Positions 1 through 64,000 of a DNA stretch of 64,000 bases are shown piece after piece. Under the pieces are notes generated by a model. It was not told the DNA's origin, did no database searches, and was given only the letters and a program-made list of their open reading frames with translations. Every line of letters begins with the position of its first letter. Position 1 is the stretch's first letter. The translations under genes and the position numbers were made by a program. The stretch comes from Styela clava (lineage: Eukaryota > Chordata > Ascidiacea > Stolidobranchia > Styelidae): the NCBI RefSeq assembly GCF_964204865.1, contig NC_135252.1:15831383-15895382 (forward strand). Direction: 5' to 3'.

Positions 1-1517
1 AATTACTAGAAGATCCATGCGACATATATACTTACGACAGACTTGAATTCCATTTTCCAAAATATCTTTACTTCTGATGTATCGCAAAACGTTTACAAAT
101 ATGTTTTACTGGTTGCTTGAAATTTATTAAATATTATTTTTATCTATAAATCAGTAAACCTGGGAGTGAAACCAAAAGTAATTAGTGTTATAGATTAGGC
201 CTTTGTGATAAAAAATGAAACGTTTAAAATGAAAAAAATATATATAGATAAAATTATTAATAATGAATGAGTCCATGAAATGCTCTACAAAGAAAATTTG
301 CTCAATACAATGTAACTCGTATTCACTCAGAAGTAAATCAGAGTCATCTTTGAGCAAAGTAACGGGCGGCTACCCGTACCAAGAAGTACTGAAACTACGT
401 GACAAACCAGCAGCAAATGCCAATCGACGCAAGGCATGAGGCAGTTTAAGTTAACGAGCCCGAAAAAAAGCAATGAGTAATTGAAGATAAACTTTGGGGT
501 ATAACCCGCGGAGAATATTTATATAAGTTGAAAGAACTTCTTCGGAAGCCAATGTTAAATTTATTGTTAAAGAAATCTACGGCAAAATTTTTCATTTTGA
601 GCTCGTTGTCGAAAATGTATATTCCGGTATAATTTCCCATCTCCGTTTGATCTCATTCATTCACTATCACATCAATGATATCGCGATAACACATTTTGCC
701 ACGCAAATTTGTAGCAATCTCTTCTGACGAGGAGTAACCTAGTTGGCACATGTCATTTTAAAGTCATCGAGGTTTACATTTTTCTTGATGTCATCGCGAA
801 AATGCGATATGACGTCCTAGCTATAGATGATCATCAATGCGTATACCAATTATTCTCACGGCTCTCAAGATGGTGCTTCGTACCAGAAGTGGTGGCGTAC
901 TGCGCAAAATCGGTATTAATGTTACCTTTTATATATGGGTATCAAGCTTCCAGCAAACATATCCAAATAATGGCAAAACAATTATCTATAATGAAATATG
1001 AATGAATATTGTCAAAAATATTTTAGAAAATAAATTAAACAACAGAAACAAAATAATCAGTTTCTTCGAAATTCAATGACTCACAAAACGCGTGATATAT
1101 CATTCAGGGTTGTAACTTGTGTCTGTACACTCGGCCAAATCCAGAATGACGTAGCACGCTTGGGTCAATGTATTCCATTTTCTACGATGCTGTCAAGTAC
1201 AGGCACGCTCCATTACCTTCGGAAATTGAATAAATGAATAATAACTAGCCATAATTGAAACATTGCGCACCACAACACGGTTTAGCACTAAAATATATCT
1301 AGTATACAGTTAAGTTAATTTAAGTTGTCGCTTTTAATAAGATTTTTACTTTAAAAACGACTGCTGCGGTCCCGATAGAATGAGGTATTTTTTGTAAATA
1401 TAAAATCTCATAATGTAATTGAATAACTTGGCCAGGCGTTCCGATCCGATATCGTTAATTTCTGCGGTGAGCATCAGTACCGATTATGTAAAATTACCAA
1501 TTACGATTGAATTTTCC
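1..1517. other. Intergenic, no gene seen
   Basis: AT-rich sequence with only short, low-complexity open frames on both strands. No splice-linked exons or recognisable protein similarity were seen. Whether it is the flank or an intron of a gene outside the window cannot be told. Confidence 0.5.
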
Positions 1518-1672
1518 GGTCCATGTTCATGCTTCCGAAAGCAAATAACTAACTAATCCCATAACCGACATGGAATGGTACCTGGACGAGAGACCGTGGT
1601 TCGCCATATGGTTAAGCCGTCTTATCGACGTTCCTCTTCCCTGGGATAAATATGTAAATCCTATCCTATCCT
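1518..1672 (+). repeat. SINE-A, 5'-truncated copy
   Basis: This is the 3' half of the tRNA-derived SINE seen complete at 56568-56901. It shares the stretch from 'tccatg..ttccgaaa' through the 'gtggttcgccatatgg' block to 'gggataaatatgtaaatcc'. It ends in a short tandem run of ATCCT-type pentamers, which looks like the natural 3' tail of the family. The tRNA-like head is absent, as expected for incomplete reverse transcription. Confidence 0.75.
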
Positions 1673-3925
1673 ATTTGAAAAGCGAAATATGTACAACTGT
1701 CATACAATAAAATATGCGGATTTCCAGAATGCTTTTTATTTGCTCAAATCTATCCTGATTTCCAGATTTTAATTGGGTTGTCAATTGGCGAGATGAATAT
1801 GGGAGATATTAGCTTTCCAATTTGATTGATCTAATACCGATATAATCAATAGATGAATACCGATGTATCGGCACAAAGGATTTGTTTTGATAAGCCCAAT
1901 AAGTACTGATAAATACAAATCTACAACTGACAGTTTCTAGATTATATTAAAAGCACAGTAATTTCAATAATACATGTAATACATATGAAAATACCCAACT
2001 ATTTGGGAAGTGCTATCTCCAGCCCTCTCCCATTTTGGTAGTCGGATACCACACGCATACCTCGCACACGTAGTGCACTTTATTCCCGTTCTCAATATGA
2101 TAATTTTCTTTCAAGTCACAACACATGTTACTAAGTTACAAACTAAACAAGAATTTGAAATCTCGTTGAAAGTATTTGGAATCCTAATTTTCTAAATCGA
2201 CTACATTTCTAGTAGTTGAACTGCAAAAGTATGAAGAAGTGGAGTACAGCCAAAATCTCCCTTTAATGTGAGATGAGGATTAAAGGTTAATCCAGTTATT
2301 CCAATACATCGTGATAGAGATTTTTTCGAAACACATTATTGATCTATTACATAAGTACAACAATCCCCTACTCTTATATATTATAAGCAAGCTATAATTT
2401 AGTTGAAATAAATGGATTTACCTTTGGATTAAAATTATCTGAAAAATACATTTTGATGACGGCGTGACCCATCAAGCGCATATAGTGCCATATGTCTCAT
2501 ATCACTTAATATTAAAATGTGTATATAATTGTTCTGCACGGAATACACCGATTAGTTCAAAATTCCAAATTCAGTCCATTGCCTAAGATTGGCCAGACAA
2601 ATTGCAATTGTGTTTGTAAACAGACAACATATTGCAAATACATTCAGAGGATCCCCAGAGATTCATCAATAAATCTTCGATACTTTACCAATTCGCTGTA
2701 AAATCCTTCTGTAAAACCTAGGGTTACAATACCGTAACGTGCACCAATGCGTGAATCTGTACTGAAAAAAATTCACTTCACACGATATAGTTATAGATAG
2801 TGTTTCCAAACACTTGAAAGTATCGAAGAAAAACGTATTTATTGGCAAAATTAATAACCTCCTTAGAGAACACATTAGCTTCGAATTGGTGAAAACGGAT
2901 GCGAAGTGGGCGGGGGGGGACGGGGGGAGGAATTCAACTGGTCTCCGAATTTGACTGTAAGTTCGTTTATGATTTAGTATATGATTTATAAAACTGTTTT
3001 TTAACGAAAAAAAATCAAATTTGTAGCATGCAATGTTATAATACCTAAAAATTTCTGACAGAAGATTGGGCGAAGGTTACACCTAAAAATAGAAATTACA
3101 CCGAAAATTTTTAATCTAAAACGCTGTTGTCGCACTGGATTGGTTATTGAATGCACCTCTGGCGATTTCATTTGTCCCATCTATTAAATGAATAATCTAC
3201 TATTTCTAAAATAACGCCAAAGATCTGAAAAAGAGCGAACCCAAAATTTAATTGAATTTTTTTTTTCGCAAACTGATCAGACTCATAACTTTCGATGCCA
3301 TATATCCATAAATAATTATGAAGATGGAAGTATTGATTTTACTGTCACTGGTAATACGCCATACATTAACAGTCAGTGCGATAATGTACGTTTCCCGCTA
3401 CTCGATTATTACTTCCAAGAAAGTGATTGAAAATCTTCGTTAAAAATTGTATTTGATTTATTTATCGGTTTTTAAAAAGCTAATGTCTGTCGAAACAAGA
3501 ATTCTTTTTAACAGCATGTTTTTGTATCTGTCATTTTTTTCTATTTATTATCCCTAACATTACTGCGAAAAAGGATTTCCTCGATTACAACTCTTATGTT
3601 GTCTGCTATATGGATGATCTATATAAAATCTATATAATTATTGAAAATCTCAAATATTATTGACATGACACCAACTGATATTGATACTAAGGAATACCAT
3701 TTCAGAAAATTCAAGCAATCACCTCACCGCCAGTTCACTAGTCACGAAATAAAATGAGGATACTTTGTGAACAAATTGACTTTATTCACAATTGAATTTA
3801 AAAGTATATACAAACTTTCTCTGTAATTGACACTAAGGTCACTTTTGGCCGTTCTGATTTTTATAAGTTCATCCGAAGTGCTACATTTTGGAAAAATTTA
3901 CCACAGATTTCAAGATGTTCACGTA
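1673..3925. other. Intergenic, no gene seen
   Basis: AT-rich spacer. A short frame starting at 3324 (39 codons, hydrophobic N-terminus followed by a possible splice donor) could be a signal-peptide exon, but no partner exon was found. A G-rich patch sits near 2908-2930. Nothing else is supportable. Confidence 0.45.
2908..2930 (+). other. G-rich run, possible G-quadruplex
   Basis: About 20 guanines in 23 bases, broken only by single C or A/C positions, within otherwise AT-rich DNA. Four G3 tracts with one- or two-base loops can be drawn. The function is unknown. Confidence 0.35.
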
Positions 3926-4113
3926 AGGTTCCATTACATTTGAACCCACGACAATTGCACCTGCATACTATTGCACTTGTGGAATTTTTTTTGTTTTACG
4001 GATATTTGAACCCATACTAACCCTAACCCATGGGTTTTACCACCCGCACATAGATTGAACCCGTGGATATACACATGGGTTCAAATGTAAGTGGGTTCGA
4101 ATGTACGGGCACC
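3926..4113. mobile_element. Small TIR element with 9-bp target duplication
   Basis: A 188-bp non-coding element flanked by the direct repeat GTTCACGTA (3917-3925 and 4114-4122). Its ends are imperfect inverted repeats of about 23 bp sharing ACATTTGAACCCAC / ACATTCGAACCCAC. Variants of the GAACCCAC motif recur inside in both orientations. A 9-bp duplication is usual for Mutator-like elements. With only 188 bp and no coding, this is a MITE. The superfamily is inferred from duplication length alone; an 8-bp reading would point to hAT. Confidence 0.7.
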
Positions 4114-5026
4114 GTTCACGTAGTCAAAATACAAGAACGTAATTTCATTATGAAGTATAACCAATAGCCTACAGTTAACCCCAAAACAGAAATAAGTACC
4201 AAGTAGTCTACTCCATTTATTTGAATTCCACGTCGACACATAGGCGCTCTTATAGTCAAATCAAAACATTATGTTTACTCTCAAATTAACACACTTGACT
4301 AGGCACAGTTAGTGTGTAGTCATCAGCGTTAATTTGTGCAAATGATACCCAAACGTTACTTGAAAATTTCCTAAAATAAGCCTGTACGAATTCCCCATAC
4401 AATTATGCATAACTCTTATGGACTGTCATTTTGAAAACCCCTTAATATGGGCGGTTAGTAATTTTGCGAAGTGTAACATGAAATCCCTCATTAGCAGCCA
4501 TTCGTTCGCAAATTCGAATCCCGTGGGATATGATTATGTGTAAAAATCTTCTGGAATTTTCAGTATACATTGTATTCTGTGTATATATTTGGAAACTACA
4601 ATAAAGCATCTATTCGGAACCGAACATTTCTTGCCATTGTTGTAAACTGCTTCTCTGAGGAAGTCTGACTTTGGTCGGACGGAACGTTACAGAAATACGT
4701 TTGTGTTGTGACTCTTTAATTGAATAAAAACCACTTCCCATTTGTGGCATCATAAGGTCATCGTCAAATATGACGATAGGAATGGCCAAACCCAATTCGA
4801 ATGCAACTCGGCACCGGTATACTTGTTTAAGACAATTTAATGCACTATAAATGTAATTTGGCAAACATCATAGAATACCAACGTGTTCGGCTAACATTCT
4901 CCTTCAAAACGCGACTTTCATAATCTTCCTACCTAAAATATTAATGAAAATAATATGTATGTTTCAATAGTTGTGCGAAATTCCCATAAGGCGTCGTGCT
5001 AGATTAGTGGTTGCAAACCGCCGATC
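4114..5026. other. Intergenic, no gene seen
   Basis: No recognisable gene. An 84-codon frame on the minus strand (4610-4864) has no similarity I know, no flanking splice pattern and ordinary composition, so it is not called. Confidence 0.45.
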
Positions 5027-5250
5027 CGCGGGAAATTTCGTTTTGTTGATTTCTTACCGTCTCAATCGCTTTACCGAAGCCGAAAGGACGAAGTTACGTC
5101 GGTTTATTGCGAAATTTCTCTTCCGCCGCCATATTCGTGTTTGAAAAGTGCGGTAATAATGGCCCAGCGACGTCTTGATGCCGAGTTATCACATTTTTTT
5201 CCTTTTCGGTTCCGATTCATCGCGAAAGCGCTCCGTCAAATCTGGCAAGA
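5027..5250. repeat. Dispersed repeat related to interior of the 35742-37081 hAT element
   Basis: The block starting 'ccgtctcaatcgctttacc' (5058 on) closely matches 36534-36605 inside the hAT-like element in the P450 gene. A second shared word, 'atcgcgaaagcgct', lies at about 5219 here and 36979 there. The shared block reads as a basic peptide with core LNRFT-AERTKLR in both copies. It looks like a relic of the same transposon family whose terminal repeats are lost or not visible here. Confidence 0.65.
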
Positions 5251-5847
5251 TTCAGAAACCTGGAACTCAGCATGCGTGCTGTTTCCGCTCTGCATGCTTT
5301 TCTTGATTGATATTACCATCCAAATAAAAGGTTATGAATATTTTTTTGTTTGAACCAGAAAACTGTCAAGAACAGTATAATATTCCAGGGCTTCACCATG
5401 ACACCCAGCGAGATATGAACTTGTTGCGACCCTGCTGGTGGTCACGAGACGCGTCACAAGAGCGGGGGCAACTGAGATATTTTCCGGGTGATGCACAGCG
5501 GGATTTTGAGCCGGGTGCCAAGTTAGCAACAACTTTATCATTGTAATACAAATTAATTTTGTTTGGGGCGTCGATCAACCTCAGAAGGATTGATATGATG
5601 AACCCGATAAAACCTCTATACAGTCCAGATTTATAAAAGAATCATTGTCACAATTCATTCTTGAGCTCTCTTGATAACGAATACCAATCGCTGAGTAATC
5701 AAGCAATCAGACAGTTCATCAGAATTTTCACCAGTTACTTCTAGCTTTAATTAAAACGAAGCAAATAAATTGACTGCGAGCCGATGCAGAGCTACGTGTT
5801 GCAAACCCTTTTTTTAATGCCTCTTTGCCAATCCTGTATTGGATGAG
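5251..5847. other. Intergenic, no gene seen
   Basis: Overlapping open frames on both strands at about 5332-5578 shadow each other across the same stretch. None shows family similarity, so none is annotated. Confidence 0.4.
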
Positions 5848-6184
5848 ATAGGATTTACATATTTAACCCGGGGGAGAGGAATGCCGATAAGACGGCTCAA
5901 CCATATGGCGAACCACGGCCTCTCGTCCGGTTATCATTCCATGTCGGGTTACTCGGGTATGGGTTTATTCAGTTATTTGTTTTCGTTAGCATGGACTTGA
6001 TGGTGAGAAGGCCATAACCGATCAGCGGTCACGTGGACCACCCTACGGCGGCGAGGAGCCCAGCAATCCTCTCGAGATAATTATCCCCGCATGGGATTCG
6101 AACCTGCGAACCCGTGCAGAGTAATCAGAGATGCGGTGGTGAGCGTATTCCGAACGCTTAGCACGATGAGCCACACCGCCGCGA
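5848..6184 (-). mobile_element. SINE-A, near full-length tRNA-derived SINE
   Basis: On the minus strand it starts with a tRNA-like head: an A-box-like TGGCTCATCG around 6165, then a B box GGTTCGAATCC around 6092-6102. The anticodon-like middle resembles a serine/leucine-type long-variable-arm tRNA only loosely. A tRNA-unrelated body follows, ending in 'taaatatgtaaatcctatc'. It aligns along its whole length with the plus-strand copy at 56568-56901. The tRNA head is a SINE promoter, not a functional tRNA gene, because there is no matching acceptor stem. Confidence 0.85.
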
Positions 6185-6379
6185 AACAGTAGTGACAAGC
6201 AGTGGAAACGAAATAAAATAGTAGCAAAATTCTCACTGGAGTTAATTGTGTTTGTACATGATCTGGCATGTACATGTTTTTTATGTGAGATGTGTGCCTT
6301 TTTACGCATAATGGGTTGTTATTGTTTTATGTTTCACCCATTTCCATTTTTAGCCGGCACATTATTTGGTAGTTATTTC

Positions 6380-6635
6380 GGTGCTCCCGAAGTATGCGAA
6401 CCAAGATGGCGGACATCGGAACGTAACATGGGTAACAGGTTAGGGTTAGGCAATAGGGTTAGGCAATAATTTTTTTCCAATTTTCCTTATTTTAGTCCTA
6501 TTATCAGTTCGAAGACTAGCCAAAAGCCTCCCGTAGTATTTATACCTAACGGCTAACATTATGGCCTAACCCTAACCTAGTACACATATTACATTCCGAT
6601 GTCCGCCATCTTGGTTCGCATACTTCGGGAGCCCC
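6380..6635. mobile_element. GGTGCTCC-family foldback MITE, 8-bp TSD
   Basis: A 256-bp element flanked by perfect direct repeats GTTATTTC (6372-6379, 6636-6643). Its termini are inverted repeats of about 40 bp (GGTGCTCCCGAAGTATGCG on the left, its near-perfect complement on the right). The interior carries several TTAGGGTTAGG-like words. It has no coding capacity. The 8-bp duplication fits a hAT-type non-autonomous element. The same termini recur in at least seven other places in this window. Confidence 0.85.
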
Positions 6636-7048
6636 GTTATTTCTCATGTGAAATGTTTTTAGGTGTATCTTTTTTTCTAAAAACATGGCGATTGTCCGAC
6701 ATCACGCAAATATATATAATATGTTATTATTTTCTGTTCCACTTATTTCAATTTTTGCCGGTACGCGAGTACATTTTATTTAATTTTCCCGGTCAGCCAG
6801 GGTAGAAAGGATGGGAACCACTGTGCTAGAGGGCCGAGAACAATTGGCACAAGATGGCGTTCATTGCCTCGCTTATACATACGCTTTGGCGCCGGCGGGC
6901 TCATCTCCACGTGAAAAAGCATCGTGATTCGTGACGCAACAGTCACGGTCGGTCCCATCATTGCGTAAGAAATGTTTCCCTAAGGAGCAGAAAACTAGCG
7001 CTTGTAGGCGACTTAAAAATATTTTTAAAATTAGTTGGGATCATCGTA

Positions 7049-7106
7049 TAGTGTTTTGAACATTTTTCCGATTTTCATAGTGTTTTGAACATTTTTCCGA
7101 TTTTCA
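7049..7106. repeat. 29-bp tandem duplication
   Basis: Two adjacent, identical copies of a 29-bp unit beginning 'tagtgttttgaac' and ending 'ccgattttca'. The absence of divergence suggests a recent duplication. Confidence 0.85.
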
Positions 7107-7934
7107 TGGTATTAACGTTTAATTACTATTTGTATGCCCACCTATCAAGCATTGACACAACAGTCATACAAGAAGCGACCGCATACCTTCGACCAACAAA
7201 ACAAATATCAACTAGCCAAAATATATTTTGAAAGTCTACCAAATCTCCTCCTGTCAGCTTTCGTATCAGATGTTGAATGCATTCAGAAAACGAGAAATAA
7301 TGTAAAAGCATTAGGCCAAAAAAAAATGTAAAAGTCCGTAGAGTAGAACAATTGTACACCAAGTATTGCGCATACCGGTATATCATTTTCCATCTTTCTG
7401 TATATAACAGTTAAGCATGGTGGATAAACAGTCAGTCCTCTCGCAAATGTAAATAAAGGAGAATATTTCACAGAATCAAAACCAGAGCTATGGTGCTTCT
7501 GTTGATGCGTCTCAATCCCAACTGTATCATCAATCAAACTTACCAATATGAATTCGGAGTCAAATTGAACAAATAGGTCAAAGATCCTCTCAGATAAAAT
7601 TATGAGCAAGCTATTCCTAGTAGGAACAAAATATTAGATTCATATTGAAAAGAGCACCTCGTATTTTGAGTTAGATGAATAGAAAATTAAAGCATAAAAA
7701 GGTAACAACACAAATATAAAGCTAAGGTTATTTCAAATTCATTATGGAGACCATCTTGTATTTCATATTTATATACAGACACATGGCTGACATTTCTTTA
7801 AGGTATTGAAGGATGTGAAAGATTGATATTTCATCATAGATGGTTATTTCAGATTACACATCTCTTACAGATTGAATACCACTGCCCTAACAAGGGCAAT
7901 AAACTCTGTTTATCTAAATTTAGTTGAATATTGA

Positions 7935-7940
7935 TTTATT
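7935..7940 (-). terminator. Candidate CDK8 poly(A) signal
   Basis: AATAAA on the minus strand about 340 bases past the CDK8 stop codon. It is placed by motif only, with no transcript evidence. Confidence 0.3.
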
Positions 7941-8281
7941 AGTCGAGTATCTTAACTATGAGCCAAGTAATCAGTAATGAAGGAGAATATAATCATATGA
8001 TCTACAATATTGAGCAGATAACAGCCATGGTTTAACAAGGATTCATCAACTGTTTTAACAATATAAGAGCTAACCACCACGACACAAAAGTACAAATATG
8101 TTTGGCAACTGCATTAGTGAAACAAAATGGAATCATATCATGTAAAATAGTGAGATAAATCACATCACCACCCCCTGCGAAAAAAGATCTCGAAGTATTG
8201 TTAAATATCGCAATACTCAATTTTTCCATGGTTCGTGTTAGTATATTTTTGAGGTTTTTGGTGCTTTTTTTCAATTTTCTG

Positions 8282-15010
<6,729 letters not shown>

Positions 15011-15394
15011 AACAAAACTATTAAACAGATCTACTGTCTGACTGTTGTAATGCAGTACCGTACAGCAAGCTGGGCTTATTAAAGTTTACAAAGTTCTGCC
15101 TACTATGGTCCAATTACGGAATTATTCATCAAAATTATCTTCTGTTAAAAATATGCGACACAGAAACAAGTCACAGAAGCCAGATTCCCGCGACACCGAG
15201 ATATTTCAGTTGGCTTGGCTGATTTTCTAATTCCTACATACTTCCAATATCATGTCGGTGTGACGTCACGTCTTCTACCGCACACGATAATGCTTCAGCG
15301 TACCAATGAGCATATATACATACATATACGGTACGAAATGAAGCATTATGATTTTGCCTTGTAATTAAATTAGATACGTGTATCTCTCTAAGGT

Positions 15395-15430
15395 AGGTTG
15401 GCGTATCGTGCTAAGCGTTGGGAACAAGCT
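15395..15430 (+). repeat. Possible SINE-A head fragment
   Basis: About 35 bases (with 'tcgtgctaagcgtt') match the tRNA-like head of SINE-A, then similarity stops. It is short enough to be doubtful. Confidence 0.35.
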
Positions 15431-16537
15431 TTTCATCTTTACATGATATGTTTACCAATTGATTTAACTTGGGCTACATTGTATGGAAGGACGTCCCTGT
15501 CCCACTTAGATACTTGTCGATCACGTTTCCATCTGCGTCAGCCCGGGCATTTGAAAAAATTAACTGAACAACTATTCCCATGACATATTTGGACTGGTAA
15601 TCGCAAAGTGAAACTAGACTGGCAGTGTGATTAAAAGGGAAAACAGACATCTCTTTTCTGGGATTTAGATAGTCAAATCTTTATCATAAGAGTAACTGGA
15701 ATCATGTAACCTTGAGTCTACAAAAATTAGCCCTCATAAGCATATATGCACCCGTGCAATCTTCATCTTGAATATATCCCACTTTAAGACATATTTCGGT
15801 CTCAACTATTTTGTTTCAAATGTTTAATCGTAAATGTTTAATTCATGACGAAGATGAAATATCTGGTTAGATTGAGATATTTATTTTCGTCGTGCAACAA
15901 ACATCAATGGGTTTCAATGTTTCAACTGCAATGGACAAGGTGTCGCGAAAAGACTATCAAAGTCATCGGTCAACGACACCATTTTCCAGCAGCAGATGAC
16001 GTCAAATATTTACGAAAGTATATTGACATAAATAAATACAACACAATTTGGGAACCAAAATTCAAGAGAAACGATTGATTCTATGAGAGAAAACAAAAAA
16101 GATTGACGAAATATGTCAATTTTGAGCTCTATCGCCAATAGATACTATAGCATGGACTTGGACCGGTTATATGAACTACGAAACAATTCTTTCGCACATC
16201 ATTATCTCCCACAGCATTCGATTTCGAACATAAAAACCCACATAGCCATGACGAGTGTATTCATAACCTCACGCAAATCGGCAAGCTTGAAGTTGTTCAC
16301 GGCCGAATAAATTGGCTTTTTCCCTGTTCTACGCCTCCCCTCGAATTCACTCGGGGCTAGTTGGGAGTGGGAGTGGTGATTCCTCTAAGGCTCATGGCCC
16401 TTCAAGTTGTGTAAAGGGAGTGATCCCCCCCCCCCTAATTTTGAGGTGCGATTCAACACTGTAATTCCTAACTCAAGTTCCTAACTCCTGTATTCAAACA
16501 TAACGACTATGACATATTCATCAGTGTAGATGAGGGG
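15431..16537. other. Intergenic, no gene seen
   Basis: Spacer between the CDK8 start and the hAT relic. Short frames near 15845-16310 have no recognisable similarity or exon pattern. Confidence 0.4.
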
Positions 16538-17000
16538 TTCCAACCCGCAGTGTGCGGGCCAATTACGGCTCGCGTAACGATTTAAAATGGCCCGTCGAAC
16601 TTGAGTGAAATAGTTTTAACACTTCACGTGATACCTTTTGAGTTTTAGATATCGTCTATCGTTACATCATTATCACAGTTTAAGCACGTTTATTTCGTAA
16701 CAATTGAATTATACCGATATCTTATGTATAAGTATGGGTATTGGGATTACCCACTGCAGTATTTTAGATATCAGCCGTATATTAAGAAAGTTTAAAGATG
16801 TCACAAAACGAAAACTAGGCACTGAAAACAGACGTTTTTCATGTGGATGCCAGCGTTTTCATTTCCTTATTGAAAAGAATCAAACTTCAGCGATTTGTCT
16901 TCCTTGCCAACAAAATATTTCAGTTCTGAAGGAATACAACATTATGCGCCATTATGATCAGTTGACGCGCGTATTTCAAAATTTAATTCATTGTGCCTAA
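16538..17000 (+). pseudogene. hAT transposase N-terminal relic (GTF2IRD2/Charlie8 type)
   Basis: A frame whose codons from 16800 read KRKLGTENRRF, then AICLPC, then VLKEYNIMRHYDQ. This is the BED-type zinc-finger start of hAT transposases related to the domesticated GTF2IRD2 and ZBED-like proteins (C-x2-C followed by K-x-YN-x-RHY). The frame stops at 17000, before any RNase H-like catalytic domain. A hAT-like terminus (GGGGTTCCAACCCGCAG) lies about 260 bp upstream at 16537. The family call rests on remembered similarity. This is a dead fragment of an autonomous element, and a possible past transposase source for the hAT-type MITEs in the window. Confidence 0.65.
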
Positions 17001-17261
17001 GCGCCCCGAACCCAAGCCGTATCGTCGCGCACTTTTCCTTGCTCCCTTTTTCGGGCCTTACAATTTTATTCCGTGGGTATTTTGGCTCGCTGTCAATCAA
17101 CTTGGGGGACCCCCTCGTGTACATCATTTCTTAAATACATACCAATTTTTCAAGAATACAAATAGTTTTATCGCTAATAGCAAATAATTTACCACCCCCC
17201 TGTTTTCGAAATAACCCCCCCCCCCCCCTAAAATGAAAAGCTGGGGAACATACTGTGTGAA

Positions 17262-17379
17262 GGGACTATTCACTTGGCTAACACAGTCAGTCCCCGAACT
17301 CATAATAGAACTATAATGTGAAAAATCTGAACAAAATTTGGTCATAACCCTAACCTGGTACACATACTACAGGAGTATC
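17262..17379. mobile_element. GGTGCTCC-family MITE relic
   Basis: Carries the family's internal words ('cacttggctaacacag', 'cagtccccgaactcataata', 'aaccctaacctggtacacatac') and a right end CTACAGGAGTATCC. The left end is lost, next to a poly-C tract at about 17213-17229, and no target duplication is visible. Confidence 0.65.
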
Positions 17380-18596
17380 CTTTTCTGTTGCTTGGTATTT
17401 TGCTTTATTTTTATATGAAGGCTTATCGTAAGAAAAAAATTTGGTGGCATCCCGCGATTTTTTCGGTTCAAATAATGACAATTTCGTAAAAATTGAAAAT
17501 TTTGGTAAGATAATTGAATTTTTTCCTTACGGGGTCGCGGCCCATAGCTTGATGGGCCACGGCCCATGTGGCCAAATCAGATGGGCCGTGGCCCCGGACC
17601 AGGGCCGTAGAAGAGTCACCAGTAGCTAGGCAGTTCCGGATTTCTTGTTGAGGGTCGCGAACTTTCACGGCAAATATCCCATATGCACAATGACCAGTCG
17701 TCGATGTGGAAACAGAAGTGTGAATGAGCAAGGTGTGCGAAAACCTGGCAGCGCATCAAAATCCTCTATTTTTGGAAATGCAATGTATGACTGAAGAATG
17801 ACAAACGTATTCTCAACAAGTATGTATCCACAAATCTTGTCTCACCACACATAGAATGACACTTTAATCTTCACTCCCCACATTTCCAGTACTAAATGGA
17901 AAAATGCCAGCATGCAACTTTACAATACTGTTCCAAACAACCTATCCCCATATAACTAAGATGTTTTTTTTTTATTTTCAACTTCACTAAAAACACAACT
18001 GTTAATAAAATGCGAACTCATAAGGTCATGTACAATCTAAAGTTAACGATATTACTGAAACAGTATTATGGAGTTGGGCAGTAAAGTTTAATAGGTGAAA
18101 CAAACCAAAAGAAAAACAATTTTAACAAGAGTATGTGGGGACAGGGATTCGTTTTCTACCTAACAAATATAATATACATTCTGGGGGTGAAAGTTCAAGC
18201 CACCTGTCAAGAATGAATAAAACTTGAGAAACTAGTTATTTTCAACAAATAACTTTTAAAAAAAATAAAAAATATTTCAGTTTAAAAATCGATATATCCA
18301 GCAATCGACATCCAGTGAGGAAAAAATTAATTGTCAAATTAACAAACTAAATTGCGCAAATTTTTCTATTTTACATGGCTCAATGCTAAACATATTCAAT
18401 TATTGAAACGGTAAAAAATAATACAGAATTCGTTCGAAATCACAAATAATTCGAGTTCCAACACCCCTGACAAGTGATCCAGTATATCACCTGTGTAAGC
18501 ACCTAATTTAATTACAAATGAACCAGAATAGTTTACAGAAATTGCACCATTCTCAATGCTAAATACATGCTCAAAACAATGTTGACTTTGTACGTA
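17380..18596. other. Spacer and probable IPO7 3' UTR
   Basis: Non-coding AT-rich sequence. A GC-rich patch at 17536-17620 repeats GGCCC/GGGCC words. A minus-strand AATAAA at 17971 could end the IPO7 mRNA. Confidence 0.4.
17971..17976 (-). terminator. Candidate IPO7 poly(A) signal
   Basis: AATAAA on the minus strand about 620 bases past the importin stop, downstream of an A-rich run. Motif only. Confidence 0.3.
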
Positions 18597-21500
18597 TTAA
18601 GGAGAGAATGCTGGTGGTGGACCAGATGCAGAAAAATTGAAAGTAGTTGGCACATTAGTGGTGTTAAATTGATAACCTCCAGTCTTTTCGATTTTTTTAG
18701 ACTCTGCCTCTGCTTGCCGCTGGTCCGCAGTTGTGAAAACTTCCTGAAGGTTCTTCCTTTGATCGTCAGTCAAACCAGAAACAAGCTGATTATACCATCC
18801 ATTGTTATTTAATTCCAATTGTTTTAAGACTTGCTTGAAAATGAAATATTCACTGCCAACATTATCTTCATCATCAAAAGAAGATGCGTAAATTTCAAGC
18901 GGCGTCTCTCCATCACTGATATCACTGTCGCCATCAATACCATTTAAAGAACTCTTCTCCAGCATTTCTAAGTATTCAGCAGACTCTTCATCAACCTCAT
19001 CCTCGCTTGATTCAAGCTCCTCACGTTCATGATCACTCTCATCTTCTTCCTCATCAGAATTCGAGCTTTCACTGCTGTTCTCTTCCCCTCTACTTCTGTA
19101 AGCTTGAGTCAGTCCTTGCAACATTAAGATTAAAGAAGGTAAAATGTCTGGTGCAAGTTCAGATATGATTTTTGGTCGTTCCGCAGAATCAATCACAGTA
19201 CATAGGCCAAGTACAGATATCCGTCTATCATGAATTCCGAGAAAGCAATCTGCATCTTTAAGCCACTGGCGAAAAAATTGCTCAGTAACAGTTTCCGTTG
19301 TGTTTGGGAACTGCATGCTTTCCAATGTTTGAAAAAGTAAGGTGGGATTGTAATAAAGGGCAGCAATTACAACTTGAAGGCACATGGTTCGAAGTTCACT
19401 TGTTTTCACTTCTTTGGTGAGTCTTTCAAGAGCAAGCTGAACAAATGAAGGGATGCACTGGTCAATTTTTCCATGGCATTGCAAAATGATTACTTCCAGA
19501 AGTTTTACAGCATGACTTTCTGCATCTTCTCCATTTTGTTCTTCAAGAATTTTTTTGCACATTTCAAATACTGTTTCCATATTTTTTGTGTTTGACAAAA
19601 ATACATCTGTATCAACAGTGCAAAAGTTGTGCACGACAGGCATCATTTCGGAGAAATAATCAAAGCCGTCATCGTCGAAAATAACTTTAATCAATGGCAA
19701 TGCCTCCCACATTTGTGGTGAAATTGCTTGGCAAGTTAAAGAATACATTAACGATAAGATTTCTTCATAAAAATCCATAATTCTATTCTTCAAAACATGG
19801 GCAACCACAGGAACAACAATACTTTCTAATTGTACTGTAATATCTCTTTGTTCCTCCATTGTATCCAAAACTGTTTCAATTGTACTTAACACTCCCATAG
19901 CAGCCACTGATCTGTTGTCAGATGCCTCATCGTCATCATCTCCAGTACCATTGATTTGTCCATTTTCATCCGTTAATAGTTTGAAAAACGTCATCACCAA
20001 ACTCTGTGTTATGTCTACTGCATATGGTATCACTTGCTCGCAATAAAGACAAATAATTTTATGCACAACTGAAGTCAACTCATCATTCTCTGTTTCATGC
20101 ACAAGTTGAAGTAAACTCTGAATCATGACATTGATATAAGGTTCACAACGCTTCTCAGCTTTTTCCTTGTGCAACAGTAGAGTCTGAAGAGCAAAAGCAG
20201 CCTCAACTCGAACTGGAAGTTCAGGGTCATCAATAAGAAGTGTACGTATTCCATCAGCCACTGCAAATATATTCGAATCCTTTTTGAATGTGATTCGGCT
20301 GAAATGCTGAGTGACCCATACGGCTCTTGCTCTCATGTATCCAAGTGTACTCTTGTATTCTGGAATAACATGGGTAAAAAGCATGCTTTCTAGTTGACTT
20401 TTGTATACTTTTCTTTTTCTTAGGGTTGATGATAAAGATCCAATAATATGCAAAGCTCCTTCCTTGCGACGAGGTTCCGTTTTTGTTTCATTGGCAACCA
20501 GAACTTTATGACAAAAACCCATTGTTTTTTGCACAACTTGCTTTCTTTTAGTACAAGCGGACTGCAAGAAACACTGAGCTGCACTCGATGGAGAAAAGAA
20601 ATCTTCCTTGAAATCAAATCTTTCACGAACAAACTCATGTGGGTCATCGCTCCACAATTCTTCGTCTTTTTCTGAGAAACACATCAGAGGAAATATTACA
20701 TCTTTCAAAACTTCGTCATAAACTCCTTTCATGACTTTCCAAGTTTGAGAATGGCTAACTCCTTGTTCCAAAAATTGCATTGTCTGTTGTAAGACGCGAG
20801 GTGATACATATTTTCCCTTGCTGTAATCACCCAATACTTTCAGAAGAACATGAGTTGCTCCGACAGCGTACCTTCGCAAGAAAAATTCAGAAAATTGATT
20901 ATATTCTTGACTAACAGTCCCAGGACTACCATATCTTTCAAAAACTCTGGTTAAAATATGCAGAGCCCACTTTTTACATTTCCACCATGGTAAATCGGGT
21001 CTCTCTAATTCATCCACTTGTAGAGTTTCTTCAGGTGGTGCCTCTTCAATCACAATTTGAATGTATTTCATCCAGGTATCCAAAACTGCACCTTCAATCA
21101 ATTTGAGAGGCAGAGAATACTGTGTAAGAGCGTAAATCACTTTCAAACACTGCTTTTGAATAAGCACAGACTGAGCAGACCCATCATTGAGTGCATGCTG
21201 AAAAAGTTGTCCCAGAGCGGGTAGAAATATTTTCATTGCTTCCAATAATGGTACCCTCTCTTCTCGTTTCTTGTACTCATATTTTTTAACCAATTGATAC
21301 AAGGTCTGCAAAGCTCCCATCCATGTATTTGGATCACCTCCCAAGTAGTTGGCAATCTTGTCTATGATTCCTGGCCATCGCTCTGGAAAGTCTTCCCTAA
21401 TGATTTGATAAACAGTGACGCTCATTTGACTTCTGATAACTTCAGGAGCATGTATAATGGCCTCGACAATATTCTCTCTTATAATTGCTTTATCATTTTC

Positions 21501-21752
21501 ATGAATGAAAAAGACATCGGTAGATTCGTCATCTTCTGGGTCCTTTCTCCACCACTTGGTACACATATTTTTCATATAAATCGCACCAGCTTGCCTGACT
21601 GCCATTGGTATTTCTTCAGACATTACAATTTGCAATAGAAGAGGAGCAAATCCACTGATCTTGTGCATTTCATCTAGTTTGCTTTCTGCCTCTTGTCGAA
21701 GTGCTGGATGCATTGTCCCTTCAAGGATCTCAACAACTTTTTTTGGATCCAT
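18597..21752 (-). CDS. IPO7: Importin-7 (importin-beta family), intronless
   Basis: Nuclear import receptor that binds cargo (ribosomal proteins, histone H1, SMAD/ERK-type proteins in known homologues), Ran-GTP and nucleoporins through HEAT repeats. A single open frame gives 1051 aa (human IPO7 1038). The start is MDPKKVVEIL, which aligns with the family N-terminus MDPN; an in-frame ATG 11 codons upstream (21785) is not conserved. The importin-beta N-terminal domain lies at about residues 20-110, with VRQAGAIYMKN. Strong family landmarks follow, such as EDFPERWPGI and DLPWWKCKKWALHIL. Two acidic stretches are seen: a GDDDDEASD loop about two thirds along, and a long Ser/Glu/Asp tract near the C-terminus, as in IPO7/IPO8. 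The tail is FNFSASGPPP-rich. It is notable that 3.2 kb contains no intron in an intron-rich neighbourhood. No frameshift or stop is seen, so it looks functional. IPO8 is the alternative name, as the IPO7/8 split is vertebrate. Confidence 0.96.
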   Translation of the reverse strand: MDPKKVVEILEGTMHPALRQEAESKLDEMHKISGFAPLLLQIVMSEEIPMAVRQAGAIYMKNMCTKWWRKDPEDDESTDVFFIHENDKAIIRENIVEAIIHAPEVIRSQMSVTVYQIIREDFPERWPGIIDKIANYLGGDPNTWMGALQTLYQLVKKYEYKKREERVPLLEAMKIFLPALGQLFQHALNDGSAQSVLIQKQCLKVIYALTQYSLPLKLIEGAVLDTWMKYIQIVIEEAPPEETLQVDELERPDLPWWKCKKWALHILTRVFERYGSPGTVSQEYNQFSEFFLRRYAVGATHVLLKVLGDYSKGKYVSPRVLQQTMQFLEQGVSHSQTWKVMKGVYDEVLKDVIFPLMCFSEKDEELWSDDPHEFVRERFDFKEDFFSPSSAAQCFLQSACTKRKQVVQKTMGFCHKVLVANETKTEPRRKEGALHIIGSLSSTLRKRKVYKSQLESMLFTHVIPEYKSTLGYMRARAVWVTQHFSRITFKKDSNIFAVADGIRTLLIDDPELPVRVEAAFALQTLLLHKEKAEKRCEPYINVMIQSLLQLVHETENDELTSVVHKIICLYCEQVIPYAVDITQSLVMTFFKLLTDENGQINGTGDDDDEASDNRSVAAMGVLSTIETVLDTMEEQRDITVQLESIVVPVVAHVLKNRIMDFYEEILSLMYSLTCQAISPQMWEALPLIKVIFDDDGFDYFSEMMPVVHNFCTVDTDVFLSNTKNMETVFEMCKKILEEQNGEDAESHAVKLLEVIILQCHGKIDQCIPSFVQLALERLTKEVKTSELRTMCLQVVIAALYYNPTLLFQTLESMQFPNTTETVTEQFFRQWLKDADCFLGIHDRRISVLGLCTVIDSAERPKIISELAPDILPSLILMLQGLTQAYRSRGEENSSESSNSDEEEDESDHEREELESSEDEVDEESAEYLEMLEKSSLNGIDGDSDISDGETPLEIYASSFDDEDNVGSEYFIFKQVLKQLELNNNGWYNQLVSGLTDDQRKNLQEVFTTADQRQAEAESKKIEKTGGYQFNTTNVPTTFNFSASGPPPAFSP

Positions 21753-23386
21753 GACTATTGTGGTTTTGAGTTTTAAACCATACAAAACAGAATTTCAATT
21801 TTTTCTCCCTTTCTCAGGTAAATAAAAGTCAAAACTATTTTGTTAATATTGTAGTTGATAATAGCTGAAATTAAAACGTAGAATAATTTTAGATATGATG
21901 TGAGATTGCCTAAGTAATATGAAATTAGGGATTAAAATAAATTTTGGCATTTGAAATAAAAAAAAATTTATGGACCTATAGTAAGTCTGAGGGAAATCTT
22001 TATTAATATCTAAAAATGTAAAAAGGTTCCATATAAATTAACAGAAATACAATAAAATACAGTTTAATATAGATTTCAGATCATATGAATATTCTCAACA
22101 ACATATGTGTATTCAGACCATATTATTCCAAGGAATCTCCGAAAAAAGTATGATACAATTACATCTAGCATTGGCAATTTTTCTTCCTTCAGTAAATCGA
22201 ATTTTTTTTTTTGAAGAATCCAATGGTGACATTTTAGATTGCGCTTCCTTTTAGTTTGTTTCGCAGTTCTGGTCTGCTGATTTTTGCCGGTATGGAGGGC
22301 CAGACTGTCTCGTAAAGGAGAAATTTGCAATCACTGTTATAATTATGTAGCCTAATTCAGGTCTTTTAATGAAGGGGCTATTCTTGAAATCGGAAAACTG
22401 TGTTGTATTAAAATTATAGAAGAGAAAATAAACACAGAAAACGCTAAGTGATGCTAACAAGAAACAAGGTACCATACAGCTACCGTAATGTACAATGACA
22501 GATTGGATATTTTGCTCATATAGGCCTATTTATTTGTAGTTGGCCGGTCACAATACAGCAATAATTTTGTAAATCCAGTTAAACAGACACTGAGACATGA
22601 TGTAAATGTGACAATAACTAAATTCACATTACTGCATTAGCCTACCATGTTCCCGGTATCACACTATTTTTATGCTCTAGAATGCAGGAATGAGATTAGG
22701 CTAATTTTGCTAATTTCAATGCACCATTCAATTTCAGTGCACCATTCATCCAATAAAAACTGAAAAGACATGAAAGATAGATACAAAATTCCGCAATTGA
22801 ACCTTTTTTTTTCGGAATCTAGAAATCAGTACGCTACATGTAACTTATTGATTCTTTTGTTCTTTCGTTGCACAACCTGACACAGCTGCACAGTGACAAC
22901 TGATCAGTCCAAAATCTGCAAATTAATTTTGACAATTTACAGATTTAGCAGGTCTGCAGGTGTTCTAAAATATAAAGGCACAGTACTGTCAATTATTCTT
23001 TGTTCAACCCTATTATGTTTATTTATTTTATCAGCAGCAGCGCTGCAATATTAGAATACCTAATTCTACAGTAGTTCTATCTAACATTAAATATTCCTGT
23101 AATCAGACAACGAAAGACAAAAACGAGTTCATAATTTCTACGCGCGGAAACATTTCATGATAGTCATGTTTTCTCACGTGTAATTCCACGCGGAAAAATG
23201 AACTTGATTAGCGCAAATACAGTGAAGAGAACCAAAAGTATCAAGCATTTAAGTGCAATATTTGATAAAAACTGTTCCCGGCAACTCACAATAAGAACTT
23301 ATACATAATGCCCTTCAACCTCTTAGGTATTGCGCAGGATTTTTATCGCTCGCATACTACAAAATAAGTATAGCCTCACTTGCAAG
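21753..23386. other. Intergenic upstream of IPO7, no gene seen
   Basis: AT-rich spacer with probable promoter sequence for the minus-strand IPO7. No exon pattern or RNA gene was recognised. Confidence 0.4.
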
Positions 23387-23715
23387 TGTCGCGGACCATA
23401 GCGTCCGCTTTTGTATTGTGCGTATATATATTTTTATGTTTATAGACAGTTATGTTGACCCTTGTTTAATGCTGTTTTGTCGGATCTGAACTCCGACCAC
23501 TCACTACACGTGAGAGGAAAACTATATCTTTCGACCTTTCTTCTCCGGCTGCCGCGCCGGCAGTCGGTCCTGTTCCCAGTTCTCTGGTGATGTTTTGTTT
23601 AGTCTGTTTGGCTGCTATATGCTTTGGAGTTGCCGTACAATAAACAACCAATCCGGAATCCTTGAGTCTTCTGATTCATCTACAACCACGGTAGCAACAC
23701 CTTCAGGCCGTGACA
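23387..23715 (+). mobile_element. Solo LTR, Ty3/gypsy-like
   Basis: A 329-bp unit beginning TGTCGCGG and ending CCGTGACA (imperfect inverted TG..CA termini), flanked by the 4-bp repeat CAAG (23383-23386, 23716-23719). It has the layout of a promoter-bearing LTR: a TATA-like run at about 23424-23431, a GC-rich middle, then AATAAA at 23639. No internal retroelement region or second LTR adjoins, so it is probably a recombination product. The superfamily is inferred from the TGTCRCGG start and 4-bp duplication. It is GC-richer than its surroundings. Confidence 0.75.
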
Positions 23716-23887
23716 CAAGCATGATAGTGTTAGCACGATTTATGTTCATATTTCGGCATCCTTGATATTAAGAAAGCCAATCAAATCAAAACGCATTCGT
23801 ATTTGAGTCAAAAAATATATATTTTAGGAATTCAATGTCTATCTATGACTAGGTATAGGTTGGAAATAAAAAGTATTTTAATTTACA

Positions 23888-23975
23888 TTTCCGTGTTTAC
23901 CCGAAAATAAGACCGAGCTTGAATTTTAAAAATGACTTTAATATAAGCCCTTCCCTTAAAATAAGACCTTGTCGA
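23888..23975 (+). repeat. Repeat end with CCGAAAATAAGACC motif (copy 1)
   Basis: Starts CCGTGTTTACCCGAAAATAAG and continues with 'ataagccc' and 'aaaataagacct' words. The same terminus is present in opposite orientation at 29521-29756. It is likely the end of a DNA-type repeat. I recall similar CCGTGTTTCCCCGAAAATAAG sequences from other animal genomes but cannot name the family. Confidence 0.6.
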
Positions 23976-25139
23976 TGGTTATTTATAAGAAAAATGGATA
24001 TCGGTTTTCATATTTTGTATATATCAAAAATTTCGTAATTCTCCACTTTGTAATTTCGTATTTGACGAATGAAAATAAAAGACATTCTTCCAAAATGAGC
24101 TCTAGTGTTATTTTTCGAAAGAAAATTAAAATAAGACCAGTGGCGTAACTACCCATTAGATCTTGTGGGTAAATCCAGGGGCACGTTGCTGGAGGGCGGC
24201 CAAACGAAGCGGAAAAACGTTTTAAATGAATCAAGGCAGTCACATTAAACGACCTAATTTACCAATGAAGCCAAAAAATTACACAAGATATACGTCTAAA
24301 CCAGGTGTTTTATGGCTCGTGGCCCCCTTCCGGCGCATTTTTGCACTCGCGGTCTCCGTGTTCGCCATTCCAAAAAACGAAACGTGTTGGATTGTATTAT
24401 GTGTTTACGACCTATTATGGAATGCAAAAACAAACCACAGACTAGAAAGTAAACGCTCTCCAGTATACAATCAAAGAGAATTTATCGTATTAGGCGCAGT
24501 CTTTTTTATAGCTAGACGAATGTCAACATCAAAACGGTTTATAAATTTTGTTTTTGTGGTAAGAAAAATTGGCTTTTGCTCCGACAGAAACCCGAACTTA
24601 GTCAATGTGCGTTCCTGTCAAATATAACTCGCTTGGCAGCAAAGAAACCGATGCCAACGTTTTTCACCGGGGGTGATTTTTTCGCGGTATTTTGGAGTTC
24701 AGATGGACGTAATGATTTATTGCTCATTACATACGAGCAATGCCAGCATTAATCATATTCTCTGGCATCTCACTTTACTTTGGTAAAGTCAACGGAACTG
24801 TTGTTGATACATCTTGAAGTTGTGCTTGAAGGCCCAGGAACGCAGCTATTCATGTGTTCATCCAAAACGGAACTGTAGTTCAATTTTCGTAATTGCGTCT
24901 ATAATACGCTAGCAAAGGTTATCTCGCAGTCGAGTGGAACTGCCGTTCTGTAGGACCAGACGGCCTGCCGGCAAACTATTTTCCTTGGTAGATTTCAAAT
25001 TCCATTATGATCAAACAATTCACGCACAAGAAAGTGAATACACCCTGTGATCGCAAATAATCCTATTCAGGTAATGAAACTGCCGTGGAAAGTATGCAAA
25101 CGAAGTCGCTATAAAATAGATTATTAGTCTTGTGTCGTG
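23976..25139. other. Repeat-rich spacer, no gene seen
   Basis: A 133-codon frame (24226-24627) has no recognisable similarity. 'cagtggcgtaactacc' at 24137 resembles transposon termini, but no partner end is seen. Confidence 0.35.
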
Positions 25140-25206
25140 CCCCCCCCCCCACGAACTGCTTCGTGGCCCCTGTAGGGACCCCCCGGAGGAGAACCGCTGC
25201 ACTAGT
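25140..25206 (-). mobile_element. hAT-like terminus
   Basis: Complemented, it reads CAGCGGTTCTC followed by a GGGGTCCC block, the CAGnGGTTCTC type of hAT end, then a poly-G run. A matching left end was not found, so only the terminus is called. Confidence 0.4.
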
Positions 25207-25288
25207 ACAATCAAGTGATTTTACATTTAAAAATGACGCTACAGCGCTGGACGTCCTGTGGTGGTTTGCAAACATCGTTTATGTGAAT

Positions 25289-25545
25289 CAACACCTTATT
25301 GGACACGTAGTGGACATAACGATCGTTTCAAAATTTTGTTGTTATTGTTATTATTTGTCTCCATCAACACGTTTTGAAGAAATCGCTTTTCTCTTCGAAT
25401 ACTGGACCAATTGCTTTGAAATTTTCAGTGGTTAAAGATAAAAATTTTCTCCAGAAGGCTATTACTTTTTTTTTCGCTATGACGTCATCAAAATTATGTG
25501 ACGCTACGTGTCCATATATTTGAGCATAGCTCTATTGTTTATTCA
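25289..25545 (+). repeat. Dispersed repeat R1 (copy 1)
   Basis: Shares ordered blocks with 62825-63155: 'ttattggacacg-agtggac', 'ggaccaattgctt', 'gaaattttcagtggttaa', 'ggctattactttt', 'atatatttgagcat'. It is non-coding, same strand, roughly 75 percent alike by eye. The nature of the element is unknown. Confidence 0.7.
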
Positions 25546-25849
25546 TGAATCTCAAGCTTTACCTCACTGTTGCCGTTTCTTTCACAAGCTGCGAATAACG
25601 AAGTCAAAACCTAAGTTGATAATGTTTTACTTGAGATCGACTATGGGAGAAAGCAGACTGTCTGTGCCAGCAATACTGCCCATTGAAAGTGATTTAGTCG
25701 AGACATTATCTTTTGACGATATAATTTCTGAATTTGCTTCAAAGAAAACTAGACATTGAATTTGGAACTTTCGATAAAATTTACTATTCACTGCTTCAAT
25801 TCTTCTGTTGTGTGGAATTTTATTCAGCTTTTACGACGGTGTTGAGGGG

Positions 25850-26060
25850 GCGGCATTTCGCGCAAAGATCCAGGGGCGCCACATTGCGTTGTTATGCCAC
25901 CAATGACATTAAACAACATGATGCGCAACTCCGGCATTTTTGTCCGAAGATCGTATTCGATAGCACGCTCCAATGCACATACTTGACGAGACGAAAACGA
26001 GCGGATGTGTGCTGCTTTCAAGGCGTAGCACGAATGGTGTTCGTGCCTGCTTTGACAGTT
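25850..26060 (+). repeat. Repeat related to 29521-29720 (inverted)
   Basis: 'ccaatgacattaaacaacatgat' and 'cgctccaatgcacatactt' match, in inverse orientation, the stretch next to the CCGAAAATAAGACC end at 29521-29720. This suggests two oppositely oriented copies of one larger element. Frames read through here on both strands, but none is recognisable. Confidence 0.6.
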
Positions 26061-27237
26061 GTTGTCGATTTCAATGATATTTTTGAAAGTTGGGGTAAAA
26101 AGAAATCGGTAAAAGGTAAGGTGAATACTATTGTTGTATATCACACCCGGGCATCGCACTGTTAAGTACACGTGGGAAAGCCAGCCTTTGTCAAATACTA
26201 CGAAGTTATTAATTCAGTACGGTACGTAGTTGCCCATTTGCCGAAATTACATATTTACTTATCCCTTATGGTTTCAAATAGTTCATGCACCTCCAGTTAG
26301 ATTTTTTTAATCAGTGAGGATATATACTCATTGTTGATTGCTGCTCATTGTAACATACTATTACGCATTCACTTTTATTTGCGTATTGAATCAAAGTGTT
26401 AACAAGTTCACCTAACATTTCACTCATACCGGTCTATATTGTATAGTCTGATTTCTCAAGTATTTGGAGCCACGAATGCTTGTAATTTTCTGACTAAACC
26501 CTTTTATTAGTTGGTTTATATACCAAATTCAGTAAAATATTTTTTAAATAAAACATGAGATATTGGATTTATTAGCTTTTCCATTCTGAATCATATAGAC
26601 TGCTTTATTTATTCTTAACGAAAATTAATAAATCTCCTCTCTTTCTTCAGATGTGAAAGTTGTGGACAAACCTGTCTAAGCATTGTGAGACTCTTGCAGC
26701 ACAAGAGGCAATAGCAGAAATAGTAAGTATATCAATCAAGAAATTAAGCCGACATAAAGCAAAACTTTCAACTATTCGTCTAATCTCAATTTCCTATCAT
26801 TTATTCACAGGACAACTATAGCAGACGGGGAGATATCAGAAGTCTGGCGACATATCAGTGACAGTGTGATTCCAAGAAATATAATGCAATTGAAAATAGA
26901 AATTTGCAATAGAAAAACAACCTATGGAGGCATGCAAAGACATTTGACCCTCCGGTAGAGTTGTGTATGGCCCCCACATCCTGCAGGGCTTGAGGAAAAT
27001 AATAAAAAATTCCAAAGCGTAAGATTGCTTAAGCGGTCTTATTTGTAAAAAGGCACAAAACACGCCAGACATACTTAAAACAGCTTTGGAAATGAGGATT
27101 ACGGGTACCTCACTGCACCTGTGTTATATTTGGTTCATCAACTTTTGGTAGTACTATAGAAGAAATTCCGGAAGGGGTATAATCATCATTCATGATAAAA
27201 TACTATCATATATTTTTTGAACAACTTCAATCTAGAC
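26061..27237. other. Intergenic, no gene seen
   Basis: AT-rich spacer with no recognisable exon or repeat. Confidence 0.35.
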
Positions 27238-28421
27238 CAGGGATCTCGAACTCGCGGCCCCAGAGAACTTCCAGTGCGGCCCTCGATTAACAATAATTGT
27301 AATAGTATTTTGGAAGTTTTTTATTTATCTAAATGTAATAGATTTTTCAAACCTTCTAAAGTGAAATTGATTATTCACACAGAAAACAATTTACTGAAAG
27401 TAGTTTTGGAATATTGATTTTTTTTGTCCACATTTTGACCCAATTAAGAATACACATCAAGCTAGCAAAAGAATACTTGAATAAAACACTTGAGTAATTA
27501 AATTAAACGCAAAGTACATGAAGAAGGTGGCATTTTCGGAGAAAATGGGAGTTGTAACATTTCTGCTCTTCACAAAATTCTGAAGCACATTGTTTAATTT
27601 GTCATATTTCCATCAATACAATCAAAAAACACAATAAGCTCAGCAGTCAATATGACAAATTCGAAGACCAACTTCGAACAGAAAATTTCCATGTGTTTGT
27701 ATATTAATATAATTATACAACGACTTAGTTACTAAAAATCAATATCAATAATAATTCAAGCAATCCTATGCCACGCAATGTAGTGCGAAATGTCTTGTCG
27801 AAAAAATCTGTCATTTGTTTTTTTACTGATCTATACATGAAATGATAAAAGTAACTTTTTTGCATTACTGGTATTAATTAAACATTCGTAAAGATCCAGA
27901 TAAACCCATGATCATGTGGCCTCGTTAGTTAGAGTTGGTACTATAAAATCATTTCAGACTGGCCTTAGTATGCTGGTGACACAAAAAAAGATGCCAAACG
28001 CCAGGACAAATGTAATTATTAAAACATTGAGTTTATACTGTAGTATTTTTGTTAATTTTAGGTTCATATATTTAGATTAAGTTATTTTTAGTGTATGTAT
28101 TATTCTTTCCTTATTCAAAGCTTGTTCAAAAATGATTTTGATGGTTGTACATAGAATTTTACAATTTTTTATAATAAATACTGTAACTTGCAAATGTTGC
28201 AATAATAGTGGAATGCAAATATTAATATGTAATTGCATTTGAAATTGAAGAAAATAATAAAACTTAATCCAACTGTTTAGTTGCATCACAATATATGTCA
28301 CAAACTAAAACTATCTTAAAAATATCTTTTAAGTATACATTATCAAAAACTGTTTGCGGCTCTTTTTACAATTTTCAAAATGCAATGCGGCTCTCGAAAA
28401 CCCATGAGTTTGACACCACTG
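27238..28421. mobile_element. hAT-like non-autonomous element, 1.18 kb
   Basis: The left end is CAGGGATCTCGAACTCGCGG; the right end, complemented, is CAGTGGTGTCAAACTCATGG, the well-known CAGnGGTGTCAAACTC class of hAT terminus. The flanks are ATCTAGAC (27230-27237) and ATCTATTC (28422-28429), an 8-bp duplication matching at 6 of 8 positions. The subterminal 'gcggccc' / 'gcggctc' words are typical. The interior is AT-rich with no transposase. The diverged flanks suggest an old insertion. Confidence 0.75.
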
Positions 28422-28429
28422 ATCTATTC

Positions 28430-29520
28430 TAGACGATTCAAGCATTGCTTTGGGAGATTAAATTGAAATTGACTTCAATTAAATTGAAATAATCTCGCTA
28501 TATTAAATACAAAATCGTTGCTATCATAAAGGTAAACCAATTCAGCCACTCGAAATATATTGGCCTTCACAAAGCAATGGAGGCAAAATTGAGAGTTCAT
28601 GAGCTATGAACATTTGTCTTTTTCTTGAACTTTCCATACTCCACAGCCCCTATTATTTTTTTTTAATTTCAATTACCATGTGATGGTCATACATATCTTT
28701 AACTTGTATTTTCTGTCATGATGTATTATCTCAATGTGCCAAACTATTAATTAGTGCGCATATTTTGCTTCCAGATGACATAAATGTATTGTCATGTTTA
28801 TTACCTCAGCTTGGAGTATTAACAAGAAAAAGGTGCCAGTAAATTAGGTAAAAAAATTTTCAACTCATTGTTATAATCAGAATTCACAATCAATAGGAAT
28901 TATAAACAGCCAACAATCAGTGAGAATTATATGCGAAATCCCTCAGAATAAATTTGTCTAAAATCGGAGGAAGGCAAAAAATATAGGTAGTTTCCATCCA
29001 CACAAGCATTTCAAGGAGACTTGCTCGAGCCAAACTAAATGAGCATCGTCAGGTGATCGGTAAGGCTGCAAGTTGAAATCAGCCCTGCAACCTCCTGCAT
29101 AGAAGATAATATTAATTAGTGGGCTATGAGCTAAATTCCTAAATTTAAACAAACCTCTATGATGCATTATGTACCAGCAATGTTACCTACGATTAACTGA
29201 ATATGTAATATGTCTAATAAATTCACCTACAAAAGCAAGTTCGATAGGTGCAAACTTTGTGTTATGGAATTGTATCGCAGCACAGTTTTGTATGACACCC
29301 TCTTTAAATGAAATTTCAATGATTAAGCGCAAACATTAAAATTACTAACTTTGAACTTTGTCATTATCTGCAAAATGTTCCACACAAATCTTTCCGCTAT
29401 CGCGTTTGTAATCTTCTCTGATAAAAAAAACGTCTATGATGTCCAGAATTGCTCTTTACAGCTTGCCTGTTATTCCAGCTTTCCAAGTAAGCAAAATTTC
29501 TTAGATATAGAGATTATTTT
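28430..29520. other. Intergenic, no gene seen
   Basis: AT-rich spacer with no recognisable gene; only shadow-length frames. Confidence 0.35.
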
Positions 29521-29756
29521 GTTTCGTTACAGGCGCAAAAAGGCAGGTACTACACGTAAAAAAGACGCCGAGTAGCAAAAGCGAGCGGAAAACGGACGCG
29601 AAAGGCGACGAGAAATATGTGCATTGGAGCGTATCATGAAATACAATGTTTTGCCTGTAGTCTTATGGAGTGACGTCAGAGTTGCCTATCATGTTGTTTA
29701 ATGTCATTGATGCCACTGAATAAGACCCTGTCTTATTTTCGGGGAAACACGGTAGC
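29521..29756 (-). repeat. Repeat end with CCGAAAATAAGACC motif (copy 2, inverted)
   Basis: Ends in 'cttattttcggggaaacacggta', the complement of the 23888 terminus. Its interior matches 25890-26050 in inverse orientation. It could be the right end of one large element starting at 23888, or a separate inverted copy. Confidence 0.6.
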
Positions 29757-30903
29757 TGATGAAATAGATCCGTGGATACGTATTCGATGAATTACCCGAC
29801 CGAATCGCTGATTTGTGTTAAGATATATTTAGCGCTCGTGGGCATCATGATATAATGCAAAAAGTGGGCTGTAAGGGAATTTGTGAAATGTCAAAATAAT
29901 TATGTAAAAAAGAAATTTTTCGATATGAGTAATCCAATAGAATATAAGAATGTAAATGAAGATTACATATCCGTTTGGAAAGAAGTTCCATAGCAAGAAC
30001 TCTATAAAATGAGAGAATTCCAGGTAATTAGGGTGTTTTGGAGTCTTTGGACTAGTTGTGTCAATTCCGATTTCAGTCTGAAATTATTATATTCAAATGC
30101 ATCGTATCGCGCGAGGTGACAAAATATATGCGATGGTGAACGTGATTTCAGGATTCAAAAGTGCATATCCAGACGCTTACTTATTTGTTTCATGCAGTAT
30201 GCACGTTTTATTGTGCCAGTTTTGTGATCGGAATCGGTTTCTTCCAATGAAAAGAGCAATACTGAAAATACCCGGTCGTCAAATTTCGTTAATGTTCTGT
30301 ATTTTTACCATGGAAATTTGTTGTTAAACTTTGTCATAGGTGTCGCTGCTCGATCTACTCTCACCCTGAAATGCAATTGTTTACTTTGATCTGTATGTAT
30401 AATGTGTATATTCAGTATGGGGAAAAGAAAACTACCGATTGATTTACTGAGAAAATCCATCAAGCAATTTTCATAATGCATTGACCGCGAATATAATAAC
30501 TCTCGTAGGCACTAGGCATACTGAGATATTCGGCCATATATGATATTTAGCCGCTATCTTCACACATCAGTGTACAAATGTTGTTACAAAACCACACTAT
30601 TCTATAACTAATGTTTTGTTTTTGTATAAATATTTTAACTGAAAATAAATAAAACTTCAAAAACCGTATCCCGAGGCCACCTCGGCTTGTTTAACGTGGG
30701 AATAATCTTCTACGTGAAGGAATTATTAATTAAACAACGGATGCAATATTTTATAATTCCTAATTATGCCATTATAGTTTCAGTATTTGATATTTGAAGA
30801 AAAAAATAATAATAAACACAGACACGTTGTTTCACGTTATAAAAACCGGTTTGGTTGCAGATTTTATTGAAAAATAACCTTGAGCCGAGGACTGTTAGAC
30901 AAA
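29757..30903. other. Spacer upstream of the P450 gene
   Basis: No gene seen; the P450 promoter presumably lies in the last few hundred bases. The short frame at 30097-30327 has no recognisable similarity. Confidence 0.35.
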
Positions 30904-38236
<7,333 letters not shown>

Positions 38237-39734
38237 AGTGTCTTTTTTATTATTGAAATGTATGAATATTAACAATAGAAAAATACTAATTACATTCCAA
38301 AATATAATGCAAATGCTAACGAGTTGCTTGAATCTTGGAAATAAAAAAGAATCGGAGTTGTAGCTGACTAGAACAATGCAGTGCCGTACACTGCTGACCG
38401 CGTGAGTAAGCCTTACGTTTCTAGGAAGTTCAGCAGATTGTAGAAAATTATGTCAAAGATACCAATATGTTAAAACACACCAACTGGAAGGATGTTTACA
38501 AGCAATGAAGCAAAGTTTCTCTTTATTTACTTGCGTATTTCTTTTATCAATATCTGGGCCGCTTTTTCGATGACATTCACTAGTCAACATTACCTATTCT
38601 AAATTTTTAGTGGAGAGAAGAATGACCCGAATACACCTTGAAACTGGTATTCACATTTTAGACATCGTTGGTCTCACGAATCACTTTCGAAATAGGGTAA
38701 CTTTAACACAGAATTGTTGAAGACTTGTGACAATGACTTAAATGTAACAAAACTCCTTGTTTTGCGATATAATTTTGTATTTTCGGAAACGGGGGGTCGT
38801 AAAAAATAAAATCTAATTAATCGAAAATAATGTTTTAACATCTAACGTCTCTGTACACATCTTTTTTTCAAGAGAACTCGTAGGCCACGAAAAATCATTT
38901 AATTTAAAATAAAGCATGTTTCACGACTGTATTCCCAAAATACAAAATTGTTGCAATCAGGTGATCGGAAAATCCCCAGTTGGCAACAATAATAATATTA
39001 TTATACGCTAACTAGATAAGTAAATTTGTAAAGCGCAAAAATGATGCAATAACTCCGCCATCGCGTTCTGATTATGCATGCTGAAATTATGGTGTTTGAT
39101 GTATGCCGCTTTTGTGGATCCATTACGAGAAAATTCTCGTCACTGATTAATAATCCAAAATACAAAAATTGACGCACGGCGCCAAAGAGGAGGAAACTAA
39201 ATCCTTTTATCGGATCCTTTCGGAATCGAATACTTTGAAATTCGGTATTCTAAAAACTGAATTGCCCAACCATAGTTGAAGTGACATTGTAACATTCCTT
39301 ACCCCCGTTTAGTGCTCAATTTTAACAGAAAAAATCACTGTTTAATCGGAGGTGTGCGACCTCTCAACTCACAGTTCTCAACACTACATCCATCACGATT
39401 CCCATCAGAAGACAGTTGGTCTTGTATGGTATTGACAACTCAATTTTTTTTTAGAGTAATCACGTCTTGGATGAAATATGAAATTTATGTTCGCATGTAT
39501 ACATTTGGTTGAGAAGGGTCATTTCGTCATATACGTCACCAATAGTTAATTATTTGATATACATACAAATGTTAAATTAACGTTTCCCTATTGGCCCGCA
39601 GATCGCATAACCATGAACATGATACATACTTAAATTCCTCGACAGGCAAATAAAACTGTCGGTATTTATGAAAAGTTCAAAACCTATATATATATATATA
39701 ACTTATTGAAATATTAAAATAAAATATCTTATAT
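38237..39734. other. P450 3' UTR and spacer
   Basis: Non-coding stretch between the convergent P450 and sushi/vWA genes. It holds an AATAAA at 38340 on the plus strand and a (TA)8 run at 39685-39700. No additional gene seen. Confidence 0.45.
38340..38345 (+). terminator. Candidate P450 poly(A) signal
   Basis: AATAAA about 100 bases past the P450 stop. Motif and spacing only. Confidence 0.45.
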
Positions 39735-39740
39735 TTTATT
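39735..39740 (-). terminator. Candidate poly(A) signal of sushi/vWA gene
   Basis: AATAAA on the minus strand about 210 bases past the stop at 39948. Motif only. Confidence 0.35.
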
Positions 39741-39947
39741 CTCTCTTTGAAAAGATAGCGTGTAGCATTTTGAAATGATTCAAACAAATAAATACTTTCG
39801 TATTATAATATTCTAATTATCTACACAATTCTTTAAATATAACCTTTATCCATCACAATCGCAAACAAAGTGGCCATTTCTGCTGTATCCAATAATGACT
39901 AGTCTTCTTTGTTCTTTGAAGTGCAAACGAATAAAAATTCTTCTGTT

Positions 39948-42900
39948 TCATACATTTCCACAATACAAAAAATAATCATAATATATTCCCACTTGCAATA
40001 GGACTGAAAACACTGCTGCTGCAATATTTACAGTTTTCCTTCTTGTACCTGTATCAAATTATAACAAAGTAGTTTACGGTGACTCTTCAAAATATGGCGT
40101 TTCATGTGTCTGACTGCTATATCCTCTAAACTTACAATGTGCAAAATATCAGAAATATTACAATGCGGATGAGGAGATAGGCATGGGATTTGAACTCGAG
40201 ATTTAACTTGCAATCATAGTTAAATCTAATGCTTCAATCCCAAGGCCGCCATACCCACTAAAGTTGAAACAGACTGTCGAAAAAAACAGCTTTTATAAAT
40301 TTCGCACATATGTTCGGTCAGAACATTAGGACTAACTATATGGATTATATCCATCACCCAGAATGGTTATAATGCCAAACTAAAAGAATTTTTCATAGTA
40401 AGGTATAAAAAAAAGCCTTATAAGAAATATCAAAACACTGCATACCAGAATCATCGATAATAACATCAGATTCCTCAAGATGACCTTCAATCTCTTCTTG
40501 AACATTTGCTATTGATGATCCAAGTTCTTCAAAACTTTCAACATCAATGATACTTCGAGTTGCTCCAGATATTTTTTGGAGTTCTGTTCTATCAAATTTC
40601 CCAATACCAATAGGTATTAGTTTGATGTCTGAAATGCAGAATTACTTTCATTAGAAGAAGTATACTAAATATTGGCAAAACTTAGTCTCATGAATGCAGT
40701 CTAAGCAAAAAATTTCGAATCGGGAATATCAAATATATTCTCATGGCACAATTGTTATATCTTCATGGTTATATATTGAATTATAAAATGTGGAGTTTCA
40801 TAAAACTGACGACGAGTATGAATGTTCAGAACCAGGGCAGTGCAGTCAAGAAAAACTCAAACTCCAGGTAGAGAAAAATTACACTCTTACTCCGACACTT
40901 TACTCAGACTCCGAACTCAAATTTTGATGGCGAAAACTTCCTCGTATGTGAGCTTTCTTTAATAGAATGTTAAAAATGCTAAGTGAACTTTTTGAGTTTT
41001 TGTAGAAAACCAATTTTAGTGGAAACATGCCAAATACAGACCGCACAGGAACATAAGCAAATAAAAACAATAAAAATTACTCTTATTCCTAGCTTCTTCA
41101 GCAGGACCTTCTACATCATCATTTGATTTTCCGTCAGTGACAATTATCATAACTCTATCTGATTCAAGTCTTCCAAGAACTTCAAAGTGTTTTGTAGCCC
41201 TTGATATTGCATCCCCCGTAGCCGTACATCCTTTCAAATGACCGATATTCAAAATCTTTTGCTGGACTTCATAGAAAGAATATTCTGATAAATCAAACTC
41301 AATCTGAAAACAAAAATATAGGAAATAAAATAGAAAAAATTGACTTTTATGACATGTATGCTACAGACAAAGAAATCACGAATAAAAATTTGAAACATGT
41401 TTAGGAATGCTATATCACAGCATATAATGACAACAGGGAGCACTAACGACAGTAAATCAAACATGGACTTTTGTTTCAGCCTGAGCATGATTGGAAATAA
41501 ACCACCCTGTTCAAATTAACATAAGTGTGGGTGGAAATGATGGGAATCTGTATAACTTCAAGTTGAATTTGGACAAATTGATGGTTCAGCTAATATGGAA
41601 GTCTAAATTGAAGGTTACTGCAAATCAAATATAACGTGTAAGATGTATAATCAATTTTCACAAATCTACTCACAGCATATTTTGGTATTAATTCACCAGA
41701 ATCACACATGAATGTAGCTTCTCCACTGTACTGTATCAAGCCAACCTAAACATAATAACACATTACCAATGTATTGCAATGGAGATATCTTTGAAACATG
41801 ATAAATAAAGTTTCTTTTTTGTAAATTGAACCAACTGCAATTTGACAACGTGAAGATATGCATAGTATATCTACTAACTTTCTGTAGTGATAACGCTATT
41901 TATAAGCATACATTGGAGTCTCTTAACCAGTGTTGTATAGGACAAGTCATCTAAACGGACTCAGATTCATTATCAACTAACTGCCAGTAAGATTAATCCA
42001 GCTATTGATTCAACTTCGGACTCGGGAGTCCAGTAACTAGACTTAACTCGTGACTCGGGGTTCGAGGACTTCTACTGCTCTTAACTATACATAATAGAGA
42101 AAGCTCTATCGAAACCAGTTGAGTTGTAATGCGACTTTTCAAATTATTTATCCTTGTCTGGCTGCTACAATGATAAAACCTATGCTTATACCCATGTTCC
42201 TCCACTGTCTATTGATCCTTTATATTCGTTCAATATCTCAAGTATATATTCCTTCATCTGAACAAACTCTTTCATTTGTAAACTTCCTGATCCATCCATA
42301 ACAACCATCAAATCTAACTGACAATTATCAGATTTACAAGCTGCAAAAATTTTAAATCAAGATGTACTAATCTCATAGGAAGGATTTAGGATGAGAAATT
42401 TATCAGTTGGAATTACGCAAGACCAACTAACTAACTATCCTCCCATTTTCCTTATTTTAGTTCTATTACGAGTTCGGGGACTGTCTGTGTAAGCCAAGTG
42501 AATACACCCCCTGCCCATAGTAATCAGTCCGTGTACAAACTTGATGTACAGTAGGCGAATAAAATTAGTTACCTCCATATTGGTACACAAACTTCTGGAG
42601 CGCCGTTTTAAGGCTAATGGTTAGCATTAATTGTGATGAGTTAACAAGCGAGGAAACATAGTTGATGCCATCACATACCTTCACAGATAGGTGGATCATC
42701 ACTCCATTGTACCATTCCATCAGGCATAGGAGTTCCACAATTTATTATACCATTTCCAGTTATTTCATAGCCTTTGTCGCAAGAAAAATGACATTGTGAT
42801 CCAAATGTGTTGTTTCGAATACATTGCATTTGCCCATTCGGCGGTGCAATAAATGCAGGTAAACAATGCAAGTCTAGAATAAAGTTGGAGACTTTTATAC

Positions 42901-45900
42901 AAGATGTAAAGTATAGAATGTCATATGGATCGAATTCAATATATTAATGCAATAAGAAACTGACAACACAATGACTCTATCATATGGCGTATGTGAGCGT
43001 GATGATCCAACAACTGGCCCAAGCTTTAGCCTTAACTGTGTTGGCAACGCCGATTTCACATCTTGTGTGCTAATTCGATGCCCATCACATCACCAAGGAT
43101 GTTTGTTATCAATTGGGTAGAGATTCTGGTAATTCCTCACATATTGTTAGATATTAGTGGCAGCTTGTAAGACCAATTGATCATTCATCAATCCAATAAT
43201 GGGAATTATTAACAAATTTAATTTCTCCAGATGGACTCGTATGATGGAGATGTCAAAGCCGAACCACCACAATGTCAAAAGGTCGAAAATTTTTATCGTG
43301 CATATTATCCAATATTTAAACCTCCAACTAATTGCAACTTATCATGAAACTAAATGTTTATAGCAAATATCGGTTAATAATCAAATAACTTTGAACATTG
43401 GGATTGCAATAATTAATCGAATTGAGGAATCAATATTCAATGCTTTTCTTGGTACAAAACTCAACAATTAAATAATGGAGTAGCGTAGGACCATTTACCA
43501 TGGGATTTTCATTTCCAGGGGAAAAGTCGATAAGACATCCAAAACCTATGAATAACCACGGCGAAGGGTCCAACAATCCTCTCTAGCAAAATTATCCCAA
43601 CGGGAGTTAAACTCGAGAAACCACATAAGGTAATCAGAGGCTTGATGGCAAACGTATTCCTAATGCTTAGCATTATGCACCATCTACCGAGACTTTCTTG
43701 TTACTCTCTGTACCGATATGTAAGATGAATCAGTGTGATGCATGACTTTCAAACCTCGCAATATTGACTCTTTTTTACCTTTGAGACAGAGTGGAGATTC
43801 GGAACTCCATTCTCCTTCGCCATCTCTGTTAGGATCGCCACAAAATGCTTGCGCATGGCCAATCAAGAAATAATCAGGTATGCAGAAGTATTTACACACA
43901 GATGGAAATAGATTACCATTGGTACAACTCATAAAACCATCTTTGGGTGGAGGTCTCTCAGAACATCGAATCTCTGTCAAAATGGAACATTTTCACTCAA
44001 TTACAGCTGTACTTTTTTCATTTTTTCTAGGAATATAATGATTCTGAAAGTTCTTAGCAAAGCACATATCTTTTGCATATTTTGCATTATGACTAAGTCA
44101 CGCTATAAAAATTTATTTTCTTTTTGAGACTGTGGCTTCCAACCTGGGGGATCGCGGCCCCTTTGAGCGGGAATATTTTCGCAGCCCATCACATTTATTA
44201 TGAACAGTTAATAGCAAGAAAATTTAACAGTATATGAATATGCTATATATTGCTTTTTTAAATAAAAATTTAGTAAAAAACGTTAAAGGGTTTGCGGCAT
44301 GTTAATAAGGGTCTTAAGATGTCCATGTGGAATCGCAAGAAAAAAAAATTTTCGACTGAAACTAAGTAAGCTTATTTAAAGGTACCCACAATGCAACAAA
44401 AATATTCAAATTTAACAGCCCTGACAATTGGTATTTCGTGAAAAATTGTAATATAAAGCCCCACGATGAAATGCCCATTTAAGTCCACACCCAATAATGG
44501 CTTGATACAGACTCGGTCCATTCGTCGTTAAAATTTACTGTTTTAAACTTATAACATGATCAGGATTCTAGCAGATGGGTACATAAAATGTCCTGCAACC
44601 TTCGTGATATGTATATATATATATATATATTCTCAATTTTTCCGATATGCAACACTCCATACCAGAAACCTCTTTTATACATCTTACAACAATAAAATAG
44701 TAATCAAAAACACAACACACTAGGAGAATAAATTCAAACCTTTGCATTTGGGTAAAGGAGAAATCCAATCTACAGTACCATCCTTATCTGGATCTCCACA
44801 CAGAACTGTTGCATTTCCGACAAGAGAATACCCTCTATCACAAGACACAGAACATATTTCATTAAAAACAGGTTTTTCACTTGGATCTTGCCGACAATTT
44901 ATGAATCCAAATTTCATGGGACCAGCACATTTAGAAAAACCTGTAGTAAGAAAATAGATGCAAATAGACTCACTCGAGGTTGAGTGTTTATTGAACTTCA
45001 CCAGCATGTCCATACATCTGGTTATTTCAACTGGCTATTCCCATGTACCACCTAGACTAGCTACTTTATATTCGATCTCAAATTTCATACCTGGGCAATC
45101 AATTTTGGTCAAAAGATTTGTTACATGAAAAGAAGCCGAATGAAATAGTTGTATCTCTGGAACATAGATGATTGATTCTGGTGAGTTTGCAATTTGTTGA
45201 AAGTTGATTATACTTGCATTTGCTACCCCAATAATTGCAAATTGGAAACCTATAATGCAAAAGGCAAGTTTAGGAAGAAACAACAAATTCAGTCCCAAAT
45301 CAATTTTCATATCATTTCTGGAACAATTTAAAAATAAAGCTTGATTAAGCTTCAGTTTCTCTAAAATATTATGACTTATGACTATGACATTCTGACACCG
45401 ACAAATTCCAATTTTGAAATCAGCTTTAAAAACGATCCAAACTCTTAATCAGAATCTCTAGCCCAGGTACTCTTAACTGTAGCTAATGACCAAAGAAAAT
45501 TGAAAAACATTTACACTGTTTTGATTTTGAAAATTGAGAACATAATTTCTACATAGAAGGGTACCTGCTTCTTTTGCCATAGTAACAGCTCCATGAAAAT
45601 CATCAATCGTTGAGCCAGCCAGCATTAACAATACAACAGATGTTGCATGTGGTCTTCTCTGCGATACTCCATAATGAACAGATTGGGCTAAAGCTCCTCC
45701 CAAATGTAAACATCCACCAATAGGTTTAAGTGAACGAATCTTTTGTTGCAACAACGGTAATTTTATATTTCGGAATAATAATGAAAGCTGAAATTATAGT
45801 TGGTCTGTTTAGTATGTGACCGTTATACTTGTTAAAGGTGCATGTCGCACAACTGTGTCCTAGGTCAGTAATATCTTGAACATGTATCCTTTCTCTGTTA

Positions 45901-48900
45901 TAATGTTAAAATATTATGCAGATACTGTTACATTTTAAGAGAAATAAACATTCAGCTGAGTACCATGTATCAGGGATGGCCAAAACTGAAAATTTTGATA
46001 TTCCAAATACATACTAAACTAATGTTTTAAGAATAATGTATCGTTTCTATAGTGATTACATCTGTCATTTGGATTGTCAAATAAAAAGTAACAAAATATT
46101 TTTGTTGTTGGCTGGTAATATGGAAAAACCCGCATTTTTGGTACTTAAATTTGTTCTCAGTAATTCAGAGTCAGCTTATTGGGCAGAAAATTTGATTAAT
46201 AATTTCATAAGCATACCTCATTTACAGAAAATGAGTTTCTTGGATCACACTGTGGTTCTTTACTGCCAGCGAGAGCTATAGAAACCCATGCTGACCCGGC
46301 ATCGAATGCAGTTCCTACTTCTTGTAGAAGATGTGTCAACCATTCCATCATTTCGGCAAAATGCCATGGCTTCAAATTTGATGAGGCATCAATGAGAATA
46401 AAGATATCAATAAGCATTTTGCCGCAACCTTTGTTGACAATAAGAAAACCAAATATATTATATGTGCATTAGACAAAAATTGAGTAAAAAATCATTTCAT
46501 TGAAATCATAACTATCTTTGGCATCACAATTAAAAATCTCAGTTTGAGCCCCATGCGCACCCCATTACCTAGGTTGAGAATGGAATTGAGCACGCAATGA
46601 TGAACTGGTAAAATTGTGGTCCTTCAAAAATATAGCAATAAGTGGATGGATACTTGTGGTCTAGTTCCGAGTGAAAAATCAGAAAAAAGTATCAAAATTT
46701 ATAGAACTATAGACATGGTTAGACTTCTTTATCATTTCTAAGTAAATAATAATTAGGGTTTAAATTCCAAATGTATGTCAATAATTTTCCTTCGGAATAA
46801 GGTCTCAAAGTAAACCTATCCTTCTTGGCAAAATTTGACTCTTTCATGGACGTGGTGGCTTGGTGGGTAGAGTGTTAGAGTTAACTATGATGGAATCGGA
46901 GACTGATATTTCATACCGAAGCAGAATAATTCTGGACATACCCAACTCATGTAGTTCCTCACAAAACAATAGCAACTTGTGCAGAGCCTTGTTCGGGGCA
47001 AAAGGCATATATGTAAATATGTCATATCAAAAAACTACTTACCGAAACACGGCTGAAGATTCTTGCTCCAGAAGCTAGCACCTCCAACTTCCACTCCAGC
47101 ACAAATAAATTCATGTTGTTTGCCAGCTTCTGATGATTCTGTGCAAGTTAGCTGACATTTTGATCCAGGATTGTTAAGATCATTACAAGAAACCTTTTCT
47201 GTCATTACATCAAGAGGTGGAAGACATGGACCAGCTGAATAAAATTGAATAATGGTGAAATTTAGCGTTGCTGTAATGATCCACAACAGCAAATGCTGAT
47301 TGCCATGCAAGAATTCGGAAGAATCGTGAGGAAAATTAGAAAGAGGATCGCTTTACGCCCCCATCAGGTACATGCATTAATAAGCGACTGCTTTGCTATT
47401 CCCATACCCAACATGTACTGGGAACCGGAAGAGTGCCCTTGGTTAGCCATATATTTCAGCCATATCATTGTTCTTTCCTCCCCCGGTATAAATAGGAAAA
47501 TTCTATCCTGAGAAGCATCCTCATTGTCTTTATAGAATAGGATTTAAATACTTAAAAAACGATAAAAACACTCAATCACATGGCGAACCACAGCCTCTCA
47601 TCCAATTACCAGTCCATGTTGAGTATGGGATTAGTTAGCCAGTTATTCGTTTTCGACGTATGGAATTGATGGTGGAGGAAGCCGTAACTGACCAGCAGTT
47701 TCAGAACTACTCGCGGCAGCAAGAAGTCCATCAATCAAGAAGTGCCAAGTGTATTTGAACGTGTAACAGGGTGCGCCTGAGACTTTATTATAACACCATA
47801 CCTTTGCATTTGGGAATATCTCCATCCCATTGTCCAGTCTTTTTACATGTTATTGGATCAGAAGATGACGGTTGAAATCCTGTTCTACATGAAATTGTGC
47901 AAGATATTTCAGGTGCAATAGGTCCATCACATTCCAACTTGCCATTTTGAATTTGAGGTTCTTCACATGTTGTGACTGAAAATATGGAATGATGGGGTAG
48001 GACCAAAATGCATTTATAATTGAATCGATTTTAAGATGTTTTTCAAATTATTAAATTTGACACAAAATTGATGGCAATATTCAAACACAGCATTCTTTTC
48101 TTTAGCAAGCAATACACACAACTTGCCACAAAAAATTCACATATCTCATTCTCAACTCTAAAGTGCACATATGAATGAGTTGAATGTTAGCGTGGTAAGC
48201 TTAAACAAGGCTTTAACGTGAAGTCTAGGATCTCAAATGCTAAATAACTCATTCAACCAAACACAGCGATAATGACACAAATCTACCCTTATGTGAACAG
48301 GAAACAAGAGAATAATGTACTATTAAAGAGACATGAAAGTTGCATGCCAGTAGCTATAAGGCGATTAGCTGAGCAATGAGCTTGATGCAAAAAAGGACGG
48401 CTGAGTCATACAGAATAAAGTCTTCAGATGAATTAAAATAAAACAGTAAAGTTTTAGGTGAAATATCTGGTTCCATAAAATTTAAAAAGCACAAATAAAA
48501 TTCATAGCTTTCTAGATACTTCTTCCATCTTTGAGTAATGAAAATTTTATATTCAATGGCCCACTAGTTGCGGAAAAAGGCAGTTTCCCCCAGCAAGAAC
48601 AACAACAACAATAATGCCCATTAGTAAAAAAATATAATGTTAATGTTGTCACTCACAGTAGCAATTAGGTAGTTCATGTGACCATTCTCCATTTCCAGTT
48701 CCACTTGGATCAGTACAGTTGACCTTCGTTACATTCCCATCCAACTCTGCACCACTGTCACATTGAAACTGGCAGACGGAACCAAGGTTGTTATCATCAG
48801 TACACATAAATAAAGTACTAACTGTTAATTGTGCAGGATCTATCTCAGGGCAGTGAACAGGAATTGCTGTAAGAAAGTGGTATGAATTCTGAATTACCGT

Positions 48901-51900
48901 AGTTTATATCAGTTTAGAAGTTCAAGTCATAAAACATTACTTTCTGCAATACAAAGCATGAAAAAAAATTTTGCTTTGATCCAAAATGTCCACAATGTCA
49001 CAAATATTGACAGATATGAAAAGAAAAATTTGATTTAAAATTTCATAAATATATTGAAAGTCCTGAGTAGTAAAAAGGGCGGCCCAGAAGTATGTGTACC
49101 AATATGGAGGTAACTTTTTCGCCTACATTACATCATGTGTTGTAAAGGGGCGGAAATCTATAGGCAGGGGTATATTCACTTGGCTAACACAGACAGGAAA
49201 ATCTGAATAAAATTATGGCCTAATCCCAACCTGGTACACATACAACGGGAGTACCGTAAAAAGTATAAATAATAACAAAAACCGATATACCAGTGCATGT
49301 TGGTGGTTGATTATCCCATGCCCAAGTTTCATTGCTTCCTGTGCAAGTCACCAACACATTCACTTCTGATATCAAGTAATAATCATTACATGAAAAACTA
49401 CAAACTGAATTTTCAGTGTTAGCAGCAGTGCAGGTAACAACACCATTATCTATTGTTTCAATAAGAGGTTCACATTCATCTAAAAAATACAATATTTTGT
49501 TATTTATTAATTTTAAACTTGGCCAAATGGTCAAGATCTATGGGCAAATACTCTGCAACCTGAACACTTGTGGCTCTAGAGACTTATTTTGCCCCGAAGA
49601 GGGAGGCCAAAACTATGATACACAAATTTGATACTTGATCGAACCATAAACATGTCTAGGGAAGTACTGTGCAGTTTAAACACTTGGGGCACTAGAGACT
49701 TTTTTAAAAGATTTTCAGTCGCACAACTATTTTGAATGTTGAATAATTTTATTTATTTCCTTTTTATTCTTAATTTATTTTTCACAACGGTTGAAATCAA
49801 ATTGTCGTCAACGTCAAGTATATACAACGTGAAGTGGTTTAAACATTGGAGCCCAGTAATAGCATCATGAAATGGTGAACCAACTAAGTTTAGCCTACGT
49901 GAAGTCAAGTTGCCTCATTTTAGAATTTTTCGAAATCGTGTATTTTTATATGGTTTTTGCTCCGAAAAAGACTTTGCAAAAGCAGAAACTGCAAATCCTG
50001 CCACCATTGTTTATACTAACGCTCTGACCACCAGGCTACCATCCTACAAATACTCAATTATTTTCAGCAACAGCCTTCCAGATAATATAGTTATACAAGA
50101 TGTATGGTGATGTGCCAGAAGTTGAGAAAAAAATTTTAGAACCCAATACCAAATCCAACTCACACACGCATGTTGGTGAGAAATCCCAATCCTGCTCTCC
50201 AGGAGTAGTTTCTACACAAGTGATCTCGATTTGACGATCAGGTACCTTTCCCTCCTCCGCACATCTGAAGTTAGAGCAGACCGAGTGGAGACTAGAACCA
50301 TCAGTACAATCAGCATATCCATAAAAATGGTAAGCGTTGCATAGTCGAAGAACTAAAAACGTATTTATTTCATTAGTATATACATGTGGATAACATAAAT
50401 AAGGTACCCGCATGATTTGAGCACATGAACCAGTGACATGTTAAAAGTGTGTGCTCATGCATATTTCTGCTACTATTTTTGGAAGGAACAGAATCTTCCT
50501 GGTTCAGCATTGCCTGCCTGCCCAATTTATTACCCCCTGGGTGAGGTGATGGGCATGGGATTTGAACCCCATATTGGTAACTGCAATGCCAACACAATTA
50601 AGTTCGCCCAACACCACGCTTCATTAACCATTGGGCCACCACGCCAACCTAATCAAATTGTGCCAAATTGTTGTATCCTTATGTACAACTATTAGTATTT
50701 TTAAAAGATGAAAATCCCAAACCGGTAAGAATTCATGGATTAGCAGCCAGTAGCAATGAAAAAAGAATAGTTCAGTGTGGACGTCAATTACTATGGCCAT
50801 CCTTGCAGCAACAAGATCAATAAAAAATAGGACCTCCTGAAGTATGCGCACCAAGATGGCGCACAACCTAACCTCAGGTTGTGTACTAGGTTAGGGTTCA
50901 GGTTGTGCGACATCTTGCTGCGCATACTTCAGGAGCACCAAAAAATATTTATGTCCCCAGAATATACAAATGTGATATCGTTTTATTTTTTTATATAATG
51001 TTGCTTAAATCAGTTAATAAATGACAGCTTAGTGATTTACCTAAAAATGCACACCCATTTCAAGAACATTAGTTAACACTGTACTGCCAATTAAAGAGGT
51101 TTTGTAGAACAGCGAACATGAATTGTTCTGAATCAGGACAGTATAATATAAGCTCCATTAAAAACTTCTTCTCGTATAGATATACTTAAAAATGAACAAA
51201 ATGAAACTACCCATTGCCCTTGAGGAAATAACAACTTTCAAATATTTTTTTGAAAGAAATAAGTCACTTCAATAAGATTTTGTTATGCTGTATCCTGGTT
51301 TACGGCTGCCAATTTGTCATATTTTGCGAGCTAGTCCCACTACTAGAACTTTTCTTTTTTAGTTTTACCTTTTGCATGCAAAGCCTTAGAACCCAGAAAT
51401 CTTTCCTTGGATGGGAATTACTAGCTTATGCTATATATTACCATGACAAACGGTTGGGTCATCGCTCCAAGTATTTCCATTTTCACAAACGATCGGATCT
51501 AGGTTGCTCAAATAAAATCCCCCATCACAGTCAAAAGTACATATAGATCCTGGTATGAATTCATTGCTGCAAGACATTGTACCATTACCCGGTGTAGTGA
51601 TTGGTGGACAACTATTTCCATTTACATTATCTGGAACACAAATAAGGTAAATAACATTCACAGCTGTATAAGAAAGATAACATAAAAACTCATCGTAACA
51701 GTGAGCTGAAACATGAATTACCTAATGGATTTGGAGAAAATAGGCAGATAAAATTGTACACAATAAATCGTACCATTTCACATTATTAAAATTGCAGTGA
51801 AAGATTATCATCCATTGAATGATAATTTGTTATTACATTGTTGCATCATATTATAACTATTCGGATAGGCTAAGATCTCCATACGTATAAAAAGGAAAGG

Positions 51901-52710
51901 CGATAAGACAAAACAATCAAATAGCAAACTAAGGCCCTCTTTATCCAGTCCACATACAGGATGAAAATAGTTATCCAGTTATTCTTTTCAGAAGCATAGA
52001 CCTGCCGATGAAGAAAGCTGAAATCACAAGTAACAGCTATGTAAAGTTGTGAACTGCCCTATGGTGCAAGGTGCTCAGCAGTCCGCTAGCAAATACTCAT
52101 CCACCACGAGAATAATAGCAAAAACCCGCAGAGAATAATCAAAGGCGCAATGGCAAGCATGTGTGATGTCCCATACGCCGAGCCATTTCCATAGCTCTAT
52201 TTGACTGACAGAAAACAACTTGGTGCAATAATCAATATTTATACCAGAGGCAAGGCAAAGTAATGTTAATTTATATACTTGTACAAACTGGATGAATCTC
52301 AGACCAAGTGTCGTTGCCATCACGATCTATGCATTTCAAGAAAGCTGAACCATGCATCTCCATACCAGAATCACAGACAAATGCACAAACTGATCCCTGT
52401 TCCAATCCATCAGTGCATGTGTAGAAAGTATGATCAGTCTCAGGAATTTCTAAGCAATCACCTAAATATATCAAAGAAAACCCACTGCTGTTATCTAATT
52501 TTTACAATAAAAGTTGATAAAATTGCGTATTTGAGCTGAATAGGCATTGCTTCAAGAGTAAATGAAACACACGACTAAATGTCAAGCGTACAACTGAAAA
52601 TGAAGCTTGCATTTCAGGTAACATAGACCAATAAATTTTTTACCCTCAATTTTAGTGATTAATACTGCGATGAAGAAAGTACTTCCAAACAAACAATTCC
52701 ACAAAGACAT
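39948..52710 (-). CDS. Secreted/surface protein with 10 sushi and 2 vWA domains, 19 exons
   Basis: Exons (minus): 52710-52644, 52461-52279, 51630-51442, 50352-50164, 49479-49291, 48866-48657, 47975-47802, 47234-47043, 46428-46217, 45787-45565, 45249-45091, 44940-44740, 43973-43779, 42873-42679, 42340-42192, 41745-41674, 41303-41081, 40628-40446, 40048-39948. These give 1101 aa. Order: signal peptide (about 1-20); sushi 1-7, one exon each; vWA1 (465-662); sushi 8-10 (663-859); vWA2 (860-1068); then DDSGTRRK and a hydrophobic C-terminus, either a transmembrane helix or a GPI signal. All sushi modules have six cysteines, as in selectins, and phase 1-1 introns. vWA2 keeps the metal site (D875-x-S877-x-S879, T960, D990); vWA1 has Asn482, Leu562 and Ala592 instead. 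Sushi plus vWA recalls factor B/C2 and SVEP1, but there is no protease, EGF or pentraxin domain. A cell-surface or extracellular binding role is inferred; partner unknown. Confidence 0.9.
40130..40255 (-). repeat. SINE-B copy in intron 18 of sushi/vWA gene
   Basis: Complemented, it shows 'tatggcggccttggg' (A-box region) and GAGTTCAAATCCCATGCC (B box), with the 'ttaactatgattgcaagtt' middle shared with other SINE-B copies. Confidence 0.65.
42433..42604. mobile_element. GGTGCTCC-family MITE relic in intron 14
   Basis: Shares 'cgagttcggggactgtctg', 'gccaagtgaatacaccccc' and 'ctccatattggtacacaa' with the 12215 copy and ends CTTCTGGAGCGCC. The left end is diverged, with no clear duplication. Confidence 0.7.
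43515..43690 (-). repeat. SINE-A, degraded copy in intron 13
   Basis: Complemented, it contains the head 'atgctaagcattaggaatacg', a mutated B box and 'aggattgttgg' from the body. The middle of the body has deletions. Old insertion. Confidence 0.6.
44142..44330 (+). mobile_element. hAT-like end in intron 12
   Basis: 'gtggcttccaacctggggg' followed by 'tcgcggcccc' has the CAGnGGTTC(C)CAACCTGGGG-type hAT terminus with expected subterminal composition. The opposite end could not be fixed, so the right edge is arbitrary. Confidence 0.45.
44612..44631. repeat. (TA)n microsatellite
   Basis: About ten TA units in intron 12 of the sushi/vWA gene. Confidence 0.85.
46848..46985 (+). repeat. SINE-B, diverged copy in intron 8
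   Basis: The head 'cgtggtggcttggtgggtagagtg' with 'gagttaactatgatgg' resembles SINE-B. The B box is badly mutated and the 3' body only loosely matches the 13366 copy. Confidence 0.5.
47515..47725 (-). repeat. SINE-A, degraded copy in intron 7
   Basis: Complemented, it contains the 'tggttcgccatgtg', 'gactggtaattgg' and 'cttcctccaccatcaattcc' body blocks in the same order as the 56568 copy. The tRNA-like head is missing or replaced. Confidence 0.6.
49078..49255. mobile_element. GGTGCTCC-family MITE, 8-bp TSD, 36 bp from an exon
   Basis: A 178-bp copy between perfect direct repeats GTAAAAAG (49070-49077, 49256-49263). It runs from GGCGGCCCAGAAGTATGTG to ACAACGGGAGTACC, with internal 'cacttggctaacacagaca' and 'cctggtacacat'. 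It sits just inside the 5' end of intron 5, 35 bases from the splice donor of sushi exon 5. Confidence 0.85.
50430..50646 (-). mobile_element. SINE-B, best-preserved copy
   Basis: Complemented, the head reads GGCGTGGTGGCCCAATGG (A box) and GGGTTCAAATCC (B box, 50563-50574) at tRNA spacing. A body follows with 'atcacctcacccaggggg' and a tail running to about 50430. It lies in intron 3. The head is unlike SINE-A, so this is a second tRNA-derived family. Confidence 0.7.
50830..50939. mobile_element. GGTGCTCC-family palindromic MITE, 110 bp, 8-bp TSD
   Basis: Flanked by perfect AAAAAATA (50822-50829, 50940-50947). It is nearly one long inverted repeat: GGACCTCCTGAAGTATGCG on the left pairs with CGCATACTTCAGGAGCACC on the right, including 'gatggcgcacaacct' / 'aggttgtgcgacatc'. 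In RNA it would form a stem of about 45 bp within the intron 3 transcript. Confidence 0.88.
51885..52195 (-). repeat. SINE-A, strongly degraded copy in intron 2
   Basis: Complemented, it shows 'atggctcggcgtatggga', '(t)gattattctctgcgggtt' and 'tgctgagcaccttg' in SINE-A order, with many substitutions. Confidence 0.5.
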
Positions 52711-52754
52711 AATGTTCTCTAGAATTTTCTTGATTCGATTTTCAATTCAGAGAC

Positions 52755-52755
52755 C
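52755..52755 (-). other. 5' UTR splice acceptor before sushi/vWA start codon
   Basis: On the minus strand 'aactatttcag' ends at 52756, 45 bases before ATG 52710. A 5' UTR intron or spliced-leader addition could use it; the upstream exon was not identified. Confidence 0.4.
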
Positions 52756-53597
52756 CTGAAATAGTTAAATTTGAAATTCACAGTCAATATTCAACAAAAA
52801 ACGCAACATATATTATCCATTAATAAGAAAATGGAGATGAAATTTTAAGAGTTAACCAATACCGGTACTGTAATAAGTTATTTCGTTTCCTCACTAACTA
52901 TTTGGCTGGTGGCTGACTTCGATGATTTTTGGTTGTATCGCCATCTCCCAATCAAGTCTATACCGAAGTTGATTTGAATTGTAATTAATCAATACGCTTT
53001 TGTATTCCTGGTACTGAAAAAATAAACTTTCTTTCGACCACTCCATACCATAGTTTAGTCGAATCAGCCAACATCCAGACTAGCCTTATATTAAGGTAAC
53101 GTTACTCTGTTACATAATACAGTAAGTTAACTGAAAGTCAAACCTTAGTACTGTCCTCGGTACAAACTACGTACCAAAAATATCACACTGAATACCGGCA
53201 TTGTTCTATCGACAAAAAATAATAGGATATACAGGATATACCTTTGTTCGGATCAAGTTGGTAGGCGATGTGGCAATACAACAATCGAGCAAGTATTGGC
53301 AAAGTTGAAAGCGGAATCATGTTCGATGTCGGTACCTTGTCAATGAAATGGGAGTTCCCCTTGTTTCGACGTCACAATGACACATTATGTGACCAATGTG
53401 ATTGGTCGACTGCAACCCTTTCTGCCATCTACCGACATGAAGAACATATTTAGCATACTGGTATTGTACAATTGTACATTTCTTTGACTTTAATTCCTTA
53501 AACTTTTTTCGTGCTAGACTGCTCGAACCAACTTTGGTGCGTTTAAAGCTGAATGTTCGCAAAGGTTAAGTTCATTCTTCATTCAAATGAAGAAAAC

Positions 53598-53780
53598 ATG
53601 GGATTATTTTTTCTACTTCTCTTCTACTCTCAAACATGGACATTTTGTGAAAACGTTTTTCCATTCAATCTTTTTTTGAAACATCCCCAACAACCACAAT
53701 TGATTCCGTCATTAAACTTCCAAAACAAACACATAAAATTATCAACAGATGCATATCACCCAGTCCTAAGTAGATATTGC
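53598..53780 (+). CDS. Possible small secreted protein, 60 aa
   Basis: Unrecognised. The frame from ATG 53598 begins MGLFFLLLFYSQTWTFC, a convincing hydrophobic signal-peptide-like start. It continues with a Pro/Gln/Leu-rich stretch (KHPQQPQLIP) and ends in SRYC. An in-frame ATG further upstream (53553) would bury the hydrophobic run. No splice partners, homologue or polyadenylation signal support it, and T-rich DNA readily encodes such leaders by chance. Confidence 0.2.
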
Positions 53781-54667
53781 TGAATTTATCTTTATTTTAC
53801 CATTTTACATGTAATGCTTTTTGGTAAACCTGTTATCTATCGTAAATACATCACATTTGACTATGTTGTAGTGTAACTTTTTTAACCTCACCTTTTTGAT
53901 GTTTGTGGTTAGATCTCCTGGGGCTCTGTCAAATTGGTTGTAAGTTGCAAAACATGATCAAGTTGTTGGAATAACTTGGTGTTTTGCCACCCGTATATCA
54001 TTCATTGTCGAGAATATTAATGACTTCATAAAATCTGAAACCCGTTTGAGGGACAGCATGACAACAGGCAAGAGGAGCACGGTTGCCTCTTTTTAGTTTA
54101 TGACAGGGTTTCTTGAAAGGGGCCTCCGGACTCCGTGGAGGCCACGGATCGGTTATCTGGGAGCACGAACAAACAGATGGAAATACGTATATATAAAATC
54201 TATGTATTTTTATAGAAGAGAAGAAGCAAAAGTGTTGAGGGTCTTTGGTAGTTTGAAAAGTATTGGCATGGAACATCAACATGAATTACATTCTTTCCCA
54301 GGGATATACTATAAAATGTAGCAATTTTATCATTCGTGTTCTCGTGATAGCATTATCTTTCACTGCATCGTCGTGATCATCCCGCTGCATAACAATTCTT
54401 GCTAACAAATAATTGACTGTTCTCCACCGGGTGTATATTTGCGCACAAGCTGTGCGCAATCCACTCGAACCACTGCCGACTGCATTAGCAGGCTTGTGTC
54501 GTTAATTGCAACAATTGCGGGTATTTTTAAATTATACTCATTATTTTACGCGTATGTTTCAACAGTGTTTCCCTATCTATCTAAAGCTGGGTCGCCTGAA
54601 AATATTTTCGGTAAGAATTATTTCAACAAATATCTAAAAGTTATCGATTTTATTTCCTAGTAAATTT

Positions 54668-54757
54668 GGTGCGTCCGTAGTATGTGCATCAAACCTGAAC
54701 ATAGTATGTGTACCAGGTCAGGGTTCAGGTTGTGCGCTATTATGGTGCACAGATTTG
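54668..54757. mobile_element. GGTGCTCC-family MITE relic
   Basis: Starts GGTGCGTCCGTAGTATGTG and contains 'gtaccaggtcagggttcaggttgtgcg', matching the 50830 and 34995 copies. The right end is eroded. Confidence 0.65.
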
Positions 54758-56152
54758 ACGAAAAACACTGATACAAATATTAAGCCGTAAAAAAAATTGC
54801 TCAATGCTGCAAACTTCACGCCCATGTAAAAATGATGGGCAACGTCCCCAGAATGAATAATCACAAATGAAAAAAACTTTGTTCAAAAACAATGTTGGAC
54901 CTAAAAAGGCCCCTTATCTGCCGGACTATAAGGTAACATATGCGCATACCTTTCTGTCAAATGAATTGCACGTGAGTACAGCAGCCAAATACAACAGACC
55001 GAAACTGTGGAATACAAGTTGGGCTAACGACTTTTATATTAATTTTGAAGAAGTAGCATCTGACATATTCATAATAATATTCACGTAACAAATACGTAGA
55101 AAATAAATAATAAAATATAGATATTTTTAACAAATGCTAGTTTTGCCGAAATATAAAAAAGTGCTTGAAAGACACCACTTACGTAAGAAACGGAACTGAT
55201 CAATTACTGACCTCCGGGTCGACTGAATTGAGTGTAAAGCTCCTCCCATTACAAGTCGACATATTTGTGAACAAATTAAATGTCTCAGTAACAATAGATG
55301 ATTTTATTTAGGTTACACGATACGCCAACTCTATTGAAACGCTCGACACTTCAACTTTTTAATTATGAAGCAACGATGTGTTTTTAGAAATCAGAAATTA
55401 TTTTGAAAACTTGGTGTTGACTTCTTTAAGAAACGGTGAGTGTGTTTACTATATATGGGAAATATTAATCCTTATGGTAATGAAAGTGACACTAAAATAA
55501 CAATGTAAAATTACGGGAATTTGTGCTGATTCAGCATGTATATATACGATATGTCCAACAAAACGCGAATGAAAAGTTTGAGAGATACTAATTTAATTAG
55601 GGTTCATGTGAATAAAAAGTCAGTTCAAAAGTATCGTATATATTAATAATTATTCAACAGCAGTATCTTCAACCGTTTGTTCGCACACATAAAGTGGAAA
55701 TATTGTATAGTATGCGACTTAGGTTTGCCCCTACATCTTTGGCTTCTTGGAGGTTTAACATCACGCGAAATGCCATGGAAGCTGTGTTGTGGGTTCGGTA
55801 AGACAGTTTTAAAAGTGATAGATTCCAATGCAATGCCATAGTGTGCGTGTGAAATATCGTGTCAAACTGAGCACCCATTCTATTATTAAGGGACGAACTA
55901 ATCGTAGAGCACTGTCCAAATATAATAGCGAATCTCAACGACCATTGAGTATGTCTGAGGTATGTTCATTTGTTCAGGACTGTGGAAGACTACAAAAGAG
56001 ACCACAAAGAAAAACACGAAAAACAAAGTTGCAATTGCAAAAGACGAGGAATTGAATTGCGACGAATCTAAGGTAGCCTATAGAATAGTTGTTGATATTC
56101 AGCACATGAATTCGAGGCTAATTATACGAATCATAAAGTTTGTTTGTTTCAT

Positions 56153-56197
56153 GCTTTATTCTAGGCGGATAATTGCTTTATTCTAGGCGGATAATTG
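56153..56197. repeat. 22-bp tandem duplication
   Basis: Two adjacent copies of a unit containing 'ttctaggcggataattgc', just upstream of the splice acceptor before the death-domain start codon. Confidence 0.85.
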
Positions 56198-56244
56198 CTA
56201 TATTAAATAAATGCTGAAATAAATGAACATTTGCTCAACAGGCT

Positions 56245-57864
56245 ATGTCCGATCAAAGCGACGTTCGAGATATTTTCACAAATCAAGTGATGATGTATCT
56301 TGCTGGGTATATTGGTCACGAATGGGAGTTGTTGGGCTTTAACCTCGGACTGAGCAGGGACGAGGTTGCCCAGGCCGCCGCAGCTAACAGAAATGATCAT
56401 AAGAATAAGGTTCACCAGGTAGGTGTATTAGGCTTTTGCATTACATTTTTTGCAAAGTGTACGCTGATTCGAGGAAACGTGACCGCGATGATCATATATT
56501 AACACCACCATGCCATCTAAGACTTAAGTAATTAAGAATAGTGCAACCTAAATAGGCAAATGGCGCGGCGGTGTGGCTCAACGGGCTAAGCGTTAGGAAT
56601 ACGCTCGCCACCGCACCTCTGATTACTCTGCGTGGGTTCGCAGTTTCGAATCTCATGCAGGGATGGTTATGTGCGAGAGGATTGCTGGACTACTCGCCGT
56701 CGTTGGGTGGTTCACGTAACCGCTGGTCGGTTACGGCTTCCTCCACCACCAAGTCCATGCTTCCGAAAACAAACAATACAGTAAAACTAATCCCATACCC
56801 GACTTGGAATGGTAACCGGACGAGAGGCCGTGGTTCGCCATATGGATAAGCCGTCTTATCGGCTTTCCTCTCCCCCGGGATAAATATGTAAATCCTATCC
56901 AAACAGTATCACGGCCATGCATAGGTCCCCAGAAACGAAGCGGAAAGCACTTTCCGAGGCCTCTAGTTATTATATATTATTATGTATATCGAATTACATC
57001 AGGTATTACCCAGATGCGAATAGAGCAAATACCCAAACCAATTTCGACTTCGAATACATAACCCAATAATAATTGGTTCAAACTGGAAACTCAGCCAAAG
57101 TAACCACAATTTATTAGCGTGAATGTTTTATTTACAGATGTTGATGACGTGGCTCAAAAACAACCAAAGTAATCATAGACGATATGAAACTTGCGTGAGA
57201 GCTCTAGAAACGAGCGGAAGGAAAGATCTAGCCCAGGTACGAAGGTTTGTATTGCAACAAGACCATTGATCTTTACACATACAAGCATCTTCCTAATGTT
57301 GAACAAAAGACAATGTTAACAAGTTCCATTGGCAATGTCAATTTATTGTTACAATTTTTTCTTTTTAAAGAAAATACATTGTGCAAAGTGGTCAGAACAA
57401 GAATTCAAGAAAGTTGAAATGCCAACGGCATTTCCCATGCTTATTAGAATTGATAAGGTAAATGATTTCGTTTGGCCAAACAACACTACCTAATGCTATA
57501 TCCATGATATACTTTTGGTTAAACCACTATTCAACAACAACAAAAAAATTGATATTTTCGAAGATGTACAAAATGTAATAGCTAGGTACAAATTTGACGC
57601 CATAAAAGGGTTGCAAATTCAACTAATAATAGAAATTTTTTTTTTTTTTTGAATAATTTCCAAGTAAGGTTTCATTCTCCATTATCAGTGAACAAAATTC
57701 ACAGAGTTAACTTGAGATTTCCAGATAAAACATTACCAAGAATTTATACTATTTAGGTTCGACCGAAGAAGCAGAGAATGAAATTCCCCAAAGTCAATGA
57801 CCTAAATCCGTCAACTGGGCCTCTAGTGCATTCACATGATGCAAAATTCATTGTAGTTGGATAG
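56245..57864 (+). CDS. Death-domain protein, 4 coding exons
   Basis: Exons 56245-56418, 57138-57236, 57371-57457, 57757-57864, all phase 0, give 155 aa. Residues about 8-91 read as a six-helix death domain: WELLGFNLGLS, DEVAQ, N-x2-D, KVHQMLMTWL, then RALETSGRKDLAQ, split by the first intron after KVHQ. Death domains dimerise with each other in apoptosis, Toll/IL-1 and NF-kB signalling in the cytoplasm. Residues 92-155 form a basic tail (RPKKQRMKFPK) that I do not recognise; there is no caspase, TIR, kinase or ankyrin part. It may be an adaptor or a decoy. A splice acceptor lies 3 bases before the ATG, so an upstream exon exists or a leader is trans-spliced. 55828-55959 would join in frame but is not convincing. 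A full SINE-A copy lies in intron 1. Confidence 0.75.
56568..56901 (+). mobile_element. SINE-A, reference full-length copy
   Basis: About 334 bp in intron 1 of the death-domain gene. The tRNA-like head is GGCGGTGTGGCTCAACGGG (A box TGGCTCAACGG, 56576-56586) with B box GTTTCGAATC (56643-56652). The body includes 'aggattgctgga', 'ggttacggcttcctccacc' and 'gccatatggataagccg'. The tail is 'gataaatatgtaaatcctatcc'. It is transcribed by RNA polymerase III from the internal promoter, if the family is active. Copies at 1518, 5848, 43515, 47515 and 51885 share this plan. Confidence 0.88.
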
Positions 57865-57921
57865 ATGCTTTATTATTTTAATTCAACTACATTTAAAGCA
57901 GTTCACCATCAGCATAGACGT

Positions 57922-57927
57922 AATAAA
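57922..57927 (+). terminator. Candidate poly(A) signal of death-domain gene
   Basis: AATAAA 58 bases past the stop codon, the nearest signal on this strand. Motif only. Confidence 0.45.
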
Positions 57928-58944
57928 TATTCTTAAACAAAGACAAAAAATCTTTCAGAAAACAGAGTAAAAGGGAATTCCCAACAATGCAGGTGTTGAA
58001 TCAGATGATTGAAACAGCAAACCTTGTTTATAATTAAAGTTTCCTCTAGACATATTTTTGCATGAATTATGCTGGCACTGTATATAATTACCAATAATAT
58101 ATTTTAAAATAAAATAAATTCTTATAAGAATCTGTATTTCTTATTTCTCTGAAATGGTAAAGCAAGAAGACTTCTCATGGTAAAGGTAGGTTTTCACTCT
58201 TATGTAGTAACATATGACTATGCCATGCAGCTCTCCTATACTCAGTTTGAGATATAGAGTGTCTTATTTTTTTTACATAGGATCAGTTTCATTAAAAAGG
58301 GCCAGTCCTGTCTAATTCAATCTCCCGTGATAATTGGAATGATACACAGATAAGGCATATTGTACATAAAAATTTTTTGTTAACATAATAACATTGTTTG
58401 TGAATTTCAAGCAAAAACCCAGGTAATGTTTTTTTTAATTGCAGACCAGTGTGTTGCTATTAGCATTTCATTTGTGAAACTCGGTTATATTAATTATAAA
58501 GATATTACTCACTATGCTAAAATAATGACATGACAATAATATATTATTTCCCCAAATAATTCATCCAAATCATAATCAAAGCATACACAATCACCAATTA
58601 TAAAATAAACATAGGATGTACTCACTAATCCCACCAATAAAGACAAAATAATCTGGATGAATCATATGGCAATCTAGTGCATAAGGTTACAAGTTCCAAA
58701 TGCATTTTGTGATAATTGGTAAATTTTCCAGACGACTGTATGCAATTAAACATGTATGCCTTTTGATCAGTGCATAACTCTTAGTGCTGTTCTTTCATTC
58801 ACGACAACCCCTTGCAATATAGTGTCTCTATTATACAAATAAGAAGGCAATCACAGCAGTTCACCCGATTCCAATATCGAGCACAAAACCGCAATGCTGA
58901 TATGAAGAAATTCATCACCCCGGAATGGAAAAACACTGACAACT
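57928..58944. other. Spacer between convergent genes
   Basis: AT-rich 3' flanks of the death-domain gene and DDRGK1. No further gene or repeat was recognised. Confidence 0.4.
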
Positions 58945-60772
58945 TTACACTTCAACAGCATCAGAAATCAAATTGATTAATGAATTGCTGGCTTGTGCCA
59001 GGTCACTGATAGAAATCCGACCACGCTGAGTGATATACTTAGCAACTGCTTTGAGTTCTTCATTAGAAATATAAATAAATTTACCACGATCATCAATAAC
59101 ACCAGTTAATATCTCATCTTTGAGCATTGTCTGAACTCTATCGATCGCATCTTGCGTTCTTAGACCAAAATGTGATGCAAGATCTTCTAAAAGAACAACT
59201 TTCTTCTTTTTAACAAAGTCCACAAATTCCATTAGCATGTTTTGGCTTTCTGATTCTGAATTTATGACTTGATGTCCTTCTTCATCTACTGAAAACATAG
59301 CCTTAAGTTCCAAATATTCTTCATGCTCTTTGCGTTCTTTTTCTTCTTGCTCTTTCCGTTTTTCCTCTGCAATTTTCTCTTCTTCTTTCAATCTTTTCTC
59401 ATCTTCAAGTTTTTGCCTTTCTTCTCTCTCTGCTTGCTCCTTTTTTCTTTCTTCTCTTTCCAATGCCTCTTGTTCTCTCATTCGTTTTCTCTCTTCTTTT
59501 TCTTGTAATTTTTTCATCTTTTTGGCTCCAATCTTCCCTTCTGTACTGGCAAATGTCTCTTCTTGTTCATCATTTTCCGATTCATTTTCATGTCTGGCTC
59601 CTGTAATGAAATTGTCTCACATGAGCACAAAAGTCAAAAAATACTAGATTGAAGAGTGATTGATATTGTCTCAGTATTAGCTCCAAGATATTTTGGTACA
59701 TGTTCACTAGACGCCGTAAGTACTTCTAGTTATCGTGGCAAAAAAATTCATCCAAAAATGACGTCACTACGACATCACAATCACGTCATAGAGGTTACCA
59801 AATAAAAGCTACGATCGCCCGATATGACATCTCTGCCGACGATGATGAACTCGCTAACGCCAGGAATATCTCTCATATCGGGATCGCTACAACGAGAAAA
59901 CGAAAGAAATAGTTTGCTTGATTTCGAGTGATCGCCTATGCGTTTTGGACGACAATCCGTATTCTTTGACGGGTCTTATTTCGTCATTGTGACATTGTGG
60001 TGACGTAATTTTTGGATGATATAGTCAGGTGGAGATTAGACATGGCAACCAGATGTACAGCGTTTAGTGAACTAGCTTCAATATCTTGATCTGTTATTTA
60101 TTCCGCGTAAGGTCAGTTAGTTGAGGGTGGTTAGGGTCGGGAAGTAACATTGGGGTGAAAATTTAATTCATTTTAATCTGAGTAGCCAAGATATGTATCT
60201 CCTAAACTTGAGCAACAACCACCATTTATTCAGGTATTCTCATTGCCACTCGAGTAGAAATAATATGAGCTGATTCTGATAGTCATATTTCATCTCAATG
60301 TCATTGACCTATATAAAACATTTTATACATCTTGTCGCGATTCGTGTTGGTACACTCGATGGCTGTATACGATACCTACCCTGTAATCAGGCATTAGATT
60401 GAATGATTCAAAGTATGATTAAACATTGTCGTTCATTTTTTTTTAGTTTTATGATAAATATGGAATCATGTCCTCTATCTGTCTATTCTGCTATTGAAAT
60501 CAGATAGAAGTGGAACCAGTTCACCACGACAACATAAACTAGCATACAATTATTCACCAAATAAAAATAATGGAAATACCTTGAGCATGCTGCTGAATTC
60601 CCATTCTAACATTTCTGCGTCTTCTTCCGCCAGCTCGGTTACCCACAGCCTGAGCAGCATCCTGTCGCTGATTTTCCTGCTCTTGCACAGGTTTATCAGC
60701 CTTTGTTCGAGTGATAAACCACAACAAAACAGCAACAAAAGCTGCCGCTACGACATAAACTATGGGGTCCAT
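58945..60772 (-). CDS. DDRGK1: DDRGK domain-containing protein 1 (UFMylation adaptor)
   Basis: ER-anchored subunit of the UFL1 ligase complex that attaches UFM1 to targets such as ribosomal proteins and supports ER-phagy. Exons 60772-60580 and 59600-58945 give 282 aa (human 314). An N-terminal membrane anchor ([15 protein letters not shown], about 5-19) faces a cytosolic basic patch (GGRRRRNVR). Then come [16 protein letters not shown] and a long Lys/Glu-rich coiled coil ending [10 protein letters not shown] winged-helix part with [10 protein letters not shown] and LRTQDAIDR follows, then the signature DDRGK at 234-238 in [12 protein letters not shown] and the C-terminal [24 protein letters not shown] was chosen as the start because it aligns with the human N-terminus; an in-frame ATG 8 codons upstream is possible. 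The single intron holds a TIR element. It faces EFCAB10 head-to-head across 854 bp. Confidence 0.95.
59748..60019. mobile_element. TIR element in DDRGK1 intron
   Basis: Inverted termini TCATCCAAAAATGACGTCAC (left) and, complemented from the right, TCATCCAAAAATTACGTCAC match at 19 of 20, with weaker pairing for about 20 more bases. The interior of 230 bp is non-coding and rich in 'gatcg' and 'tgacgt' words. No clear target duplication is visible, so superfamily and exact ends are open. Confidence 0.65.
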
Positions 60773-61626
60773 TCGTTCTTGGCTTACATTAAACAAAATA
60801 TACCGTAAATGACTCAGACTGCTCCAGCAAGTGCAGCGCTTGCTTGCGATCTAGAAAATAATGATAGTGGCAATGGCACCGAAATCCTGAAATCTATGAC
60901 GTAGAAAGCACGCCACAGCGGACACACCAGAAATTAGAAAATATTATCTTCAAAATTGAAATTTTAACTTAACTTTAGAGTGATTTTATTTTTTTTTTAA
61001 CTTTACTTGAATATTTAAATTTTTTCTAACGCTAAACGAGTGGTTAAATCTGATGTAAACTCAAACCAAGACTCAGTGGTCCGTAAAGGAGCTGTGGTTG
61101 CCATAGCAGCATCCGATTTACAACACCAAATCAAAATAAAAGAGTTTGCGTGTGGTTTTTACTTCATCCTGTAATATGTTGTGTTGAAGATGTACCGTGG
61201 TCACATGGCGTACCAATCTGTTAGCATTATAGTCTACTAAAAATTATTTGTCTCTATTTGCACTGTCGAGTTATTAGGTTCTCAACTTAAACAGGATTTA
61301 ATGCTACCATGTGCAGACGCGAGTAGAATACCGTATATTTATATCAGTTCCGGTTCTGAAAAATGATTCAACTCAACATATGAGCTGGAAAATGTTCAAT
61401 TTTGCGAATTATGCTAATGAACATAAGGTTACATCTCCATCGGAAAACATAGTAGCGTTCCATATTATTGTAATCGTTAAATGTATATAGTTTTTTCACA
61501 TCGAACGTGTGAAAATCATTATGGAAAAAGTTTACAATTGTTTTCTCCTTGTTGATTTTTTGCGTCAATTCTTAGATTCATTTCATGGGTTTATACTGCA
61601 TACACTATCATAAAATTTGCATAAAA
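60773..61626. other. Divergent promoter region DDRGK1 / EFCAB10
   Basis: 854 bp between two divergently transcribed start codons. No repeats were recognised and no TATA box is convincing. It may serve as a shared promoter. Confidence 0.4.
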
Positions 61627-62043
61627 ATGAGTGGAGAACCAAACATAAATCAGCGAGAGGTCGATACGAACACCTACCTCCAGCGACATCGAATACTTGA
61701 TCTATTTAACAACATGACATCACTGCTAATTTACAACAAACCAGAAGAACCAAGAGAATTTTTAATTGAACAGCTTGAGAAATTGAAAGTAGCTCAACAA
61801 AGTGGAATGTATTATCCTTGCTTGTTCGATGAATCGAATCTTCATGCTATTTTTGGTATGCTTGATCCAACAAAGAGAGGATTTATATCAAAAGACCAGT
61901 ACTGCGAAGCTTTGAAAACAATTGGTGTAAAGGACTTTGAATTGCTACCAACTGGTGCAGAAATCGATAAGATTACAATAGATACATTTTTACGAGAAGC
62001 AAAGAAAGGACTGGCAAAATATTCTGCCACTTTCAAAGTTTAA
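61627..62043 (+). CDS. EFCAB10: EF-hand calcium-binding domain protein 10
   Basis: Small protein of ciliated and flagellated cells by family association. A single exon gives 138 aa. The start MSGEPN was chosen over an in-frame ATG 14 codons upstream (61585) because the family begins close to the docking domain. Residues about 17-55 (YLQRHRILDLFNNMTSLLIY, then KPEEPREFLIEQLEKLK) form the RIIa-like dimerisation/docking fold with the P-x-x-FL-x-x-L pattern. Residues 70-100 form one EF-hand, with loop DPTKRGFISKDQ at 80-91. Loop position 12 is Gln instead of Glu and position 5 is Arg, so calcium binding is doubtful. No intron is present, unlike its neighbours. AATAAA is at 62378. Confidence 0.9.
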   Translation: MSGEPNINQREVDTNTYLQRHRILDLFNNMTSLLIYNKPEEPREFLIEQLEKLKVAQQSGMYYPCLFDESNLHAIFGMLDPTKRGFISKDQYCEALKTIGVKDFELLPTGAEIDKITIDTFLREAKKGLAKYSATFKV

Positions 62044-62377
62044 ACACACACTAAAATTTATATATTGTTTCATTATATTCAATTGTTTATGTACACTAGA
62101 TATATAGCATATTGACATAAATTTCGGTCAAAAATGAGATCTAATATGTGTAATTTTTTCAAGTACTATATTTCAACCAATGCTTCTCAAGGAACAAACT
62201 AAGTTACAACTTAAATTAGAATTATCTTTCCTTTCGCAACTTGTGAAAAATCATAATGAAGTTGTATTTTTCTAAAATTTCCTCAAAGTATCAAGATGAG
62301 TAGTTGTATGAAAGGCAGATGCATATATTCTAGATAACTGATCCTGTACTGACAAATATGCAAATGAAAATATGTTG

Positions 62378-62383
62378 AATAAA
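62378..62383 (+). terminator. Candidate EFCAB10 poly(A) signal
   Basis: AATAAA about 335 bases after the stop codon. Motif only. Confidence 0.35.
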
Positions 62384-62824
62384 AACGAATGATGGTTTGG
62401 TACAAATTCTTTGCAGATTACTCTGGTTAATGGAGCTTGCATATACAATTCATTGAATTATTTCTCCTTCTGCTATAATGCTCTACTATTCCCAAACAGC
62501 AAATTTGCACAAACTCAACAGTCCTTCAGCTCTGTTCTGTCAAATTCACCCACACAAAAAAAAAACTCTACAATGCTATTTCAGCTGTGCTCAATTAATT
62601 TTGCAACATATCTTGCTTCTCGAATGATTTCAACCAAGACAAAACTAACCAGAACGAAATCAATAAAATTTCGGGGAATGAAATAGAAGTTTTAATAACT
62701 GCAACAATCCAGCGAAACGGCCTGTTGTTAGAGATCATGCCAAATAATGTATGAAATTTAATAGTTTGATCAGTTAATGTATCAAAGACCATGAAGTGAA
62801 CTGCAACACTATATTTGTTCAATC
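62384..62824. other. Intergenic, no gene seen
   Basis: AT-rich spacer downstream of EFCAB10; nothing recognised. Confidence 0.35.
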
Positions 62825-63155
62825 AAAGTTATTGGACACGAAGTGGACCTATGGATCGTTTGTTATAATTCTTCTTGTTACCTCATGGAAAATATCGCTT
62901 TTCTCGTTCACACATGGACCAATTGCTTTTGAAATTTTCAGTGGTTAATAATTGCAATTTTCGCTTGGAGGCTATTACTTTTATTCAAATTTTCAATGAA
63001 TTCTATGAGATCTGATACTTCATCCATCATTTTGCTATATTCACAGAAACACGGTTTTTAATCCGTCAAGCGGCCGCTTCAGATTCAAACTCGACGCTAC
63101 ACAAACTTTGTTTTGGACCTCTTGTCAATATATTTGAGCATCGCTCTCTTGTTCA
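62825..63155 (+). repeat. Dispersed repeat R1 (copy 2)
   Basis: Ordered blocks shared with 25289-25545, from 'ttattggacacgaagtggac' to 'atatatttgagcatcgctct'. This copy has about 80 extra bases before the final block, or the other copy has lost them. No coding. Confidence 0.7.
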
Positions 63156-63714
63156 TCTTCCAGAAGCTCCAGTCGCATATTACCAACATTTTTCTAGATA
63201 ATGCTAAGTACAATCTCCTTATGAAACACTGCAAGACTGCGAAATATCTGTTATTTATTTTAAAAAAATGATTGAAACCTAGTTAGGACAAGCAGCATTC
63301 AGAGATACAATCCATTTAGTGGATGAATCACTGAAACAAAGAGGAATGCAAATTCTAGTTATAAAATCAAATTTACTCTACACATTATTTTGATGATAAT
63401 AATGATGATATTGTATAAATATCACTAATATACCGACAAAAATAGGAAACAACAGTATAGTTTTTCAGTTTCTTCACTAGATTTTGACATATTACAGTCT
63501 TCTCACAATCTCAATCTGGGTGGACTCAGCACCGGATTGTTCAGGTTACAACTATCCTCAAAGTGTTTGCTAGTTTGGCAACAATGTTAAAGCTCCTAAT
63601 AGAGAGGCAGCCTTGTCATACACATTACACCATTCTCCCTTCCTGGGCTGCCTTTTTCATGCCCGGCCGGATGATTATCATCCTTGGCGTTTTTTTTTAC
63701 TCTCCTTTTTCTTG
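63156..63714. other. Spacer and probable 3' UTR of last gene
   Basis: AT-rich; probably includes the 3' UTR of the minus-strand exon at 63715. Nothing else recognised. Confidence 0.35.
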
Positions 63715-63887
63715 TCATCTGTGATCGTGGCACGGTTCGCTTATAACAGATGATCTTGCCGATTTATAATCGCTTGATGAAGATGAACCCTGTGATGTTC
63801 GAGATTCTTTCGATGGTGAATCTAAGGGTGTTTTGTTTTCACGATTTTTTCTTTTGACACTTTTCACTCTTCCATGTAGAGGATCGT
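63715..63887 (-). CDS. 3'-terminal exon of an unrecognised gene (partial)
   Basis: On the minus strand a strong acceptor (AAAAAATTTCAG) precedes a 57-codon frame that starts DDPLHGRVKSVKRKNRENK and ends with a TGA at 63715. It continues as a Ser/Lys/Arg-rich, disorder-like tail (SRTSQGSSSSSDY, KSARSSV). Its basic cluster could be a nuclear localisation signal and the serines phosphorylation sites, but this is guesswork. Upstream exons lie beyond 64000. The gene is not recognised. Confidence 0.55.
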
Positions 63888-64000
63888 CTGAAATTTTTTT
63901 AATAAAATTATAAAACTTTCCATTTGCAAATTCCAATATTTAGGTTTTAGGAATAATTTAGATCCTTTGCAACTTCAATGATCATGAATGATGATAGATT

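Follow-up and report, generated by a model that had tools for sequence, protein, structure and literature searches.

What kind of protein is encoded by the run of sushi and vWA exons on the minus strand between positions 52710 and 39948 of the window, i.e., the 64,000-nucleotide stretch of Styela clava DNA analysed here, and can it be placed in any named family? When the exons were rebuilt from the sequence, 19 of them joined in a single frame into a protein of 1101 residues with no internal stop; all 18 introns are GT-AG and all exon phases are compatible, in agreement with the preliminary description of the locus. The start ATG lies at 52710, downstream of an in-frame TGA (52749–52747) within the same 5′ exon, and the stop codon ends at 39948. 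The encoded order is signal peptide, seven sushi, vWA1, three sushi, vWA2 and a hydrophobic tail, and the sushi exons are all symmetric 1-1 exons (10/10):

52644..52710, minus strand: exon 1, ATG and signal peptide (in-frame TGA upstream)
52279..52461, minus strand: exon 2, sushi 1, six Cys (Pfam, Cys count)
51442..51630, minus strand: exon 3, sushi 2, six Cys (Pfam, Cys count, E-selectin alignment)
50164..50352, minus strand: exon 4, sushi 3, six Cys, alone without a Pfam Sushi match (Cys count, AlphaFold)
49291..49479, minus strand: exon 5, sushi 4, slightly under the Pfam cut-off (Pfam, Cys count)
48657..48866, minus strand: exon 6, sushi 5 (Pfam, Cys count)
47802..47975, minus strand: exon 7, sushi 6, with which the block common to both loci begins (Pfam, Cys count, paralog)
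47043..47234, minus strand: exon 8, sushi 7, alone without a Pfam Sushi match, paralog counterpart present (Cys count, AlphaFold)
46217..46428, minus strand: exon 9, first part of vWA1, DASSN, last Ser of DxSxS replaced (Pfam, MIDAS comparison)
45565..45787, minus strand: exon 10, middle of vWA1, MIDAS Thr to Leu and Asp to Ala (Pfam, MIDAS comparison)
45091..45249, minus strand: exon 11, end of vWA1 (paralog comparison)
44740..44940, minus strand: exon 12, sushi 8 (Pfam, Cys count, paralog)
43779..43973, minus strand: exon 13, sushi 9, slightly under the Pfam cut-off (Pfam, Cys count, paralog)
42679..42873, minus strand: exon 14, sushi 10 (Pfam, Cys count, paralog)
42192..42340, minus strand: exon 15, first part of vWA2, DGSGS intact (Pfam, MIDAS comparison)
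41674..41745, minus strand: exon 16, part of vWA2 carrying an extra Cys (MIDAS/Cys comparison)
41081..41303, minus strand: exon 17, vWA2 MIDAS Thr (CTATGD) and Asp (VTDG) (Pfam, MIDAS comparison)
40446..40628, minus strand: exon 18, end of vWA2 (Pfam, paralog)
39948..40048, minus strand: exon 19, basic residues, hydrophobic tail and stop, the least secure exon (hydropathy, acceptor survey)
39735..39740, minus strand: AATAAA roughly 200 nt past the stop, a candidate poly(A) signal (sequence)

Searched as a whole against Pfam, the protein matches VWA (142.8 bits, two stretches) and Sushi (123.4 bits, eight stretches), and at E values up to 1 the only additional matches are VWA_2 and a sub-threshold DUF1194. 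EGF, pentraxin, trypsin, CUB, C-type lectin and FG-GAP domains were not found in the protein by Pfam, which upholds the earlier view that it is neither factor B/C2 nor SVEP1. It had also been considered that downstream exons might add EGF, pentraxin or trypsin domains, but a scan of five of the downstream minus-strand ORFs gave no domain over cut-off, and the stop codon and AATAAA close the gene. Rfam gave no matches within the 64-kb window. A joined cellulose synthase/GH6 gene is a mark of tunicates, and by this marker, with both matches slightly above their cut-offs, the genome looks tunicate.

The 19 exons very probably constitute one gene, as first proposed, because the same chromosome carries, at a distance of about 3.1 Mb, a paralogous locus in which the last 13 exons recur in matching phases, with 282 of 735 residues identical (38%). 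The exon order and phases shared by the two loci span both vWA domains, and on the basis of this block we reject the alternative of a chaining artefact joining two adjacent genes or a pseudogene, to which a negligible probability is assigned; the lack of internal stops and the pattern of substitution also speak against it. Between the two blocks, codon positions 1, 2 and 3 differ at 362, 254 and 422 nucleotides, respectively, and fourfold sites at 71 of 112; since position 2 has changed least, the block behaves as a protein under selection. The paralogous locus contains 62 sushi matches in all, the shared C-terminal block coming after 57 further ones, and includes near-identical four-exon sushi units. 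Lectin-like exons are present in the same locus. No third locus of this kind was seen among the first-look genome candidates scored, and from the sequences the sushi(n)-vWA-sushi3-vWA arrangement appears to be that of a genuine small family with two members in the genome. The layout had been singled out as unusual and without a named family: the named families are indeed rejected below, but it is not a single oddity, as the paralog shares the C-terminal block.

All ten sushi exons of the window gene encode six cysteines versus the usual four, and in an alignment of the ten modules the invariant columns are the six Cys and one Trp. Searched singly, six of the ten exons exceed the Pfam Sushi cut-off of 20.7 bits, two fall slightly under it (19.9 and 19.8), and neither exon 4 nor exon 8 matches Sushi, the sole Pfam match of exon 4 being a zinc-finger below its own cut-off. 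AlphaFold models of exons 4 and 8, each made from the single sushi exon aligned with the other nine, are all-beta, with mean pLDDT values of 83.0 and 81.5, respectively. A strict six-Cys pattern occurs eight times in the gene region, nowhere else in the window, and in none of 200 sequences simulated for that region under a first-order Markov model. The ten sushi domains, two vWA domains, signal peptide and hydrophobic C-terminus listed in the preliminary description are thus borne out by Pfam, the six-Cys alignment and hydropathy; the six-Cys type of the sushi modules and the non-equivalence of the vWA domains, described below, had escaped it.

The extra Cys pair of exon 3, the one exon aligned, aligns with that of E-selectin; the likeness is drawn from this alignment, since the excerpts of a selectin review (PMC7355470) give no Cys number per sushi. 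Among solved structures, the sushi profile matches CR1, CR2, factor H, CD46 and CD55 best, with E-selectin ranking 26th among the best 60 of 105 matches. Such matches would fit a hemocyte protein of the complement type, either a regulator or a receptor, with a sushi arm that binds C3 fragments, and published excerpts offer two tunicate parallels: Botrylloides diegensis g13310, a “CSMD3 ortholog” described as having multiple sushi and vWA domains, marks circulating phagocyte-like blood cells (PMC12212465), and the Ciona sushi protein vCRL1 likely has a part in the blood system (PMC9265791). We nevertheless regard a complement-type role as improbable: the matches in question are common to the sushi fold as a whole, the modules are of the six-Cys type found in E-selectin, there is no trypsin domain, and neither factor B nor C2 is among the best 60 of 126 PDB matches of vWA2. 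Judged by these best 60 of 126 matches, derivation of vWA2 from factor B is unsupported.

The two vWA domains are unlike at both loci, vWA1 being without most of the MIDAS and vWA2 intact. Three of the five MIDAS residues are replaced in vWA1 of the window, and in the paralog two of five are lost and Thr is changed to Ser, whereas vWA2 keeps all five (DxSxS, Thr and Asp) at either locus. When 39 candidates were scored in the genome, the best vWA2 match outside its own family was a vWA exon at C1:22.82 Mb (74 residues, 41%, E 9.5e-11; runner-up, E 1.3e-3). Weak FG-GAP and integrin Ig-like matches, below the curated Pfam cut-offs, lie 3′ of this exon, which probably encodes an integrin alpha-I domain. 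An extra Cys pair is common to vWA2 and the vWA at C1:22.82 Mb; the vWA domains of L001 and L002 are without it. Intron positions common to vWA2 and the integrin-like gene were set aside as evidence of kinship because many vWA exons in the genome end at similar profile positions.

Stretches of 19 residues with a mean hydropathy above 1.5 are confined to the head and tail of the protein, and when the 74 AG sites lying within 1.5 kb were surveyed, that of exon 19 alone gave a hydrophobic tail (at least 18 residues, hydropathy at least 1.9). Exon 19 is the least secure part of the gene model. Its acceptor is weak, with pyrimidines at 6 of the 12 preceding bases, and the tail of the paralog, for which more hydrophobic alternatives exist, is ambiguous and aligns poorly with that of the window gene (4/28). 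GPI-anchored proteins combine a small-residue omega site, a spacer and a hydrophobic C-terminus that lacks a cytoplasmic tail. In appearance the tail of the window gene is suitable for GPI attachment, being hydrophobic and devoid of a cytoplasmic part, and would provide a membrane tether, perhaps a GPI anchor.

Many secreted matrix proteins combine sushi and vWA domains without any anchor, which is a point against placing the protein on the cell surface. It is possible, if doubtful, that the product is secreted as a structural protein of an extracellular matrix, be it tunic, basement membrane or egg coat; the vWA domains would then serve as assembly modules, with no surface receptor role. The solved relatives of the vWA domains are consistent with such a protein, since collagen VI alpha-3, mussel proximal thread matrix protein 1 and the VWF A domains, i.e., matrix or plasma adhesion proteins, precede the integrin I domains, and the weakness of exon 19 points the same way; in the Oikopleura house, oik35 has a vWA domain and CCP modules occur among the house proteins (PMC3390340, in excerpt). 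Against it stand the hydrophobic C-terminus immediately before the stop, the sole such candidate in the acceptor survey, and the proximity of vWA2 to the genome's probable integrin alpha-I domain.

While the gene model, domain order, six-Cys sushi type, unlike vWA pair at two loci and paralogous block can be read directly from the sequence, their combination suggests an adhesion or recognition protein that is membrane-tethered, perhaps GPI-anchored, a reading to which we give an even chance. The protein would enter the secretory pathway and be anchored on the cell surface by its short hydrophobic C-terminal tail, for which a GPI signal would fit better than a signalling receptor given the missing cytoplasmic part. 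The seven six-Cys sushi modules may form an extended outer arm, and the conserved work would fall to the membrane-near block of vWA1, three sushi and vWA2. With its MIDAS intact, vWA2 could hold a protein ligand by one of its acidic residues via Mg2+, like integrin alpha-I domains; vWA1, with its metal site mostly lost, may be structural or make a metal-independent contact. The predicted role is cell–cell or cell–matrix adhesion or recognition, and the surface function proposed earlier stays plausible. In published excerpts, two Ciona genes, KH.C11.274 (P-selectin-like, named Ci-sushi) and KH.C4.450 (under the name SVEP1), are listed as declining at mid-tail regression (PMC8495957), and vwa1c is expressed in the papillae (PMC4109947). 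By analogy the gene could encode a larval adhesion or metamorphosis factor, which we consider very unlikely.

A more far-reaching version of the surface adhesion reading, speculative and of low probability, is a receptor family specific to tunicates, where a copied integrin-like I domain gave rise to a vWA pair, one without and one with a working metal site, flanking three sushi modules on a six-Cys sushi arm. The 62 sushi matches and near-identical four-exon units of the paralog imply that the arm could differ between individuals; if its length and sequence do vary, the locus would be a candidate for self/non-self or pathogen recognition by blood cells. The expanded paralogous locus is a natural place in which to seek differences between individuals. 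Tunicate sushi/vWA genes have appeared in print as SVEP1, P-selectin or CSMD3 (PMC8495957, PMC9953650 and PMC12212465, in excerpt). A separate family with the conserved core vWA (metal site mostly lost), three sushi and vWA (metal site) would be a testable unit, with D875 as the residue to mutate, and would bear on the movement of integrin-type I domains between proteins near the base of the chordates.

As in SVEP1/polydom, a sushi array and vWA are combined in one secreted-pathway protein. In SVEP1/polydom, an N-terminal vWA lies ahead of the sushi array, whereas the window gene has sushi straight after the signal peptide, two vWA domains, one internal and one C-terminal, and neither EGF nor pentraxin. 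None of 27 genomic pentraxin matches falls in the window (15.83–15.90 Mb), the sole one on the chromosome among the matches listed being at 18.28 Mb. Membership of SVEP1 is rejected on domain content and order; tunicate genes carry that name in excerpts of PMC8495957 and PMC9953650. Factor B/C2 have three sushi directly before a vWA, as do sushi 8–10 and vWA2 here, but with two vWA, ten sushi, no trypsin domain and a gene closed by its stop and AATAAA, this assignment is also rejected. Selectins share the six-Cys sushi type, including the extra pair seen in exon 3, yet their N-terminal C-type lectin and EGF domains were not found by Pfam, and CSMD proteins share the many sushi, but the CUB domains that alternate with them there were likewise not found by Pfam; membership of either is rejected. 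With integrin alpha subunits, vWA2 has in common the full MIDAS and the extra Cys pair of the probable alpha-I domain, while no FG-GAP beta-propeller or other integrin part was found in the window gene. Among tunicate proteins, Halocynthia HrSMLP1 (PMC6916515) and Botryllus fester (PMC12065747) are rejected as counterparts, having other domains in the excerpted accounts. Ciona vCRL1 is likewise a sushi receptor-like protein, but its excerpted descriptions mention sushi/CCP only and no vWA (PMC9265791, PMC5465252). What is new here is a variant of already known sushi/vWA mosaics, other proteins of this composition being known in sea squirts; the nearest printed parallel found is g13310, likened to the window gene by its excerpted description only, a suggestive analogy (PMC12212465).

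The 19 minus-strand exons between positions 39948 and 52710 join into one frame of 1101 residues, and all 18 introns have GT-AG borders and matching phases. The start ATG lies at 52710, with an in-frame TGA upstream in the same 5' exon; an AATAAA at 39740 follows the stop codon, and GC content is higher in exons (0.386) than in introns (0.346). Pfam recognizes the sushi array and two vWA domains, which score 51.6 and 100.2 bits on their own; when the whole protein is searched with E up to 1, no family other than VWA, Sushi and VWA_2 (the last of these over vWA2) passes its curated cut-off. Provided that exon 19 is correct, the model supports a protein of the secretory pathway that has a hydrophobic end and lacks a cytoplasmic tail.

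A genome search with the protein identifies, besides the window, an exon set about 3.1 Mb away on the same chromosome. This paralog (C3:12,718,718-12,710,960) has 13 exons that are counterparts of exons 7-19, in the same order and phase; with splice sites set using the window gene model as guide, seven exons (9, 10, and 13-17) are equal in length, and the length differences in the remaining six are multiples of three. The proteins share 282 of 735 aligned residues, and the differences at codon positions 1, 2, and 3 number 362, 254, and 422. Changes affect 71 of 112 fourfold sites. The last paralog exon is uncertain, with 4 of 28 aligned residues identical and with more hydrophobic alternatives. 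Upstream, the sushi array reaches C3:12,788,191, where the outermost matches are weak. The locus has 62 sushi matches: three lie between the vWA domains, the shared block contains two others, and the remaining 57 are located above that block. By a lenient test, AG and GT can be chosen in phase 1-1 for 60 of the 62. Several four-exon units appear almost identical by eye, suggesting that they were amplified recently. C-type-lectin-like exons are interspersed with the upstream sushi exons near C3 12.774-12.782 Mb, one above the cut-off (26.4 versus 22.6 bits, with a query of three ORF pieces joined by hand) and two below it (20.7 and 16.1 bits). The entire locus (L029-L038, C3:12,710,960-12,788,191, minus strand) is possibly a single very large or variable gene.

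The metal site (MIDAS), with its residues assigned according to PMC4237329, is mostly gone from vWA1 in both loci. In the window gene, DASSN replaces DxSxS, Thr is replaced by Leu and Asp by Ala, so that three of the five residues are changed. The paralog has DGSQK, Ser for Thr, and Gly for Asp, with two residues lost; the Ser replacement might still permit metal to be held. In vWA2, DGSGS, CTATG, and TDG are retained in both loci. The core conserved between the loci argues for vWA2 as the putative ligand-binding part, and for a sushi arm whose length differs between the two. An extra Cys pair occupies invariant alignment columns in all four vWA domains, and vWA1 and vWA2 each contain a 223-base exon (10 and 17, respectively). 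Together these features suggest that an intragenic duplication produced one vWA domain from the other.

Against the PDB, vWA1 gives nine matches, solely to collagen VI and VWF. The best 60 of 126 matches of vWA2 comprise collagen VI, a mussel thread matrix protein, VWF, and integrin I domains, and include neither factor B nor C2. Of 39 candidates scored in the same genome, the one closest to vWA2 outside its own family lies at C1:22.82 Mb, an exon matching over 74 residues with E 9.5e-11 (runner-up, E 1.3e-3). Downstream of it, FG-GAP and integrin Ig-like domains are matched at 17.4 and 18.7 bits, respectively, and because both are under the cut-off, the locus is probably, though not surely, an integrin alpha subunit:

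C1:22,817,932-22,826,000, plus strand, probable integrin alpha subunit with inserted I domain (L039-L040; Pfam matches under cut-off)

The extra Cys pair is also present in this vWA domain and absent from L001 and L002, the only two among eight other vWA loci in which the alignment covers the loop. According to PMC1145181, eight integrin alpha chains of Ciona retain the MIDAS. Considering the predicted hydrophobic end without a cytoplasmic tail and the conserved core, we favour, at roughly an even chance, a tethered protein that would serve adhesion or recognition; a matrix protein and a complement-type receptor are less favoured.

All ten sushi exons of the window gene contain six Cys, spaced at about 12-9-3-13 residues with 12-17 in the final gap, and a Trp that precedes the last Cys. 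Scored alone, six pass the Pfam Sushi cut-off and two narrowly miss it; exons 4 and 8 have no Sushi match, although they possess the same six Cys and Trp. AlphaFold models of these two are all-beta with fair confidence, and of all the paralog sushi, exon 8 best matches its positional counterpart. A strict version of the six-Cys pattern occurs eight times in the gene, and neither in the rest of the window nor in 200 simulations. This six-Cys type is not restricted to the window gene: 53 of 60 paralog exons conform, and by search-match borders, which cut off part of some exons, the fit is 9/10 in the window, 49/61 on C3, 11/16 in the C4 array, and 3/19 on C1. In a residue alignment of exon 3, the extra Cys pair coincides with that of both E-selectin sushi domains, where the spacing within the pair is three residues longer. 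E-selectin ranks 5th among the best 60 of 80 matches for exon 3, and 26th among the best 60 of 105 for the ten-sushi profile, with complement receptors ahead of it.

Possible synteny markers in the window are the following neighbours.

Neighbours of the sushi/vWA gene (window coordinates)
58948-59616, minus strand, DDRGK protein gene
61576-62040, plus strand, EFCAB10-like gene
35162-35494, plus strand, cytochrome P450 exon
18600-21794, minus strand, importin-beta-like long frame
14756-15085, minus strand, kinase-like exon (kinase match under cut-off)

Copies of an interspersed repeat some 70 bases long lie at 12276-12349, 42464-42537, and 17262-17326, with a further one, seen by eye, at about 8100-8160 of L039; they sit in introns and intergenic DNA in either orientation, and the repeat is likely a short mobile element. 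Elsewhere in the genome, L001 (C19:6.352-6.354 Mb) has a long open reading frame in which sushi are followed by an EGF-like stretch, further sushi, and a vWA domain, all but the vWA judged by eye, and is a distinct sushi/vWA mosaic. Pentraxin and vWA exons share the region C4:19.34-19.58 Mb, where genuine SVEP1 relatives might be sought. On C9, a cellulose-synthase exon scoring 26.6 bits against a cut-off of 24.7 is separated by 2 kb from a GH6 exon on the same strand, which scores 35.4 bits against a cut-off of 27; a joined cellulose synthase/GH6 gene is a mark of tunicates.

No family with the exact layout of the window gene is named in the available text of the literature searched, mostly outside subscription journals. 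Parallels among tunicates, by name or description alone, appear in three papers: g13310 of Botrylloides, described as an ortholog of CSMD3 in which multiple sushi occur together with vWA, and associated with phagocyte-like cells (PMC12212465); Ciona KH.C4.450, named SVEP1, and KH.C11.274, named P-selectin/Ci-sushi (PMC8495957); and the SVEP1 and P-selectin reported from the endostyle of an ascidian (PMC9953650).
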